64,000 nucleotides of DNA. It comes from Fibrobacterota bacterium (GTDB lineage Bacteria; Fibrobacterota; Chitinivibrionia; Chitinivibrionales; FEN-1185). The stretch's first letter is position 1; each line of letters begins with the position of its first letter. The position numbers were made by a program, and so were the translations under genes. A model generated the notes under the pieces. It worked only from the letters and a program-made list of their open reading frames with translations. It ran no database searches and was not told the DNA's origin. This document shows positions 1 through 64,000 of the stretch, piece by piece. Location of the stretch: the NCBI GenBank assembly GCA_003165595.1, contig PLWQ01000018.1:125444-189443 (forward strand), read 5' to 3'.

Positions 1-212
1 CGCCGGGAGGCACTTTCTATCTGTTTCCCAGGGCGCCCGGCGGAAATGACGTCGAATTTGTGAAAGTCCTCCAGGAAAAGCTCGTGCTTGTTGTGCCCGG
101 CACCGGGTTCGGCGCACCGGGATATTTCCGGATCGTGTTCTGCGTGAGCGAGGAGACGATTAAGCGGTCGTTCGCGGGATTTGAGTATGCGATCAAAAAG
201 TTGAAAAGTTGA
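1..212 (+). CDS. Class I/II aminotransferase, C-terminal end (partial)
   Basis: Only the last 70 codons are in the window. The reading frame enters at base 3 and stops at 210-212. The visible residues start PGGTFYLFPRAPGG and continue with VVPGTGFGAPGYFRI and a final helix ending in IKKLKS. These match the small-domain end of PLP-dependent fold-type I aspartate/aminoacid aminotransferases, where a P-x-G-x-F-Y-x-F-P strand, a P-G-x-x-F-G loop and an R-I/V-x-F strand (the Arg contacts the substrate carboxylate) occur in this order. The substrate cannot be told from this part. The PLP lysine lies outside the window. Confidence 0.85.
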   Translation, partial: PGGTFYLFPRAPGGNDVEFVKVLQEKLVLVVPGTGFGAPGYFRIVFCVSEETIKRSFAGFEYAIKKLKS

Positions 213-236
213 CAGTTGAATGTTTAAAGTTGACAG
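201..236. repeat. Heptad-period AGTTGAAA/AGTTGACA repeat
   Basis: The last codons and the first downstream bases of the aminotransferase form a degenerate short tandem repeat (TTGAAAAG, TTGACAG, TTGAATG, TTTAAAG, TTGACAG) with a period of about 7-8 bases. The same kind of unit flanks the gene at 15203-15577, and a related AAAGTCT unit forms the hairpin at 36556-36660. Confidence 0.5.
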
Positions 237-281
237 TGAGGCACAAGGGGCCGCCGTTTCGTTTCTGATTTGGTGGGTGAA

Positions 282-400
282 TCACCCAGCGAGCGCTAAC
301 CCCGAAGCTTGCTTCGGGGTCAGCGAGCGATTACAAATATTTCTTCTTCCATAGGGATGGAAGGATTCCCCGCAGCTTGCTGCGGGGTCCTTCAATTGAT
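282..400. repeat. REP-like hairpin repeat, copy A
   Basis: Two perfect hairpins lie 50 bases apart. One is ACCCCGAAG/CTTCGGGGT (299-320), flanked by direct copies of CAGCGAGCG at 288 and 321. The other is CCCCGCAGCTTGCTGCGGGG (starting at 368). Between them is TTCTTCTTCCATAGGGATGG. The second hairpin and the spacer recur almost base for base at 20016-20066 (copy B). The layout resembles REP/BIME elements mobilised by RAYT transposases; no such transposase is in the window. Confidence 0.6.
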
Positions 401-580
401 TTCTGTCCGTTGGCTTCCGTCTTGTCAATTCCGTCAGGGTGCGAACAAGTCGGCAACAGTCTTCTGCCCGGCGTAAGGTGGACTGGAAGGTGCGCTGGAG
501 CGCAGGGCTGCCTGACCCGGGCCGCCAGGCCTTAGGGCAGGCAGCACCGAGGCCAAGCGGCCGAGCCTGCAAGGAGACCG

Positions 581-620
581 ACCCCGGCTTCTCAGGCCGG
601 GGTAACGCCCAGTTTTTTTT
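581..620 (+). terminator. Candidate intrinsic terminator
   Basis: A perfect 8-bp stem ACCCCGGC/GCCGGGGT (581-603) is followed nine bases later by a run of eight T (613-620). The gap before the T run is longer than usual, so termination is plausible but not certain. It lies 370 bases after the aminotransferase. Confidence 0.35.
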
Positions 621-798
621 GGCATTGTTCTAATAATTTGACCCCAGATAATCCTTGCCTTAACTCCCGCCATATTCCATTTTAAATGTCTTTTTTAACA
701 CATCCGGCGACCTGATTTGAGCGTGGCGCTCCGGGGTTTGCCGCCTTCCCACTACAGAAGCTTGCAGCCATCCCGAATGGCTGCCCGCGAGGGTGTTG

Positions 799-2709
799 AT
801 GAACATACTACTGTTTCTCCTGTTGTTTCCTGCCGCGATGTCCCTGGTTTTCGCAATCTTGCCCGCTAATACGTTCCGAAATGCACTTGTCCGGATAAGC
901 TGCCTGCTTATCGCGGCAGGTTCTGTGTACGCGGCATTCGTGTTTAACGGCCAGGGGTACCAATCTTTTAAAGTCGAGTTTCCTCACATCGACATGATCT
1001 TTTTCGGCGGCGAGATGTTGCTGTCGCTGTTCCTGTTGTATAAATGTATAGGGATCAAGAAACACGAATGGTACATACCGGCTCTCATTATTGTCCAGGC
1101 CGGGATTATGGCATATTGCGAAATGTCCGGCGCGGTCCCGGAAGTTGATAATGCCCTGTACATCGACAACCTTTCGATTATCATGGCGCTCATCATCGGA
1201 ATCATCGGCAGCGTCATCTGCTATTATGCCATAAGCTACATGCGCGATTATCACCACCACAACCCGCAGATGAAAGACAGACAGCGGAGTTTCTTCTTTA
1301 TCCTGTTCTTCTTTTTGTCGGCGATGTTCGGCGTCGTTTTCTCAAACAACCTGGTCTGGCTCTACCTGTTCTGGGAAATTACAACGCTTTCATCCTTTAT
1401 ACTCATCGGCTATCCAAAGACCGAAGAGGCCACACGCAACGCCTATAGGGCCCTGGGGCTCAACCTTTTGGGCGGCCTCGGCTTCGCCGGAGGAATCCTC
1501 TATCTTGTCAAGTTCTGCCCCGAGCACACCGTCGACCTTGCGCGTGTGATTGCGTCGGGCCCCGGCCTCATGCTTATCCCGGTGGTGCTTATTTCGTTTG
1601 CCGGCGTAGCCAAGTCGGCACAGATGCCTTTTTCTTCGTGGCTGCTGGGCGCCATGGTCGCCCCGACGCCGGTGTCGGCGCTGTTGCATTCCAGTACCAT
1701 GGTAAAAGCCGGTATCTTTATCATCATCAAATTCGCGCCCGTGCTTTCGGGAACATGGGCCGGATATTTCCTTGCGCTCATTGGGGCCGTGACATTTCTC
1801 ATGACGTCCATTATCGCAGTCACCCAGAGCAACGCAAAGCGCGTGCTCGCCTATTCGACCATCGCGAACCTCGGGCTCATCGTGGCATGCGCCGGCATCG
1901 GCACCTATGAGACCCTGTGGGCCGCGGTGCTGCTTACCATTTTCCACGCCGTATCCAAGGGGCTGCTCTTCCTGGGTGTCGGATCCATCGAACACAAGAT
2001 CGGCAGCCGCGATATCGAAGATATGGACGGCCTCATCGTGAACCGTCCCGGACTGGCAGTCGTGATGCTTATCGGAATTCTCGGCATGTTCCTGGCCCCG
2101 TTCGGGATGCTCATAAGCAAGTGGATGTGTCTTGAGGCTTTTGTCAGTTCCTCCATTTTCGGCCTGCCCACCGGAGTGCTGATTGCGATGATTCTGGCTT
2201 TCGGCAGCGCTCCAACGCTGTTCTTCTGGGCAAAATGGATGGGGAAGATCGTGAGTGTTCCGGCAGGGTTGGCAAAAGGCGAGGGCCGCGTCCCGGGCGA
2301 CGAATGGACCGCTCTTGTGGTGCTTGCCGTGGCAACGGTCGCGACAGCCGCGCTGTTCCCGGTTATTTCGTGGGTGTCGGTGGAGCCGTACATCGTGTCA
2401 CTGTATCACCAGACCGTTTCGCTTTCCCAGGGAAACACTATCATCATGTCCATCCTTCTTGCGCTCATGATTCTGCTTCCGCTCAGCTTCCTGGCCTACC
2501 CAAAGAAGACAAAGCTTGTTCCGCGCTACCTCGGCGGCGCCAATGTTGGAGACAAAGGGGAATTCCTGGGCGCCATGGGCGTTGTGCAGCAGGCCACGAT
2601 GCGTAACTACTACCTGGCCGGATTTTTTAGCGAAAAGAAATTAACAATTGCAAGCGTCCTCGTTACGATCTGCCTGATCGTTACGATGTTCGCGGTGGTG
2701 AAACTATGA
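799..2709 (+). CDS. echA: Ech hydrogenase membrane subunit EchA (NuoL/HyfB-type)
   Basis: A 636-residue polytopic membrane protein and first gene of a six-gene ech operon. Hydrophobic helices run through the whole length (about 14-16), and the core (WLYLFWEITTLSSF, then KSAQMPFSSWLLGAM and SALLHSSTMVKAGI) is the conserved proton-antiporter motif shared with NuoL, HyfB and MrpA. It carries the membrane lysines and the HSSTMV block used for ion translocation. In Ech the subunit is the antiporter-like pump driven by electron flow from ferredoxin to H2. The ATG at 799 is preferred because GAGGG at 788-792 is correctly spaced; a GTG at 793 has no room for a ribosome site. The gene overlaps echB by four bases (ATGA). 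Confidence 0.9.
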   Translation: MNILLFLLLFPAAMSLVFAILPANTFRNALVRISCLLIAAGSVYAAFVFNGQGYQSFKVEFPHIDMIFFGGEMLLSLFLLYKCIGIKKHEWYIPALIIVQAGIMAYCEMSGAVPEVDNALYIDNLSIIMALIIGIIGSVICYYAISYMRDYHHHNPQMKDRQRSFFFILFFFLSAMFGVVFSNNLVWLYLFWEITTLSSFILIGYPKTEEATRNAYRALGLNLLGGLGFAGGILYLVKFCPEHTVDLARVIASGPGLMLIPVVLISFAGVAKSAQMPFSSWLLGAMVAPTPVSALLHSSTMVKAGIFIIIKFAPVLSGTWAGYFLALIGAVTFLMTSIIAVTQSNAKRVLAYSTIANLGLIVACAGIGTYETLWAAVLLTIFHAVSKGLLFLGVGSIEHKIGSRDIEDMDGLIVNRPGLAVVMLIGILGMFLAPFGMLISKWMCLEAFVSSSIFGLPTGVLIAMILAFGSAPTLFFWAKWMGKIVSVPAGLAKGEGRVPGDEWTALVVLAVATVATAALFPVISWVSVEPYIVSLYHQTVSLSQGNTIIMSILLALMILLPLSFLAYPKKTKLVPRYLGGANVGDKGEFLGAMGVVQQATMRNYYLAGFFSEKKLTIASVLVTICLIVTMFAVVKL

Positions 2710-3560
2710 AAACTGCTCTCTGCGTCGTCGCCTGGGTCGTTATCGCTCCCTTCCTCGGCGGGCTGCTTGCCGGCGTGGACCGCATCATCACGGCCCGAAT
2801 GCAGTCGCGCGTGGGACCGCCTTTGCTTCAGCCGTTCTACGACGTGCTCAAGCTTTTCGGCAAGCAGGGCGTGGCCGTCAACGTCTTTCAGAATTACTAC
2901 ATGGTGTGTTTCCTTGTCTTCGTCATCGTCACCGGCGCGCTGTTTTTTTCCGGCGGCGACATTTTGCTTACCATTTTTGCGCTCGCCGTGGCAGGAGTGT
3001 TTTTCGCGCTCGGGGCGTTTTCACCGAATTCCCCGTATTCGAACATAGGCGCGGAACGCGAGCTTTTGCAGATGATGTCATACGAACCCATTCTCATCAT
3101 TGCAGCAATCGGCATGTTCATGGTAACCAAGAGCTGGCATGTTCACGACATCGCGGGGTTCCAGAAACCGCTGTTCGTATTTCTCCCGGGCGTGTTTCTC
3201 GCGTTTCTTTTTGTCCTCACCATCAAACTGCGTAAATCGCCGTTCGACCTTTCCACCTCGCATCATGGGCACCAGGAACTTGTCAAGGGCGCTACAACCG
3301 AATTTGCCGGTCCATCGCTGGCCGTCATAGAAATTGCTCATTGGTACGAAAATGTTCTCCTGATGGGTTTTGTGTACCTGTTCTTCGCTTTCAACTGGGT
3401 CGTGGCAATTCCGGCGGTCCTTGTCGCGTATTTCATCGAAATCTTCATTGATAACACCTATGCCCGTCTCACCTGGCATTTTACCCTAAAGTCCTCGTGG
3501 ATCGTGGCCGGAGTATGCGGGGTCGTCAATATTTTTCTCATCGCCTTCCTGGTTAAATGA
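2706..3560 (+). CDS. echB: Ech hydrogenase membrane subunit EchB (NuoH/HycD-type)
   Basis: A 284-residue membrane protein of the NuoH/HycD/EchB family, with about 8 helices. It begins with a helix followed by GGLLAGVDRIITARMQSRVGP, the family signature R-x-Q-x-R-x-G-P in the first cytoplasmic loop that contacts the hydrogenase module. FSPNSPYSNIGAERE and LRKSPFDLSTSHHGHQE are the second and third conserved loops (E-R-E and P-F-D). In energy-converting hydrogenases this subunit joins the peripheral NiFe module to the antiporter subunit. The start overlaps echA and the stop overlaps echC by four bases, so translation is coupled. Confidence 0.92.
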   Translation: MKTALCVVAWVVIAPFLGGLLAGVDRIITARMQSRVGPPLLQPFYDVLKLFGKQGVAVNVFQNYYMVCFLVFVIVTGALFFSGGDILLTIFALAVAGVFFALGAFSPNSPYSNIGAERELLQMMSYEPILIIAAIGMFMVTKSWHVHDIAGFQKPLFVFLPGVFLAFLFVLTIKLRKSPFDLSTSHHGHQELVKGATTEFAGPSLAVIEIAHWYENVLLMGFVYLFFAFNWVVAIPAVLVAYFIEIFIDNTYARLTWHFTLKSSWIVAGVCGVVNIFLIAFLVK

Positions 3561-4012
3561 GGCACACAATGAGTTTTTTCAAGAAATCTCCGTGGGTCAT
3601 TCATTACGACGGATCGAGCTGCAACGGATGCGACATCGAGGTGCTTGCCTGCCTGACGCCGCTGTACGATATCGAGCGTTTCGGCATCATCAACACGGGC
3701 AATCCGAAGCATGCGGATGTTTTTCTCATCACGGGCACCATTAACGAACAGAACCTTGAAGTGGTGCGCAACATTTACAACCAGATGCCCGACCCCAAGG
3801 TCGTTGCCGCAATCGGGATATGCGCCACGAGCGGCGGCATCTTCCGGGAATGCTACAATGTCAAGGGCGGAGTAGACACCGCCATTCCGGTGGACATCTA
3901 TATTCCGGGCTGCGCAGTGAGGCCCGAGGCGATTATCGACGGCGTGGTCGCGGCGCTCGGCGTGCTCGAAAAGAAAGCGGCCGCGCTTAAGACAATGAAA
4001 GCGAGTGCATGA
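3557..4012 (+). CDS. echC: Ech hydrogenase small subunit EchC (NuoB-type)
   Basis: A 151-residue hydrogenase small subunit homologous to NuoB. The N-terminus contains SSCNGCDIEVLACLTP, giving the C-x-x-C pair of the proximal [4Fe-4S] cluster. A third cysteine lies in GICATSGG and a fourth in YIPGCAVRPEAIIDGV, completing the NuoB-type ligand set. It passes electrons between the two-cluster ferredoxin subunit EchF and the NiFe site of EchE. A second ATG at 3569 could be the true start, but the ATGA overlap with echB favours 3557. Confidence 0.93.
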   Translation: MRHTMSFFKKSPWVIHYDGSSCNGCDIEVLACLTPLYDIERFGIINTGNPKHADVFLITGTINEQNLEVVRNIYNQMPDPKVVAAIGICATSGGIFRECYNVKGGVDTAIPVDIYIPGCAVRPEAIIDGVVAALGVLEKKAAALKTMKASA

Positions 4013-4380
4013 TGGTACACGTAGAAGAACAATCTCTCGTTGTCGTCGACAAGGGCCAGATCGTGGACAAGGCGACGCAAATGAGCAAGGAAGGCTTTCG
4101 CCTGGTCCAGATTTCGTGCCTGGCAAAGGATTCATACGAAGTGACGTATTCCTTCGACAAGAACTATGCGTGCGCACATGTGCGGGTCGTGCTTCCGAAG
4201 GACAACCCGGAACTTCCCAGCATCACGGGCGCCTATTTTGCGGCATTCACCTACGAAAATGAATTGCAGGACCTTTTCGGCATCAAGGTGTCCGGTCTCG
4301 CTCTCGATTTCAAAGGTAAGTTCTATAAGCTGTCCGTCAAGACGCCTTTCGCTCCTCAACCTCAACAACCGGCGCAATAA
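4009..4380 (+). CDS. echD: Ech hydrogenase subunit EchD (NuoC-type)
   Basis: A 123-residue soluble subunit of the NuoC/HycE-N family. The best conserved part is the end, LPSITGAYFAAFTYENELQD followed by LFGIKVSGL, corresponding to the family pattern P-S-x-x-x-x-F-x-x-A-x-x-x-E-x-E-x-x-D-x-F-G-I. It has no metal ligands and is a structural part of the peripheral arm. It is separate from EchE, as in archaeal Ech, and not fused as in formate hydrogenlyase HycE. ATGATG at the start overlaps the echC stop; the echE start follows two bases after its stop. Confidence 0.88.
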   Translation: MMVHVEEQSLVVVDKGQIVDKATQMSKEGFRLVQISCLAKDSYEVTYSFDKNYACAHVRVVLPKDNPELPSITGAYFAAFTYENELQDLFGIKVSGLALDFKGKFYKLSVKTPFAPQPQQPAQ

Positions 4381-4382
4381 TT

Positions 4383-5462
4383 ATGGCAACCCGCACTATA
4401 GTTCCGTTTGGTCCGCAGCATCCGGTTCTTCCCGAGCCCATTCATCTCGATCTTGTGCTCGAAGACGAGAAGGTGATTTCCGCCATTCCGTCCATCGGTT
4501 TTATCCACCGCGGCCTGGAAAAGCTCGTTGAGAAGAAAGATTTTCTTGAAATGACCTATGTGGCGGAACGCATCTGCGGAATCTGCAGTTTCATTCACGG
4601 TCAGTCGTATTGCCAGGCGATCGAAGGCGTCATGAAGATCGACGTTCCCGAGCGGGCGCTGTACCTTCGCACCATCTGGGGCGAAATGTCGCGTATCCAC
4701 AGCCACCTTCTGTGGCTCGGCTTGTTCGCCGACGGATTTGGTTTCGAAAGCCTTTTCATGCACTCGTGGCGCGTGCGCGAGAAATTGCTTGATCTCATAG
4801 AGGAGACAACGGGCGGTCGCGTGATCTTCGGCACCGCAAAAGTAGGCGGTGTCCGCCGCGACATGGAGAGCCTCACGCTTAAACGCGTCGAAGACGAGCT
4901 AAAGATAATAGAAAAGATGAGCCACGAGCTTACCGACGTGTTCAAGAAAGACAGTTCGGTAAAGCGCAGGACCGTAGGCAAGGGCGTGCTGTCCAAAGAA
5001 GACGCCATCACGCTTGGCGCAGTGGGCCCCACGGTGCGGGGGAGCGGTATCGCCTCAGATATGCGCAAGCTTGGATACGCCGCGTACGGAAAAATTTCCT
5101 GGGAGCCCGTCATCGAGACCGGGTGCGATTGTTATGCGCGCTGCATGGTCCGTTGCCGCGAGTTGTACCAGTCGTTCGACATGATTTATCAGGCAATGGC
5201 AAAAATTCCCGACGGCCCGGTCGACGTGAAGGTGACCGGCAATCCCAACGGCGAATACTTCGCGCGCGTGGAACAGCCCCGCGGTGAAGTAATATACTAT
5301 GTCAAGGGCAATAATACCAAAAATCTGGAGCGCTTCCGCGTGCGTACGCCGACGTTCGCAAATGTTCCGCCGCTTGTAAAGATGCTCGGCGGATGCGAGC
5401 TTGCCGACGTGCCCGTGATCGTGCTCACCATCGATCCCTGTATCAGTTGTACGGAGCGTTAA
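4383..5462 (+). CDS. echE: Ech [NiFe]-hydrogenase large subunit EchE
   Basis: A 359-residue catalytic subunit homologous to NuoD but with the Ni-Fe ligands of a true hydrogenase. The N-terminal ligand motif is RICGICSFIHG (R-x-C-G-x-C-x-x-x-H), and the C-terminal ligand motif is DPCISCTER. The protein stops directly after that Arg, so there is no C-terminal peptide to be removed by a maturation protease. This is reported for some energy-converting hydrogenases such as CooH. The presence of all four cysteines argues for H2 catalysis rather than a complex-I-type remnant. No hyp maturation genes lie in the window. Confidence 0.95.
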   Translation: MATRTIVPFGPQHPVLPEPIHLDLVLEDEKVISAIPSIGFIHRGLEKLVEKKDFLEMTYVAERICGICSFIHGQSYCQAIEGVMKIDVPERALYLRTIWGEMSRIHSHLLWLGLFADGFGFESLFMHSWRVREKLLDLIEETTGGRVIFGTAKVGGVRRDMESLTLKRVEDELKIIEKMSHELTDVFKKDSSVKRRTVGKGVLSKEDAITLGAVGPTVRGSGIASDMRKLGYAAYGKISWEPVIETGCDCYARCMVRCRELYQSFDMIYQAMAKIPDGPVDVKVTGNPNGEYFARVEQPRGEVIYYVKGNNTKNLERFRVRTPTFANVPPLVKMLGGCELADVPVIVLTIDPCISCTER

Positions 5463-5464
5463 CC

Positions 5465-5836
5465 ATGTCGCAAATGTCTATAGGAAAAGTCGTCTCCCGC
5501 AGTTTTCTGTCGCGTCCGGCCACGCGCCTGTATCCGTTTGAGAAACGGCCGTTTTACAAGGCCACGCGCGGTGCGGTCGCCATCGACATCGAAAAGTGCA
5601 TACTGTGCGGCATTTGCCAGAAGCGCTGCCCCACGGCCGCCATCACGGTGACAAAAGCGACAAAAGACTGGCAAATCAACCGGCTGCGCTGCATTTCGTG
5701 CGGCGCATGCGTCGACGCGTGTCCCAAGAAATGCCTGTGGCTGGAGAACATGTATTCGCCTGCTGTGGTACAGAAGGGCGCCGACGACAAATTTCATCAA
5801 CTGGACAAACCCGGCCTTGAGACCACCAAGGCATAG
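5465..5836 (+). CDS. echF: Ech hydrogenase ferredoxin-type subunit EchF
   Basis: A 123-residue iron-sulfur subunit of the NuoI type with two [4Fe-4S] motifs, CILCGICQKRCP and CISCGACVDACP, spaced about 35 residues apart as in 2[4Fe-4S] ferredoxins. It is the expected entry point for electrons from soluble ferredoxin. The open frame extends further upstream inside echE, but the ATG at 5465, two bases after the echE stop, gives the usual short EchF N-terminus (MSQMSIGKVV). It is the last gene of the operon; an inverted repeat follows at 5858-5895. Confidence 0.93.
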   Translation: MSQMSIGKVVSRSFLSRPATRLYPFEKRPFYKATRGAVAIDIEKCILCGICQKRCPTAAITVTKATKDWQINRLRCISCGACVDACPKKCLWLENMYSPAVVQKGADDKFHQLDKPGLETTKA

Positions 5837-5854
5837 GCTTTGACTTCGAACGAC

Positions 5855-5900
5855 CGGGAGCGGGGCGGTTCTTGTTGCAGAGAATCGCCCCGCTCTCGTT
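5855..5900 (+). terminator. Terminator after the ech operon
   Basis: A 10-bp stem GAGCGGGGCG (5858-5867) pairs with CGCCCCGCTC (5886-5895) around an 18-base loop that itself contains TTCT/AGAA. It is followed by TCGTTGTG, so the T tract is poor, but its place just after echF fits an operon end. Confidence 0.6.
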
Positions 5901-6011
5901 GTGCAATGCTCAAAAAGGTGCCTTCCTCTGAGGCGATTGTTATATTACTAATTGCCGTCAACATGCCATAACCCCGGCGTATGCCCCCATTCCAATGCAA
6001 AGGAGCTGCGG

Positions 6012-8414
6012 ATGAAAACAAAGGTCCTCAACCTGTTTGTTGCATTATTTGTGACTTCTGCGCTTGTTCTCATGTCCTGCGCGCCCTATGCTCAACTCAA
6101 GCCGAAACCCGACCTGTCGAACGTGGAGCAAGGATACATCGAACTCAAGAACGACAAAAAGGACTTTGAGCTCAAGAAACAAAAGAAATATGTTGTGACG
6201 TTCCCGGCTCCCGCGGAAGACAATTTCTACCTTGTGCTCAATGTGCCCTCAAAAAAGAAAATGAACAGCTTCTTCTCCAACAGCTTTGCGAAGAAAAAGA
6301 CACCCGGCGAGAAAACCAAGGACGAGACGTTGTGGCCCGACTCCGTCAGCGTGTACGCGGTCAACACCAAATCGCCCGCGTACTATTGGTTCCTGGAGGT
6401 GGGAGCCGAAGATTTCCTGCTGCACATGAAATACCGGTTCGCTCCCCAGTGGCGTTTCAAATTTGAGACAAAGGCAGCCGAATACAACTCGATTCTTGCG
6501 AGAAACATAGTTGACAGAAGCGCGTATAAGGGAATCGGCTCCACAACGCAGCTCGACGGCCTGAACTACGGCGTTGCCATAGATACGGTAAAGCGTCACG
6601 AAGCTGCGCTCGAAGCGGTGTACAAGGAACTTCTCGCCATCGAAAGCATTTTTCCCGCCCGGATCGTGAATTCCACGGACCCCGCGTACCAGAATTACAA
6701 AAAGCTTCGCGCCAGCCTCGAAGATGAAATGAACTTCCAGAAGGCCTATCTGGCTGCGCTCGATTTCTTTTCCAAAGAAAAGGCATCCCGCCAGAACCCG
6801 GCCGATTTCATGGCGCGGCTGGACGATTTTATTTCGTACTTCGGTCAGAAACAAATGCTTGCTTCCAATGTTGTTGCGGAAAGCCAGCGCGCGCTCAAGG
6901 GCAGGTTCGACGAGGTGATGCCTTTTCTTGCCATGAGAATGTCGGGCAAGGAAGACGTGACGCCCTTCGACAGCGCCCTGTACTTCACGCCGTCGCTGGG
7001 CAAGCTGGTCACGCTGCACGAAAAGGCGGATATTTCCGTGCCGCAGGATCTGTCGCAAATGGTAAAGTTCGTCTCCGATTTCAACACGCGGACCAAGACC
7101 GTTGTGGCGCTCAAGGATTCGCTCGACCGGATTGGAAAAACCGTGCTCGGCGGGCCGCAGATGCCCGGCGACGAATTCTTCAAGACCGTGGTTGAACGCC
7201 TCACTGCGGTGAAGAATGCGATTCCGGCCAGAATAGACGAGCAATACGGAAAGTTCGCCGGATACAAGTGCTCGCAGGCGTTCAATGCCGAAATCGCGAA
7301 GCTTGCAAACGATGTTGCGCAGCATCTGGGCGAAGCCCGCCAGGCGGAAGTGCTCGTCCAACAGGTTAACATGTTCAAGGCTCAGGGTGATTACCGGTCC
7401 ATGGTGGGCCTGCTTGCCCAGGCAAAGCAGCTCGGGTTCCTTATCGATAAGTACCGCGATCTCGACCGGATGTCAATCGAACAGCAGATGAAGGCGATCA
7501 AGGGCTCGCTTTCGTCAAACTCCTGGGCTCAGGCTGAGAACGGTCTCAAAACGCTGCATACCGACAACACATTCCTCAATCCTCAGGGAATTCTTCCGTA
7601 CAAGCAGGCTGCCGTACGTGAGCTTGAAGACTCCCTGTACACGGGCGTGGAGCGGCTCACGCGCGCACGCGTCAATAAGTTCTGCGAAGACAAGGTTGGC
7701 GTGCTGGAGAACGTGGATTCGCTCTACTCCGATTCCGTGTTTCTGCCGGCCTATAACATAACCTTTTCGTCCGGATCGCAGAACCATCTGCTCCAGAAGA
7801 AGGACGCGCTCATGGCCGACCTTGCCAAGCTTAAGGATTACGACTTCCCGGCCAAGGCGATCAAGCTTTGCTACGAGCAATTCATCAAGAATCCTGAGGA
7901 CAACGGCGTGCTCAAGGCGCGCGCCGTTGTGACGCACGGGAACCATTACAAGGGCGACGACAAGGATCTCAAGATCCGCGTTGCGGAATGCAACCCTCAA
8001 TCGGCCAAGAAAATAACCAAGCCCAAGGAATATCGGCGCGTGTTCGCGCTGCCCATCACCGACAACCGTAAGGGCGGCAAGAACAAATACTACATCCGCC
8101 TCAACGTGGACATCCCGACGGACGCAAACTTCCCGGTGTACGACGTGAATATCAAGCTTCCCAAGGAAATCGCTCAGAACGCGGCTACGAGCCAGTGGTA
8201 CGACGAGATACTGCTTAACAAGAAGCAGCTCAAGAACGAGGGCCGGTTCTCCATCGGCGCCCCCACGGCCTCAAACGAGTACGAATGCCAGATCACTCCC
8301 GTGCAGATGAACAAGGACCAGAGCAACATTCTGGAGGTCAATTTCACCTATCACGCGTTCAAGCCGTTCCCGGTGAGCGTGATGGTGCAGAAGCCGATAA
8401 TAAAGAAGAATTGA
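6012..8414 (+). CDS. Large lipoprotein of unknown function
   Basis: An 800-residue protein with a lipoprotein signal: MKTKVLNLFV, a hydrophobic stretch and the lipobox LVLMSC ending near residue 22. After processing it would be anchored in the envelope. The rest is soluble, lysine- and alanine-rich and mostly helical (for example around residues 230-330 and 430-560), with a beta-rich C-terminal quarter containing the basic block KGGKNKYYIRLNVDIP. No enzymatic motif is recognised. The start is set by AAGGAG about 8 bases before the ATG at 6012; an upstream in-frame ATG at 5952 would put 20 residues before the signal peptide. It may belong with the transporter genes downstream, but only position suggests this. 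Confidence 0.75.
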   Translation: MKTKVLNLFVALFVTSALVLMSCAPYAQLKPKPDLSNVEQGYIELKNDKKDFELKKQKKYVVTFPAPAEDNFYLVLNVPSKKKMNSFFSNSFAKKKTPGEKTKDETLWPDSVSVYAVNTKSPAYYWFLEVGAEDFLLHMKYRFAPQWRFKFETKAAEYNSILARNIVDRSAYKGIGSTTQLDGLNYGVAIDTVKRHEAALEAVYKELLAIESIFPARIVNSTDPAYQNYKKLRASLEDEMNFQKAYLAALDFFSKEKASRQNPADFMARLDDFISYFGQKQMLASNVVAESQRALKGRFDEVMPFLAMRMSGKEDVTPFDSALYFTPSLGKLVTLHEKADISVPQDLSQMVKFVSDFNTRTKTVVALKDSLDRIGKTVLGGPQMPGDEFFKTVVERLTAVKNAIPARIDEQYGKFAGYKCSQAFNAEIAKLANDVAQHLGEARQAEVLVQQVNMFKAQGDYRSMVGLLAQAKQLGFLIDKYRDLDRMSIEQQMKAIKGSLSSNSWAQAENGLKTLHTDNTFLNPQGILPYKQAAVRELEDSLYTGVERLTRARVNKFCEDKVGVLENVDSLYSDSVFLPAYNITFSSGSQNHLLQKKDALMADLAKLKDYDFPAKAIKLCYEQFIKNPEDNGVLKARAVVTHGNHYKGDDKDLKIRVAECNPQSAKKITKPKEYRRVFALPITDNRKGGKNKYYIRLNVDIPTDANFPVYDVNIKLPKEIAQNAATSQWYDEILLNKKQLKNEGRFSIGAPTASNEYECQITPVQMNKDQSNILEVNFTYHAFKPFPVSVMVQKPIIKKN

Positions 8415-8449
8415 TTGCCGGCTAAAGCAGGGAAGATGCAGAGGTCGCC

Positions 8450-8668
8450 ATGACGGACAAGAGATTGCTGGACGAGTTCGTTCGAAGGATCGTCGACATC
8501 GTCCATCCCGAGCGCCACGTGCGAAAAGCTTCGGTGCTAACCGCCTACGCCGTCCAGACACGATATCCTGGTGATTATGAGCCCGTCTCGGAAACCGAAT
8601 TCCGTGAGGTGTTGGAAATGGCAACACATGTTTTTGATTGGGCAAAAGCAGCAATTGTAAATAGATAG
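8450..8668 (+). pseudogene. MNT-HEPN fusion remnant (72 codons)
   Basis: An intact 72-codon frame with a GAGG ribosome site at 8441. Residues 1-24 (LLDEFVRRIVDIVHPERHV) look like the N-terminal helix and first strand of an MNT-type minimal nucleotidyltransferase, which normally continues into the GSRARG active-site loop; that loop is missing. Residues 25-72 (AYAVQTRYPGDYEPVSETEF, then a helix with FDWAKAAI) look like the C-terminal helices of a HEPN protein. The two families are normally separate neighbouring genes, so an internal deletion of roughly 600-700 bases joining them is the simplest reading. The frame may still be translated. Confidence 0.55.
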
Positions 8669-8722
8669 AATCTGGACAGGGAGAATCGAATTGTACCCAG
8701 CAATCCATAGAAAGGGTGTCTC

Positions 8723-10456
8723 ATGAAAAAAGCAATCATCATTATCTGCGCGGTTCTCGTGGCCGCCGCGGGTGTGGCCGTGTACTGGTTCGTATTCCGC
8801 AAGAATTTGAGCGACAGCATTGTTATCCCGTATATTGCGCACCAGAAGCCGCGTATCGACCCGCACGTTCCCAGCCCGATTCCCATAGCCGACAAGCTTG
8901 ACGAAGTGGTGTTCGACGGGCTGTTTAACGTTTCGGCGAACCCCAGCGGCATCACCTACGAAGACGGGCTTGGGGAATATCTGGGCATCGACAAGAACAA
9001 CGTGGTGACGGTGCGGCTCAAGCAGGGAAAGAAATGGCATTCGAGCTGGAATGTCACCATGGAGAAGAACAAGGCAACAATCACGCCCAAGCTGGACGTA
9101 GTTTTTTCCGCGCAGGACCTTCAATTCACGCTGCGCCGTATTCAGAAGCTCGGCAGCCTTTCGCCCGACTATATCCTGGTGTCGCAGGCGATACCGGATT
9201 TCAATTTTTCCGGGCCGGACAACAACGGCGAAATAAAATTCCAGTTCAAAGGCGACCGCATCTGGGGAGAGAGCGACATCAAAGAGGTTCTGTCGTTCAA
9301 AATAATCCCGGCAACTTCGGAAATGGACGCCCCCGCCTACAATATCGGGACAGGTCCGTACATGCTTACCGGTGAATACGAAGACGTGATTTTCTTCCAC
9401 AAAATGCCCGAGGGTGTGGCGCATATCACGAATTTTATTCTCAAGCCGTTTATCGACAACAGCACCTACACCACCGAACTGAGGAACCGGAACGTCAACA
9501 CCCTGCTGTCCACGCCGTTCGGCGCCGTGTCGCCCATCCTCGGCGACAGTACGCAGTTTTTCCATAAGTCAAGTATCGCCACGTGTTTCTTCGCCATCCT
9601 TTATAATGTTGAGAAACTCAACCACGACCAGCGGCTTGCCCTGCGCAAGCTCGTCAATAACGAGATGGTTATGGATCGCTTCTTCAAGATGAATTCCCAA
9701 CAGCAGCGCCATATCGCCAATTACAAAGGGGAGGGCGACAATTACGCCGAGTATCTGAACAACAGCGTGTTTCCCACCACCTCGTACTATGTTGAAGAAA
9801 AAGTGGTGACGCCGCTTGCCGCCAGGGAAGGCCCGGACCCGTCGGTGCTGCCCGATACGGTGCGTATCCAGACCTGCCTCAACTACGATTTCCGCGAAGA
9901 GCTTTCCGACATCGTTGAAATCCTCAATGACCCGGGCATGTTCCATGGCAAGATCAAGGTGAGCGCCGTGAGCAACGACGAGATCCGCAGGGGGAATTAC
10001 GACGCAGTGCTCGTTCCCATCTCCGGGTACCGCAGCAATTTCCTGTTCGACCTGTATCCAATTTTCCTGCGCGAACCAGATTTCGAATCGTACAAAATCA
10101 ACCTGCAGACCATGGTTGACGGCAAGGGAAAAGATGCGGCAGATCCCAAGTGCTTCACCGCATCCAGGAACTTTTTCCACCTTGACCTGAGCGGCTCGTC
10201 GCCCGATCGGGACGACACCAGGAAGCTCCTCGACGACATTTACAATTTCATGTCGACGCGCGAAATCGGCGACAAACAGGCATATTCGCAGATGATAGAC
10301 CAGCTCGACCAGAAGCTGGCGCTCGGCTCGTGGCTGTTCTCGCTGCCGTCGCTGGCCTATTTTTCGACGCAGTTTGATGCCTCGACTATCGACTTGTACG
10401 GCACTGCGTCGCAGTTGTCGACTGTTGAGAAGTGGGAAGAAAGAAAAAAGCAGTAG
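8723..10456 (+). CDS. ABC transporter substrate-binding protein, family 5 (oligopeptide type)
   Basis: A 577-residue protein resembling the SBP_bac_5 family (DppA/OppA). Residues 5-26 are a strongly hydrophobic helix without a lipobox or obvious cleavage site, so it is probably anchored in the inner membrane. Family patterns include FDGLFNVSANPSG near the start, VTVRLKQGKKWHS (the usual L-R-x-G-v-k-W-H-d region), VFSAQDLQFTLRRI, YNIGTGPYML (G-T-G-P-Y) and LNHDQRLALRKLVN. The family binds peptides, nickel chelates or oligosaccharides; the ligand cannot be predicted. Matching permease and ATPase genes lie at 14093-17991, separated by an antisense gene. Confidence 0.8.
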   Translation: MKKAIIIICAVLVAAAGVAVYWFVFRKNLSDSIVIPYIAHQKPRIDPHVPSPIPIADKLDEVVFDGLFNVSANPSGITYEDGLGEYLGIDKNNVVTVRLKQGKKWHSSWNVTMEKNKATITPKLDVVFSAQDLQFTLRRIQKLGSLSPDYILVSQAIPDFNFSGPDNNGEIKFQFKGDRIWGESDIKEVLSFKIIPATSEMDAPAYNIGTGPYMLTGEYEDVIFFHKMPEGVAHITNFILKPFIDNSTYTTELRNRNVNTLLSTPFGAVSPILGDSTQFFHKSSIATCFFAILYNVEKLNHDQRLALRKLVNNEMVMDRFFKMNSQQQRHIANYKGEGDNYAEYLNNSVFPTTSYYVEEKVVTPLAAREGPDPSVLPDTVRIQTCLNYDFREELSDIVEILNDPGMFHGKIKVSAVSNDEIRRGNYDAVLVPISGYRSNFLFDLYPIFLREPDFESYKINLQTMVDGKGKDAADPKCFTASRNFFHLDLSGSSPDRDDTRKLLDDIYNFMSTREIGDKQAYSQMIDQLDQKLALGSWLFSLPSLAYFSTQFDASTIDLYGTASQLSTVEKWEERKKQ

Positions 10457-10534
10457 TCTGAGTAATTGCTTGTAGAGAATGTGGAGGGAACCCGTTTTAC
10501 GGTTCCCCGTGGTTTGAACATCCCCGCAACAAAA

Positions 10535-10566
10535 CGCGAGCCCGACTATGTGGGGCCGGGCTCGCG
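10535..10566 (-). terminator. Terminator of the beta-helix protein gene
   Basis: A perfect 10-bp stem CGCGAGCCCG/CGGGCTCGCG (10535-10544 and 10557-10566). Read on the minus strand it is followed by TTTTGTTG and lies 30 bases after the stop of the 10597-12834 gene. A second, weaker hairpin GGGAACC/GGTTCCC just to the left may serve the convergent plus-strand gene. Confidence 0.6.
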
Positions 10567-10596
10567 CAAAAAAAACAACTGACGCCATTCCTGCTG

Positions 10597-12834
10597 CTAG
10601 GGATACTGATCGATAACCGATTTGGTGTTTGCGCTGTTGGCAGTGGCGCCTGTTCCGTTGACAACATGCGTGATCTGCCCCTGGTTGCCGCCGAGAGAAA
10701 TGATGACGGCGTGGTGAATCTTCATTGCTCCGCCGGTTGGACCTTCAATGGCATTGTCCACCTTGATCGCAGCCTTGTTGAAATAGGCATAAATTCCAAG
10801 CCCCCATGCCTCGTGACTGGTGACCGTGCTCGCCACCTTGTATGACGCGTACCCGCTTGCGCCGTCATGGTTGAAATCGCCCTGGCTCGGCACGTCGTAG
10901 GGCATTTCACATTGCAGGAAGTAGTTTCGGCCGTCGTTTCCGTTCCACATACACTGGTATTGCTGGTGATGTTCAACCATTTGAGCGTACACGGTCACCT
11001 TGTTGCCGTTGACAATGAGGCCGTGCTTGGAGGTATTCGAAGTCCAACCAACGCCGGTGCCGTGATCCGCGCGCCAGAGCCAGCAGTGGTCAAGGATAAC
11101 ATTGTTGCTGTTGATCATCACCGCGCAGGAGTCCTTTCCGGCGCCAAAACCGCCTTCCCGCGCAAAAATGTCGAACAGGCAGGTGGGGTTTGCGCTGTGA
11201 TCATTCGGACTGTCCGGATCGTCGCCTACCAGCAACTGCACGTCGACAGCTGACGTGCCGGCATCGAACAGCAGGCCGCCGATCTTCACTCCGTCAACAT
11301 CGGCCACCCGCATTGATATGACGCCGTTTGCCGGTACCAGAGTGGCGAATCCGAGTCCCAGAACCACGGTATTCGGCCGGAGAATGGAAATGGAGTTTTC
11401 GAGATTGTAAATGCCCGGCGTGAGGATCAGGTTCTTGCCCTGTGCGAGTGCCGCGTTGATGGTGGCGGCGCTGTCGGTTGCGGCCCGGGCAAGGTAGAAC
11501 TGATCGATGGGCATCGATTCTCCCGCCAAGGTCGCGCCCCCCCAGGTGATGCCCTGTGAGTTGCTTCTGAGTGCAGGAACAAATACGGAGTAATTTCCCG
11601 CTGCGTCAATGCAGAGAAAGGGCTTTTCGCGAGAGACGGGCGTAAGCGGAACAACCGAGACAGCGCCGGTGGGCCAGTTTTCCAAGGGTGGGTCCATGTC
11701 GCCTTGAAAGAACATGTTCCAAACGCCGCCGGCCCACGCTGCAAGATTGCAGTTGCGTGTGTACCACTGCTGCTGGGAGCCGGAGGAGATCGTCCCGTCA
11801 ATCATGCAGTCGGACATGAAGCCGCCGCTGGAGCCGCCGCCGTCATCGAGCTTCATCGCGCCCTTCACGTGCATCCGCCTGAACGGCGCGGCCTGAGAAA
11901 CCGCCCACACATCCGTGCCGCCCGTGGGAGAAACGCTCAAATTCTCCGCGCCGCGCCAGAAATATACCAGTGAACTGGTGCCCCGCGACTGCACTGCACC
12001 CGTGATCGCAACCGAATCCGGAGAAAGCCCCAGCCCGAGCGCCTGGATGTAGTAGCCCAGGGTGACTGTGAGATTGTAATGCCCCGGCTTGAACAAATAG
12101 GCTGCACGCTGGGTCGAGAACTGCGACGTGGAGCCCAGAAGTCCATCCATGGTGGATTGGATCGTGGACATCGGCATCGACGGGTCGAATATTTCTACGT
12201 TTGGTCCAAAGTCCGGGGCGGACACGCCGGAGAGCACAATATTGATTGTGTCCGTGAGTGAGCCGATCTGCCGCACGTTCGTCTGGTACCCGGATTTGGC
12301 CGCTTGCAGCCAGTCGGTTGCCTCTCGTTTCGACAATAAACTGTTTGTCAATGACCCGCTCGATACGGAGAATGCGCCGGTACTCCGGGATTCAATCGGG
12401 TATGTTCTGTTCGTCCCGCCGATGGAGACGTGCAAAAGGAGAATGCCGTGGCCGAGCCGGTTGGCGGCGGCCGAAGCGCTCGTGGTGCCCATACTCAGCA
12501 TGCCGGAAAAAACCCGTGCAACCAGTCTGCCCCGAACGTCGGAGAGCGTGACATTCGCTGGCATTGGCTCCGGAACTCGAAAGACGAACGAGCCGTTTCT
12601 GTATGCGACGCTACAGGCGGGTCTTTGAGGAACGGGCACAATTGTACCCGTCCGGCTTGCAAGCAAATAGGTGCCGTCCGCCCTCGTGGTGCAAGACGCA
12701 GCGTGCACAAAAAGCCTTACGACCACTCCTTGCAAAGGTTGGCTGGACGTGTCGGTGACGGTCCCGGAAATATTGACGGTTTGGCCGCAGACAAAAGAGA
12801 ATAGGAGCAGGATCGGCAGCGAGACTTTTCTCAT
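10597..12834 (-). CDS. Secreted beta-helix protein of the family often labelled 'adenylyl cyclase'
   Basis: About 745 residues. MRKVSLPILLLFSFVCGQ is a signal peptide. Next comes a CarboxypepD_reg-like beta-sandwich (VNISGTVTDTSSQPLQGVVV), a sorting-like module (LSDVRGRLVARVF), then a domain of roughly 540 residues. That domain strongly recalls proteins from Streptomyces and other actinobacteria named 'adenylyl cyclase' by old annotation: DFGPNVEIFDPSMPMSTIQS, WAVSQAAPFRRMHVKG, TPVSREKPFLCID, ADVDGVKIGGLLFDAG and WRADHGTGVGW. The pattern is of a right-handed parallel beta-helix, likely polysaccharide-binding or -degrading, not a cyclase. The ATG at 12834 has GGGGAG upstream on the minus strand. 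The gene sits antisense within the transporter locus. Confidence 0.8.
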   Translation of the reverse strand: MRKVSLPILLLFSFVCGQTVNISGTVTDTSSQPLQGVVVRLFVHAASCTTRADGTYLLASRTGTIVPVPQRPACSVAYRNGSFVFRVPEPMPANVTLSDVRGRLVARVFSGMLSMGTTSASAAANRLGHGILLLHVSIGGTNRTYPIESRSTGAFSVSSGSLTNSLLSKREATDWLQAAKSGYQTNVRQIGSLTDTINIVLSGVSAPDFGPNVEIFDPSMPMSTIQSTMDGLLGSTSQFSTQRAAYLFKPGHYNLTVTLGYYIQALGLGLSPDSVAITGAVQSRGTSSLVYFWRGAENLSVSPTGGTDVWAVSQAAPFRRMHVKGAMKLDDGGGSSGGFMSDCMIDGTISSGSQQQWYTRNCNLAAWAGGVWNMFFQGDMDPPLENWPTGAVSVVPLTPVSREKPFLCIDAAGNYSVFVPALRSNSQGITWGGATLAGESMPIDQFYLARAATDSAATINAALAQGKNLILTPGIYNLENSISILRPNTVVLGLGFATLVPANGVISMRVADVDGVKIGGLLFDAGTSAVDVQLLVGDDPDSPNDHSANPTCLFDIFAREGGFGAGKDSCAVMINSNNVILDHCWLWRADHGTGVGWTSNTSKHGLIVNGNKVTVYAQMVEHHQQYQCMWNGNDGRNYFLQCEMPYDVPSQGDFNHDGASGYASYKVASTVTSHEAWGLGIYAYFNKAAIKVDNAIEGPTGGAMKIHHAVIISLGGNQGQITHVVNGTGATANSANTKSVIDQYP

Positions 12835-13208
12835 GTGAACAAGGCTCCCCAAAGGGCAAACAGTTCGTTCTGTCGTTGGAACTCCGGCCGGACCGGCCGC
12901 CTATCAATGGTAGCCGCCTGGCGAGGAGGTCCCAGGAGAACTCCCGGCCAATAACCTTTCCCGTTGTCCTGTCCGACTCGTCTATCCTAAAATATAATTG
13001 CAGAACCAGCCGCCGTTTGAACTCCGTCACGCGTCAGAACAATTTCTTGTTATGGTTAGGTGCGGCGTGATCCGCATTCTTATCCGGGTAGGGCGAGTGA
13101 ATAGATACACGGTATCCTCGGTTTCCAGCTCGATCAATAATTATTTTATAGTCCGGGGATTTCTTCCGACGAATTCGAGCCGCGTTTCTCAACCAGGCTG
13201 CAGGCGCA
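12835..13208. other. Divergent intergenic region
   Basis: 374 bases between divergent genes, with no gene seen. A perfect TATAAT at 12993-12998 on the plus strand could be a -10 box for the 13209 gene, but no good -35 box stands 16-18 bases before it. Other short frames here have no ribosome site. Confidence 0.5.
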
Positions 13209-14096
13209 ATGAACACGATAGTCATCACATCGGGCGCAATTCTTTTGTCAATAGCCGGCTTCTGCTATTCTCAGAAATCCGCCGACTTCGCCATCTTGTC
13301 GCAGCCGCGCGATTACACCATCCTCAATCAATACCAGCAACCGCTTTCGGATGCGGAGAAGAAGTCGCTTGGGGTCAACCTGCCGGCGCAAATTGAGAAT
13401 GACGATGAACTGCTCGGCGATCAGATCACCCATGCGCTCAGGTTTGATTTCGATGGAAGGACATGGTTTCTTCAAAAGGACGAAGCCGGTAACTTGATCG
13501 GCGACAGGGGCAAGCAGTTCCGGCAGATGTTCAGGAAATGCACTGTTCTTGGTGACACTCTCCTGATAACTGAAGACCGGGCCGTGCCCTTTTCGGAAAA
13601 ATTCCCGCCCGCCGGCCAGGGAAAGTCTCTTGGGAAAGGGGAGGCTGTCGTAAGAATATTCTCCACCGGACAGTTCGTCTACGTCAAGCGCGGCGATGCC
13701 CGAGCGGAGTATGGGTGGTGTTCGTTCGCGAGGAGGTCGGCATGGAAAGCCGTTGAACATGCCGTGGAGAAACCCCAGGCGCTCACCGGCCATCTGTCGG
13801 ATCAGATTGTCCGGCGCTTTGCAGAGGCCAACAAGGTGTACAAAGAGTATTTCGATCATTTCAATGAATTCACGCACCAGGAGAAAACAGTTCCGGCGTG
13901 GCAATGCGAGGCAAGCGGCAACGAGGTGCGGTGCACCCTTAACCTTCCGTACAGAAACAGCTCACAGCTCGAAGAAAGCACGCAATACCTTGTTCGCGAC
14001 GTGGAGAACATGTTGATCGGAAAACACTACGAGGTTGTGGGCGGCAAGGGCGAAATCCTGGTTAAGCCGAAGGCGGACGCTGGAGCGCGGCAGTGA
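13209..14096 (+). CDS. Secreted protein of unknown function in the transporter operon
   Basis: A 295-residue protein with a signal peptide (hydrophobic residues 4-20, cleavage likely after FCYS). Residues about 115-175 form a beta-rich segment (GDTLLITEDRAVPFSEKFPP and GEAVVRIFSTGQFVYVKRGD) that could be an SH3-like barrel; this is a guess from strand pattern only. Residues 200-230 are helical. No catalytic motif is recognised. The stop overlaps the GTG start of the next gene (GTGA at 14093-14096), so it is translationally coupled to the permease gene and probably works with the transporter, for example as a periplasmic accessory protein. Confidence 0.6.
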   Translation: MNTIVITSGAILLSIAGFCYSQKSADFAILSQPRDYTILNQYQQPLSDAEKKSLGVNLPAQIENDDELLGDQITHALRFDFDGRTWFLQKDEAGNLIGDRGKQFRQMFRKCTVLGDTLLITEDRAVPFSEKFPPAGQGKSLGKGEAVVRIFSTGQFVYVKRGDARAEYGWCSFARRSAWKAVEHAVEKPQALTGHLSDQIVRRFAEANKVYKEYFDHFNEFTHQEKTVPAWQCEASGNEVRCTLNLPYRNSSQLEESTQYLVRDVENMLIGKHYEVVGGKGEILVKPKADAGARQ

Positions 14097-15157
14097 ATCG
14101 AAAACTCTTCGAACATGGGCTGAGCATCGCTTTCGTGACGGCCGTATTGCTGTGCGTGCTCTTTGCGGTACGTTCCGGCACTCAGACCAGAACCAAAGCC
14201 GAAGCAGCTTCGTCGCAGACCTACGGCAATCTCGGGTTCGTGGATTTCGACAATGCTTTTCACAAGGCGCTGCTCAAGGACGCGGTGAACATCTTCTACC
14301 CGGACCAATACGAAAAGAACAACGCCGCGGTTGAGAAGATTCTTGCGAATAAGGAAAACGAATTCAGCAGGAAGCTGCAGGAATCCGGCGTGGAGGAACG
14401 GCTTTCGTTTGGAAAGCTTTTGCAATTGTTGGTCATGCTTCTCAAGTTCGTACTCGTGTACGCCGTCGTAATGATCCTAACGTACTATGGCGTCCAGACG
14501 ATTGCCGTGTTCCGGTTTACCCGCAAGAAACTGCGGTCGCGCGAGACAACCCGGTCCTTTGCGGGTGTCCTTGCCCGCGTTGCAAAAACAATCGGAAAGA
14601 CAGCCGTGTATTTCGTACTTTTCTCTCCCGCCTACGTAATCGCGTATTCAATAAGGACGGAATTCAATACCGACACAATCGTCTTTATGGCGCTGCTCGG
14701 CGTAATATCCAACGGCCTGCTTGTTACCTACGCGAATAAGTTCTACGCCTTTCTTGTTGCGGAAAGCAGAAAAGGATACGTTGAGACTGCGCTTGTGAAG
14801 AACTTGTCGGATTCGTATTCGCCCCGCGGACCGGGCGGCATCGGCTACCGCGCCATTCTGAGGCCCGCCAAGCGGTTCGACGGACATGTGTTTGGCCACA
14901 TTTTTTCCAATGCGCGATACCAGTATCTGTCGACCATCAAGGAACAGGCGTCGTTTCTGGTTTCGGGCCTCATCATCATCGAAATGGCGCTCAACATTCA
15001 CGGTCACTTGAGCTACGAGATGCTGCGTCAGATGCTGTACAAGAACTACGACATTGTGATCGCTATTATCCTGGGAATCTTCTATGTGGTGAAGGGAACG
15101 GAAGTCGTGGTTGATATGATGGGGAACAGGGCGGAGAAGAGGATGGAGAACAAGTGA
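14093..15157 (+). CDS. ABC transporter permease, DppB-like
   Basis: A 354-residue inner-membrane protein starting at a GTG that overlaps the previous stop. A first helix (residues about 8-25) is followed by a periplasmic segment of about 80 residues. Five more helices lie between about 105 and 345, the usual plan of the first permease in peptide-type ABC importers. The region RYQYLSTIKEQASFLVSGLI falls where the EAA loop that docks to the ATPase is expected, but its sequence is divergent. Weak similarity plus context (second permease and double ATPase downstream) support the call. Confidence 0.6.
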   Translation: MNRKLFEHGLSIAFVTAVLLCVLFAVRSGTQTRTKAEAASSQTYGNLGFVDFDNAFHKALLKDAVNIFYPDQYEKNNAAVEKILANKENEFSRKLQESGVEERLSFGKLLQLLVMLLKFVLVYAVVMILTYYGVQTIAVFRFTRKKLRSRETTRSFAGVLARVAKTIGKTAVYFVLFSPAYVIAYSIRTEFNTDTIVFMALLGVISNGLLVTYANKFYAFLVAESRKGYVETALVKNLSDSYSPRGPGGIGYRAILRPAKRFDGHVFGHIFSNARYQYLSTIKEQASFLVSGLIIIEMALNIHGHLSYEMLRQMLYKNYDIVIAIILGIFYVVKGTEVVVDMMGNRAEKRMENK

Positions 15158-15190
15158 GTTCAAAGTTGAAAGTTTGAAGTTGAAAGTTAA
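15158..15190. repeat. Heptad repeat, left flank of the four-helix-bundle gene
   Basis: Starts GTTCAAAGTTGAAAGTTTGA and continues with GAAGTTGAAAGTTAA, a run of AAAGTTG-type units. Its inverted counterpart lies at 15600-15639 on the other side of the gene. Confidence 0.6.
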
Positions 15191-15202
15191 GAGAAGCAGG
15201 GA

Positions 15203-15577
15203 ATGGGTACCACATTTGAAGACTTGGATGTATGGAAGAGATCATGCAGATTGACCGTGGAAATGTTCTCTTTGCTTAAGTCGTGCAAGGAATACGGATT
15301 GAAGGACCAGATGCTGCGCGCCTCGGTGTCGATCGCATCGAATATTGCCGAGGGGAGTGAGAGAAACAGCTCGGCGGAGTTCCGCAGATTTCTCTTTATC
15401 GCCAAGGGTTCGGCGGCGGAGCTGCGGACGCAGGTATACATTGCCGGTAGCATCGGAGTCTTTGAGGCTGACGTTTGCCAAAGGCTTGCTGCCGAATTGA
15501 AGGAAGTATCCAAAATGCTCCAGGGACTCGCAAATTCATTATCGACAAGCAGGAGCGTGGGACGCAAAGAGCAATGA
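15203..15577 (+). CDS. Four-helix-bundle protein (23S rRNA intervening-sequence type)
   Basis: A 124-residue protein of the four-helix-bundle family first known from ORFs in 23S rRNA intervening sequences; the Avd protein of diversity-generating retroelements shares the fold. Signature segments are FEDLDVWKRSCRLTVEM at the start, LKDQMLRASVSIASNIAEGS in the middle and the helix FRRFLFIAKGSAAELRTQ. Its molecular role is not known; basic pentameric bundles in the family bind nucleic acid. No reverse transcriptase or variable repeat is nearby. It interrupts a tight transporter operon and is framed by inverted heptad repeats, which suggests it entered as a small cassette. Confidence 0.88.
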   Translation: MGTTFEDLDVWKRSCRLTVEMFSLLKSCKEYGLKDQMLRASVSIASNIAEGSERNSSAEFRRFLFIAKGSAAELRTQVYIAGSIGVFEADVCQRLAAELKEVSKMLQGLANSLSTSRSVGRKEQ

Positions 15578-15599
15578 ACGAGGGCGACGTTCTATTCGG

Positions 15600-15639
15600 T
15601 CAACTTTCAACTTGAAACTTTTAACTTTCTACTAGTTCA
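15600..15639. repeat. Heptad repeat, right flank (inverted)
   Basis: Starts TCAACTTTCAACTTGAAACT and runs on to TTTAACTTTCTACTAGTTCA. It is the inverted form of the units at 15158-15190 and ends directly before the ATG of the second permease at 15641, leaving that gene without a visible ribosome site. Confidence 0.6.
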
Positions 15640-15640
15640 A

Positions 15641-16492
15641 ATGAAACAATTGTTGAAAAGAAAAGACTCCCGCTGGCTCGGCATATGGCTCGCCGGTATT
15701 CTCCTTGTGGGAATATGGGACGTCCTGTTCCTCAACAGGCCCGCGCTGCTTCAGGTGACGGCCGGTTTCTTCAACACCTTCTGCGTTGCGCTCCTGGTGG
15801 TCGTCTTCACGCTGCTATTGGCATGGGGCTTCGCGCTGGCGCTCCATTTTCTTGACGCCGGGAGGAACAGGACCCCCTATATGCTGCTCACCTTTGCGCT
15901 CAATCTTATCCGTTCCATTCCTCAGATCGTGGGCATTCTCTTCGGGTACGTGGGAGTGAGCGCGCTTGTGGAGGCCGGTTTCATTCGAAGCCCGGTCTTG
16001 ATTTTCTCACTCCTCGCGCTGTCAATCAGCCTCTTTGTGTTCATAGAATTCGTCGACCTCCTGCGCGAACGCATCGCACACTTCCAAAAGCTCGACTTTT
16101 ACAATGCGATGCGTGTCTGCGGAATTTCCGAGGGGCGTGTGATCAATTTCGACATTTTGTGGAAGAACAGCAGGATTCACATTCTTAACAAACTGATATC
16201 GGTATTCGGCGCGGCCATATTCCTGCAATGCAGCGTGGATTTCATCATTTCGGTGGGCCTTTCCACCGACGTCAATTCGGTGACCCTGCCCGCGACCATG
16301 GGCAGCCTTCTCGCCAAAATAGACAGCAAGCAGGACATCCTTGCCATCGGCTACACGCTCACGCACCCGGCGTACGCGGGCAACCTGTTTTTCGAACATC
16401 TGATGGGGCTCACGGTTGCGTTTCTCGTGGTCTTCACGCTCATGTCGGTGTACCATATCGCAAATGGGTACGCGGAAAGGCACCGTCTATGA
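15641..16492 (+). CDS. ABC transporter permease, DppC-like
   Basis: A 283-residue inner-membrane protein with about six helices (near residues 14-32, 40-72, 88-103, 118-140, 185-205 and 245-275). The central segment AMRVCGISEGRVINFDILWK is an EAA-type loop (G at the expected place, followed by I-x-F-x-I-L), typical of BPD_transp_1 permeases of the peptide/nickel class. No ribosome site is visible because the repeat at 15600-15639 abuts the start. The stop overlaps the ATPase gene by four bases (ATGA), so the pair is coupled. Confidence 0.72.
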   Translation: MKQLLKRKDSRWLGIWLAGILLVGIWDVLFLNRPALLQVTAGFFNTFCVALLVVVFTLLLAWGFALALHFLDAGRNRTPYMLLTFALNLIRSIPQIVGILFGYVGVSALVEAGFIRSPVLIFSLLALSISLFVFIEFVDLLRERIAHFQKLDFYNAMRVCGISEGRVINFDILWKNSRIHILNKLISVFGAAIFLQCSVDFIISVGLSTDVNSVTLPATMGSLLAKIDSKQDILAIGYTLTHPAYAGNLFFEHLMGLTVAFLVVFTLMSVYHIANGYAERHRL

Positions 16493-17991
16493 ACGCCCAT
16501 CGCTATTCCGTCTGCATCCGGGCCGGCGAGCGGACTATCGTCACGACGGACAACTACGACGTTGTCCCGAACGAGATTACATTTCTCTTCGGAGAGTCGG
16601 GCATTGGAAAGTCGATGATCTCCAAAGCGGTGTACGGGCTGCTCGACCCCGACGATCTCGACGTAACGGTAAACGGACGACCGTATCCCGAATATTGTGC
16701 CCTCGCTTCGACTCACGAAATACGCGACAACAGTTTTTTCGTATTCCAGGAACCGTCGTCACACTTGAATTCGCTGATGAAAATCTCGGACCAATTGAGC
16801 GAGGGGAGCCTGAGGCTGTGCAAGGACGACTCCGAGATACTCGGCAGGCTGTGGCAGAACGCGGACCGCAACGCTCTTCGCCGCGTTCTCAATGTTTTTC
16901 CCAAACCCTACCGGCCAAGCGGCGGAGAAAAGCAGCGCGTGCTGCTGGCAATGGCGTTCAAGAAAATGGATGTCTTGGCATCGACAAAGGATGACGGAGC
17001 GGAGAGCTTTTTTGTGTTCGACGAACCGACGGGCAGCCTCGACAACAACTACCGCAATCTTTTTCTTGAGTTGCTTTTTGAGAAATATACGCGTCGCCCG
17101 TTTACGGCGATGATAATCACCCACGACTACTCGGTGATAAGCGAATTGTACGCGCGGTATCGGGGGTTCCTGCCGCGCATTCACCTCATGGAGCTGCGGC
17201 GCGCCGGCGCGCGCGCGGTGGAGGTGATCGATTTCTCGGCGCAGGAGTACCTGAACTGGCTCGGTGAAAAGCCTCCACAGGTTTCGGGCACGGTCGCGGG
17301 CGCGGCAGTGCTCGATTTCGGCGCCCGCTTCTCCGTGTTTGGCCGGAACCTGTGCCTTTTCAAGGACGCCGCCCACACGCAGCCGGCAAACCTGGTTATC
17401 CGGAAGGGTGAAATGGCATATGTCAAGGCACCGAGCGGCGTGGGCAAGACAACTCTGGCAAAGGTAATCATGGGCCTGTACCATGCGCACGATCTGGCTA
17501 TGAACCTCTGCGGCATGCCGATTACAGGGCGCACCGGGAAGAAGGTGTGGGAAACCAGGATATGGGGCAAGAAGGCGACCATGGTGTTTCAGCACGCCGA
17601 CGAGTCCCTCAACCTTGCCGCAACGGTGCGGGAAACGTTCCTCGGTTTGCCGCTTGCGCGCAGGCTCACGCCGCAGACGCTCGTCTCGGCGCTGGGCGAG
17701 CTGTTCGAAGACTCGGTGACCGATGCTTTCCTTTCGAAGAAAGTGGCAATGCTTTCCGGCGGTCAAAAACAGCGGCTCAACCTGCTGCGCAGCATCGTGC
17801 TGGGCACCGACCTGCTTATTCTCGACGAACCGCTCAACGGCCTGGATTTCCTAAGCGTCAAGAAGGTCTTGTCGATTCTCGACGATCGTCGCGGCCGGGG
17901 CGCAGCCCTGCTGATGATTTCTCACAACGAAGAAATCTTCGATCATTTTGTGGGCAGGGAGCATGTGTACTATTTGACGGAATGCAGCTAA
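16489..17991 (+). CDS. Fused double ABC ATPase (OppD-OppF-like)
   Basis: A 500-residue cytoplasmic protein with two complete nucleotide-binding domains. First: Walker A GESGIGKS (about residue 37), signature PSGGEKQRV, Walker B FFVFDEPTGSLD, switch MIITHD. Second: Walker A APSGVGKTT (about residue 315), Q-loop VFQHADESLN, signature LSGGQKQRLNLL, Walker B LLILDEPLNGLD, switch LMISHN. In most peptide importers these are two genes (DppD and DppF); here they are one. The start at 16489 is set by the ATGA overlap; a longer open frame upstream lies within the permease gene in another frame. Confidence 0.9.
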   Translation: MNAHRYSVCIRAGERTIVTTDNYDVVPNEITFLFGESGIGKSMISKAVYGLLDPDDLDVTVNGRPYPEYCALASTHEIRDNSFFVFQEPSSHLNSLMKISDQLSEGSLRLCKDDSEILGRLWQNADRNALRRVLNVFPKPYRPSGGEKQRVLLAMAFKKMDVLASTKDDGAESFFVFDEPTGSLDNNYRNLFLELLFEKYTRRPFTAMIITHDYSVISELYARYRGFLPRIHLMELRRAGARAVEVIDFSAQEYLNWLGEKPPQVSGTVAGAAVLDFGARFSVFGRNLCLFKDAAHTQPANLVIRKGEMAYVKAPSGVGKTTLAKVIMGLYHAHDLAMNLCGMPITGRTGKKVWETRIWGKKATMVFQHADESLNLAATVRETFLGLPLARRLTPQTLVSALGELFEDSVTDAFLSKKVAMLSGGQKQRLNLLRSIVLGTDLLILDEPLNGLDFLSVKKVLSILDDRRGRGAALLMISHNEEIFDHFVGREHVYYLTECS

Positions 17992-18041
17992 CCATGTACG
18001 ATGCGGATGCAGCCGCCTGGCGCCGCAGTGCGGAGTCCTTC

Positions 18042-18058
18042 AAAAGCCGGTGGCTTTT
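18042..18058 (+). terminator. Candidate terminator after the transporter operon
   Basis: A perfect hairpin AAAAGCC-GGT-GGCTTTT (7-bp stem, 3-base loop) ends in four T about 50 bases after the ATPase stop. Confidence 0.45.
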
Positions 18059-18100
18059 CACCTGAACGATTTACTCAACCTTCATAGCCAAGGAGCATCC

Positions 18101-18994
18101 ATGAAATTCACCGTGAGGGCGATTTTGTCTTCATGCTTTATTGTTGCTTGCGCGGGCGTTTCTTCGGCCGACCCATGGAAAATTGACCTGAATCTTAACC
18201 TGACCACCGGCGTCAATTCCTACAGCAACAACTGGGTCGGCGGCGAAGCGGGGTCGTTCACCTGGGCGTCCCAGTTCCTTGGCAATGCGGAAAAGCAAAT
18301 CAGTCCAATACTAAACACAAGAACAACCCTTAACCTGCAGTTCGGGCAAACAGCTGTACAGGACAAGGACACAAAGCATTGGAGCGCACCCCAGAAATCT
18401 TCCGACCTGATTGATGGGTTGGAGCTTCTGCGGTTTACCTTGGGCGGCTGGGCCGACCCGTTCATCAGCGTACGCGCGATAAGCGAATTCCTTGACGGAA
18501 GCGATACCATGCTTGTACGCTACGGCAACCCGTTGGACGTTACCGAGGCGGTGGGCGGCGACCGCGTCCTGCAGAAGAATCAGAACGTGGACTGGTCGAC
18601 ACGCTTAGGCGTAGCGGCGCACCAGCTTGTCGACCGTCATCATCTCGATACGGCGACCGGCATACGCGCCAACGACGTCACCAACGACGGCGGGGTTGAA
18701 TTCGACATGGACCTCAAGGCGAACAACAAAGCGAAATGGGTGACGCTGCTCAGCTCGCTTCGGGTATACGAAGCCCTGGTAAGCTCCAAGGCGAACGCTG
18801 AAAAAGGAACACCGGAGGAAAATGACTGGAGATATCCGCACGTGAAATGGGAAAACAATCTTACGTTGAATTTCGCCAAGTATCTCATGCTCAATGTGTC
18901 GGCATATTTGTATTACGACAAAGACATCAGCAGAGACGTGCGTTTGAAAGAAGCGATTACGGCGGGGTTGACCTACGTTTATTCCAAGAAATAA
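18101..18994 (+). CDS. DUF3078 outer-membrane-like protein
   Basis: A 297-residue protein with a signal peptide (MKFTVRAILSSCFIVACAGV, cleavage near SSA-DP). The mature part starts with LNLNLTTGVNSYSNNWVGGE and continues FTWASQFLGNAEKQISP, the hallmark of DUF3078 proteins of Bacteroidota/Fibrobacterota: amphipathic strands of a probable outer-membrane beta-barrel ending in an aromatic-rich strand (YVYSKK). The function of the family is unknown. AAGGAG lies 7 bases before the ATG at 18101; the frame is open further upstream but has no signal. Confidence 0.8.
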   Translation: MKFTVRAILSSCFIVACAGVSSADPWKIDLNLNLTTGVNSYSNNWVGGEAGSFTWASQFLGNAEKQISPILNTRTTLNLQFGQTAVQDKDTKHWSAPQKSSDLIDGLELLRFTLGGWADPFISVRAISEFLDGSDTMLVRYGNPLDVTEAVGGDRVLQKNQNVDWSTRLGVAAHQLVDRHHLDTATGIRANDVTNDGGVEFDMDLKANNKAKWVTLLSSLRVYEALVSSKANAEKGTPEENDWRYPHVKWENNLTLNFAKYLMLNVSAYLYYDKDISRDVRLKEAITAGLTYVYSKK

Positions 18995-19030
18995 GCAGGC
19001 GGGAAATATTTTCCGCGGTGATGAAGGGGC

Positions 19031-19438
19031 TCAGGCGCCGCGCCTCTTGCTGACCCTGTCGAGGTTCTGCTTTTTGCGGAAGAACGCCGCTTCCATTCGG
19101 CGGAAATCGTCGTGGCCGCAAGTTCCTCTGCAACGTGCGGCCAGCTCGTCCGATTCGTGAAAGGTCTTCTTCGCGACGGCGCACGGATAGTCGTCGCACA
19201 TGCCGCAGTTGTCAATGTGCCTGGAGCGCGCGCAGGTTCTCTGGTCGTGATAAGCGCACGGCTCCGCGCTTGTGCATCCATTGCACAACAGGGATTTTGC
19301 AGGCGTGCCTGCCGGCCGCAGCCCGGTTCTTACCCAGAGCGCAAGCGTATCCTCCAGGAGTTTCGCGTCGCCGGTCCTCGTGGCAATGGCGCGCGGGCAC
19401 TGGTCGCAGTTGTCGCCGCAAACGCCGAGCGTGGGCAT
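19031..19438 (-). CDS. DUF3795 cysteine-rich protein
   Basis: A 135-residue cytoplasmic protein with twelve cysteines in the DUF3795 pattern: MPTLGVCGDNCDQCPR at the start (C-G-x-x-C-x-x-C-P), LLCNGC in the middle, then CARSRHIDNCGMCDDYPC. The cysteines suggest a metal or iron-sulfur site. The function is not known. It lies two bases after the SRPBCC gene on the same strand, so the two are co-transcribed. Confidence 0.8.
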   Translation of the reverse strand: MPTLGVCGDNCDQCPRAIATRTGDAKLLEDTLALWVRTGLRPAGTPAKSLLCNGCTSAEPCAYHDQRTCARSRHIDNCGMCDDYPCAVAKKTFHESDELAARCRGTCGHDDFRRMEAAFFRKKQNLDRVSKRRGA

Positions 19439-19440
19439 GG

Positions 19441-19845
19441 TTACTCCTTCGCCGGCTTGCCGAAATATTCCCGCATGGGCGCGAAATAGAAATCTTCCCA
19501 GCCTTTCTTGTAGCTGCGAGCCTGCCCCTTGGGTATCTGGCTGTGCGCGAGCGTGAGTGTTGCGCCGTGTGCGGTCTTGGCAAAGCGGATTTTCACCAGC
19601 GAATCAGGATCGTTTTCGGGAAACTCCGTAGTGCGCCATCGCTGGACAATCTTCTTGTCCTTGACAAGCTCGATTGTGGTGCCTGTGATGTAATCGTCCC
19701 AGGCCGCAAATCTACCGCCGACTTTTGCAGAAATTCTGGCGGTCGAGCCGGTAAAGGCCGTGTGTTCCTCGGAAGAAAGCCAGGCCGTGTACAGGGTTTT
19801 GGGCGAAACGGGGAACGTGGCGGAAACGGTAAAGGATAATGCCAC
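19441..19845 (-). CDS. SRPBCC / AHSA1-type START-like domain protein
   Basis: A 134-residue protein starting at GTG with AAAGG 7 bases upstream. It shows the AHA1 C-terminal-homologue fold pattern: FPVSPKTLYTAWLSSEEHTA at the N-terminus, AKVGGRFAAWDDYITGT, IVQRWRTTEFPENDPDS and a final helix GWEDFYFAPMREYF. Such proteins form a cavity for small hydrophobic ligands or act as co-chaperone-like stress proteins. The ligand is unknown. It is paired with the DUF3795 gene. Confidence 0.85.
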   Translation of the reverse strand: MALSFTVSATFPVSPKTLYTAWLSSEEHTAFTGSTARISAKVGGRFAAWDDYITGTTIELVKDKKIVQRWRTTEFPENDPDSLVKIRFAKTAHGATLTLAHSQIPKGQARSYKKGWEDFYFAPMREYFGKPAKE

Positions 19846-20204
19846 AGTGTTGCCTTTCTGCTATTATCATGCTATGGAACGCGTTGGCTACGATTGCGAG
19901 GACACGTGTGAATCCCCAAGTTTGCGCATTCCCCGAAGGTTCGCTGTCGCGCCTACTCCTGTAGTGTTGTATGCAGTCGTGGTCGTGGTGCTTCGGGGTT
20001 GGCAAACGACTGTAAATTTCTTCTTCCTTGGGGATGGAAGAGGCCCCGCAGCTTGCTGCGGGGTCCGTCAATAGCCTCGGGTCATCACGCTGTTTGTGAA
20101 AATACTTTTCCCAGGCCATCGGCGCATTTATTTTCAGAGCGACCCACACCATGTAATTGCCAGAGTGGCAGGCCCGGCCTTTAACCGTTTGAAGGAGGTC
20201 TATC
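19846..20204. other. Intergenic region with REP-like copy B
   Basis: 359 bases without a gene, about half made up of a dispersed repeat (19908-20066). The rest shows no clear promoter. The ribosome site AAGGAGGT (20192-20199) belongs to the gene at 20205. Confidence 0.6.
19908..20066. repeat. REP-like repeat, copy B
   Basis: Starts GTGAATCCCCAAGTTTGCGC and contains CCCCGAAGGTTCGCTGTCGC and CTACTCCTGTAGTGTTGTAT, all shared with copy C at 37409-37544. It ends with TTCTTCTTCC, GGGGATGGAAG and the hairpin CCCCGCAGCTTGCTGCGGGG (20044), shared with copy A at 282-400. Copy B therefore links the two halves of the element. Confidence 0.65.
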
Positions 20205-20834
20205 GTGAAGTCCCAGACTGCGGTGAAATTCTTTCTCGCGCTGGCGCTTGTGTGCAGCTCGCTTTTAGCAAAGGACATGATTCTCACAACGCTCGACGGC
20301 CAGAAGATCGTACTTCACGAAGACAATACCTGGACGTTCCAAAACGGGAAAAGGGGCGAGATCGACCAGGATTTTACCGTTCCGGTAAACGGTGGAAAGA
20401 TCGTGCTCATCGCAACGGACGGCACCTGGGGCTTTGTCGAAAAGGAAATCGTACACCAGGAGGAGGAGGTGAAGGCCGATTCTGTGGTGGGCAACGGGCA
20501 TTCTGTCAACAAGGACGTGATGGCGGCAAACGCCGAGGCCCAGAAGCTGGCGCTTGCACAGGCCACTGCCAAAATAAAGGTTGCTTTGGGCAAGCTGAAG
20601 ATCGATGCTGCCAAACTGTCCGATTGCATCAAGCGGGCCGAAAAGGACGTTACCAAGAAGGAAGATTTCAAGCAGGGAACGGGCTGGGACGTTTCGGTTC
20701 GCGTATTTCTCGACCGTGGCAGTATTCTGGCGGTTGCCGACTGTGCCATGAAGAAGGACGACGAAGCTGCCGATTCGACCAAGAAGGCGGCGTCGGCAAA
20801 GAAAAAGCCCGGCAAGAAACCGGCCGCACAGTAG
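20205..20834 (+). CDS. Secreted DUF3157-like protein
   Basis: A 209-residue protein starting at GTG with a very good ribosome site (AAGGAGGT, five bases away). The signal peptide covers about residues 1-22 (LALALVCSSLLA-KD). Then comes MILTTLDGQKIVLHEDNTWT, a short beta motif seen in DUF3157 and related proteins ('TLDGR-x-V-x-L-x-x-D-G-T-W'). Residues 100-150 are helical (LALAQATAKIKVALGKLKID), and the C-terminus is a lysine- and alanine-rich tail. Function unknown. It is followed after about 40 bases by a lipoprotein gene, so the two may form an operon. Confidence 0.6.
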   Translation: MKSQTAVKFFLALALVCSSLLAKDMILTTLDGQKIVLHEDNTWTFQNGKRGEIDQDFTVPVNGGKIVLIATDGTWGFVEKEIVHQEEEVKADSVVGNGHSVNKDVMAANAEAQKLALAQATAKIKVALGKLKIDAAKLSDCIKRAEKDVTKKEDFKQGTGWDVSVRVFLDRGSILAVADCAMKKDDEAADSTKKAASAKKKPGKKPAAQ

Positions 20835-20873
20835 GACTTTTTCCTACCACGCCATGCAAAGGAGATGCAAACT

Positions 20874-21497
20874 ATGAGAACCGCCACACGGTATGGCATT
20901 CCCGCAGTATTTCTTGCGGCAGCCGTGCTTTTCTCCGGCTGCGCTTCCCGCATTCCACTTACAAAGGCGCTTATCCGGGAATACAATTTATCGTATGCCG
21001 ACATCAAGCGGCTCCAGCTTTACACCTCGGACGATATCCTGCTTGAGCAGGAAGCCAGGAACGTCAACAAGGACATAGACCAGACGCATTCGCTCAAGAA
21101 GGTCGAAGATCAGTACATCAAGCGCGTTTATTTCAAGCGGCAGACCCCATGCATCGCCGTTGAGGCATCGGCCGACAGGCTCAAGGTTGCGTTCGAGCCG
21201 GCCGACAACCTCACGTTCACCTACGAATCGGCCAATCCGGATCGCGAAGGCTACGTGTACAGGCCCGAAAAGAAGGCGACGAAGGAAGAGCTGTCGAGGC
21301 AATCCGAGGGAAGCCTGTTTGACAATTGGCGGATCGTGGGACAGCAAACCTATGCTGATTCAACCTACAATGTGATTATCCGCGATGAGTTTCCGCTCCT
21401 GCTGGTCGACCAGGCCAGCCTCCGCACGTTTCTCGTTGAGTCGCGCACCGTTCCTGGCATGCGGCAGACGGACATTGACAAAGAAAAGGGGAAGTAG
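20874..21497 (+). CDS. Lipoprotein of unknown function
   Basis: A 207-residue protein with a lipoprotein signal: MRTATRYGIP, a hydrophobic core and the lipobox LFSGCAS, with the modified Cys near residue 23. The mature part begins PLTKALIREYNLSYADIKRL, mixed helix and strand, with no recognised domain. AAAGGAG is 10 bases before the ATG at 20874; an ATG at 20865 would place the ribosome site inside the start. It is likely co-transcribed with the 20205 gene. Confidence 0.7.
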   Translation: MRTATRYGIPAVFLAAAVLFSGCASRIPLTKALIREYNLSYADIKRLQLYTSDDILLEQEARNVNKDIDQTHSLKKVEDQYIKRVYFKRQTPCIAVEASADRLKVAFEPADNLTFTYESANPDREGYVYRPEKKATKEELSRQSEGSLFDNWRIVGQQTYADSTYNVIIRDEFPLLLVDQASLRTFLVESRTVPGMRQTDIDKEKGK

Positions 21498-22033
21498 CGG
21501 CCGGGCGCCCAATTCTATTGCAACTCTTATGGAACTTGATCATTGGATTGACAATCGGTTCCACGCTGTATACGGCAATGCCATGCGCGAGCGCGCCAGA
21601 ATACGAATTGTTGATGTTCCACGTGAGGCCCGGCTAGAGTCCGATCACATTCGTCTTTCCTTTTGTCGTGAAGGGGTATTTTTTCCCCGCCTCCGCAGTA
21701 AAGGAAAGCGCCGCAAGGGGGGTGGGAAATCCGCCGTATTCATCGTGAGTACGATTAGTTTAAGGTGTTAAGCTTTTTTTACGGCATTTCAATAATAATT
21801 GAGTAAATTGTATGTGAGGAAGTAATTCCCTGTGGACACGTTCCTCAGCGATACTTAGTCTGCAAAGCTCAGGAGATCGTTTCCAGGCACAGTAAAATTT
21901 TAGCGATTAAATAGGGTAGAGGGGGAAAGGCTGCCAGTCAAAGGAGGTTGTCGCTGAAAGACCAGGTCGGCTCAGTTTTGTAAAGCCCTTGGAGTCAAGT
22001 TCACATAAGAGGGGGGGCTTTTAGGAGGGGTAG
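21498..22033. other. Long leader region before the glucan locus
   Basis: 536 bases without a convincing gene. The AT-rich middle (21770-21830) has promoter-like A/T tracts. The last 200 bases are purine-rich with several short stems and could be a long 5' untranslated leader. GGAGGGG at 22024-22030 is the ribosome site of the thaumatin-like gene. A 126-codon frame at 21385-21771 overlaps the previous gene and has no ribosome site, so it is not called. Confidence 0.5.
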
Positions 22034-23038
22034 ATGCGTGCGATTTTTGAAGGTTTTGTTTTGTGTGCCGTCATTACGGGAGCGGCGTTTTCTCAGGATG
22101 CCACCGGTTGGCCGCACAAGAATGCCGCAGGTCAAACCGTGCGGCACGTTATAATCATGAACCATTTGAACAAGGCCTTTACCTTGGAACTCTCGGGATA
22201 TGCCAACCGGACAATGAATCCCGGAGACAGTATTGTGCTTGAACATGCCTTTGGATGGGCTTCCGCGCGATGCTCCGGGACCTATCCCGGCACAACCAAC
22301 ATGGGGTCTTTGTCGCTTGCGGAATGGACAATGGGCTCCAACAACAACGACGACTGGTACGATGTGAGCCTCGTTGACGGATACAATCTTCCGGTGCGGA
22401 TGTTCCCGGTCAAAGGGACCTTCACTACTTCAACGGCGGCATATATGTGCGATACCGTCGGTTGCACCAAAGACCTGCTTCCCAATTGCCCGCCAGAATT
22501 GCAGGTGAAGAGCTCCGACGGAACTCTCATCCAATGCCTGAGTGCTTGCGCCAAATTTCATGCCGACTCGTTCTGCTGCTCCGGGACCTACAGCGTGCCG
22601 CAAACGTGTCATGCTACGGCGTATTCCAAACTTTTCAAAGATGCCTGTCCCTGGGCGTACAGCTATGCCTACGACGATCTTGCAAGCCTTGACCAATGCG
22701 TATATTCCAACGGCATTGGGCCGGATTACGTCATCGAATTCGGCTATTTCACGGCTCAAACCGCGGTGGCATGGAAACCGTCCATAATCCTTTCCAGCGT
22801 CAATGCCGACGCAATCACCAAGGGCAGGGACAATGTCTTGCGGTATTCGATCACCGGACCTCATTCCGGCGGCGCTTCGCTCGGGCTGTACGACTGCGCC
22901 GGGCGTCTGGTTGCTCAAACGGAAGTGATGGAATCGGCCGGCGCTATGACGCTGGCAGGTGTCTCAAAAGGAGTGTATGTCGCCGTGCTTAAAGCGGGAA
23001 AACAATTGCTGGCGCAGAGTACGGTGGCGGTGAAGTAG
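22034..23038 (+). CDS. Secreted thaumatin-like (GH152-type) protein with C-terminal sorting domain
   Basis: 334 residues. The signal peptide ends around residue 20 (AAFSQ). Residues about 25-250 match the thaumatin/PR-5 fold: VSLVDGYNLPVRMFPV, the cysteine series CPPELQV ... CLSACAKF ... CCSGTY ... QTCHATAYSKLFKDACPWAY, then SYAYDD, and at least twelve cysteines for disulfides. Thaumatin-like proteins are antifungal in plants, and some have beta-1,3-glucanase activity (GH152). Residues about 265-334 are a FlgD/type IX-like C-terminal module (LGLYDCAGRLVAQTEV, GVYVAVLKAG), suggesting export and surface attachment. It precedes three GH64-like genes in the same direction, so a shared beta-1,3-glucan target is likely. 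Confidence 0.8.
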   Translation: MRAIFEGFVLCAVITGAAFSQDATGWPHKNAAGQTVRHVIIMNHLNKAFTLELSGYANRTMNPGDSIVLEHAFGWASARCSGTYPGTTNMGSLSLAEWTMGSNNNDDWYDVSLVDGYNLPVRMFPVKGTFTTSTAAYMCDTVGCTKDLLPNCPPELQVKSSDGTLIQCLSACAKFHADSFCCSGTYSVPQTCHATAYSKLFKDACPWAYSYAYDDLASLDQCVYSNGIGPDYVIEFGYFTAQTAVAWKPSIILSSVNADAITKGRDNVLRYSITGPHSGGASLGLYDCAGRLVAQTEVMESAGAMTLAGVSKGVYVAVLKAGKQLLAQSTVAVK

Positions 23039-23092
23039 CTGATTCACATTGACAAAGAGTCTTATTCATCTCAATTTAAAGGGGAGGGTTAC

Positions 23093-24628
23093 ATGAAAAG
23101 GGCAGCATTAACGTGCATGGCGCTGGCGTTTTTCGCCGGGTCTGTTTTTTCCCAAGTCAACCTTTGCGGAAAGGTGACGGACAATAATGGAACCCCCCTG
23201 ACCAACACTATAGTCAGGTTGGGCCAGACAACCTACGACAACGGGTATGGGCAAAACGCGTACATTACCAAAACCGACAATACCGGTTATTACCACCTGG
23301 GGGATGGGATTTGCACCACTCCTGTTTTCAGAGAGGACCAAACGGTAAGGTCAGGCGCGTTTCCGAGGCCGTGCTATATTGGCGGGCAGGTTCTGTTTAG
23401 CCTGCCGCAGGACAATCTTCAGGTGACAATGGGACTGTATGACCTGTCCGGACGGTATGTCAAGGAACTCATGAACAGCCGTTTGTCCAGGGGTAATTAC
23501 GGCGTACGGGTGGATACCCGCGCCATGTCGTCCCAATTCTATCTTGTCCGCATCACCGTCAACGGCATGTCATCCGTTTTCAAGCTTCAGCCGCTTTCCC
23601 GGATTCAGGGCCCGGCCGTTGCTCAAAACGTTTCCGGATTCCAGACCAAACTTGAAAAACTCGCTGCTGTGGTGGACACGCTCCACGCAACGGAGCCCGG
23701 TTATACCCTCGGCGTGACGCCGGTTCAGGCGCTTACGGGACAGACCGATTTCGTATTGACGAAGAACAATACGTATAACGGCGATACGGCCGCCTTCTGG
23801 GGGAACACGAGCACCTATCCGACGAATGCCTCGTATGTCATCCTGAACAGGACCAACGGCGCGTTCCCGGACAGCAAGATCTTCTGGAGCATTCAGCAGA
23901 ACGGAACAAAGGTCTCCATTGCAACGCAACCTACGGTTCAGATCCCCAATGGCGGCGGAAGGTTCTATATCTGGATCGCTCCCAACGATTCGGGCAACAG
24001 ATATTACGATTGGCTCGAGGTCAATTACGGCGGCACCTGGAACGGCAATACCACGCAGGTGGATGGGTACAGGCTTCCGATTACCTTCCGGATTCACAGC
24101 GCTACCGGTTCGGATTGCATACTCGGCGCCTCATACTGGATGTTCTATTCGTCACACCAGTCGAAGTGGGATGAATTCGAGAACGAGACGCCCAAGGAAT
24201 TTACCCAGCTTGCCACGCATGATAATGCCAACATTTACGCAATGCATACCTCGCCTGTCAACCTGTTCAACACGGGCGGCCCCTATGCGAATTACTACGA
24301 TAAGTATCAGGATTCGGTCTTGGCTCACAACCCCGGATCGACCAAGGTGAGTTCCTGGGACGTTTCCGCCTGCACTGGCGGAGGCGTCGGCAGTTCGCCT
24401 GGATATTGTTCTGCCGTCAACAGACATTGCGGAACGCTTCCGCAAGCGGCATGGCAGATTGACACCAATTATTACAAGGCGCCACCGTGTAACTATTACT
24501 CATATTGGGTACACCGCCGCTCCATTAAGAACATGGCCTACGGCTTTCCGTACGACGACTTCGGCGGCCATGCCGCATTTTGCGCCCAGTCCAATATCCA
24601 GTGGCTGGCGGTCGCAATAGGTTGGTAA
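23093..24628 (+). CDS. GH64-like beta-1,3-glucanase, paralogue 1
   Basis: 511 residues. The signal peptide is residues 1-21 (FFAGSVFSQ). CarboxypepD_reg-like domain about 22-75 (LCGKVTDNNGTPLTNTIVRL). Sorting-like module about 97-165 (LYDLSGRYVKEL ... SSQFYLVRITVNG). Linker about 187-224. The catalytic region from about 245 to the end resembles GH64: SYVILNRTNGAFPDSKIFWS, RFYIWIAPND, YYDWLEVNYGG and VDGYRLPITFRI. In GH64 a Glu and a Asp about 15 residues apart are catalytic; here E309 and D324 fit. The end AYGFPYDDFGGHAAF is also GH64-like. GH64 enzymes release laminaripentaose from beta-1,3-glucan. GGGGAGGG is the ribosome site. Confidence 0.8.
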   Translation: MKRAALTCMALAFFAGSVFSQVNLCGKVTDNNGTPLTNTIVRLGQTTYDNGYGQNAYITKTDNTGYYHLGDGICTTPVFREDQTVRSGAFPRPCYIGGQVLFSLPQDNLQVTMGLYDLSGRYVKELMNSRLSRGNYGVRVDTRAMSSQFYLVRITVNGMSSVFKLQPLSRIQGPAVAQNVSGFQTKLEKLAAVVDTLHATEPGYTLGVTPVQALTGQTDFVLTKNNTYNGDTAAFWGNTSTYPTNASYVILNRTNGAFPDSKIFWSIQQNGTKVSIATQPTVQIPNGGGRFYIWIAPNDSGNRYYDWLEVNYGGTWNGNTTQVDGYRLPITFRIHSATGSDCILGASYWMFYSSHQSKWDEFENETPKEFTQLATHDNANIYAMHTSPVNLFNTGGPYANYYDKYQDSVLAHNPGSTKVSSWDVSACTGGGVGSSPGYCSAVNRHCGTLPQAAWQIDTNYYKAPPCNYYSYWVHRRSIKNMAYGFPYDDFGGHAAFCAQSNIQWLAVAIGW

Positions 24629-24653
24629 GCGTCCTTCTTGATCGAAATAACCT

Positions 24654-24704
24654 GGTTGCCACGTTTTTCCTTACGGAAAGACGTGGCAACCTTTGCCAAT
24701 TTTT
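24654..24704 (+). promoter_or_regulatory. Inter-paralogue hairpin 1 (terminator/attenuator-like)
   Basis: GGTTGCCACGT (24654-24664) pairs perfectly with ACGTGGCAACC (24681-24691), and the inside TTTTCC/GGAAAG extends the stem. It is followed by TTTGCCAATTTTT. A near-copy lies at the same place before paralogue 3. It may be an intrinsic terminator of paralogue 1 or an attenuator or processing site in a polycistronic message. Confidence 0.6.
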
Positions 24705-24738
24705 CGAGAGTTCTCTTTACAAAAAAGGGGAGGAAGAA

Positions 24739-26301
24739 ATGAAAAGGGCAGCATTAACGTGTATGGCGCTGGCGTTTTTCGCCGGGTCTGTTTTTTCCCA
24801 GACGGTCAACATGTGCGGAACGGTTACGGACGCGGGCGGAAAGCCGCTTGTCAACGCAGTGGTGAGATTAGGCCAGGCAACCTACGACAATGGATACTAC
24901 GCACAGGCACCGTACCTTGTGTCAACTGATGCCAGCGGACATTACCAATTGGGAACCGGAACCTGCAATGTGAATGTCATCCCGAGAAGCACGCTCGCAA
25001 ACGGCGACGCATTTTCGCGGCCCCAGTACGTGGGCGGGAAAGTGCTGTTCAGCCTTCCGCAAATAACTGCGTCGGTAAGGATGAGCATATACACGCTAGC
25101 CGGCCGGTTCGTGCGTGACGTGATGAACAAGACCCTTTCCAGCGGCAACTATTCGGTTTCAATCGACACACGCGGCATTTCGTCGCAGTACTATCTGCTT
25201 CGGGTGACCATCAACGGCGCGGCAACGGTAATGAGGATTCAACCTGCTTTTCACAGCACGGACGGGGCGATCGTTCAGAATTCTTCCGGATTCCAGACGC
25301 GCCTCGAAAAGCTCGCCGCCGTAGTGGACACGCTTCGCGCAACCATGCCGGGCTACACCATCGGAGTCACGCCGGTAACCGCGCTGTCCGGACAGAACGA
25401 TTTCATGTTGACGAAGAATAGTTCATGGAACGGCGACACGGCAGGGTTCTGGGGCAGCGGGTACCCGGTGGCGACTGGAGGAGTTACCTACGTCATCCTG
25501 AACAGGACCAACGGCGTCTGGCCGGACAGCCAGATTTATTGGGCCCTTAGCCAAAATGGAGCAAAAACAAGGCTTGACAAACAACGCACCGTCACGGTTA
25601 GCGGCGGAGGGAGATTCTACATCTTTATCGCCCCCAACGACTCCAACTCAAGATACATGGAGTGGGTCGAAGAAGCCGTCGGGAACGGAACCATTAACGG
25701 CAACAACCTGACCCGGGTAGACGGATGGAGACTACCGATAATGTTTAGAATCCATTTTGCCACAGGCAAAAATATGGATCGCGGTGACCTGTACGAGATG
25801 TTTTTCCAACCGCGCAAAGCAAAGTTTGACGAGTTTACAAACGAGGTGCCAAAGGAATTCACGAAGCTCGCCACGGCAGACTTCGCCAATATTTATGCGC
25901 CCCACATGATAGAACGGACAGGCCCCACCCTTTTTAACACTGGTGGGCCTTACGTGAGCTATTTCGACCGTTATCAGGACTCGTGTATTGCTCATAATAC
26001 GGGGGTGCCTGCCAAAACGACCGCTTGGAACATTTTTGCGTGTGCAGGATCCTATGGCGGTGCCCCAACCTGGGGTGGCAACATGAACAGGCATGTCGGC
26101 ACTCTTGCCTCGACACAATGGTGTGACTCATCAAATTTTTACCAGAATGCTCCCTGTAACTACTTTTCCAAGTGGGTCCATTTGCGGTCCGAGCAAGGTA
26201 TGGAATATGGATTCCCCTATGATGACGATTGTAACAAGTACTCGGGAATTGTGGGCGGCGTCAGCGGCGTCCAGTGGTTTGCAATTGCCATTGGCTGGTA
26301 A
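24739..26301 (+). CDS. GH64-like beta-1,3-glucanase, paralogue 2
   Basis: 520 residues, and the first 21 (signal peptide) are identical to paralogue 1. Domain order is the same: CarboxypepD_reg-like (MCGTVTDAGGKPLVNAVVRL), sorting-like module (MSIYTLAGRFVRDVMNK, ISSQYYLLRVTINGAA), linker LEKLAAVVDTLRATMPGYTI, then the GH64-like region with TYVILNRTNGVWPDSQIYW, YMEWVEEAVGN, VDGWRLPIMFRI and GMEYGFPYDDD. The putative catalytic Glu and Asp are kept. The true start is the ATG at 24739 after AAAGGGGAGG; a longer frame upstream runs through the hairpin and the end of paralogue 1. Probably surface-exposed or secreted, acting on beta-1,3-glucan. Confidence 0.8.
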   Translation: MKRAALTCMALAFFAGSVFSQTVNMCGTVTDAGGKPLVNAVVRLGQATYDNGYYAQAPYLVSTDASGHYQLGTGTCNVNVIPRSTLANGDAFSRPQYVGGKVLFSLPQITASVRMSIYTLAGRFVRDVMNKTLSSGNYSVSIDTRGISSQYYLLRVTINGAATVMRIQPAFHSTDGAIVQNSSGFQTRLEKLAAVVDTLRATMPGYTIGVTPVTALSGQNDFMLTKNSSWNGDTAGFWGSGYPVATGGVTYVILNRTNGVWPDSQIYWALSQNGAKTRLDKQRTVTVSGGGRFYIFIAPNDSNSRYMEWVEEAVGNGTINGNNLTRVDGWRLPIMFRIHFATGKNMDRGDLYEMFFQPRKAKFDEFTNEVPKEFTKLATADFANIYAPHMIERTGPTLFNTGGPYVSYFDRYQDSCIAHNTGVPAKTTAWNIFACAGSYGGAPTWGGNMNRHVGTLASTQWCDSSNFYQNAPCNYFSKWVHLRSEQGMEYGFPYDDDCNKYSGIVGGVSGVQWFAIAIGW

Positions 26302-26326
26302 GTGGTTTTACGATCGATTTTAACCG

Positions 26327-26377
26327 GGTTGCCGCGTTTTTCCTTTCGGAAAGACGTGGCGACCTTTGCCAATTTTT
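26327..26377 (+). promoter_or_regulatory. Inter-paralogue hairpin 2
   Basis: GGTTGCCGCGT (26327-26337) pairs with ACGTGGCGACC (26354-26364). The differences from hairpin 1 turn two Watson-Crick pairs into G-U wobbles and keep the stem. The loop changes only TTAC to TTTC, and the same TTTGCCAATTTTTCGAGAGT follows. The conservation runs on to the ribosome site of paralogue 3. Confidence 0.6.
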
Positions 26378-26412
26378 CGAGAGTTCTCATAACAAAAAAA
26401 GGGGAGGGAGAA

Positions 26413-27957
26413 ATGCGAAAAGTAGCACGAGCAGGTCTGTTGCTGGCGTTTGTCGCCGGTACCGTCTTTTCCCAGACGGTCAATATCTGCGGAACTGTGA
26501 GGGACGCGGCAGGAAAGCCGCTTACCAACACGCTTGTACGGCTGGGCCAGACAAGGTTTACCGATACGTATGGTAACGAACCGTACTTTACCACAACCGA
26601 CGCCACCGGCCAGTACCACCTGGGCACGGGAACGTGCGCCGTCAACACTATCATTCCCGCCACGCTCATGCGGGGCGACGCCTTTTCCAGGCCCATGTAT
26701 ATCGGCGGCAAAGTGCTGTTTAGTCTGCCGCAGAATGATGCGTTTGTGAAGATGACCATGTACGATTTGACGGGCAGATTTGTGCGGGACGTGATGAGCA
26801 GCCGTCTAGCCAGAGGGAATTATTCCGCGTCGGTTGATACGCGCGGAATTGCTTCGCAGTTTTATGCGCTTCGCGTAACCATTAGCGGTGTTGCCACCGT
26901 GGTGAGGATTGAGCCCTCTTTGCACAGCGCCGGCGGTTCCATCGTGCAGAACACCCCGGAATTCCAGACTCGGTTGGAAAAGCTTGCCGCAGTAGTGGAC
27001 ACACTGCGCGCGACGGAGCCGGGATACACGCTCGGCGATTCGGCCATAACCACGCTGGCAGGACAATTTGATTTCACGTTGACAAAGAATCATGCTTTCA
27101 ATGGCGATACCGATGCGTTTTGGGACACAGCCCATGTAAAGAAAGAGGCAGGCCATTTATGGTTTACGGTCCTCAACAGGACTAACGGCCAGTGGCCGGA
27201 CAGCATGATATATTTGGCCATCGGGGATGGTGGAACTCCATGGCCGCTGAGCAAGACAAACACAATTGATATGACCAACACCGGGGGGGGAGGCAGACTG
27301 TACATTATGGTGGGGTATAACCCACTCAAAACTTCCGGGGGGTATAGGCCGCAGACGACTCAGGTGTGGGATTTTGAAGAGCATACCATCGGGGCTGGTT
27401 TGTGGTATCACGGTAATACCACGAGAGTTGATGCATATGGCTGCCCCATGTCTTACCGGCTGCATTGTACGGACGGTTTTGATACATGCCGCGGTGAAGT
27501 CCCCCATGTCTACTATCAGACGCGCCAATCGTTTTTCGACGAATTTGAAAACGAAGTGTCCTATGAATTTTCAAAACTCGGAACCATGCAAGCCCCATAT
27601 AAAATACCCAATCCGGGCACCACAGGCTCTGACATTGGTCCAGGCGGTAAATATGCAAGCTATCTGGATAAATATTGCAGTGCCTTCGGCGTTACTCAAA
27701 CCCCGTATTTGAATGGCATCAATGACGCTGTAACGGAGGGTGCTGTGGCTAGGCATGTGCTCGGTATGACCAACGCTCAACAAGCAGATTCCAAATACCA
27801 CTACAAAGCCGCACCATGCGATTTCTATGCATATTTTTTGCATAGGCGTGCATATGACTTCAAGTGTTATGGATTTCCATATGATGACTCATGGAATTGG
27901 TCTTCATTCATAGAACACGGCAATGTGTCATGGTTCGAGCTTGCGGTAGGATATTGA
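26413..27957 (+). CDS. GH64-like beta-1,3-glucanase, paralogue 3 (most diverged)
   Basis: 514 residues. Signal peptide (LLLAFVAGTVFSQ), CarboxypepD_reg-like domain (ICGTVRDAAGKPLTNTLVRL), sorting-like module (MTMYDLTGRFVRDVMSS, ASQFYALRVTISG) and linker are close to paralogue 2. The GH64-like half is more changed: WFTVLNRTNGQWPDSMIYL, RLYIMVGYNP, VWDFEEHTIGAG, VDAYGCPMSYRL and CYGFPYDDSWNWSSF. Glu and Asp candidates remain, but the usual L-P-I after V-D-x-x is C-P-M, so specificity may differ. The last 700 bases look AT-richer than the 5' half. ATG at 26413 follows GGGGAGGGAG. A strong terminator follows at 28010-28045, ending the locus. Confidence 0.75.
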   Translation: MRKVARAGLLLAFVAGTVFSQTVNICGTVRDAAGKPLTNTLVRLGQTRFTDTYGNEPYFTTTDATGQYHLGTGTCAVNTIIPATLMRGDAFSRPMYIGGKVLFSLPQNDAFVKMTMYDLTGRFVRDVMSSRLARGNYSASVDTRGIASQFYALRVTISGVATVVRIEPSLHSAGGSIVQNTPEFQTRLEKLAAVVDTLRATEPGYTLGDSAITTLAGQFDFTLTKNHAFNGDTDAFWDTAHVKKEAGHLWFTVLNRTNGQWPDSMIYLAIGDGGTPWPLSKTNTIDMTNTGGGGRLYIMVGYNPLKTSGGYRPQTTQVWDFEEHTIGAGLWYHGNTTRVDAYGCPMSYRLHCTDGFDTCRGEVPHVYYQTRQSFFDEFENEVSYEFSKLGTMQAPYKIPNPGTTGSDIGPGGKYASYLDKYCSAFGVTQTPYLNGINDAVTEGAVARHVLGMTNAQQADSKYHYKAAPCDFYAYFLHRRAYDFKCYGFPYDDSWNWSSFIEHGNVSWFELAVGY

Positions 27958-28009
27958 GGCGGAGGTGTCCTGCATCCAATAGTAAATCAACGGGCAATGT
28001 AGATCCAAG

Positions 28010-28045
28010 TCCCCGGTTCTCGATCAAAGAATCGGGGATTTTTTT
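28010..28045 (+). terminator. Intrinsic terminator ending the glucan locus
   Basis: TCCCCG (28010-28015) pairs with CGGGGA (28033-28038), with TTCT/AGAA inside, and is followed at once by seven T (28039-28045). It is a textbook terminator 53 bases after the stop of paralogue 3. Confidence 0.85.
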
Positions 28046-28298
28046 GGCGACCTTGCTTCCTGGGTATGATCTCGACGCCGGAATTCCTAATCTGTAAAAA
28101 AGCATTTGTGGATTGGATAGGGGAAGCTTTATCCGCTTGAAAATAGTTACTCGATGAAGACTAATGTGCTTTGGGCAGGGTGCAGCCTTCCTATTGCGGC
28201 CTTCGAAAAGTTTCAGGAAGAAAAGCTATGAAAAAAGGTTGAAATATCTCTCACGAGGGATAAGGGAGCGCCTGTCCGCGCTCCCCCCAAATCTATCT
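28046..28298. other. Convergent intergenic region
   Basis: About 250 bases between the glucan-locus terminator and the stop of the minus-strand lipoprotein gene. Apart from the minus-strand terminator at 28264-28285 nothing is recognised. Confidence 0.5.
28264..28285 (-). terminator. Candidate terminator of the FN3 lipoprotein gene
   Basis: A perfect 7-bp stem GGGAGCG/CGCTCCC lies 14 bases after the minus-strand stop. The following minus-strand bases (TTATCCC) hold few T, so it is a weak candidate. Confidence 0.4.
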
Positions 28299-31200
28299 TC
28301 AAGGCAACGGGGAAGTATATACGTTGTAATCTGAGCTATTCACGGCGTAAATAGTGGTGCTATTTATTGCCAAAGCAACTGCATACCAACCGGAACCGGA
28401 CGGAAGTCCCGCATTCACCGCTAACCACGATGCGCCTCCGTCCATAGAGAGATATATTCCACTTCCACTTATGCTCGTGAATAATTGCGTTCCATTCGCT
28501 GCGAGCGCCGTGACGCTGCCAGTTGGTAGCCCTGAACTTACTTTTGTCCAAGTGTCGGTACCGTTATACTTGTAGACTCCGTCGCCTGCTCCTGCATAGA
28601 TCGTTCCCGCATACATAACAAAAGCATTCACGCTGGTTGTAATGCCGGTGCCGGCAGAACCCCATGAGTACCCAAGGACAGCTCGGGATTGGACGCCACT
28701 ACTTGTACCGGCATAGAGGGTACTGCCGCTTACCAACACGGCGTTTGCTGGGGGTGGGGATCCGGCGTCAACGTTCCACGAGGCCCCATTGTCAGTTGAA
28801 TACATCACACTGCTACTGGTCGCGGCAAAATATCTATTGGCGGAACCATAGTATGCAAAACCGAGGACGCTGCCGCCGACCGTAGTGCTGGACCAACTAG
28901 TTCCATAATTGGAGGAATAAAACAACTTGCCGTTGCCATAATTGTTTCCTACCAAGGAGATCCCGCCAAAAATCGCAAGACCGGTCAAGTAGTTCATTCC
29001 TACCGTCATGAAGGATGGATCCTGCACCCAATTTGAACCGTTGTCAGGAGATCGATACACTCCCTGCTTGTGGGTCCCGACCAAGATAGTATCGCCTTGG
29101 GCAGCAACCGTCATTGGGTATGTACCAGCAGACTGAAAATTGTATACTGGATTCCAAGAAACTGTCCCAATCGTCGTGAAGCTCCACGCACCAGACCAAC
29201 TGCTTGGACCTCCCGCGTTCACCGCCCTGACATGCCAGTAGTATATGGTACTGTTGGACAACGCAGGGGACACTGGCGTTGATGTAGCGGTTATTCCTGT
29301 TCCGTTAGATACTACTGTTGAAAATGCCGGGTCTGTCGCGACCTGCACGTCATATGACGACGCACCGGTTGCCGCGTTCCAATTCAATGTCGGTGTTACC
29401 GCAACTCTCGTCGAAGCGTTTGCCGGCGAGGAGAGCGTCGGGGCGCCTGGAGCCGCTGGAACAGTTGTAAAGCTCCACGTACCGGACCACGCGCTTGTAC
29501 CTCCCGGGTTTGAAGCATTCGCGTGCCAGTAGTAAAGCGTATTGTTCGACAACGTAGTCGACACGGCTTGAGACGTTGCCGTTAACCCGGACATGTTGAA
29601 CACAGTTGATGCAAAGTTCGAAACGGTGGAGACCTCTACCTGGTAATAGGTCGCATCCGACGGTGCGTTCCAAACAAGAGTTGGTGAAACCGACACACTT
29701 GTAGCATTGTTCGCCGGAGCCGAAAGCGTGGGTGCCGCCGGCGCCGCAATAATCGTGGTAAAGGAGAACGCCGTAGACCATGCGCTCACGCCCCCGGCGT
29801 TCTTGGCAATGACATGCCAGTAATACTGCGTGCTGTTCGCAAGCGAAGTCAAGGCCCTTGACCCACTTGTCAACGTCGAATCGTCAACAACAATCCCGGT
29901 CGAGAAATCGGACGCGGTCGAAACCTGCACCCGGTAGGTAGCAGCGCCGGCCACGGCGTTCCAAGTGAGCGTTGTGCTCACCGGTACGCCGGTGGCGTTG
30001 TTTGCCGGAGCCGTTGGCGTGGGAGCGGCAGGTGTCGCGATTATGGTGGTAAAAGAGAAGGCCGTCGACCAGTTGCTTGTTCCCCCTGCGTTCTTTGCGT
30101 CAACGTGCCAATAGTATTTTGTGCTGTTTGACAATAACCCGACTGCTCTTGACGGCGTTGTCAACGTCGAATCGTCAACGACTATTCCGGTTGAGAAGTC
30201 AGACGCGGTTGAAACCTGCACACGGTAGGTGGCCGCGCCGGCCACGGCGTTCCAAGTGAGCGTTGTGCTCACGGGGACTGCTGTTGCATTGTTCGCCGGT
30301 ACCGTGAGTACGGGCACTCCGGAAGTCGCGACGACCGTGGTAAAGCTGGAAACCGCCGACCATGCGCTTGTCCCGCCGGCATTCTTGGCATTCACTCGCC
30401 AGTAATACACGGTGCTGTTCGTGAGACCGCTCAGCGCCTTTGACGCGGCTGTCAATGTCGAATCGTCGACAACCATTCCGGCTGAGAAATCGGACGCCGT
30501 TGAAACCTGGACCCGGTAGGTGACCGCGCCCGTGACCGCGCTCCATGTGAGTGTGGGATTCAAGGCCACACCGACTGCGCTGTTGGTCGGGGCGGAGGGT
30601 ACTGGTACACCGGACGTTGCGACAATGGTGGTGAACGAAAATGGGGTTGACCATGCGCTTGTCCCTCCTGCGTTCTTGGCATTCACCCGCCAGTAGTACT
30701 GCGTATTGTTCGCGAGCGAACTCAGGGCCTTTGACGCCGTTGTCAAGGTCGAATCGTCGACAATGACGCCGGCTGAGAAATCGGACGCTGTTGAGACCTG
30801 GACACGGTAGGTGACGGCACCAGTCACCGTGCCCCACGCGAGAGTCTGACTTGTTGCCACTCCGGTTGCGCCATTGGCCGGGCTCGAAAGCACCGGCACT
30901 CCGGATGCCGCAACGATTGTGGTGAAGCTGAAGGCCGTGGACCACGCGCTTGCTCCGCCTGCATTTTTGGCGTTGACGCGCCAGTAATATTGAGTGCCGT
31001 TCGAAAGGGACGTCAGTGCTTTTGACGCGGCTGTCAAGGTTGAATCGTCAACGACAATTCCTGTTGAGAAATCGGACGCTGTTGAAACCTGGACGCGGTA
31101 GGCGGTGGCTCCGGTTACGGCATTCCACGTTAAGGTTTGACCCACAGCTAATCCGGTTGCGTTATTGGCCGGAGACGACAGGGTTGGTGCGGACGGTGGC

Positions 31201-33026
31201 ATCATAACCTTGAGATGCCCGTATGCAGACGTATCCGAACCGGAAGAATTTACGGCAACTACGAAATAATTCCCCGAGTCTGTGGCCGCCACTTTTGAAT
31301 TCTGATACAGCGGGTTGGTGCTTGAGTCCACCATGGCGGCGCTGCCTTTGGTCCCGTGGTACCAGATGAACGTCGGCGAGGGTGACGCATTGTTTGTTGC
31401 AACTGTAAATGTCACGGATCCGCCGACTGCAACGGTGGTGTCGGAGCGGGGTTGCGTTGCAATTTTTGGAGCGACCTCGACGGAACTGACTGAAACAATG
31501 ACAGTCGCCGCTGCGCTCCAGAGTGTTCCGTCCGAGGCCTTTACCGCAAACGTATCGGCGCCTGTAAAACCGGAATTCGGCGTATAAACTATGCCGCCCT
31601 TCGTGGAATCGGCAAGTGTCGCTGTTCCGTTGTGCGGCTTTTGTGTCACCTGCCATTGTTTGATTGAATCGTTGTCCGGATCCGTTGCGCTGAGGGAAAC
31701 GGTAATGGCCTGGCTAATGGAAGTATTTACCGATTGCGCCTGCACCGTTGGCGGCCGGTCGGTTTTTGTAACGGTAATTTTGACCGTGTCTTTTCCAACG
31801 CCATTTGCGTCGGTTGCGGTGAAGATTATGTAATACACGCCGGATTCGCCATAGGTGGGCGTCCAGGTGAATTGTCCGCTTTTTGCATCAAAGGCTGCAG
31901 AATCCGGCAGATTTGCACCGGTGAGAAGCGCCGCGCTGAGCGTTGCCGTGTCCCCGGCAGAGGTAACTGCCGACACCGTAAAGCTGATGGCCTGGCCTTG
32001 CGCCACGGATGGTGCGGTGTCGGCTGCCGGTACCATGATGACCGGCGGCGTCTTGACGGATTGCGAGCCGACGGTGATGTACACATTCTGCGTATCCGAC
32101 ATCGGCGGGTTGCCGTTGTCGGTAACTGTGAAGACGACGGTGTCTATTCCTTCAAAAGTTGCCGGCGACGACCACGTGAAGCTGGTGCCGGTAAGGGTTG
32201 CGCCGGCTGGAGATTTGAGCATTGTATAGGTATGGGTCTGGCCGCTGTCTGCATCCGTTTCGGAGAGGGAAAGCGCACAAGCCTGTCCGCTCACGATGCT
32301 TCTTGCGCCGGAAATACTGAGAACGGGCTTGTGGTTGACCGCCGGATTGGCCTTGACATGCAGAAACGCGGGCAGGCTTACAACCGAGTCGCCCCACTGG
32401 TCCTTGATGACGCACGAGTAAGAGCCGGAATCGGCGAGATACACCGGATTCACAATAAGGCTATCCTTGTTTGCGCCGGAGAGAATGATGCCGTTTTGAA
32501 TCCATTGATAGGTAAATACAGAGCCGGTGCCGGTGACCGAAACAAAAAACGTGTCCGATTGGCCCTCGGTGACGGAATTGCTCAGGGGATTCGCCGCCAA
32601 AGGAATCTTCTTGCCGATTATCTCAATGCTTGAGGTAGATGTCTTCTGGGCCGACCCTTGCAGGGTAGTGACAACCGTAACCGTATGTTTGCCGATCGTG
32701 TGGAGGTTGATAAGAATCCATTGCGTGTCGGTCCATGAGGCGGTATTGTTGAAGGTGATAGCTTTATCGGTATCTACCGTTCCCCTGGCAATGGTTACAG
32801 ACACCTGGGTTATAAATGTTGGCAGGTATGCGCTAAGTCCTACCCGGACCAGGTTTTCAACAGTGTCGGAGACCGAGTCCTTGCTCAGTTGGTTCAGCGA
32901 ATTCTCCACTACAAGGTTGACGTTGGCGTCTTGCGTCTTGAACGGGTTTTCCTGGCCTGTGCAGGAGAGCAGCGCAAGGATGGCGCAGGTGACAACGGAG
33001 TAGAAGAGGCGAATCTTGAGGGGCAT
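28299..33026 (-). CDS. Giant Ig / cadherin-like / FN3 repeat lipoprotein
   Basis: 1,575 residues. MPLKIRLFYSVVTCAILALL followed by SCTGQ is a lipoprotein signal (Cys about 22). Domains in order: N-terminal region to about 150; an Ig-like domain (FTYQWIQNGIILSGA); three cadherin/Big-like domains (each opening with a P-V/P-x-I strand); a second Ig-like domain (FIWYHGTKGS); seven FN3 domains of about 97 residues, each with LTWNAVTGATAYRVQVSTAS- and YYWRVNAKNAGG-like strands; and a C-terminal beta-propeller-like region with BNR/Asp-box hints (SPDNGSNW, STDNGASW, SMDGGASW). It is likely a surface-anchored adhesin or substrate-binding scaffold. ATG 33026 has AGGAG ten bases upstream; the longer frame lacks a signal. 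Confidence 0.85.
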   Translation of the reverse strand: MPLKIRLFYSVVTCAILALLSCTGQENPFKTQDANVNLVVENSLNQLSKDSVSDTVENLVRVGLSAYLPTFITQVSVTIARGTVDTDKAITFNNTASWTDTQWILINLHTIGKHTVTVVTTLQGSAQKTSTSSIEIIGKKIPLAANPLSNSVTEGQSDTFFVSVTGTGSVFTYQWIQNGIILSGANKDSLIVNPVYLADSGSYSCVIKDQWGDSVVSLPAFLHVKANPAVNHKPVLSISGARSIVSGQACALSLSETDADSGQTHTYTMLKSPAGATLTGTSFTWSSPATFEGIDTVVFTVTDNGNPPMSDTQNVYITVGSQSVKTPPVIMVPAADTAPSVAQGQAISFTVSAVTSAGDTATLSAALLTGANLPDSAAFDAKSGQFTWTPTYGESGVYYIIFTATDANGVGKDTVKITVTKTDRPPTVQAQSVNTSISQAITVSLSATDPDNDSIKQWQVTQKPHNGTATLADSTKGGIVYTPNSGFTGADTFAVKASDGTLWSAAATVIVSVSSVEVAPKIATQPRSDTTVAVGGSVTFTVATNNASPSPTFIWYHGTKGSAAMVDSSTNPLYQNSKVAATDSGNYFVVAVNSSGSDTSAYGHLKVMMPPSAPTLSSPANNATGLAVGQTLTWNAVTGATAYRVQVSTASDFSTGIVVDDSTLTAASKALTSLSNGTQYYWRVNAKNAGGASAWSTAFSFTTIVAASGVPVLSSPANGATGVATSQTLAWGTVTGAVTYRVQVSTASDFSAGVIVDDSTLTTASKALSSLANNTQYYWRVNAKNAGGTSAWSTPFSFTTIVATSGVPVPSAPTNSAVGVALNPTLTWSAVTGAVTYRVQVSTASDFSAGMVVDDSTLTAASKALSGLTNSTVYYWRVNAKNAGGTSAWSAVSSFTTVVATSGVPVLTVPANNATAVPVSTTLTWNAVAGAATYRVQVSTASDFSTGIVVDDSTLTTPSRAVGLLSNSTKYYWHVDAKNAGGTSNWSTAFSFTTIIATPAAPTPTAPANNATGVPVSTTLTWNAVAGAATYRVQVSTASDFSTGIVVDDSTLTSGSRALTSLANSTQYYWHVIAKNAGGVSAWSTAFSFTTIIAAPAAPTLSAPANNATSVSVSPTLVWNAPSDATYYQVEVSTVSNFASTVFNMSGLTATSQAVSTTLSNNTLYYWHANASNPGGTSAWSGTWSFTTVPAAPGAPTLSSPANASTRVAVTPTLNWNAATGASSYDVQVATDPAFSTVVSNGTGITATSTPVSPALSNSTIYYWHVRAVNAGGPSSWSGAWSFTTIGTVSWNPVYNFQSAGTYPMTVAAQGDTILVGTHKQGVYRSPDNGSNWVQDPSFMTVGMNYLTGLAIFGGISLVGNNYGNGKLFYSSNYGTSWSSTTVGGSVLGFAYYGSANRYFAATSSSVMYSTDNGASWNVDAGSPPPANAVLVSGSTLYAGTSSGVQSRAVLGYSWGSAGTGITTSVNAFVMYAGTIYAGAGDGVYKYNGTDTWTKVSSGLPTGSVTALAANGTQLFTSISGSGIYLSMDGGASWLAVNAGLPSGSGWYAVALAINSTTIYAVNSSDYNVYTSPLP
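29150..31200 (-). repeat. Tandem FN3-coding repeats, 291-bp period
   Basis: The plus-strand landmark GAGAAATCGGACG (or a one- or two-base variant) recurs at 29902, 30193, 30484, 30775 and 31066, exactly 291 bases apart, which is 97 codons. The units are very similar at the DNA level, including third positions, while the two C-terminal-most FN3 units (29150-29800) are more diverged. Confidence 0.85.
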
Positions 33027-33316
33027 GGTTTCCAATCTCCTGAAAACGTGGGATACCCGATATTTTCCCGTATCAAAATAAAATGCCGCGCAAAGTTCGG
33101 ATGTGACGCAGGTCACAATTGTCGCAGATTTTGACAAGTCACAAAATAGTTTATGACGGTCCGCAAGAACCTGCTTGATAAGGTAAGACTGCAGCTTTCA
33201 GGCAGCGGCCAAGGTGCGAGACGCCTCCGGGCCCGGCCTGGGCTCGGAGGTAATGTAATCAGCTCAAACCCGCAAAATATTCGACAATCGCAAGCGGGCT
33301 CTTTAGAGACAGATTC

Positions 33317-33739
33317 TTATTTTGCCGTAAAACTCCCTGATCCGATGACATTCCCGTTTTCTCCCACAACATCCACTTTCCACTGGCCAGGCGTAACGGT
33401 CTTGTAGCTCCACAGCCTGCCCGAATCGTAGCGGAGGCGGAGCGGAACCTCAAGCACTTTCTCATCGCCCTTGTACCAGACGTGTTTGACGCTATACGGC
33501 GCGGCGCTGATTGAGAGCTTGGTCCAGCAGAATATCTTTCTGGCGGTCGAGTCGAACGCGGTTGCCACCCCCTGGGGAGCACGCTGCTCGACCCCGGTAC
33601 CGAAAACGATGCTGTCGAGTTTGCAGGTTTTTGCTGTTTGTGAACCGGCAGCGGCGGTAGCGGCGGAATCGTCCTGCGCACATGCGCCAAGGCACAGAAA
33701 GAGAACTCCGGCGAGGCCGAGCATGGGCGAGTTCTTCAT
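33317..33739 (-). CDS. DUF2914-type lipoprotein
   Basis: A 140-residue protein. MKNSPMLGLAGVLFLCLGAC is a lipoprotein signal with the lipobox LGAC, followed by a short Ala/Ser-rich linker. The domain from about residue 38 to the end matches DUF2914: FCWTKLSISAAPYSVKHVWY, then RLWSYKTVTPGQWKVDVVGE and NVIGSGSFTAK. The family is a small beta-sandwich of unknown role, found on envelope proteins. The start is fixed by GGGAGG directly upstream on the minus strand. Confidence 0.85.
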   Translation of the reverse strand: MKNSPMLGLAGVLFLCLGACAQDDSAATAAAGSQTAKTCKLDSIVFGTGVEQRAPQGVATAFDSTARKIFCWTKLSISAAPYSVKHVWYKGDEKVLEVPLRLRYDSGRLWSYKTVTPGQWKVDVVGENGNVIGSGSFTAK

Positions 33740-34139
33740 GGATCCTCCCGAGGCTGAGGTTGATGGTGATTGAGTAGTGAATGTATGAGTGTTCATGGTT
33801 CAATACCAAAATAGTAACACGCTTAAGCAAAAAAGTAAAGTGGTTGCAGTGCGAAATTTGTCCGCCGGTGTCTGACCTTCATGGCGCCTACCACCCTAGA
33901 AATTATGATGCGTCGAACCTTGTTGTCAAAGCTATTGAGACGGTAGTGTTGTCGCGGCCTGCCCATTTTGGGACCTTGCGCGCCGTTGAGCCTTCCCTAA
34001 AGGAGAATCGTGGAGATCGCGGCAAAAATGTCCGCCGCATTCTCGGAAAAACCTTTCGTTTTTTTTGGTTTGATTTTAATTTATGGTACGTACGATTTCC
34101 AACAAATACTTTTGCACGCGATGGAGACGCCTGGCGCAC
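33740..34139. other. Divergent intergenic region
   Basis: 400 bases between divergent genes. An open frame at 33781-34143 crosses it but has no ribosome site and no recognisable protein pattern. AT-rich stretches at 33800-33840 and 34055-34085 are the likely promoter areas for the two sides; no exact -10/-35 pair is clear. Confidence 0.5.
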
Positions 34140-35243
34140 ATGAAGATGCAGACTCCCTATTATCTGATTGACGAACGAAAGCTGCTGCGCAATTTGAAAA
34201 GGATCGAGCGCGTGCGCGAGGAATCGGGGGCAAAGAGCATGCTTGCGCTCAAGTGTTTCTCCGCGTGGTGCGTGTTCGGCCTCATGAAGCAATACATGGA
34301 CGGCACCACCAGCAGCTCGGCCTACGAGGCGAGGCTGGGCCATGATACGTTCGGTAAAGAAACTCATGCCTATTGCGTCGGCTACACAAAGGAAGATATC
34401 CTATCTGTTAAGAAATATGCCGACAAGGTGATTTTTAATTCGGCGTCCCAGCTCAAACGATTTTTCCCGCTGGTGAGGGGAGCCAAGCTCGGCCTGCGCG
34501 TAAACCCCGGCTTCAGCTATTCGCATTACGACCTCGCAGACCCGGCCAGGCGCAATTCGCGACTCGGCGTTGTTGCTGTGAAAGAGCTCCGGGCGGTGTC
34601 CTCTCTGCTGTCGGGGCTGATGTTTCATTTCAACTGCGAGAACGACGATGTGGACAATTTTGCCGCGTCGCTCGACCGCATCAGCCGGAGGTACGGCAAG
34701 GTTCTTGACGCAATGGAGTGGGTGAGTCTCGGCGGCGGTTTGTATTTCACCAAGGAGGGGTATGAGCTCGGGCGGTTCTGCCGGGCGCTGCGCGCGTTTT
34801 CGCGCAGGCACGGCGTTCAGGTGTACCTCGAACCCGGGGAAAGCGCCATCACGCAGTCGGCCCAGCTTGTCACCACGGTTGTCGACGTCGTTCACAACGG
34901 CTGCGATATCGCCATCGTGGACGCTTCGGTGGAGGCGCACATGCTCGACCTGCTTATATACCGTATTCCCGCGAAGATCGACAAATCGTGTTCCGGAAAG
35001 CACCGCTACACGGTTGCCGGCAGGTCGTGCCTGGCCGGAGACGTGTTCGGGACGTACGGGTTTCGCAGGAGGCTTCACCCGGGCAGCACGGTTCTGTTCG
35101 CCGACGCCGCCGGCTATTCGATGGTAAAGAAGAACTGGTTCAACGGTCTTGGAATGCCGTCGATCGCGGTGCAAAGGCTCAACGGGTCCATTGACGTTGT
35201 CCGGCGGTTCACGTATAATGATTTCAAGAACAATGCTTCGTAA
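34140..35243 (+). CDS. nspC: Carboxynorspermidine / carboxyspermidine decarboxylase
   Basis: A 367-residue PLP enzyme of the alanine-racemase-fold decarboxylases (fold type III). MQTPYYLIDERKLLRNL is the family N-terminus, and the PLP lysine is in MLALKCFSAWCVF. HFNCEN, SLGGGLYF (glycine-rich phosphate loop) and YLEPGESA are the expected cofactor and substrate motifs. The C-terminal catalytic Cys region is RSCLAGDVFG. It decarboxylates carboxyspermidine (or carboxynorspermidine) to the polyamine, in the cytoplasm. The next gene makes its substrate. The start is uncertain: ATGs at 34140 and 34146 are possible, and neither has a strong ribosome site. Confidence 0.93.
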   Translation: MKMQTPYYLIDERKLLRNLKRIERVREESGAKSMLALKCFSAWCVFGLMKQYMDGTTSSSAYEARLGHDTFGKETHAYCVGYTKEDILSVKKYADKVIFNSASQLKRFFPLVRGAKLGLRVNPGFSYSHYDLADPARRNSRLGVVAVKELRAVSSLLSGLMFHFNCENDDVDNFAASLDRISRRYGKVLDAMEWVSLGGGLYFTKEGYELGRFCRALRAFSRRHGVQVYLEPGESAITQSAQLVTTVVDVVHNGCDIAIVDASVEAHMLDLLIYRIPAKIDKSCSGKHRYTVAGRSCLAGDVFGTYGFRRRLHPGSTVLFADAAGYSMVKKNWFNGLGMPSIAVQRLNGSIDVVRRFTYNDFKNNAS

Positions 35244-35258
35244 GAAGGGTGCGGTACC

Positions 35259-36548
35259 ATGAAACGTAACGTATTAATCATCGGCGCGGGTGCGGTCGCG
35301 CACGTGGCGGCGCACAAGTGCGCGCAGCACAACGACGTTCTGGGCGACATTTGCATCGCGTCGCGCACGCAGTACAAGTGCGACGCCATCATCGACAGCG
35401 TCGTCCGGAAGAACAACATTAAGAACAAGTCGGGCCGGCTGTTCTCCCGAGAGATCAATGCCATGGACGTCCCCGCCACGGTGAAGCTCATCAAGGAGAC
35501 CAACTCCCAGATCGTGCTCAACCTGGGGTCTGCGTTTGTCAACATGTCGGTGCTTGAGGCGTGTATTCAGGCGGGCGTGAGCTACATGGACACCGCGATC
35601 CACGAAGAACCCGACCGCGTGTGCGAAGACCCGCCGTGGTACGGCAACTACGAATGGAAGCGCAAGGACCGATGCACGCAGCGCGGCATCAACGCGATAT
35701 TGGGGGTCGGCTTCGATCCGGGCGTGGTGAACGCCTACTGTGCGCTAGCCGTCAAGCATCATTTCGACGAAATCGATACCGTCGATATCATGGACGTCAA
35801 CGCGGGGTCGCATGGCAAGTACTTTGCAACGAATTTCGATCCGGAGATTAACTTCCGCGAATTCATCAAGGTGTGGACGTGGATCGACCGCACGTGGGTG
35901 TGCAAGCCCATCCACGAGGACAAAATGGTGTATACGTTTCCGGTGGTGGGGAAACAGACGGTGTATCTCAACGGTCACGACGAATTGCATTCGCTCTCGA
36001 AGAACATCGACGCCAACAGCATTCGTTTCTGGATGGGGTTTTCGGACCACTACATCAACGTGTTTACCGTGCTTAAAAATATCGGGCTCCTGTCGCACCA
36101 GCCCGTTATCACGTCCGAGGGCCTCGAAGTCGTCCCGCTCAAGGTTGTCAAGGCGTGCCTGCCGGATCCGAGCACGCTGGCCCAGGTTTACACGGGAAAA
36201 ACGTGCATCGGCAATCTTATCAAAGGGAAGAAGGACGGAAAGGAAAAGGAGATTTTCATTTACAACATCTGCGACCACAAGAAATGCTACGAGGAAGTGG
36301 AATCGCAGGCCATCAGCTATACGGCGGGCGTTCCCGCCGCCGCCGCCGCGTTGCTCGTTGCCAACGGCACCTGGAATCCCAAGACCATGGTGAACGTGGA
36401 AGAGCTCGACCCCGACCCGTTTATCGAACTGCTCGACAAAAACGGGCTTCCCACCGAAATAAAGTTTGTCAAGCCGTCGAATTCCGATGAGTCAAAGGAG
36501 AAGAAATCGGCGGGAACCAGGGCCAGGTCGAAGGCAAAGGCGCAGTAA
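35259..36548 (+). CDS. Carboxynorspermidine / carboxyspermidine dehydrogenase (saccharopine-dehydrogenase family)
   Basis: A 429-residue NADPH-dependent enzyme of the saccharopine dehydrogenase family. The Rossmann start is VLIIGAGAVAHVAAHKCAQ. Further family motifs are NLGSAFVNMSVLEACIQAGV, YMDTAIHEEP, GFDPGVVNAYCALA and DVNAGSHGKYFATNF. It condenses putrescine (or diaminopropane) with aspartate semialdehyde and reduces the Schiff base to carboxyspermidine, which NspC decarboxylates. Together they give the SpeE-independent route to spermidine. The last 20 residues are a basic low-complexity tail (KKSAGTRARSKAKAQ), longer than usual. The gene lies 15 bases after nspC. Confidence 0.93.
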   Translation: MKRNVLIIGAGAVAHVAAHKCAQHNDVLGDICIASRTQYKCDAIIDSVVRKNNIKNKSGRLFSREINAMDVPATVKLIKETNSQIVLNLGSAFVNMSVLEACIQAGVSYMDTAIHEEPDRVCEDPPWYGNYEWKRKDRCTQRGINAILGVGFDPGVVNAYCALAVKHHFDEIDTVDIMDVNAGSHGKYFATNFDPEINFREFIKVWTWIDRTWVCKPIHEDKMVYTFPVVGKQTVYLNGHDELHSLSKNIDANSIRFWMGFSDHYINVFTVLKNIGLLSHQPVITSEGLEVVPLKVVKACLPDPSTLAQVYTGKTCIGNLIKGKKDGKEKEIFIYNICDHKKCYEEVESQAISYTAGVPAAAAALLVANGTWNPKTMVNVEELDPDPFIELLDKNGLPTEIKFVKPSNSDESKEKKSAGTRARSKAKAQ

Positions 36549-36555
36549 AGAAGAA

Positions 36556-36660
36556 GTCCCAAAGTCTGAAAGTCTGAAGGTCCGAAAGTCTCAAAGTCTG
36601 AAAAAAATCGTTTCTGCGACCTTTAGACCTTTGGACTTTAGGACCTTTTGACTTTGGGAC
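36556..36660. repeat. Long imperfect hairpin of heptad repeats
   Basis: The left arm (36556-36603) begins GTCCCAAAGTCTGAAAGTCT and is a series of AAAGTCT-type heptads. The right arm (36619-36660) is an inverted series that, read on the other strand, also begins GTCCCAAAGTC. The arm ends touch the stop of pdxJ. The element lies between two convergent genes and could work as a two-way terminator. Confidence 0.7.
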
Positions 36661-36661
36661 A

Positions 36662-37372
36662 CTATCCTATCAGTCCCAGCATGTCGCGGACGGCAGTATC
36701 GAGCCCCACGAGCGACGCGCGCGCCACGATGCTGTGGCCTATGTTAAGCTCCTCCACGCCGTCGATGTTCGCTACGGCCGCCACGTTGCGGTAGTCGAGC
36801 CCGTGGCCGGCGTTGACGTGCAGCCCGAGTTTCGTCGCTACCATGGTTGCGTCGCGCAGGCGTTCGAGTTCATCGAATTGTGCCTGGCCCTTTGCATTCG
36901 CATAGTAGCCGGTATGCAGCTCGATATGCGTGGCGCCGGTCTTGCTCGCGGCTTTTATCTGGGAAATGTCCGGGTCGATAAACAGGCTCACCAGAATGTT
37001 GTTATTGCGGAACGACTCAAGGGTCTTTTCCAGATCACGTTCCTTGCCCTGAACCGGAATGCCGCCTTCGGTTGTGCGTTCTTCGCGTTTCTCCGGCACC
37101 AGGGTCACCATAAAAGGGAGCACGTCAACCGCGATCTTGACGATTTCGGCGGTGGCGGCCATTTCGAGATTGAGCCTGGTGGAAACCGACTGCTTGAGGA
37201 GATAAATGTCCCTGTCCTGGATATGCCGTCTGTCTTCGCGCAGGTGAGCGGTGATTCCGTGCGCGCCCGCAAGTTCCGCCATCATCGCGGCCAGAACCGG
37301 ATCGGGGTCCTTGCCCCCGCGGGCCTGGCGGATAGTGGCTATATGGTCGATATTCACTCCCAAGGTGGCCAT
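36662..37372 (-). CDS. pdxJ: Pyridoxine 5'-phosphate synthase PdxJ
   Basis: A 236-residue TIM-barrel enzyme that makes pyridoxine 5'-phosphate from deoxyxylulose 5-phosphate and 1-amino-acetone 3-phosphate in the DXP-dependent vitamin B6 pathway. Family motifs in order: [70 protein letters not shown] and [10 protein letters not shown]. The active-site Glu/His residues in these blocks are present. The start is the ATG at 37372 with AAAGGAG seven bases upstream; the longer frame would read through repeat sequence. Confidence 0.97.
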
Positions 37373-37387
37373 CGAAAAGCTCCTTTT

Positions 37388-37409
37388 TGCGTCCTTTGCG
37401 CCTTTGCGG
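37388..37409. repeat. CGCAAAGG short tandem repeat
   Basis: On the minus strand this reads CCGCAAAGGCGCAAAGGACG and continues CAAAAAGG, a heptad-like tandem that forms the upstream edge of pdxJ. Similar GCGCAAAGACGC-type repeats are common between genes in many bacteria. Confidence 0.45.
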
Positions 37410-37544
37410 TGAATCCCCAAGTTTGCGCATTGCAGGCCGCTCACTGGGGCGTACATCCGGTTGTAATCGCGGTCCCCCGAAGGTTCGCTGTCGCGTCTAC
37501 TCCTGTAGTGTTGTATACAGTCGTAGTCGTGGTGCTGCGGGGTT
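37409..37544. repeat. REP-like repeat, copy C
   Basis: Shares GTGAATCCCCAAGTTTGCGC, CCCGAAGGTTCGCTGTCGCG and CTACTCCTGTAGTGTTGTAT with copy B (19908-20066), but has an extra 40-50 bases in the middle (37432-37474). It lacks the TTCTTCTTCC spacer and the CCCCGCAGC hairpin shared by copies A and B. Confidence 0.65.
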
Positions 37545-37579
37545 CTTCAAGCCCACGTGTAACCAATATACTTATTTGC

Positions 37580-38740
37580 CTAGTCGGCTGCGCGCTTGAC
37601 TATGTCGGAAACGAACACCAGCCGGACGCCGCTTTGCCGCAGGAAGGGCAGCGCGGCCTTGAGCGCGTCGCCCAGGCGTCGGGTGCCGGCGCAGCGTACC
37701 ACCAGGGAACCTTTCATTTGGGCAATTGCGGCATCACGCTTTATCTCGGCAACAAGGTCCGGGGCATTGTCGAGCCTCGCACTCACGTTTTCATACGGAA
37801 CCGCGAGGCGTTGCGCAATGGGACCGGCAACGGAATTCCTCGCCGATTTCGTCTCGATGAAATAACCGTGCTGTTTTTTGATTTCTTCGAAGACAATGGT
37901 CATCACCCGCGAGTCTTCGAGCGCGCGTGAGCCCCAGAGGTTGGAGTATCCCTTGACATTTATGATCCGCTGGGCGGCAGCGCAGACCATGGCGCGGATC
38001 GACTGTTCGGAATAATGTACCATGATGGTGGCTTGCTGAAACTCGGCCGGCACCTTTCCGGCCGGCTCCAGGGGAAGCCTGACAACCACTTCCTTCTTGT
38101 ATTGTTCGGCGAGCTGGGCAATCAGCGGCGCTTTTTTTCCGACGGGAACCAGCGAGATGGTGAGAGGTTCCGGAAAGGAAAGCACGCCCACCGCGATCTG
38201 GTAGGCCGTGTCCTCGAGGTCTTCAATCACAAAGGCCATCCGGGCGTTGCTGGTGAGGAAACGGTCGGCCGATGTCACAACGAGCGTCACCTGGGGATCG
38301 CGTTTCGAAGCCGGGGACAGAACCATGGTGCACGAAAGTTTCTTTTCGTCAACAAGGCAGTCCGAAACTCTGTATGAGGTCCCTTCGACGGCGTTGGAGA
38401 GCTGCCGCACGACCCATTCGAACGGTTTGCCTTTCGGAACTGCCGCCTGGATGGCGAGCGAGCGGTCCTGCTGAGAGTATTTGACGGCAATGTCGGCCGG
38501 CCGGACCTCCAGATCGGAGAGCTTCCTGGTGATCGTCGATTCAATGGAGGACCGGCCCGGCTGTGTTGTATTTTTTGCGGGGTTCGTACCGGCGGGATGG
38601 TCCGCGGCCCCCGGCCTGTGCAGGATTTCAACTAGCAAGCCGGGTTTGCGTGCGACAATCGCTCCAAGGCAGATGAGCGATACGATGAAAACGGCGGCCG
38701 CCAGTGCTGGCAGGCGGCTGCGGAGCAATGAGGATTTCAA
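37580..38740 (-). CDS. Divergent polysaccharide deacetylase (YibQ-like)
   Basis: About 386 residues with a membrane anchor at about residues 12-30 (LPALAAAVFIVSLICLGAIV). A linker and an N-terminal domain (residues 65-165) precede a C-terminal domain matching the 'divergent polysaccharide deacetylase' family: ARMAFVIEDLEDTAYQIAV, PLTISLVPVGKKAPLIAQLA, VVVRLPLEP and SNLWGSRALEDSRVM. The family usually has D-D-x-G and N-N-H-x-G-S; here these are E-D-L-E-D and S-N-L-W-G-S, so a zinc-binding His seems lost and activity is doubtful. The TTG at 38740 is preferred, with GGGAG upstream on the minus strand; a longer frame would run into the divergent miaA gene. Confidence 0.75.
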   Translation of the reverse strand: MKSSLLRSRLPALAAAVFIVSLICLGAIVARKPGLLVEILHRPGAADHPAGTNPAKNTTQPGRSSIESTITRKLSDLEVRPADIAVKYSQQDRSLAIQAAVPKGKPFEWVVRQLSNAVEGTSYRVSDCLVDEKKLSCTMVLSPASKRDPQVTLVVTSADRFLTSNARMAFVIEDLEDTAYQIAVGVLSFPEPLTISLVPVGKKAPLIAQLAEQYKKEVVVRLPLEPAGKVPAEFQQATIMVHYSEQSIRAMVCAAAQRIINVKGYSNLWGSRALEDSRVMTIVFEEIKKQHGYFIETKSARNSVAGPIAQRLAVPYENVSARLDNAPDLVAEIKRDAAIAQMKGSLVVRCAGTRRLGDALKAALPFLRQSGVRLVFVSDIVKRAAD

Positions 38741-38807
38741 GGCGATACAAGGCTCCCGGTGTAAATTGTAAGCAATAAAAATACCCCTTGTTTTGGAGTA
38801 TGTCAAA

Positions 38808-39758
38808 TTGGCCGCACTTGCAAAGATCCTGGTTCCGGTGCTGCTTGGCCCCACGGCCTCGGGCAAGTCGGCAATCGCCCAGTCCGTTTGCGAACGCCTC
38901 GGCTGCGACTTGCTGTCGTGTGACTCGCGCCAGATCTACCGCCATATGGACATCGGCACCGCCAAGCCCTCGCCCGAAGACAGGGCCCGGGTGCGGCACT
39001 GGATGGTGGACGTCGTTGACCCAGGGGAAAGGTATTCGGCATTCGCGTTTGCCCGGGACGCTTGCGCGCTCATCCGCGAGCGGGCGGCGCAAGGCAAACG
39101 CGTGATGGTCTGCGGCGGCACGGGGCTGTATTTCCAGGCGCTGTGCGCCGGCCTTGGTCCGCAGGCGCCCGAGGACCCCGCGCTGCGCGAAAAATACAAG
39201 GCGCTGGCGGCGGCGCAGGGGAGACAAGCTGTATACAACGAGCTTCTGGCTGTGGATCCCGTGACCGCTGCGGCAAGCCACGCTTCAAATCTTCAGCGCA
39301 ATATCCGCGCCCTCGAAGTGTACCACGCTACCGGCACGCCTCTCTCCGAACTCAAGAAACGCGCCGCCGGCCCCGAGGATATCGCGTTTGACGTGATGGT
39401 TCTCTCGCACGACCGCGAAACCCTTTATCGGCGCATCGACAGCCGTGTTGACACGATGATAGAAGACGGCCTGCTCAATGAGTTCCATTCTCTCCTGCGG
39501 CAGGGTTATGACCAGCGGTCTCCGGGGCTGCTGTGCGTCGGCTACAGGGAATTCTTTGCGTTTGATAGGGGCGAAGCAACGCTGGAACAGGCCGTTGACA
39601 AAATAAAACAAGATACGCGCAATTACGCGAAACGGCAAATCACATGGTTCCGCCATCAGGTACTGGGCAGGGAAGTTGTTGCGGCCCCCTGCGCCAGCGA
39701 AACGGTGATGTCACAGGTCAAGGAATTCTGCGGACGCTTATCCGGGCGTTTCCTTTAA
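38808..39758 (+). CDS. miaA: tRNA dimethylallyltransferase MiaA
   Basis: About 316 residues. It transfers a dimethylallyl group to N6 of A37 in tRNAs that read codons starting with U. The P-loop is LLGPTASGKSAIAQ near the start. DSRQIYRHMDIGTAKPS is the dimethylallyl/tRNA-binding motif, and YFQALCAGLG, SNLQRNIRALEVYHATG and the C-terminal YAKRQITWFR are all family marks. The start codon is probably TTG at 38808 with GGAG at 38795-38798; a TTG at 38793 is an alternative but lacks a ribosome site. It is divergent from the deacetylase gene, which also appears to start at TTG. Confidence 0.96.
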   Translation: MAALAKILVPVLLGPTASGKSAIAQSVCERLGCDLLSCDSRQIYRHMDIGTAKPSPEDRARVRHWMVDVVDPGERYSAFAFARDACALIRERAAQGKRVMVCGGTGLYFQALCAGLGPQAPEDPALREKYKALAAAQGRQAVYNELLAVDPVTAAASHASNLQRNIRALEVYHATGTPLSELKKRAAGPEDIAFDVMVLSHDRETLYRRIDSRVDTMIEDGLLNEFHSLLRQGYDQRSPGLLCVGYREFFAFDRGEATLEQAVDKIKQDTRNYAKRQITWFRHQVLGREVVAAPCASETVMSQVKEFCGRLSGRFL

Positions 39759-39943
39759 AAAAATCCCCCCGCATTTTTGTCTGGCAACAGTTCTTCAACA
39801 GTAGTATAATCACGTATAGAAATTTCCGCTCATTCACTCGTGCGCCGCGTCACCAGAGGCAATAGACCCAACGGACCCGAAAAACGACGCGTTCGATCAC
39901 CAATTTATGACCGTGAAGGTTTCGACGAAAGGAGACTGTGCGG

Positions 39944-40342
39944 ATGATTACCGATGATTCCCAGAGAGCAGGCATGGCAAATCTCGGCAACAGAAAGATG
40001 GGACAACCCAAGTATCCTGAGAAGATGCCGAATTACAGTCCGAGCACGGCTTTCAACTACAGCCCTGCCACCGGGTTTAACGGCGGCCAGCAGCACCCCC
40101 GGCGCCGGAACGACCGGTTCAAAAGGGAGTCGCTCAACCTCAACGACAAAATCGTCAAACAGAACGACATTATGATCCGGCTCCTTAAGGAAATCCGGGA
40201 CAGGCTGCCACCGCCGCCGGTGTCGGACCAAAAAGCTGCCGAAAGCGCCGACGCCGAGCTTCCCGAAGTTGACGACATAGGCGAGACCGAAGATGCCGGA
40301 GACAAGGGAGAGCAAGGGGAGCCGGACACTTTTCAACAGTAA
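39944..40342 (+). CDS. Small coiled-coil / disordered protein
   Basis: A 132-residue hydrophilic protein of unknown function. Residues 10-60 are rich in Asn, Gly, Pro and Arg and look disordered. Residues about 62-88 form a short helix (LNLNDKIVKQNDIMIRLLKE) able to pair as a coiled coil. The rest is an acidic Pro/Glu/Asp tail. The ATG at 39944 is 9 bases after AAAGGAG; a GTG at 39938 would be too close. Its place before a very small gene and a membrane protein gives no clear role. Confidence 0.6.
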   Translation: MITDDSQRAGMANLGNRKMGQPKYPEKMPNYSPSTAFNYSPATGFNGGQQHPRRRNDRFKRESLNLNDKIVKQNDIMIRLLKEIRDRLPPPPVSDQKAAESADAELPEVDDIGETEDAGDKGEQGEPDTFQQ

Positions 40343-40431
40343 TCGAGCAAGTTTCTTCCTTCCAATGCCGATACATATAAAGAGTTGCATCTTTCCGGCG
40401 TCACGTTTCCTTTAATCAAGGGGGGCTTTCC

Positions 40432-40602
40432 ATGGATGGAATCGCTACAGTGGCCGCCAATCCGGTCGACGATGTCAATCGCATTCTCCAAATGGCAACG
40501 GACCAGAACCTCGATCTGGCGAAAAAGATGGTGAAGGTGGCCGTCGAAACGGCAGTGGCAGGCGAGGCGGGTAAAGGTCAGGCCATAGACGTTTCGGCAT
40601 AG
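40432..40602 (+). CDS. 56-residue protein, possibly YjfB-like (putative motility protein family)
   Basis: A short gene reading MDGIATVAANPVDDVNRILQ, then MATDQNLDLAKKMVKVAVET, and ending GKGQAIDVSA. GGGGGG nine bases before the ATG is a weak ribosome site. The plan (short N-terminus, one amphipathic helix, ending G-x-x-I-D-V) resembles the YjfB family of small proteins near motility genes. The match is by eye and weak. No flagellar genes are in the window. Confidence 0.5.
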   Translation: MDGIATVAANPVDDVNRILQMATDQNLDLAKKMVKVAVETAVAGEAGKGQAIDVSA

Positions 40603-40628
40603 GGAGCGTTTGTGCAGGCAACAATCGT

Positions 40629-42458
40629 ATGAAGTCCAAATCGTTCTTCCGTGGCTCCCCGTTTCTATGCGCGGGCTTACTGCTGTGCGCGGCATCGGTG
40701 TTTTCTCCTGAAGCAAAGACCCGCTGGAGCGCCTTGCACTTTATCCCGGACGCCGATCTGCTGCAGGGCGGGCAGTTTGTTTTTGATGCGGAGGGATATT
40801 TCACGCACGATTCGGCGGGAAAATCGCTTGTCAAGCCCGGCGGTTTCGTCACTCTCGGAATAGTCGAATGGGTAAATCTGGAGGCGGGGTACTGCGGCGC
40901 GCCGACAATCGGATTCAAGGCCCGCATCCTCGGAGAAACAGGCGGGTGGATGCCCTCGCTCGCGATCGGAGCGCACAATATACTTGGCAGCAAGGAAGCG
41001 GGACTATTTGCCTCCAAGGATTCCGGCGTCACCAACGAATTCTACCTGGCACTCGGCAAGAGCATAGAACCGCTCAAAATGAGGCTTCATCTCGGCCTCG
41101 AGAGTATTCCGCAATCGCACACCGAACAGGCCAATCCGTACTTCGGAATTGAAGAATATTTCGGAGCCGGATTGTATGCATCACTTGAGGTGTTCAGGAG
41201 GAGACAGCAGTTTCATCCCTCCCTGTTCCTCAGCTACCGGATTTTCAAGAGGCAGCTCGAACTGTCGGCGGGCGCCGTTGATCTCGCCAAGATGTTTTTC
41301 GACGAAAACAACCAGTTTAAGGTCTCTCTGGGCCCAAAAACCAACAGCGAATTTGTGAAGCCTGGCATCTGGTTCGGCTTGAGGTACAGCTTTGTGATGG
41401 GGTTCGGCAGGTCGGACGGGTTCAATTCCGTTGACGACAAAGTGGCTGCGCAGGGCAAAGCTATCCGGCAGTTGAGCATGCAGGTGGACAGCCTCAGGAG
41501 ATATGCAATAGATGCCCAGCGCCGGGCGGCCGACGTGAGCCGGAAGCTCGCAATGCTCAGCGACAGCATGAGCACCGACAAGAACAGACTCAAGCCCTTG
41601 CTTCTGGAAAAGATCGTCGCTCTCAAGAATTTGTATGCCGAGGAGCCGTTCGAGCCCGAGCGCGTGAAGCGTGCGATAGAGGAGATCGTGGCCCTCCGGG
41701 AAGACGCGCTTCCGCCGCTGCGGGAACTGTTGACAGACAAGAAGACAGACAAACGCGTCCGCGTGCTCTGCATTTCGCTGCTCGGCGACATCGGCAACGC
41801 CGGCGCCTCGGACATCCTGCTCGACGTGTTGAGCCAGACGCAGGACCCGGAAATCAAAATAGAGATTCTCATCTCGCTCGGCAAAATGAAGGAAACGAGG
41901 GCCGAGTATGTGCTCGAACAACTCGCGAATGATCCTATCGACGAAGTGGCGTTTACCGCCCAGCAAGTCCTGCGGAAGTTGTCAAAAGAGACCGGTATGA
42001 AAGTGTCGCCCGACGCGAAAATGCGGAAGATTGCGACGCTCGATTCCAATGTGATCCCGGACGTCAAGATCAAGACGAAACCGCAAGCCGATTCGGCGGG
42101 GGCCGCCAAACCCGCGGGAACGGCGGCTCTCAATGCCGTGGCGGGTCCTCCCAGGCCGGAAACTGCCGACACGTCCAGGACGGTGCGGGCGGGCGCGTCG
42201 CCTGCCGCCGAGTCGGGCAAGGCGCAGAGGTCCCGGAGTGAGGATGTGTGGGGCGTGGGCGATTCGACAAAAGCAAGAACGGGCTTGGCCCCGGCCGCAG
42301 CCGTAGTTCCGGCAACAGCCAAAAAGGATTCCATTGCCGTCAAGGACACCACTTCCGTAAAGAAGCCGGCCAACAAGAACGCCGGCGCCAAGAAACCTGC
42401 GGCACCGCAGCCCAAACCCCAAGCTGCGCCGGTTTCTGCCGAAGACAAAAATTGGTAG
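40629..42458 (+). CDS. Outer-membrane-like N-domain with coiled coil and HEAT repeats
   Basis: 609 residues. A signal peptide (residues 1-29, LLLCAASVFS) is followed by about 235 residues of alternating beta strands (FVTLGIVEWVNLEAGY, FWLGLRYSF-like stretch) resembling the barrel-type 'outer membrane beta-barrel' proteins. A coiled coil (about 280-320, QGKAIRQLSMQVDSLRRYAI) comes next. Residues about 340-445 are HEAT-like helical pairs (LPPLRELLTDKK, VRVLCISLLGDIGNAGASDI, EIKIEILISLGKMKE). The last 150 residues are a low-complexity Ala/Pro/Lys tail. It may be an envelope scaffold with a periplasmic arm. Function not known. No good ribosome site is visible before the ATG. Confidence 0.65.
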   Translation: MKSKSFFRGSPFLCAGLLLCAASVFSPEAKTRWSALHFIPDADLLQGGQFVFDAEGYFTHDSAGKSLVKPGGFVTLGIVEWVNLEAGYCGAPTIGFKARILGETGGWMPSLAIGAHNILGSKEAGLFASKDSGVTNEFYLALGKSIEPLKMRLHLGLESIPQSHTEQANPYFGIEEYFGAGLYASLEVFRRRQQFHPSLFLSYRIFKRQLELSAGAVDLAKMFFDENNQFKVSLGPKTNSEFVKPGIWFGLRYSFVMGFGRSDGFNSVDDKVAAQGKAIRQLSMQVDSLRRYAIDAQRRAADVSRKLAMLSDSMSTDKNRLKPLLLEKIVALKNLYAEEPFEPERVKRAIEEIVALREDALPPLRELLTDKKTDKRVRVLCISLLGDIGNAGASDILLDVLSQTQDPEIKIEILISLGKMKETRAEYVLEQLANDPIDEVAFTAQQVLRKLSKETGMKVSPDAKMRKIATLDSNVIPDVKIKTKPQADSAGAAKPAGTAALNAVAGPPRPETADTSRTVRAGASPAAESGKAQRSRSEDVWGVGDSTKARTGLAPAAAVVPATAKKDSIAVKDTTSVKKPANKNAGAKKPAAPQPKPQAAPVSAEDKNW

Positions 42459-42494
42459 CTTTCCATTTCGGAGTCCCTCAAGTATCTTTTAAGG

Positions 42495-43430
42495 ATGCTT
42501 AGCACCTCCTGGAAAATCCTGCTGCTTATCGCTTGCGCCACCATGGCGAGTCAAAGAGCAAACGCCGCTTCCTGCGCCTTCCCCGTGGCCGCGCAGTTCA
42601 CCGAGGACATGATAACGTTGTCGTGGGGAGACGTGCGGGACGCACACGCCTACAACGTCTATGCCGACTGCGGAAACGGGTTTGTCAAGGCCAATTTCGC
42701 CCCTATAGCCGTTCGCAACCGGTTCAGCTTTCTCTGGATCGACTCGGCGGGCAAGAAAGAACGGGTGGTAAAAGGAAACCGGGTCACGTGCCGGGTTGTT
42801 CCCCTGCTGGCCTCGGTATCGTCGAAGAACGACACGGTTTTCTCCGAAGGGCCGGCGGGCTGCAGCGTGCAAAACGATTACTTCAGGGGATTTTCCGGCG
42901 TTCTTTCCGACTCGGCGTTTTCGAAGATCCTTGAGCCTCGGCAGCGGTGCAAGAAGATCTTCGCGACCGCCGTGTCGGTTGCCGGCGCCGCGTTCCGGGC
43001 GGGGTACGCACGGCCGGCCCGATCCGTGTTTGCGCTTTATAAATCGAGAATCGACCCGAAAGACGAAGGCGCCTGCGTTCCCTTTTCCACCATAGTGGCG
43101 AAATACTTCACAAAGCGGGGCATCACGTGCTACCGGGCCCAGGGATTATTTGTGGGGTCGTTCCACAGCTTTAATCTGGTGGTCGTCGACAGCGTGGAAT
43201 ATATACTCGACTTCACCGCCGACCAGTATGTTCCGCAAAGCTCTCCGGTGTTCATGCCGCGCGATTACTGTTTTGCGGATTCATGCGGGGCGCCGACGTC
43301 GCACCCGGCGGGCACGTTCACGGCGTTCTACCGTATCGACAAGGTGTTCACCGCGGACCAGATCGCGTTTGCCGAAACGCCCAAAGCGCGTGAGTACCAG
43401 CAGGCGCTCGACAGCCTGGAACGGCAGTAA
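42495..43430 (+). CDS. Secreted protein with transglutaminase/cysteine-protease-like domain
   Basis: 311 residues. The signal peptide ends at about residue 24 (QRANA-AS). Residues 25-110 look like one FN3-type beta domain (DMITLSWGDVRDAHAYNVYA). Residues about 180-275 carry a possible Cys-His-Asp triad: GACVPFSTIVAKYFTKRG, GSFHSFNLVVVDSVEYILD, and DFTADQY directly after. The order and spacing (C, then F-H-x-x-N-x-V, then a D-x-T strand) are those of the transglutaminase-like superfamily, which includes peptidases and peptide-crosslinking enzymes. Two cysteines later (CFADSCG) could form a disulfide. It converges on the FecR gene with a 13-base gap. Confidence 0.6.
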   Translation: MLSTSWKILLLIACATMASQRANAASCAFPVAAQFTEDMITLSWGDVRDAHAYNVYADCGNGFVKANFAPIAVRNRFSFLWIDSAGKKERVVKGNRVTCRVVPLLASVSSKNDTVFSEGPAGCSVQNDYFRGFSGVLSDSAFSKILEPRQRCKKIFATAVSVAGAAFRAGYARPARSVFALYKSRIDPKDEGACVPFSTIVAKYFTKRGITCYRAQGLFVGSFHSFNLVVVDSVEYILDFTADQYVPQSSPVFMPRDYCFADSCGAPTSHPAGTFTAFYRIDKVFTADQIAFAETPKAREYQQALDSLERQ

Positions 43431-43443
43431 CGGACGCGGCGCT

Positions 43444-44664
43444 TCACTCCCGGCTTGTCTGCTTTGTCAATTGATCCGCGGATTGGGAAAGCGCTTGCAG
43501 CAGCGCCGATCCCAGAATCGATTTCGAAAACTGCGGGTCCTTGTCGCTAAAGGTCATTCTGGCGATTTTCTGCCACGAATTGTCCTTGGTGTTGCCGCCC
43601 CGCATATCGCCCGTGAACTCATTGTCGAGCACGACCTTCTTCTCCGCCACGTTTATCATCTGCACCGAGATGCGCACGCGAGCCAGGAAGAACTCACGAT
43701 ACTCGTCGGCCGTGGCCGCAATTTCGGCGTGCTGAACGACGTCGAAATCCTGTATTTCTCCGGTCACCACGAATTTCGCCTTTGCCTTTTCGCCGAACGC
43801 AAGCGGGTCGATATTCGGCGTATCGGCGAACTCCGCCGTACAGGCAGCGTGCTGCAGCCGTTCCCCGAGCATCCGCGGAATTCCCGAAGTGATGTTCCAG
43901 GGGCCGGCATACTTCGAGGAGTTAACAAAAGGCAAAATAAGCATCTTCTGTTTCAGGCTTCCGGTGAGAATCTCGTGGTCGCGTCCGGCACGCGCGAGCT
44001 GCGAGGTCATCTGCTGGTCCACCACGTCGATCGGAACCCAGGTTTTGAGGGCCATGATATCGTCCGAGAGCACGGGTTTGGGAACGATCGGGTCGCTTCT
44101 CATGTCTACGGTTGTCTTGAAACCGGCGCTCAAGTATGTCGAGACGTTTTTGAGAATGTTTCTTACCATTATCGTACCGGTGATCACCTCCACGGTGCTG
44201 CTGCCGCTCTTGTTGTCCACCGAAACCGACAGCGACGTTCCGCGAAGCGACACGACGGCGGTGGGGGTGTATATTTTGACGTCATACGATTTTGTGAAGG
44301 TTTTGGGAAGGATTTCCTTGAGCACAAAGAACACCGCGCCGTAGAACACCGTGATATGCCGCGAAATGATGTTTGTCTCGCCGCCGCTGTAGAAGGCGAG
44401 GAGGATCTGCGTATTCTCGTGCAGGAACGAAGCGCTGCCGTCGGACCAGGTGAGGCGGGCAAATGACTTCTCGCCGGCGCGCACGTAATCGTTGTTGCGC
44501 ACATTGTCGCCTTTCGCGAGTTTGGTCCATACCTGGCCTCCCGCGCGCTGCACCTCCACTTTTCCCACCAGGGAGTCTGCGGTGGCATAGGAATCGGCCG
44601 GAGCCGCGGCGCAGGCCCATGCCGCAAGCACAATAACGCCAAGAAACATGAGTTCTTTACGCAT
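43444..44664 (-). CDS. FecR-domain envelope protein with C-terminal CsgG-like domain
   Basis: 406 residues. The signal peptide MRKELMFLGVIVLAAWACAA has a lipobox-like WAC. Residues about 30-160 match the FecR domain: GKVEVQRAGGQVWTKLAKGD, VRAGEKSFARLTWSDGS, IYTPTAVVSLRGTSLSV and VEVITGTIMV. Here FecR is secreted and not linked to an iron sigma factor; such proteins often sense or bind glycans. From about residue 240, MLILPFVNSSKYAGPWN, IPRMLGERL and FVVTGEIQDFD resemble the CsgG/TolB-N-like fold of proteins that form envelope assemblies. The start is the ATG at 44664 with AAAGGA upstream. Confidence 0.75.
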   Translation of the reverse strand: MRKELMFLGVIVLAAWACAAAPADSYATADSLVGKVEVQRAGGQVWTKLAKGDNVRNNDYVRAGEKSFARLTWSDGSASFLHENTQILLAFYSGGETNIISRHITVFYGAVFFVLKEILPKTFTKSYDVKIYTPTAVVSLRGTSLSVSVDNKSGSSTVEVITGTIMVRNILKNVSTYLSAGFKTTVDMRSDPIVPKPVLSDDIMALKTWVPIDVVDQQMTSQLARAGRDHEILTGSLKQKMLILPFVNSSKYAGPWNITSGIPRMLGERLQHAACTAEFADTPNIDPLAFGEKAKAKFVVTGEIQDFDVVQHAEIAATADEYREFFLARVRISVQMINVAEKKVVLDNEFTGDMRGGNTKDNSWQKIARMTFSDKDPQFSKSILGSALLQALSQSADQLTKQTSRE

Positions 44665-44922
44665 CGGGAAAGTCCTTTCGAAAGCTATGCATGGCAGATG
44701 AGGCATGAGTAAATCGCGACTCACAGATTATACACCCTTAACCGGGTTGATTTCAAGGTTGTTGCCGAAGAGATTGAGGTTGAAACAAAGTTACCCATGG
44801 GCGCCCAACTCTTGCATGGAGTCTTTTCTTTCCCGGGTTTTTCTAACAAATAGCTTGAGTTCCCGCCATTTTATCAACGATTTTATCATCACCCGCAAAC
44901 CAGCAACAAATCGGAGGCAGAT

Positions 44923-46758
44923 ATGAAAATAACGCTTCGCAGCGCGACAACAACCGGGGGACGCCGCATGGCCGGGGCGCGGAGCCTGTGGCGCGCCAAC
45001 GGCATGAAGGAAGAACAATTCGGGAAACCGATTATTGCAATAGTCAATTCGTTCACCCAGTTCGTTCCTGGGCACGTACATCTTCACGACATCGGGCAGC
45101 GCATCAAGGCAATCATCGAGGCGCAGGGCTGCTTCGCCGCCGAGTTCAATACTATTGCGATCGACGACGGAATTGCCATGGGCCACAACGGTATGCTGTA
45201 TTCGCTGCCGTCGCGCGAGCTTATCGCCGATAGCGTGGAATACATGATGAACGCGCACATGGCCGACGCCATGATCTGCATTTCCAACTGCGACAAGATC
45301 ACGCCCGGCATGATGATGGCCGCGATGCGGCTCAACGTGCCCGCGCTGTTCGTATCGGGCGGACCCATGGAGGCGGGTACGTGGAAGGGAAGGAAATACG
45401 ACCTCATCGACGCCATGGTGATGTCGGCCGACGCGGCTGTTCCGGATGCGGACATACGGGAGATCGAATTCGCGGCGTGCCCGTCCTGCGGATCGTGCTC
45501 GGGGCTGTTTACCGCAAACTCCATGAATTGCCTCAACGAGGCCCTGGGAATCGCGCTGCCGGGCAACGGCACCATCGTTGCCACGCACAAAAACAGGATG
45601 CGCCTGTTTGAGAGCGCGGCAAAGCGGATTGTTGAGATGACAAACGCATACTACGAAAAAGGCGACGAATCGGTGTTGCCCCTTTCGATCGCCACTCGTG
45701 CCGCTTTTGTCAATGCGATGAGCCTCGACATCGCCATGGGCGGCTCCACCAACACCGTGCTGCACCTGCTGGCGGTTGCACATTCGGCCGGCGTCAGGTT
45801 CGGCATGAAAGACATCGACGCGCTCTCCAGGAAGATCCCGGTGCTGTGCAAGGTGGCGCCCAGTTCCCAATACCATGTTGAGGATGTCAACCGTGCCGGC
45901 GGCATCATGGGAATTCTTGGTGAGCTCGACCGTGCCGGGCTCATAGACACGGCCGTGCACCATGCGGCCGGGAAAGACCTTGCCGAGGTGATCGCGCACA
46001 ACGATATCCGGAGCGGTCGTGTTACCACGGTTGCGATTGAGAACTACCAGAGCGCGCCGGGCGGGGTGCCGCGAAACCTGGTGCTGGGCTCGCAGGACGC
46101 ACATTACTCCGAACTCGACAGGGATCGCGAGCGCGGATGCATTCGCAGCGCAAAAACGCCGTACAGCAGGGACGGCGGGCTTGCCGTCCTTTTTGGAAAC
46201 ATCGCCAGGAACGGATGCGTGGTAAAGACCGCGGGCGTTGACGAATCGATTTTCACCTTTAGCGGACCGGCCAAGGTGTTTCACTCGCAGGAACAGGCTT
46301 CCGATGGAATCCTCGGAGGGAAAATCAAAGCAGGCGACGTCGTCGTGATTATTTTCGAAGGCCCCAAAGGCGGGCCGGGTATGCAGGAAATGCTGTATCC
46401 CACCTCGTACATCAAGTCGATGCACCTGGGAGCGAAATGCGCGCTCATTACCGACGGAAGGTTCTCCGGCGGGACTTCCGGCTTGTCAATAGGCCACGTG
46501 TCGCCCGAGGCCGCCTCGGGCGGCGAGATCGGGTTGCTCAAGAACGGCGATATTATTGAGATCGATATTCCCCGGCGCAAGATCAACGTGAAGCTGTCCG
46601 CTGTGGAACTTGCAAACCGGCGCAAGGTCGAATTGAAAAAGGGGAAGAGCGCGTTCAAGCCGAAGCGGAAACGGATCATCTCGGAGGCGCTCAGGGCGTA
46701 TGCGCTGTTCACAACGTCGGCCGACAGGGGCGCGGTGAGGGAGCTGCCGAAGGAGTGA
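44923..46758 (+). CDS. ilvD: Dihydroxy-acid dehydratase IlvD
   Basis: A 611-residue Fe-S dehydratase of valine, isoleucine and pantothenate biosynthesis, converting 2,3-dihydroxy-3-methylbutanoate (or -pentanoate) to the 2-oxo acid. Cluster ligands are visible in [12 protein letters not shown] and [40 protein letters not shown] and [14 protein letters not shown] are further family blocks, and [20 protein letters not shown] is the C-terminal signature. The ribosome site GGAGG lies eight bases before the ATG. No other ilv genes are next to it. Confidence 0.97.
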
Positions 46759-46818
46759 GATAGGTTCAAGACAAAGAAGTCGAAGACTCCCTTCAATCCC
46801 GATGGGGCTGTGCGGTGC

Positions 46819-46871
46819 TTGATTTTCCTGGCGGCCGGGTGTATTATTAATGATGTCATTTGCTGACATCA
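46819..46871 (+). promoter_or_regulatory. vapBC promoter with operator palindrome
   Basis: TTGATT (46819-46824) and TATTAT (46842-46847) are 17 bases apart, a good sigma-70 promoter. Just downstream, over the expected transcription start, TGATGTCA (46851-46858) and TGACATCA (46864-46871) form a perfect 8-bp inverted repeat with a 5-base centre. This is the expected binding site for the ribbon-helix-helix antitoxin encoded next, giving autoregulation. GGAGG follows before the ATG. Confidence 0.7.
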
Positions 46872-46884
46872 ATGGAGGCACAAG

Positions 46885-47136
46885 ATGAATCAACTCACCC
46901 TTCGTCATCTGCCGAAGAACACCGAAAGCCTTCTGCGAACGGCGGCGAAGAAAAGCGGCAAGAGTCTCAATAAGACCGCTATCGACCTGCTGAACAAATC
47001 GCTGGGATTGTCCGACTCGTCCAGAAAAAAACGTTCGTTCGCCGGGTGTTCGGGGACATGGTCAAAAGAAGAAGTGGATGAATTCAACTGCAACACCAAG
47101 GTGTTTGAAACGATCGATCCGGATATGTGGAAATGA
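46885..47136 (+). CDS. vapB: VapB-type ribbon-helix-helix antitoxin
   Basis: An 83-residue antitoxin. Residues 1-40 (MNQLTLRHLPKNTESLLRTA, then KKSGKSLNKTAIDLLNKSLG) match the FitA/CopG-like ribbon-helix-helix DNA-binding domain. The C-terminal half (about 48-83, WSKEEVDEFNCNTKVFETID) is the flexible part that in VapB proteins binds and blocks the VapC active site. GGAGG is 6-7 bases before the ATG. The stop overlaps the vapC start (ATGA). Its own operator is at 46851-46871. Confidence 0.9.
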   Translation: MNQLTLRHLPKNTESLLRTAAKKSGKSLNKTAIDLLNKSLGLSDSSRKKRSFAGCSGTWSKEEVDEFNCNTKVFETIDPDMWK

Positions 47137-47525
47137 AGATCTGTCTTGACACGAACGCCTACACGGAAGTCCGACGCGGTTCGAACAGAGAGGCAATGCG
47201 TTTACTTGAAGAGGCCGAAGCGGTCTATGTCCCGTCCATAGTCGTTGGTGAATTATTTGCCGGTTTCTACCAAGGAAGCCACACGCAACGTAATCTGGCG
47301 GAGCTCTCGGACTTCTTTGAAATCCCCGGTGTGGAATTCATTTCTCCCACGATTCCTATCTGTGAACGCTACGGTTTGCTCGTAGCGGAGTTGCGCCGGA
47401 AAGGAAGGCCTATCCCCACCAACGATATCTGGATCGCGGCGGCCGCTTTGGAAACCGGATCGAGGCTCTTGTCATATGATAAACACTTCAATGCTATTCA
47501 GGGACTAATAGTTTACAGACCCTGA
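47133..47525 (+). CDS. vapC: VapC-type PIN-domain toxin
   Basis: A 130-residue PIN-domain ribonuclease. The acidic metal-binding residues are visible: CLDTNAY (first Asp), VVGELFAGF (Glu) and TNDIWIAAAALE (third Asp/Glu block), with the final LLSYDKHFNAIQGL typical of VapC (D-x-H-F). VapC toxins cleave tRNA or rRNA when freed from VapB. The start at 47133 overlaps the vapB stop, so the two are translationally coupled. A GTG at 47127 is a less likely start. All catalytic residues seem intact, so the pair is probably active. Confidence 0.92.
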   Translation: MKICLDTNAYTEVRRGSNREAMRLLEEAEAVYVPSIVVGELFAGFYQGSHTQRNLAELSDFFEIPGVEFISPTIPICERYGLLVAELRRKGRPIPTNDIWIAAAALETGSRLLSYDKHFNAIQGLIVYRP

Positions 47526-47575
47526 TGTCGCTTTGAAATGCACGATTGCAGAACAGCAATGAGAACGGATGCACC

Positions 47576-48229
47576 ATGACCCCTTCCGCTAAGCAGTATC
47601 TCGATGAGTGCCTCACCTCCTATCCTGCGCTCAATGCGTGCCAGGACGCCATCGTTCGCGCGTTCGGCCTGCTTGTCACCTGCTTTACAAACGGCGGCAA
47701 GGTGCTTGCCTGCGGCAACGGAGGAAGCGCGGCCGACGCCGACCACATCGTGGGCGAAATGATGAACAAGTTCGCGCTCAAGCGCCATTTGAGGAATGAG
47801 GATACCGACAGAATCAGGCGCAGCGCGCTCTTGCTCAACGATAAACAGTTCCTTCTGAGCCACCTCCAGCGACAGCTTCCGGCCATATCCCTTTCCGCGC
47901 ATTCTCCGCTTGTTACCGCCATTGCCAACGACGAAGACGCGGAGATGATATTTGCCCAGCAGGTGTTCGGCTACGGCAGGGAAGGGGACATTCTCATCGC
48001 GCTGTCCACGTCGGGAAATTCGAAAAACGTCGTCCGCGCGATTGCCGTGGCAAAGATATTCGGGCTCAAGGTGGTTTGCCTCACGGGAAGATCCGGGGGA
48101 ACGATCAATGCCCTCGGGTGCGACGCCCTCATTTGCGTGCCCGGGGACGTCACCTATAAAGTCCAGCAGCTCCACCAGCCGGTGTACCATTGTTTGTGCG
48201 GGATGGTGGAGGCCGAATTGTTCGGATAA
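47576..48229 (+). CDS. SIS-domain phosphoheptose isomerase-like protein (GmhA/DiaA)
   Basis: A 217-residue protein of the GmhA/DiaA group. The SIS motifs are VLACGNGGSAADADHIVGEM (sugar-phosphate loop), LVTAIANDEDAEMIFAQQV and LIALSTSGNSKNVVRAI. GmhA converts sedoheptulose 7-phosphate to D-glycero-D-manno-heptose 7-phosphate for lipopolysaccharide core. A segment near residues 75-115 (NDKQFLLSHLQRQLPAISLS) is longer than in E. coli GmhA, as in a subset of the family. No other heptose genes are nearby, so gmhA is likely but not certain. The ATG at 47576 has a weak ribosome site. Confidence 0.85.
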   Translation: MTPSAKQYLDECLTSYPALNACQDAIVRAFGLLVTCFTNGGKVLACGNGGSAADADHIVGEMMNKFALKRHLRNEDTDRIRRSALLLNDKQFLLSHLQRQLPAISLSAHSPLVTAIANDEDAEMIFAQQVFGYGREGDILIALSTSGNSKNVVRAIAVAKIFGLKVVCLTGRSGGTINALGCDALICVPGDVTYKVQQLHQPVYHCLCGMVEAELFG

Positions 48230-48297
48230 CACCGCGCCCGCATCCTTTGCGAACTCTGTTTTCCCCGCCTCCTACGTTCCATTCCGATGCTGTTTCT

Positions 48298-48327
48298 TTG
48301 ACCGGCCCCCTTCGCCAATGATATAAT
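48298..48327 (+). promoter_or_regulatory. Sigma-70 promoter of the kinase gene
   Basis: TTGACC (48298-48303) and a perfect TATAAT (48322-48327) are 18 bases apart. The expected start of transcription is about 48334, giving a leader of about 32 bases before the kinase ATG. Confidence 0.7.
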
Positions 48328-48365
48328 AATGTGTTGTCCGTTTATCATGCCTGGATCGAAGCAAA

Positions 48366-49505
48366 ATGCCCGACACGCCAACAAAAATCGGCCGGTACAA
48401 CATTGTCAAGCTGCTTGGCAGCGGCGCAATGGGCAAGGTATATCTCGCTCACGATCCCGTCCTGGGGCGCAATCTTGCCCTCAAGACCATTGCAATCGAT
48501 CCGCGGGTGCAGAGCCAGACGCGGGAAGAGTACCTGGCGCGCTTTGCCGCAGAGGCAAAGGCATCGGCAAGGCTCGATCATCCGTCAATTGTGCAGACCT
48601 ACGACGCTGGCCAGGAAAACGGCGAACCGTGGATCGCCTTCCAGGTGGTGGACGGTGAAAGCCTCGAAGCGATTCTCGCGGTGCGCGGAAGACTCACCAT
48701 ACGCCGGTCAATCCTCTTTACGGTCGATATCGCGTCCGCGCTCCAGCACGCGCACGGATGGAATATTATCCACCGGGACGTGAAACCCGCCAACATTCTC
48801 GTTGAAAGCCGTACCGGCATTGCCAAGCTCGCCGATTTCGGCATCGCGCAGGCGCCGTGGTCGGCGCCGGTTGCGGATGGTTCCATGATGGGCTCGCCGG
48901 GCTATATGTCGCCGGAACAAATTGACGGAAAAGAAGTCGACCAGCGGAGCGACCTGTTTTCTCTGGGCATCGTGTTGTACCAGATGGTTTCGGGGCGCCA
49001 CCCGTTCCTGCGCGACACGATGAACGCGACTATCGACGCTACGTGCCGCGGCGGTTACAAGCCGCTTCGCGACCTCGTGCCCGAGGTCCCCCGCCAGCTC
49101 GACGCCGCGGTTCGGCGCTGCCTGTTTGCAAATATCAAGATGCGAATGCGCACCGCAGCGGAGCTGGTGGACATCCTGAGGCCGCTGGCGCCGGACGTTG
49201 TCCGGGACCACGCCGGCCGTCCTAAGTCGTTCGCCACAACGCACGTTATTGTCGGAAGCAGGGCTTCGGGCACCGACCAGGGAAAAACGGCGCTGCTGGG
49301 CAACGTTTTCTACCGGCTTAAGATCATGCGATGGTATTCCGCGGGCCTGGATGCGGTGAGGAAACGATTCGCCATCCTGATGGGACGCAATGAATTGTTC
49401 ACCGGGGAAGCGCTTGAGGATGCGGCGGGGATGTTCAAGACCTTGTTGAGGAGGTTGGAGAGATGGGCAAGGGAAATTGGGGAACGGTTTCGGGGGAAGG
49501 AATAG
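48366..49505 (+). CDS. Hanks-type serine/threonine protein kinase
   Basis: 379 residues with a kinase domain at about 8-270. Seen motifs: glycine loop LLGSGAMGKVYLA, the ATP lysine in LALKTI, the C-helix Glu in AAEAKASARLDH, the catalytic loop IIHRDVKPANILV, the metal loop LADFGIAQA, and SPGYMSPEQIDG (activation segment end). All residues needed for activity are present. The remaining 110 residues (about 270-379) are helical and basic with no membrane helix or PASTA repeats, so it is probably cytosolic and its sensor is unknown. No ribosome site is obvious. No phosphatase or FHA partner lies beside it. Confidence 0.92.
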   Translation: MPDTPTKIGRYNIVKLLGSGAMGKVYLAHDPVLGRNLALKTIAIDPRVQSQTREEYLARFAAEAKASARLDHPSIVQTYDAGQENGEPWIAFQVVDGESLEAILAVRGRLTIRRSILFTVDIASALQHAHGWNIIHRDVKPANILVESRTGIAKLADFGIAQAPWSAPVADGSMMGSPGYMSPEQIDGKEVDQRSDLFSLGIVLYQMVSGRHPFLRDTMNATIDATCRGGYKPLRDLVPEVPRQLDAAVRRCLFANIKMRMRTAAELVDILRPLAPDVVRDHAGRPKSFATTHVIVGSRASGTDQGKTALLGNVFYRLKIMRWYSAGLDAVRKRFAILMGRNELFTGEALEDAAGMFKTLLRRLERWAREIGERFRGKE

Positions 49506-49522
49506 GGTTTTCCCGCTGTCAT

Positions 49523-49607
49523 ACCTCACCCCGGCCGCCACCCCTCTCGGCCGTCACCACCTCACCCCGCCGCTTTGCGGCACCCCTCTCCTTTGCAAGG
49601 AGAGGGG
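49523..49607. repeat. 85-bp CCTCACCCC direct repeat, left copy
   Basis: Starts ACCTCACCCCGGCCGCCACC and ends with the hairpin CCTCTCC-TTTGCAA-GGAGAGG. It matches 50122-50206 at 82 of 85 bases. The two copies frame the DUF559 gene. A third, shorter relative (CCCTTCTCC-TTGGTAA-GGAGAAGGG) lies at about 49669-49705. Confidence 0.85.
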
Positions 49608-49730
49608 AATGACTTATTACTTCAACGAATATTGCAAAATGGAATTGGCCGTCTTTGGTCCTGCCCCCTTCTCCTTGGTAAGGAGAAGGGATGGGGATGA
49701 GGTGCTTACTGTGAAAGAAGAATAACTGCC

Positions 49731-50108
49731 ATGACAACAACCATCTTCAACAAAACCATTATGAAAGGCAGACGACGCGAGCTGCGCAAAAAGCAAACAC
49801 CTCAGGAAAAGAGGTTGTGGGATTTTGTTCGCGGGCGTCAACTTGGAGGCGCAAAATTCAGAAGGCAATACAGCGTCGGCGGTTTTGTGCTGGATTTCTA
49901 CTGTCCGGAATTGAGGCTGGCTGTGGAAATTGACGGGCCAATTCATTGTTTCCGGAAAAGATATGACAGGTACAGGCAATCTGCTATTGAAGGAATGAGG
50001 ATCGGCTTTTTGCGGTTCACAAATACTGAAATTGAATGTGATTTTGGTCTTGTCACAGAAAAAATCAAGTCGGAAGCGGAAAGACTTCGTTCGACGCGCA
50101 ACACTTAA
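49731..50108 (+). CDS. DUF559 endonuclease-like protein
   Basis: A 125-residue protein of the DUF559 family, related in fold to very-short-patch-repair (Vsr) and restriction-type endonucleases. Motifs: LRKKQTPQEKRLWDFVRGRQ, GAKFRRQYSVGGFVLDFYCP (the catalytic Asp of the PD-(D/E)xK core), LAVEIDGPIHCF (E-x-D core strand) and a C-terminal strand IGFLRFTNTEIE. Whether it cuts DNA in vivo is not known. It is flanked on both sides by an 85-base direct repeat, which suggests a small mobile or shared cassette. A second ATG at 49761 is a possible start. Confidence 0.88.
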   Translation: MTTTIFNKTIMKGRRRELRKKQTPQEKRLWDFVRGRQLGGAKFRRQYSVGGFVLDFYCPELRLAVEIDGPIHCFRKRYDRYRQSAIEGMRIGFLRFTNTEIECDFGLVTEKIKSEAERLRSTRNT

Positions 50109-50121
50109 CCGTCGCTTTCGC

Positions 50122-50206
50122 ACCTCACCCCGGCCGCCACCCCTCTCAGCCGTCACCACCTCACCCCGCCGCTTTGCGGCGCCCCTCTCCTTTGCAAGGA
50201 GAAGGG
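50122..50206. repeat. 85-bp CCTCACCCC direct repeat, right copy
   Basis: Same orientation and same 85 bases as 49523-49607 with three substitutions. It is followed by TTGGGGATGAGGTGCA, which also follows the third partial copy near 49700. Confidence 0.85.
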
Positions 50207-50456
50207 TTGGGGATGAGGTGCAACCCGCCCGCCAACCCAACCATTAACCCGTCCAACCTGCAATCCCGGGAAACCGAACCGCCTGCAGTCATGCTGGCCC
50301 GATTATTAGTCGTTTAATGTTTGTCCTTGAAAAAACCTTCCTTTGTCCATATAATAGATATGTTGTGTGCACAGGTCTCATCCGAAGGACTTTCCGGGCA
50401 ATCCGCCGTAAAGGGTTTTTCGTGTTTGCCCGGTGTTGATTATTATAAGTAAAGTT

Positions 50457-53400
50457 ATGACCCAACCACATCTTATTGTCATTCGTAAATTATGTGCCGC
50501 GGGAATGCTGCTGCTTGCCGGGGAGGCGTGGCAGGGGGATGTTTCCGCAGCCCCGATATTCGCGACAGCAGTGTCTGCAAGCTCAGATGACGCTTTTGAG
50601 GATACCTCCGATCATTCCGTAAACATTGACAGTGTTTGCAATCCAGTGGGTGCCGGTGCTCAAAATAACCGCAAAGTTGGGTGGGTTGGTCTTCGTTTTC
50701 AGAATGTTACTATTCCGCAAGGCTCTATAATAACCGCGAAAACAGGGACGGATTCAACCTACCTCCGGTTTTCATGCAAGGTTGCATCACTCGGATCTGC
50801 CAACGTTTACATCAAGGCGGAAGCATCGGACAATGCCTACGCGTTTGCGGCAACCGCAAGTAACCTCAGCGCCAGGCCCCAGACAACGGCATCAGTCTTA
50901 TGGACATGTTCGGGCGGAGGTGCGGTGCAATGGGATGCCAAATATATCAGCTTCGACATCGCTTCCGTGCTTCAGGAAATTGTAAACCGCCCCGGCTGGA
51001 GTTCCGGAATGTCGATAAATTTTCTGATTCACAATAATGCAGCGGCTCCAAACGGCTGGTTTGGCGCGGGCACTTTCGACAACGGCGCGGGATATGCCTG
51101 TTCGCTTCATGTGTACAATTACACCGCTCCGCCGTCGACGCAGACGGCATTAATCACCTTTAGCGCCGTGACCTCAACGGGAATGACTATTGGCTGGCAG
51201 CGTGGCAATGGCGCCAATTGCGCGGTGTTTATGTATCAGGGAACCTCCGGAAGCGCGTCCCCAGTATACGGCACCACCTACACCCAAAACACAACTTTCG
51301 GAAGCGGCACGCAAATAGGTTCCAGCGGTTGGTACTGCATCTATAACGGCTCAGGTACATCGGTTACTGTTACGGGTTTAACTACCAAAACATTTTATCG
51401 TATAATGGCCTGTGAATACAACAGCTCCGGAGCAACAACCCTCTACCAGACGAGTTCGAGCGCCGCAGGCAATCCCGCCAACTACGCCACCTACCCCAAC
51501 CTTGCACTCGGCAAGACGGTAACGGCTTCTTCTGCAGGCGGGGGAAATTTCGCTTCCAAGGCAACCGACGGCGGTTCCGGCACCCGGTGGGAGAGTACAC
51601 AAGGTGTCGACCCCCAAACGATGTACGTCGATCTTGGAACCGGATACTACGTTGACTCGGTCTACATCGATTGGGAAACAGCCTCAGCGAATCACTACCA
51701 GATTCAAGGTTCCAACGACGCCATAAACTGGACCACCATCAAGGACACTACCGACGGGCTAAGTCAGCAGCATCGTTTGAGGAGTTTCAGTTTTACAAAG
51801 ACGTTATACCGTTACATTCAGATGTACGGTTACACCAGAACCACGGGATATGGATATTCCATTTGGGAATTCGGGGTCTACGGCGACACCAACAAGGTGC
51901 CGGCAACGCAAGCTTCGGCCGTGACATACAGTTCCGTCACCTCAACCGGAATGACCCTTGGTTGGACACGCGGCAGCGGTGCCAATTGCGCCGTGTTTGT
52001 CTACGCGGGAGCCAGCGGGAATGCCGCGCCCGTGTATGGCACCACGTATACCGCCAACACCGCGTTCGGGAGCGGCACGCAAATAGGTTCTTCCGGATGG
52101 TACTGCGTGTACAATGGCGCAGGCACATCCGTGGCCGTCACTGGCTTGACACAGGGTACTGCGTACCAGACAATGGTTTGCGAGTACAACAGTTCCGGCG
52201 CAAGTACCGCATACAACACAAACACTGCCACCAGCAATCCGTCGAACCAGATAACGGCACCCGGCACTCAGGCAACTACCGTGACTTTTGGTTCCATCAC
52301 TTCAAGCGGAATGACCATCGGCTGGACAAACGGCAACGGCACCAGCCGCGCGGTGTTTGTTTATCAGGGAACCACCGGGAATGCCGCGCCGGTATACGGC
52401 ACCACGTACACTGCCAGCACCACATACGGGAGCGGAACGCAGGCCGGAGCCGGATGGTACTGTGTCTATAACGGCACGGGCACATCGGTAGCTATTACGG
52501 GACTGGCCGCGAGCACGGCGTACAGGGCAATGGTATGCGAATACAACAGTACCGGCCCGGGCGCCAGCTACAACACGGGCACCGGCACCGGTAATCCGGC
52601 GAATCAGACATCAGCGGCTGCCGGGGCGCCTGCGACTCCCACCGGGTTGACTTCAGGGACCTTAACGGCGACAACCGCGGCATTGTCGTGGTCTACATCC
52701 ACGGGCGCGACCTCGTATGAAATTCAGGTGTCGGTAACCTCCGGTTTTACATCCGTTTTGATAGATCAAACAGGAATCTCATCCACGAGCTATTCGGCAA
52801 CCGGACTTTCGGCCAGCACTACGTACTATGCTCGCGTAAATGCCACGAGTGCCGGAGGTACCAGCGCCTGGTCGGGTAACTACAGCTTTACCACGAGCGC
52901 CGCAAGCGGCAGCCTGGATGATTACAACAAATGGGCATACAGCGCCAGCGTTGTTCTGAACACCACCAACAGCGGCGGCGGTGCGAACGTGGCCACCGAC
53001 CAGAGCAATTTTCCCGTCCTGGTGAGATTAACGAGCAGCAATTCCAATATCTTTAGCCAGGCAAAGAGCGATGGGACCGACATCCGTTTTTCAAAGTCGG
53101 ACGGCACGCACATTCCCTACCAGATAGAGCGCTGGGATAATGCCGATAATATGGCGGAAATTTGGGTGAAATTTGACGTAAAGGGCAACAACAGCACTCA
53201 GTACTTTATGATGTACTGGGGCAACAGCGGCGCCGGGGACAGTTCGGGCGCGAGTGCGGTGTTTGCTACGGCAAACAATTTTCTGGGCGTGTGGCATCTT
53301 AAAGAAGGCGGAAACACCACAGCCGGCGGCTACGCCGATGCAACTGGCGTTTACCCTGCCACGGGAAACAATATGGCCTCTGCCGATCAGGTTGCCGCGG

Positions 53401-56400
53401 TAATTGACAGCGGTCAGAGCTATGGAAGCGGAACCGGCGGCAAGGCCATTTCATTGTTCAGAAATGGACTTGGGAGCGGATGTACAATAAACATCACAAC
53501 TGTTACCGCGGGTGTAATAAACGCGATAAACTCCACTCCAACGGCGGGCGGCAGCGGTTATGCCGTGGGAGATCAGTTACTGGTGGCAGGAGGAGATTGG
53601 GGAATAGCACGTGTGACTGCGGTTAGCGGAACGACTGTCACCGGGGTCACTATTAACGAAAGTCCAGCTCCCGGAGCGGGATGTACAATAAATACTACTG
53701 CCGCGGGGGGCAACTTAACTGCTGCTACTGTTAATGTCGCGAGTACATCTGGTATGTATTGTGTGGGTGACATTTTGTCGGTTGCCGGCGGCACTGGCGG
53801 AACGGTAAAGGTGACTGGAATTGCCGTGAATGGAGGAGGCGTCACCGCACTTGCCGTGCAGAATGCCGGAACCGGATATACTACTGCAACCGCAGTCGCA
53901 ACTACCACCACTAATCTCTATACCGTAAGTGCAGGAAATGCAACGACGGATTTTGGGCCGGGAATCGCTCTTTCGGCCGGTCAGACACTTACCTTTTACG
54001 CCTGGGTTGTATCCACGGGAAGCAGCCAGGCTTCCTGCATATTCGACATGGCGACCGCAACAAATGGGAATTACATCTTCATGGCTCGAAAGGATGCAAA
54101 TAACTTAACCGTTTCCACAAAAGGCGTTAATGACAATGGCGCCTACACAACGGACAATTCCTATCCGGTGACGACATCCACCTGGACGCACATCGGTTTC
54201 ACGGTGGACGGCTCGGGAAATGTAGCCATCTATGTAAATGGTGTTTCGCGCGCCACAACATTGGGCACAGGTTATCCTAAAGCAATTACCGCGGGCAATT
54301 ATTTTCTCAATACTTTGGGATCGCGATATTACAACGGTCCATCGCAGTTTTTTCAAGGAACAATCAACGAAGCCGTGGTTTCCAACGCGGTCTGTTCCGC
54401 GGACTGGATAAAGCTCTGCTACCAGAACCAGCAGAATGTCGCCGTTGGAGGATCGGGCCAGCTTGTTTCGAGCATCACGTGCAGTCCCGCGGCTCCCACA
54501 CTGTCCAATCCCGCCAATGGCTCAACTAATCAAACCACGACCCCCTCCCTGTCGTGGGGAACCTCGACCGGCGCGACCAGCTACAGAGTCCAGGTTTCAA
54601 CAAATTCGGACTGTTCCTCTCCGATCTACGATCAGAGCGGCATCGCCAGTACGTCGCAGACAGTGTCCCCGGCATTGTCAAACAGCACAGTATACTATTG
54701 GCGTGTGAGCGCCGCGAACAGCGGCGGTTCCAGTGGTTTTTCTTCGATTTGGAGTTTCACCACTACTTCGTCAAATCATGCGCCCACAGATATGTCGCTT
54801 TCCAACAAGGTCTTCAATACCACCACGCCGGTGGGAGCGAGGATCGGAACCTTCTTTACAACCGATGTTGACCTGCCCAACGATTTCCATACCTATACAT
54901 TTAACGGCGGCACGAACGATGCGAGTTTCAGCATCGCGGGCAATGCGCTGTATCTGGCCTCAACGCTTTCCGCAGGCACGTACCATATCAATGTCCGGAC
55001 AACCGATCAGGGAGCACTGCATTTCGATTCGACTTTTACGCTTACCGTTCAGACATGCTCGGGCGCGTGCACCGACAATTACTCGCAGTGGCAGTATTCG
55101 AAGCGCATCACGCTCAATACCACCCGGACCGGCGCGAATGTGACGAACACCGTGACGAATTTCCCCGTCCTGGTGAGTTTAAACCCGGGGAATTTCTCAT
55201 GGTTTTCGCAGACGCGGCCGGGCGGCACGGACATTCGTTTCTCCACAAACGACAGCGCCGCTACGCACCTTCCTTATCAAATCGAGCGCTGGTCCATTAA
55301 CTCGGGAAACAGCGACACGGCTGAAATCTGGGTCCTGATAAGCTCGGTCGCGGGAAGCAACAATCTGCAGACGTTCAAGATGTATTGGGGAAAAAGCGAT
55401 GCGGCCGACAGTTCGAACGGCCCCGCTGTTTTTGCGACATCCAACGGGTTTGTAGGTGTCTATCATTTGAGCGAAGGCGGAACAGGAACGCGATACAATT
55501 CCGCGCAGAGCAGCCATAATGGGACGACCGTCAGTTATGACGGCGATGAAAAGGGGACTGGTTTGGTGGGAGTAGGCGACTACCTTACTACCAACGACGG
55601 CATCAATCTCGGAGATATCGAAATAACCACAGCCATCACCCTGAGCGCATGGGTCAACCCGAATTCACTTATCGGCCGCGGGAGATTCATCAGCAAGCAA
55701 TGGACGACAAACGCGGCTCCATGGCAGTCGTATGCATTGCAATGGGATAACAGCGGCACGCCCCTGGTCCAGTTGCAGCTCGCGGTCAACGGCGCCCAAA
55801 CAGACGCGACCATGACGACAGCCTTGACATCAGGTACATGGGCCTATGTGGCCGGTACCTACGACGGCACCACTATGACAGCATATTTGAACGGAACGTC
55901 CAATGGTACTCCGACGACAGCGGCCGGATCAATCTCCGCAACGACGAGGAATGCAACGATCGCGTATAACGAGGATGCCGGCGATCAGCGGTTCAACGGC
56001 AGTATCGACGAAGTGCGCATCGAGAATACGGCGCGCTCCGCCGACTGGATACGACTCTGCTACCAGAACCAGCAAACCTCCCAGAACCTGGTGGATCCCG
56101 ACGACTATTCGGAATGGAAGTATTCGAAGAATATTGTACTCAACACCTCGCCCACAGGCGCGAACGTGGCCACGCCGCAGGCCGATTTCCCGGTCCTCGT
56201 GAGATTGACAAGCGGCACCTTCAATTTCTCGCAAGCGCAGGATTCCGGCCAGGATATCCGGTTTGCAAAGAGTAACGGTGCCCACCTGAAGTATCAGATT
56301 GAACGGTGGGACCGGAGCAACCAGCTTGCCGAAATCTGGGTGAGGGTCGACACGGTGTACGGCAACAACGGGAGCCAGTATTTCACCATGTACTGGGGGA

Positions 56401-59400
56401 AAAGCCCGGTTGATTCCAGGAGCAACGGGGCGGCGGTGTTCGATACGGCGAATGGGTTCAGCGCGGTGTATCATCTCAATGATGCTAGTAGTGTCAGTCC
56501 TAAAGCTGATGCAACGGCTAATGGAAATGGTGCTCTTGATACAAATACCACCACCTTTACGCAAGCCTCTGCGGTGGCAGGTTTTGGCGCCCAGTCAGGT
56601 AACCTTAGCGGCCATTTAGTGGTTCCAGCCAGTGTCATTAATGCCGGTACAAACGGTGGTACAATATCTTTCTGGGCCAAGGGAACTGCAACCGGAAATG
56701 GTCGCTACCTTTTTTGTACCAGCAATACTGCGACAGAACGATTCAATTTGTTTGCTAATGGCACCACCATGAGTTGTAATCTCGGTGACGGAACCAATAT
56801 CGGTGGAACCAATACGGTTTTTGACGGCAATAACCATTACTTAAGCCTTGCATGGAATTCGGACGGCAGCGGGGCGTGTTATGTGGACGGGGCCAGTGTC
56901 GGTTCCCATTCTGCACAGACCCTCGCTGCTCCCCCGGGACCAATTTATGTAAACTGGGGTGGCTCGTATTACGGCAGTTCGCATCAGTATGCTCTGTATG
57001 ATGAATTTCGCGCAGAGAAAACTGCCCGTTCCGCGGACTGGATCAAGCTCTGCTACTGGAACCAGAATCCCAACCAGACCCTTCTCGACTCGGCCCTCGA
57101 GGATTATACAAAGTGGGCGTTCTCGAAGAACATAACTATTAATGCTGGAGGGTTGGGGTTGTCCGGCAAGGTTCCTCGTTTCCCGTATCTTGTGAGGCTC
57201 AACAAGACCAATTTCGACTTTAGCCAAGCCCAAAGTTCGGGCCAGGACATCCGGTTTTCGCGCTCCGACGGCGCGCATTTCCCGTACCAGATTGAGCGGT
57301 GGAACAGCACGAGCACCGTTGATTCAGCAGAAATATGGGTCCTTGTCGACACCGTTTACAATAACTCAACCCAGTATTTCAAGATGTACTGGGGCAATGC
57401 CGGCGCGCAGAGCTGGTCGAATGGCCAAAAGGTGTTCGAAACGTCAAACGGATTTATCGGAGTGTATCATTTAAGCGAAGGCGGAACAGGCACAAGGAAT
57501 AATTCCGCGCAGAACGCCTACAATGGGACCACCGTCAGTTATGACGGCACCGAAAGCCGGAGCGGAGATATTGGAGCCGGTGACAGCCTCAAGGCCGGCG
57601 CCAGCACCGACGGCATCAATCTCGGCACCGGCATCGCGCCGACAAATATTACTTTGAGCGCCTGGGTCAAGGAGCACACAGTTACAACGTGGGGAAAGAT
57701 CATTAACAAAGAGTTTGCTACAACAAATACTGCTCCCTATGAAATTTTCACGTTGCAGAGTGGCAATGGCACGGGAATAGCCGAACTGACACTTGACCTG
57801 AACGGTAACGAAGCAAAATCCGTCATGACGCATACTTTGACGGTAGATGGCTGGAACTACGTGGCCGGCACCTACGATCAAGTTACCGAAAGAACGTATT
57901 ACAACGGTGCTCCCGATGGGACGAATGCGTCAACGTATCCAATTGGAACGAGCGCCATGGCGACATGCATCGGCTACAACGATGCTACGGGACAAGGCGC
58001 TCAACGATTTAATGGTGTCGTAGACGAGGTAAGAATAGAGAATGTCACGCGCTCCGCCGACTGGATAAAGCTCTGCTACAACAACCAGATGCAGAACTCG
58101 ACCCTTTCCACCCTGGACAGCGCCGACGCGTTCCGGCCTCTGTTTATCCAGAAGGCTCCGCTTGATTCCATTACCGTTAGTACAACCAAATGGGCGATCA
58201 AGTTCTCGGCAGCCAAGGGCGGGGGCATAAAGTTCCTCGCCAAAGACTCGGTATCCACCAACCAGCTCGATACCAATCTGTTTACCATCATGTACAACAA
58301 TGCGTCGTGCGACGCGGCAACGGGAACGCTCGCGCTTGTGGACAGCGACGTTGTGCACGCGCGCATACGTCAACAGGTGACGATTTCTTCGCAGCCGTTT
58401 ACCGTTGACTACAACGTGCTCGGGTCGGGCAAGCTGTTTGCCCGTGTCACCACCTATGCCGCATCCAACCTTGCCGCTGCGCCGCTGGAGTTCCGGATTG
58501 CGCACAACGCGGCCGGTTCCACGCACGTGGATACCGCTCGCTACGGGTCCACTCCGTCAAGCTGTTTCGGGCTTTTGCACGAGGATTCCACGGCGGGTTT
58601 CTACGATATTCTGATGGCGCCGTTTGTGCCATGGTCGCAGGCCAATGCGACAACATCGTCCAACAAGTTCATGGGCATCAAGTGCACATCGTGGTCGCTG
58701 GCCGCCATGAGCAGGCAGACATGGGAATTCATGGTTGATTTCGGGCATACCACTTTGCACGACAGCACAAAGGCGCTTGCTTACGTCAACGATTTCCAGA
58801 ATCCGGACACCATGCATTTCTACGAGGGCACGCCGCTGCTCGAAAAAGCGTGGGAAAACCAGCTTTCGGGCCATTGGAAATTCGACGAAGGCGCGGGAGA
58901 CACGGCTGGCGACAACAGCAGCAGCGGCAACGTGGGCTGGATCCGCCACGGGCCGGCAGGAAATTGGACAAGCGGGATGTGGGGCGGCGGAGACAGTCTG
59001 CGAGGCATCGACAGCATAACCGTTGCACCGGGCTCAAGCTTCTTCGGCAACAGCGCCGGCTTTACCATTCTGGGGTGGGTGAAACCGGCCACGACGCTCA
59101 CGGCAAGTTCCGTTCTCTTCAAGAAGTACTCCACCGCAAGCAACAGCGGATACGAGCTCACCGGCACGAGCAGCGGCCAGCTCCAGCTTCTCATCAACAA
59201 TGCAGGCTTATCGCACACGCTCACGGGAAAGACCGTGCTTGGCACCGGGCAATGGTATCACGTTGGCGCGCAGCTCGCCTATACCCGTGATACCTTGAAG
59301 CTGTATGTGAACGGCGTGATCGACACGATGCTGGTGGCATCCACCATAGGGTATCCCGGCGCCACGAGCACCACGGTGGACTCCGAAGTGATGGGTCAGA

Positions 59401-61799
59401 ATTTCAACGGCGTGCTTGACGACATGCGATTCTACGGCAACCAGATCGACGATGGGCAGATAAAGGCCATTTACCTCAAGGGCTTTGCGCCGGACATGGG
59501 CAGGTACTCGATTCGCGCCGACAACAACAGCACGGTACAGGCAAACTTGAACGGGCTCACCTATAACCGGTATCTGCCCGCTTTCAAGATAACGAATTAC
59601 TGGGGAACGGGCGGCAATGCCGATGTTCCGCAATTTGTCTATCTGGACGGGACGCAATTAACGGCCGGGAGCGACTATTTTGCAGGCACCGACCAGAAAC
59701 GGCATACGCTTGCCATCGGCTTGAATCGGACGATCAATGCGAATTCGGTGATTTACATAAGCGGAACGAGCGCCAGCAACGTCAACCTCACAAATGCAAT
59801 GCCGCAGATGTACTGGGGAACGGTAGGAACCTCGCCGCAGCATTTCTATGTCAAAAACTTTGCGGGAGATTATCTCGGCTCTTCAACGGCAAACCAGTTT
59901 TACATGGACTGGAAGATGGACAGTTCCGTCAACAGCAAAGACGGCGAGATCTATTGCCTGAAGACATCCAAAATGTCTGCGAACCAGCTGGCAGACACCA
60001 CAGGCGCGTCATCGTCGGGCAACCTGGTACCCATACCCGGCGATTCGTCCACGTGGGGCTATCAGTATCTCAAAGTGGGCGGCAACTGGATCTCGAGCGC
60101 AGTGAACATCTGCTCCGCGCCCACCTACACCGTGGTGGAAAGCTCGGCAGTGCGCGTGGCGGTGCAACTCAACGACAGGAAGATCGCAAACGGGGCCGAT
60201 ACGGTTGCATTGCGCACGAGGTGGACAATATATCCAACAGGGCAGATCTTCAGGTGGGACAGCATTTTTACGGTAAAGAACGGCTCTTCCGCGGCAAATG
60301 TCGACAGTGCGCGGGCCGACTTTTTCGAAACGTATTCGAGCAACGGCACCAGCCGCGTTCTTGATACGTGCGAACGCGGCGGCATTCGCGGATCGAGCCA
60401 TATCCAGGACTTCGAGTCAGCATTTTTGTCCGCGCGGCAAGGGAGTACCTACTGGGTCCAACATCCTTACGTTGGTCCGGCGCCGGATACCGTAATTTGG
60501 GCGTCGAACAATGTTGCGGGCAACCACTATTCCGGTGCGCGGTACTACGGCGGATTAGTGGGGGGCAATTTGTGGAGTAACGGCAACCTACCCTTCCAAA
60601 TGGCCTACTATTTGGATATTTCCCGGTCAAGCATCGGAGGCAATACCGGCTTGGATTCCGTTGGAAGGGGTGTGCAGAACTTTGAACATCCGGTTGCCGC
60701 AAGCACAACCGCGCATCCGCTCACCATGAGCACCGGCGCGCTTTTGTCCGGTTCGTCGGCAACCACGGGAGATCTGGATACCAACGGGTTCAATGAGCGG
60801 GAAGGCGCGTATGTTATAGACGCAACGGGCTGCGGCAATACGGTGCAGTTCACCCTGAATGCGGCAAAGAGTACTCCGACTGTCGACACGTGCAGATTCT
60901 ACCCGGCATTCAGGATAAAGGGGTATTACGCGGCAACGCCTCCGCAGTACGTGTTTGTAAACAGTAATCTCAAAACCAGCGGGTACGACTACAACGTGTA
61001 CCTCAACAACACCAACCAGGAAGTGGTGCTCCAGTTCAACCAGGTGTTCTGCGGCGACTCGGTTATTTACATTTCCTACGACCATACCCTCGCCGTCACC
61101 ATGACCAATTTTAAGGGACTTTCGGGCGACCGCAACGACACGCTGCGGTGGAAGACCGAAAGCGAGCAAGAAAACCTCGGATTCTATATTTACAAACGCA
61201 TCAAACCGTCGTTCATGGATTCGCTGGTTGCCCAGCATACTTCCGCGCAGGGTGATACCGCAAGCGGCGATAATGCGCTCCTGTGCCTGCGAAAGAAGCT
61301 GATTTCCACGGACGACACGGTGTGGAAGCAACTCAACAGCCGGATTATTCCCGGCGCTGCCGGCGGGATTTCGTCGGGCCCGCGGAACTATTCGCTTGTG
61401 GACTACGACGTGAATAACGACATCGAGTACGAGTACCGGCTGGAGTCGGTGGATTTTAGCAATAAGCACGATGCATATCCGGGTTACGCGGATGTGCGTC
61501 CGGGCCGGATCCTGCCCATGATATTTGACCTCAGGCCGAATTATCCGAACCCGTTCCGCGCACTCACCATGATCCGCTACGCGATTCCCGTCAAGACGCG
61601 GGTAGACCTGTTCGTGTACAATTTGCAGGGCCGCCTCATTCGGAAACTGGTTGACGCGGCGCGGCTTGAGCCCGGCTTCTACAAGGCTGTGTGGAACGGG
61701 AAGGACGACTACGGCCGCACCGTGGCAAGCGGACCGTATATCTATCGCCTGCAATCGCCCCTGTTTGTCAAGTCCCACGTGATGATTCTCTCAAAGTGA
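50457..61799 (+). CDS. Giant secreted multimodular DUF2341/LamG protein with FlgD/T9SS-like C-terminus
   Basis: 3,780 residues. The signal peptide ends near residue 34 (DVSA-AP). Modules in order: N-terminal beta domain; FN3-like repeats (TSTGMTLGWTRGSGANCAVF and variants); one F5/8C discoidin domain (about 355-480, NLALGKTVTASSAGGGNFAS); two more FN3-like repeats and an FN3. Then four DUF2341 domains (YQIERWDNADNMAEIWVKFD type, DNA starts near 52919, 55072, 56104 and 57104), each followed by a LamG domain; FN3 and cadherin-like modules after the first; a fifth LamG near 58870. The long C-terminal beta region ends in RPNYPNPFRALTMIRYAIP and GPYIYRL, a FlgD/type IX-like sorting domain. Probably a surface glycan-binding adhesin. 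No catalytic site is seen. The ATG at 50457 lacks a strong ribosome site. Confidence 0.85.
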   Translation: MTQPHLIVIRKLCAAGMLLLAGEAWQGDVSAAPIFATAVSASSDDAFEDTSDHSVNIDSVCNPVGAGAQNNRKVGWVGLRFQNVTIPQGSIITAKTGTDSTYLRFSCKVASLGSANVYIKAEASDNAYAFAATASNLSARPQTTASVLWTCSGGGAVQWDAKYISFDIASVLQEIVNRPGWSSGMSINFLIHNNAAAPNGWFGAGTFDNGAGYACSLHVYNYTAPPSTQTALITFSAVTSTGMTIGWQRGNGANCAVFMYQGTSGSASPVYGTTYTQNTTFGSGTQIGSSGWYCIYNGSGTSVTVTGLTTKTFYRIMACEYNSSGATTLYQTSSSAAGNPANYATYPNLALGKTVTASSAGGGNFASKATDGGSGTRWESTQGVDPQTMYVDLGTGYYVDSVYIDWETASANHYQIQGSNDAINWTTIKDTTDGLSQQHRLRSFSFTKTLYRYIQMYGYTRTTGYGYSIWEFGVYGDTNKVPATQASAVTYSSVTSTGMTLGWTRGSGANCAVFVYAGASGNAAPVYGTTYTANTAFGSGTQIGSSGWYCVYNGAGTSVAVTGLTQGTAYQTMVCEYNSSGASTAYNTNTATSNPSNQITAPGTQATTVTFGSITSSGMTIGWTNGNGTSRAVFVYQGTTGNAAPVYGTTYTASTTYGSGTQAGAGWYCVYNGTGTSVAITGLAASTAYRAMVCEYNSTGPGASYNTGTGTGNPANQTSAAAGAPATPTGLTSGTLTATTAALSWSTSTGATSYEIQVSVTSGFTSVLIDQTGISSTSYSATGLSASTTYYARVNATSAGGTSAWSGNYSFTTSAASGSLDDYNKWAYSASVVLNTTNSGGGANVATDQSNFPVLVRLTSSNSNIFSQAKSDGTDIRFSKSDGTHIPYQIERWDNADNMAEIWVKFDVKGNNSTQYFMMYWGNSGAGDSSGASAVFATANNFLGVWHLKEGGNTTAGGYADATGVYPATGNNMASADQVAAVIDSGQSYGSGTGGKAISLFRNGLGSGCTINITTVTAGVINAINSTPTAGGSGYAVGDQLLVAGGDWGIARVTAVSGTTVTGVTINESPAPGAGCTINTTAAGGNLTAATVNVASTSGMYCVGDILSVAGGTGGTVKVTGIAVNGGGVTALAVQNAGTGYTTATAVATTTTNLYTVSAGNATTDFGPGIALSAGQTLTFYAWVVSTGSSQASCIFDMATATNGNYIFMARKDANNLTVSTKGVNDNGAYTTDNSYPVTTSTWTHIGFTVDGSGNVAIYVNGVSRATTLGTGYPKAITAGNYFLNTLGSRYYNGPSQFFQGTINEAVVSNAVCSADWIKLCYQNQQNVAVGGSGQLVSSITCSPAAPTLSNPANGSTNQTTTPSLSWGTSTGATSYRVQVSTNSDCSSPIYDQSGIASTSQTVSPALSNSTVYYWRVSAANSGGSSGFSSIWSFTTTSSNHAPTDMSLSNKVFNTTTPVGARIGTFFTTDVDLPNDFHTYTFNGGTNDASFSIAGNALYLASTLSAGTYHINVRTTDQGALHFDSTFTLTVQTCSGACTDNYSQWQYSKRITLNTTRTGANVTNTVTNFPVLVSLNPGNFSWFSQTRPGGTDIRFSTNDSAATHLPYQIERWSINSGNSDTAEIWVLISSVAGSNNLQTFKMYWGKSDAADSSNGPAVFATSNGFVGVYHLSEGGTGTRYNSAQSSHNGTTVSYDGDEKGTGLVGVGDYLTTNDGINLGDIEITTAITLSAWVNPNSLIGRGRFISKQWTTNAAPWQSYALQWDNSGTPLVQLQLAVNGAQTDATMTTALTSGTWAYVAGTYDGTTMTAYLNGTSNGTPTTAAGSISATTRNATIAYNEDAGDQRFNGSIDEVRIENTARSADWIRLCYQNQQTSQNLVDPDDYSEWKYSKNIVLNTSPTGANVATPQADFPVLVRLTSGTFNFSQAQDSGQDIRFAKSNGAHLKYQIERWDRSNQLAEIWVRVDTVYGNNGSQYFTMYWGKSPVDSRSNGAAVFDTANGFSAVYHLNDASSVSPKADATANGNGALDTNTTTFTQASAVAGFGAQSGNLSGHLVVPASVINAGTNGGTISFWAKGTATGNGRYLFCTSNTATERFNLFANGTTMSCNLGDGTNIGGTNTVFDGNNHYLSLAWNSDGSGACYVDGASVGSHSAQTLAAPPGPIYVNWGGSYYGSSHQYALYDEFRAEKTARSADWIKLCYWNQNPNQTLLDSALEDYTKWAFSKNITINAGGLGLSGKVPRFPYLVRLNKTNFDFSQAQSSGQDIRFSRSDGAHFPYQIERWNSTSTVDSAEIWVLVDTVYNNSTQYFKMYWGNAGAQSWSNGQKVFETSNGFIGVYHLSEGGTGTRNNSAQNAYNGTTVSYDGTESRSGDIGAGDSLKAGASTDGINLGTGIAPTNITLSAWVKEHTVTTWGKIINKEFATTNTAPYEIFTLQSGNGTGIAELTLDLNGNEAKSVMTHTLTVDGWNYVAGTYDQVTERTYYNGAPDGTNASTYPIGTSAMATCIGYNDATGQGAQRFNGVVDEVRIENVTRSADWIKLCYNNQMQNSTLSTLDSADAFRPLFIQKAPLDSITVSTTKWAIKFSAAKGGGIKFLAKDSVSTNQLDTNLFTIMYNNASCDAATGTLALVDSDVVHARIRQQVTISSQPFTVDYNVLGSGKLFARVTTYAASNLAAAPLEFRIAHNAAGSTHVDTARYGSTPSSCFGLLHEDSTAGFYDILMAPFVPWSQANATTSSNKFMGIKCTSWSLAAMSRQTWEFMVDFGHTTLHDSTKALAYVNDFQNPDTMHFYEGTPLLEKAWENQLSGHWKFDEGAGDTAGDNSSSGNVGWIRHGPAGNWTSGMWGGGDSLRGIDSITVAPGSSFFGNSAGFTILGWVKPATTLTASSVLFKKYSTASNSGYELTGTSSGQLQLLINNAGLSHTLTGKTVLGTGQWYHVGAQLAYTRDTLKLYVNGVIDTMLVASTIGYPGATSTTVDSEVMGQNFNGVLDDMRFYGNQIDDGQIKAIYLKGFAPDMGRYSIRADNNSTVQANLNGLTYNRYLPAFKITNYWGTGGNADVPQFVYLDGTQLTAGSDYFAGTDQKRHTLAIGLNRTINANSVIYISGTSASNVNLTNAMPQMYWGTVGTSPQHFYVKNFAGDYLGSSTANQFYMDWKMDSSVNSKDGEIYCLKTSKMSANQLADTTGASSSGNLVPIPGDSSTWGYQYLKVGGNWISSAVNICSAPTYTVVESSAVRVAVQLNDRKIANGADTVALRTRWTIYPTGQIFRWDSIFTVKNGSSAANVDSARADFFETYSSNGTSRVLDTCERGGIRGSSHIQDFESAFLSARQGSTYWVQHPYVGPAPDTVIWASNNVAGNHYSGARYYGGLVGGNLWSNGNLPFQMAYYLDISRSSIGGNTGLDSVGRGVQNFEHPVAASTTAHPLTMSTGALLSGSSATTGDLDTNGFNEREGAYVIDATGCGNTVQFTLNAAKSTPTVDTCRFYPAFRIKGYYAATPPQYVFVNSNLKTSGYDYNVYLNNTNQEVVLQFNQVFCGDSVIYISYDHTLAVTMTNFKGLSGDRNDTLRWKTESEQENLGFYIYKRIKPSFMDSLVAQHTSAQGDTASGDNALLCLRKKLISTDDTVWKQLNSRIIPGAAGGISSGPRNYSLVDYDVNNDIEYEYRLESVDFSNKHDAYPGYADVRPGRILPMIFDLRPNYPNPFRALTMIRYAIPVKTRVDLFVYNLQGRLIRKLVDAARLEPGFYKAVWNGKDDYGRTVASGPYIYRLQSPLFVKSHVMILSK

Positions 61800-62213
61800 C
61801 CGGCGCTGGCGGGCCCGGTTTCGAAAGCCTAATCCCGATTGCGCCGGCACCTTCCATTTTTATCAAATATCGCCTAATATAAAATCTATATTTAGTGTGC
61901 AAAACGGTCGTTCCGGGGTAACTCGCATCGGGTTTTTGCGGGATTGGGAAAACCCGGGGCAAACTTCTTTGTTTGGCGCAGCGTAATTCTTTGATCTATA
62001 GTTCGTTCGGCAAAAATACAGAGAACCCTGGCAACGTTTTAAGCGACTATTATATAATATTGCTGGGTGGATGCCGGGTAACGGAAATGCTTACACGTTT
62101 AAGTATTGCCCGGGCCGACGCGTGCTTCTTCACTAATGCATCCTGCGTGTCTCTCAAGTCAAGAGACACTCAAAATACCTCAACGGTCGTTAGCTTCAGA
62201 CAAGGATTGTTTC
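61800..62213. other. Intergenic region with possible terminator and structured leader
   Basis: 414 bases without a gene. CCGGCGC (61800-61806) and GCGCCGG (61841-61847) could pair, followed by CCATTTTTAT as a weak terminator of the giant gene. TATAAT at 62053-62058 is a possible -10 box, with only a poor -35 match. It is followed by a strong hairpin at 62073-62115. Confidence 0.45.
62073..62115 (+). promoter_or_regulatory. Hairpin in the leader of the Ig/PKD gene
   Basis: GCCGGGTA (62073) pairs with TTGCCCGGGC (ending 62115) with one bulged base, and the inner ATGCTTA/TAAGTAT adds seven pairs with one G-U. No T run follows, so it is not a plain terminator. It sits between a TATAAT box and the gene start about 100 bases on. 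No known riboswitch class is recognised. Confidence 0.35.
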
Positions 62214-64000
62214 ATGAAAAAACAGAAGCGACTTGCCTTCGTCTTCGCCCTGGTTTTGCCCGCGGCGGTACTCCTCACTCTGCCGAGCGTCGTTCTCGCG
62301 GGCGCGCCCGTTCTTTCCGGCGTGAACCCGGCACTCTCGCCTGCAATCGCGAAAGGCGCTACTGCGCCGCCCGGGTATCTCGTGTCTTCGTTCCTTGGTC
62401 CCATTGTCACCAATGGCACCCTGCTCGACGATTTCGAGGGCAACACCGCCATCAATAAGTGGGGAGGAAACTGGTTCACGGTGAGCGACAACCCGGCCGG
62501 AGGTCTCAGCACCATCAATCCTCCGTACCTCACCTTCTTTGCAACCGCCCCGGGGTACAATTCGGCCTATTGCGCGAAAATGAACGTGACCCTCAACGGC
62601 AAGGCCAATCTCGGATATAATCCCTATGGAATACTTACCACGAACTTGAATCCTGCCTCGACCACAACCGTTACGGTTGCCGTTGACTTGACAAAGGCAA
62701 CCGGTTTCCGATACTGGTTCAAGGGCGGGAAGCATTACTTCAAGCTGGAAACTTCCGACCTTACTGCCAAGCTCGGAGCGCAAAGCTACTATCAGGACAG
62801 CGTTGCGGCGTCCACCACATGGAGACAGGTCTCCTTTACGTGGGACTCGCTGCACACGGTCACCTACGCCACCGGTGCGATAACCGCGGTGACCCCCGCG
62901 AGCAAGAAGCTTGCTACCAGGCTTTCCTGGGTAATGCAAGGTCCGGACGGGACAGTAGATTCGTTGTTTATCGACAACGTTGAAGTCACAGGCTTTGCCG
63001 ACAGCGGCATAGCGGTAACCGGCGCAAGCAATACCAACGGCGCCTGGCAGTATTCCACCAACGCCGGTACGAGTTGGAATGTGTTCGGCACCTTGTCGGA
63101 TGCCGGCGCAACCCTGCTCAACGCCGCGGCTCAGGTGCGTTTCGTGCCTACCGCTAGCTACACCGGACCGGCAACGTTCATATTCCGCGCCTGGAACCAG
63201 ACAGACGGTAATACGAACGGCGCCACCGGAGTTGCCGTTGTTCCCAACGGCGGCATAACTGCCTACAGCTCGGTTGCCGCAACCGCCACCGTCCAGGTAC
63301 AGGATGCATCCGGTCCCGTCATTCAGACGCAGCCCAAGTCGATAACCGTCAACGAAAGCGCGGCCTGCACACTCTCCGTTGTCGCGACAAATGCGACATC
63401 CTACCAGTGGAAAAAGGCGGGGACCGCCATCGCGGGCGCGACCGGATCAAGCTACATAAAGAGTCCGGTCGCCACCACGGATGCGGGTACCTACACCGTG
63501 ATGGTGAGGAATGCCGCCGACAGTGTCGAAAGCCAGCAGGCGACGGTCACCGTGATTGCAAAACCGGCAAACGCGACCTTGACGCCTGCGAAAGACACGG
63601 TCCTGCTTGGCGGCGCTGTGACGTTTACGGTCAACGCGACCGTGGGAACGGCGCCCTTTACCTACCAATGGCGGCAGAGCGGCGTTACCATTGGCGGGCA
63701 AACAGGCAAAACGTATTCGATTGCTTCGGCCAGGGTGATCGACTCAGGTTCCTACACTGCCGTGGTGATCAATCCGGCCGGGAGCGCAACGTCGAACGCC
63801 GCCGTTCTTGTGGTGATCGTGCCCATCAAGGCCGCGTTCAAGATGAGCGATTCAATCGTCCAATCGTCGGTTCCCGTGCAGTTTACCGATTCTCTTTCGA
63901 CCGGGCCGTTCACGCGTTGGATATGGAATTTTGGGGACGGCGCGGTCGACACTGTCAACCCGAACCCTTCACATCAGTTCGCCTCGGGAATTTACCAGGT
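62214..64000 (+). CDS. Secreted Ig/PKD-repeat protein (partial, runs off the window)
   Basis: 595 codons are visible and no stop is reached. MKKQKRLAFVFALVLPAAVL followed by LTLPSVVLA-GA is a signal peptide. Residues about 70-260 (LLDDFEGNTAINKWGGNWFT, then a jelly-roll-like strand series ending VDSLFIDNVEV) resemble CBM11-type carbohydrate-binding domains. Two Ig-like domains follow (TQPKSITVNESAACTLSVVA with YQWKKAG, and PFTYQWRQSG). A PKD domain starts at the window end (FTRWIWNFGDGAVDT). No catalytic domain has appeared yet. GGATTG is the only ribosome-site candidate. It probably belongs with the other surface glycan-interacting proteins. Confidence 0.8.
   Translation, partial: MKKQKRLAFVFALVLPAAVLLTLPSVVLAGAPVLSGVNPALSPAIAKGATAPPGYLVSSFLGPIVTNGTLLDDFEGNTAINKWGGNWFTVSDNPAGGLSTINPPYLTFFATAPGYNSAYCAKMNVTLNGKANLGYNPYGILTTNLNPASTTTVTVAVDLTKATGFRYWFKGGKHYFKLETSDLTAKLGAQSYYQDSVAASTTWRQVSFTWDSLHTVTYATGAITAVTPASKKLATRLSWVMQGPDGTVDSLFIDNVEVTGFADSGIAVTGASNTNGAWQYSTNAGTSWNVFGTLSDAGATLLNAAAQVRFVPTASYTGPATFIFRAWNQTDGNTNGATGVAVVPNGGITAYSSVAATATVQVQDASGPVIQTQPKSITVNESAACTLSVVATNATSYQWKKAGTAIAGATGSSYIKSPVATTDAGTYTVMVRNAADSVESQQATVTVIAKPANATLTPAKDTVLLGGAVTFTVNATVGTAPFTYQWRQSGVTIGGQTGKTYSIASARVIDSGSYTAVVINPAGSATSNAAVLVVIVPIKAAFKMSDSIVQSSVPVQFTDSLSTGPFTRWIWNFGDGAVDTVNPNPSHQFASGIYQ

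Follow-up and report, generated by a model that had tools for sequence, protein, structure and literature searches.

The REDDD motif forms the acidic cleft of GH152 and thaumatin-like proteins (TLPs), some of which are without beta-1,3-glucanase activity. The TLP of the locus described here shares with cherry TLP (PDB 2ahn) and zeamatin the thaumatin domain, the cysteine pattern, and the acidic residues E97, D110, D115, and D214. Unlike the plant TLPs, it is bacterial, has a putative T9SS-type C-terminal tail, and lacks some of the N-terminal cysteines. The three GH64 proteins of the locus have in common with PbBgl64A (PDB 5h9x) a thaumatin-like fold, the catalytic Glu and Asp, and the NEV-EF and YGF-YDD motifs, whereas the N-terminal region of PbBgl64A is replaced in them by a nested module. 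The closest GH64 domains detected outside the phylum were those of actinobacteria (Microbispora, Kutzneria, and Streptomyces), the N-terminal parts of which, as judged by eye, looked F5/8-type where the GH64 proteins of the locus have the nested module.

The T9SS sorting domain (TIGR04183, PF18962; RgpB CTD) is normally C-terminal. In Porphyromonas, the final residues of the tail are required for secretion (PMC11285876). The GH64 proteins of the locus carry a domain that shares the sequence profile and, in the P3 model, the seven-stranded Ig-like sandwich of these tails, but it lies near the N-terminus, within a carboxypeptidase-regulatory-like domain. In a literature search that was not exhaustive, the only nested or internal T9SS domain found was that of the Chitinispirillum GH19 chitinase CHISP_3496, in which a Por domain precedes the C-terminal GH19 domain and was read as a surface signal (PMC4814513). 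That chitinase resembles the GH64 proteins of the locus in that a Por sorting domain comes first and the catalytic domain is C-terminal; CHISP_3496 also lists a chitin-binding domain, and in the portion of that report available to us the internal position is unremarked and nesting is not described. Because of this case, internal placement has already been seen, but not nesting or its extent.

Organization of the locus

The window is the whole stretch of DNA that was analyzed (64,000 nt). Positions 22034-27957 hold four ORFs in one direction, a TLP gene followed by the GH64 paralogs P1, P2, and P3, with spacers of 54, 110, and 111 bp. The TLP (22034..23038, + strand; 334 aa; GH152-type; Pfam Thaumatin 4e-41) comprises a signal peptide, a thaumatin domain (approximately residues 36-240), and a putative C-terminal T9SS sorting-type tail (approximately residues 273-334). 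P1 (23093..24628, + strand; 511 aa; Pfam GH64 1.9e-15; E309/D324) consists, from N- to C-terminus, of a signal peptide, the nested module, and the GH64 domain. It is followed by P2 (24739..26301, + strand; 520 aa; Pfam GH64 1e-9; E311/D328) and P3 (26413..27957, + strand; 514 aa; Pfam GH64 1.1e-17; E323/D340). Signal-peptide-like stretches were found at the N-termini of all four proteins.

The longest ORFs begin at 24580 (P2) and 26302 (P3), and the long P2 ORF overlaps the end of P1. Because a GGGGAGG ribosome-binding site lies before, and a signal peptide after, each of the downstream positions 24739 and 26413, these are likely to be the start codons of P2 and P3. Apart from these two shifted starts, the four ORFs were present where a sequence-only reading of this DNA had placed them. 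That reading had correctly described four proteins but omitted the N-terminal module of approximately 220 residues present in each GH64 paralog.

GH64 paralogs

The assignment of the three paralogs to GH64 held in the profile search, with PF16483 scores of 57.4, 38.6, and 64.8 bits for P1, P2, and P3, all above the curated cut-off of 27. The RTNGxxPDS and YGFPYDD motifs occurred in P1, P2, and P3, and the Glu followed approximately 15 residues later by Asp was kept in each (spacing of 15, 17, and 17 residues, respectively). The three adjacent genes (23093-27957) agree with the tandem duplication proposed earlier. P3 matched PbBgl64A (5h9x) at 5.1e-27, and its E323 aligned with the Glu of 5h9x that is Ala in the companion entry 5h9y. 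Across 13 family members from two species, the catalytic Glu and Asp did not vary, and their conservation was still at least 90% once actinobacterial relatives were included.

An AlphaFold2 model of P3 had a modest mean pLDDT of 63, with higher values in the GH64 core. Residues 233-514 of the model matched 5h9x (Z 21.7, with 30% identity across 268 residues), 5h4e (Z 20.1), and 3gd0 (Z 15.6), and matched plant TLPs at Z of approximately 10.4-10.8; a Foldseek comparison gave 1.8e-18. Both the GH64 assignment and the thaumatin fold are thus borne out. The GH64 domain of the window type is compact, covering only positions 112-369 (approximately) of the Pfam profile, and its subsites may therefore differ.

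A changed site in P3, C-P-M for L-P-I, had been taken as a possible sign of a new specificity. The motif was LPI in P1 and P2, CPM in P3, TPI in the P3 ortholog of the sister species, TPL and APL in its next relatives, and FPI in PbBgl64A. In the tree, L-P-I was the state of the P1/P2 clade, and P3 fell in a separate GH64 clade. This separation and the C-P-M itself could speak for a new substrate specificity of P3, but the position varies across the GH64 family, even in the P3 ortholog, so C-P-M lends the idea no support and was rejected as a specificity marker. In addition, P3 had the highest Pfam GH64 score among the three paralogs. We consider a new specificity of P3 improbable.

Thaumatin-like protein

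The thaumatin-family (GH152-type) claim was borne out by the Pfam match and by the cysteine series. The closest solved relative was cherry TLP 2ahn (E 2.4e-30), with 10 of 10 Cys in TLP residues 139-222 aligned with Cys of 2ahn. The four acidic residues also aligned, and the Arg of the motif was outside the aligned part. The description of this protein as eukaryote-like was too strong: the best solved relatives are indeed plant proteins, but an annotated thaumatin-family protein is encoded on a Streptomyces plasmid (37.7% identity over 42% of the TLP query). A pattern scan of viral contigs found no TLP relatives. At the C-terminus, TIGR04183 matched residues 273-326 of 334 with an E-value of 0.0041, below the curated cut-off; in a genome-wide search, the tails of paralogous TLPs passed that cut-off.

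N-terminal module of the GH64 proteins

In each GH64 paralog, approximately residues 21-225 fall outside the GH64 domain. In this region, Pfam recognized half of a CarboxypepD_reg domain followed by a weak Por_Secre_tail match. The modules are encoded at 23156..23758 (P1; insert at approximately residues 90-168), 24802..25410 (P2), and 26476..27081 (P3; insert at approximately residues 89-171), all on the + strand. The evidence from a tail profile and from excision of the insert, the latter applied to P1, P2, and P3 among others, gives good grounds for reading the module as a CarboxypepD_reg-like domain split by an insert resembling a T9SS sorting domain.

The tail profile was built only from C-terminal tails of the host genome and the sister species (TLP tails together with 27 loci from the top 30 for TIGR04183). 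Of the 47 module-bearing proteins searched, 46 were matched, mainly at approximately residues 73-217, and in no case near the C-terminus. E-values were 1.1e-9 for P1 (residues 106-165), 2.5e-9 for P2, and 2.2e-5 for P3; approximately 10 more distant module proteins were matched weakly, at 1e-3 or worse. A control protein rich in Ig and fn3 domains was not matched. P1-P3 have no C-terminal sorting domain and end in AIGW/AVGY.

Excision of the insert raised the CarboxypepD_reg score in five of five proteins (from 18.4 to 26.1, 23.5 to 34.2, 25.1 to 34.2, 32.8 to 36.7, and 31.2 to 42.1 bits), and the match, which had ended at profile position 42-53, extended to position 65-74. The ends of the excised segments were picked by eye, and the test is therefore supportive rather than blind.

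In the P3 model, the insert was a seven-stranded sandwich that matched, among others, the RgpB CTD (5ag8) with a Z of 6.0 and, with a Z of 5.5, NucA as the substrate chain in a T9SS complex (8glk); unrelated Ig and FnIII domains reached similar Z values or exceeded them. The module modeled by itself gave a poor structure (pLDDT 47). Because the P3 model is modest and the module-alone model poor, the nested topology rests on sequence, and the structural evidence for nesting is incomplete.

Spread of the module

Of 60 related genomes searched with the module profile, 49 gave matches, some of them to the tail part alone. Several families of the order had tens of matches in a single genome, and other classes had few weak ones. 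The module preceded GH64, GH3, GH30 (two), GH116, and GH45 domains, along with many that were unrecognized. Within the window, a 751-residue protein at 10597-12852 (- strand) carries the same nested module and no recognized catalytic domain.

A distant genus within the phylum also has the module ahead of GH64, and there the GH64 domain grouped with those of actinobacteria (91/97). One clade uniting every module-GH64 protein in the phylum was neither established nor rejected (p-AU 0.255). In that genus, two GH64 genes with the nested module lie in tandem (L203:5210-8425, - strand).

Role of the module

A T9SS route is suggested by one component, the SprA_N domain of the T9SS translocon, which is present in the host genome, together with the tails. 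The TLP would be exported by the T9SS by means of a sorting tail in the usual C-terminal place. The GH64 proteins lack such a tail and carry the lineage-typical N-terminal module. Because canonical cargo needs the last residues of its tail, the internal tail-like domain is likelier to be structural or to serve in attachment than to act as a standard signal. The most likely role of the module is presentation outside the cell, as a two-domain spacer or surface-attachment unit on many hydrolases of the lineage.

The nested module could instead work as a T9SS signal, with the machinery recognizing the sorting-type domain in its internal place and so secreting or anchoring the enzymes from their N-terminal side. 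In favor of this, the insert has homology to the tails found at C-termini in the same genome, SprA is encoded there, and the module proteins, which lack a C-terminal tail, include hydrolases that need access to insoluble polymers. The Chitinispirillum GH19 chitinase, with its Por domain before the catalytic domain, was also assumed to be surface-located (PMC4814513). However, the Porphyromonas tail needs its last residues, and an internal copy offers no free end (PMC11285876). We regard an active signal as unlikely. Equally doubtful is that the order has a further class of hydrolases handled by the T9SS or anchored at the surface through an internal nested domain, with no C-terminal signal.

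The nested module matters more than the glucan-lysis set. A function in secretion would call into question the rule that a T9SS signal has to be C-terminal; without such a function, tail-profile matches in the phylum are not readable as secretion signals, and at least one published annotation has read such a match in that way (PMC4814513).

Conservation and function of the locus

The host genome (5.39 Mb, 42 contigs) encodes approximately 11 GH64 proteins: seven window-type, two canonical (full length, with C-terminal tails), one divergent, and one fragment. It also encodes five thaumatin-family proteins. The earlier account was confined to the locus and did not mention this genome-wide GH64 expansion. 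The sister species, of the same genus, keeps the locus, with a TLP 74% identical followed by three GH64 genes; the P1 and P2 orthologs are in swapped order, and the third GH64 gene is apparently divided between two contig ends. In the survey of the phylum, which is probably Fibrobacterota, GH64 was found in 8 of 167 genomes, thaumatin genes in 5, and both in 4, belonging to two genera only.

The actinobacterial GH64 domains, the nearest to turn up in searches beyond the phylum, were approximately 34-43% identical over the whole domain. The tree grouped them with the window-type GH64 domains against the canonical GH64 of the same genome (100/100). A transfer of GH64 between Actinobacteria and this phylum, in either direction, is possible.

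Extracellular beta-1,3-glucan lysis, as first proposed, appears the most likely role, and the families, the fold, and the clustering in the sister species fit it. The GH64 enzymes would cut beta-1,3-glucan (curdlan, laminarin, or fungal or algal wall) outside the cell through the inverting GH64 mechanism, in which the conserved Glu would act as general acid, partnered by the conserved Asp. The products would be short laminari-oligosaccharides. The TLP may bind or hydrolyze the same polymer and so aid the GH64 enzymes; we infer such cooperation of the TLP with P1-P3. GH3 and GH30 enzymes encoded elsewhere in the genome are possible downstream partners.

Alternatively, the four proteins may not form one functional unit. 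The array of GH64 duplicates might merely adjoin the TLP gene: TLP and GH64 genes also occur separately elsewhere in the genome, and the distant genus with both families has them on different contigs. Against this, the TLP gene comes first and on the same strand in two species, the spacers are short, and the second TLP of the genome also adjoins a divergent GH64-like gene. A chance neighborhood of this kind seems to us a poor explanation, and the locus is probably a conserved, secreted beta-1,3-glucan degradation cluster in which the nested module would serve as the unit presenting the GH64 proteins outside the cell. With GH64 and thaumatin genes rare in the phylum, it is a small, testable set for beta-1,3-glucan lysis. 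The second TLP gene is 51% identical and lies with its GH64-like neighbor at L025:5559-7910 (- strand); both products appear to end in T9SS-type tails.

Intergenic hairpins and neighboring genes

The P1-P2 spacer contains a predicted RNA hairpin (24654..24691, + strand) with a 17-bp stem (z -6.1 vs. shuffles of 24645-24745). A near-identical element with an 18-bp stem, in which two pairs are kept as G-U, lies between P2 and P3 (26326..26365, + strand; z -4.3). The genome holds only these two copies, and a genome-wide REP-like element was accordingly rejected. The sister species yielded no copy, the locus had no match in Rfam, and neither hairpin is directly followed by a T run. The hairpins may act in mRNA processing or in tuning expression.

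The signal-peptide DNA of P1 (23093-23155) and P2 (24739-24801) was identical at 58 of 59 positions, and the block just 5′ of the P2 and P3 starts at 51 of 55. The GH64 genes were otherwise mostly 50-75% identical in 60-column blocks, and outside their signal-peptide DNA P1 and P2 were approximately 60% identical. Because identity in the signal-peptide and pre-start DNA is so much higher than in the remaining gene DNA, the pattern points to recent local exchange between paralogs (gene conversion, likely for the P1/P2 signal-peptide DNA) or to selection on the hairpin.

Downstream of the locus, positions 28299-33137 (- strand) encode a protein of 1612 residues that has Ig and cadherin-like domains and several fn3 repeats. 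Farther along the window, a giant ORF of 3788 aa (50433-61799, + strand) has a weak T9SS tail-profile match near its end.
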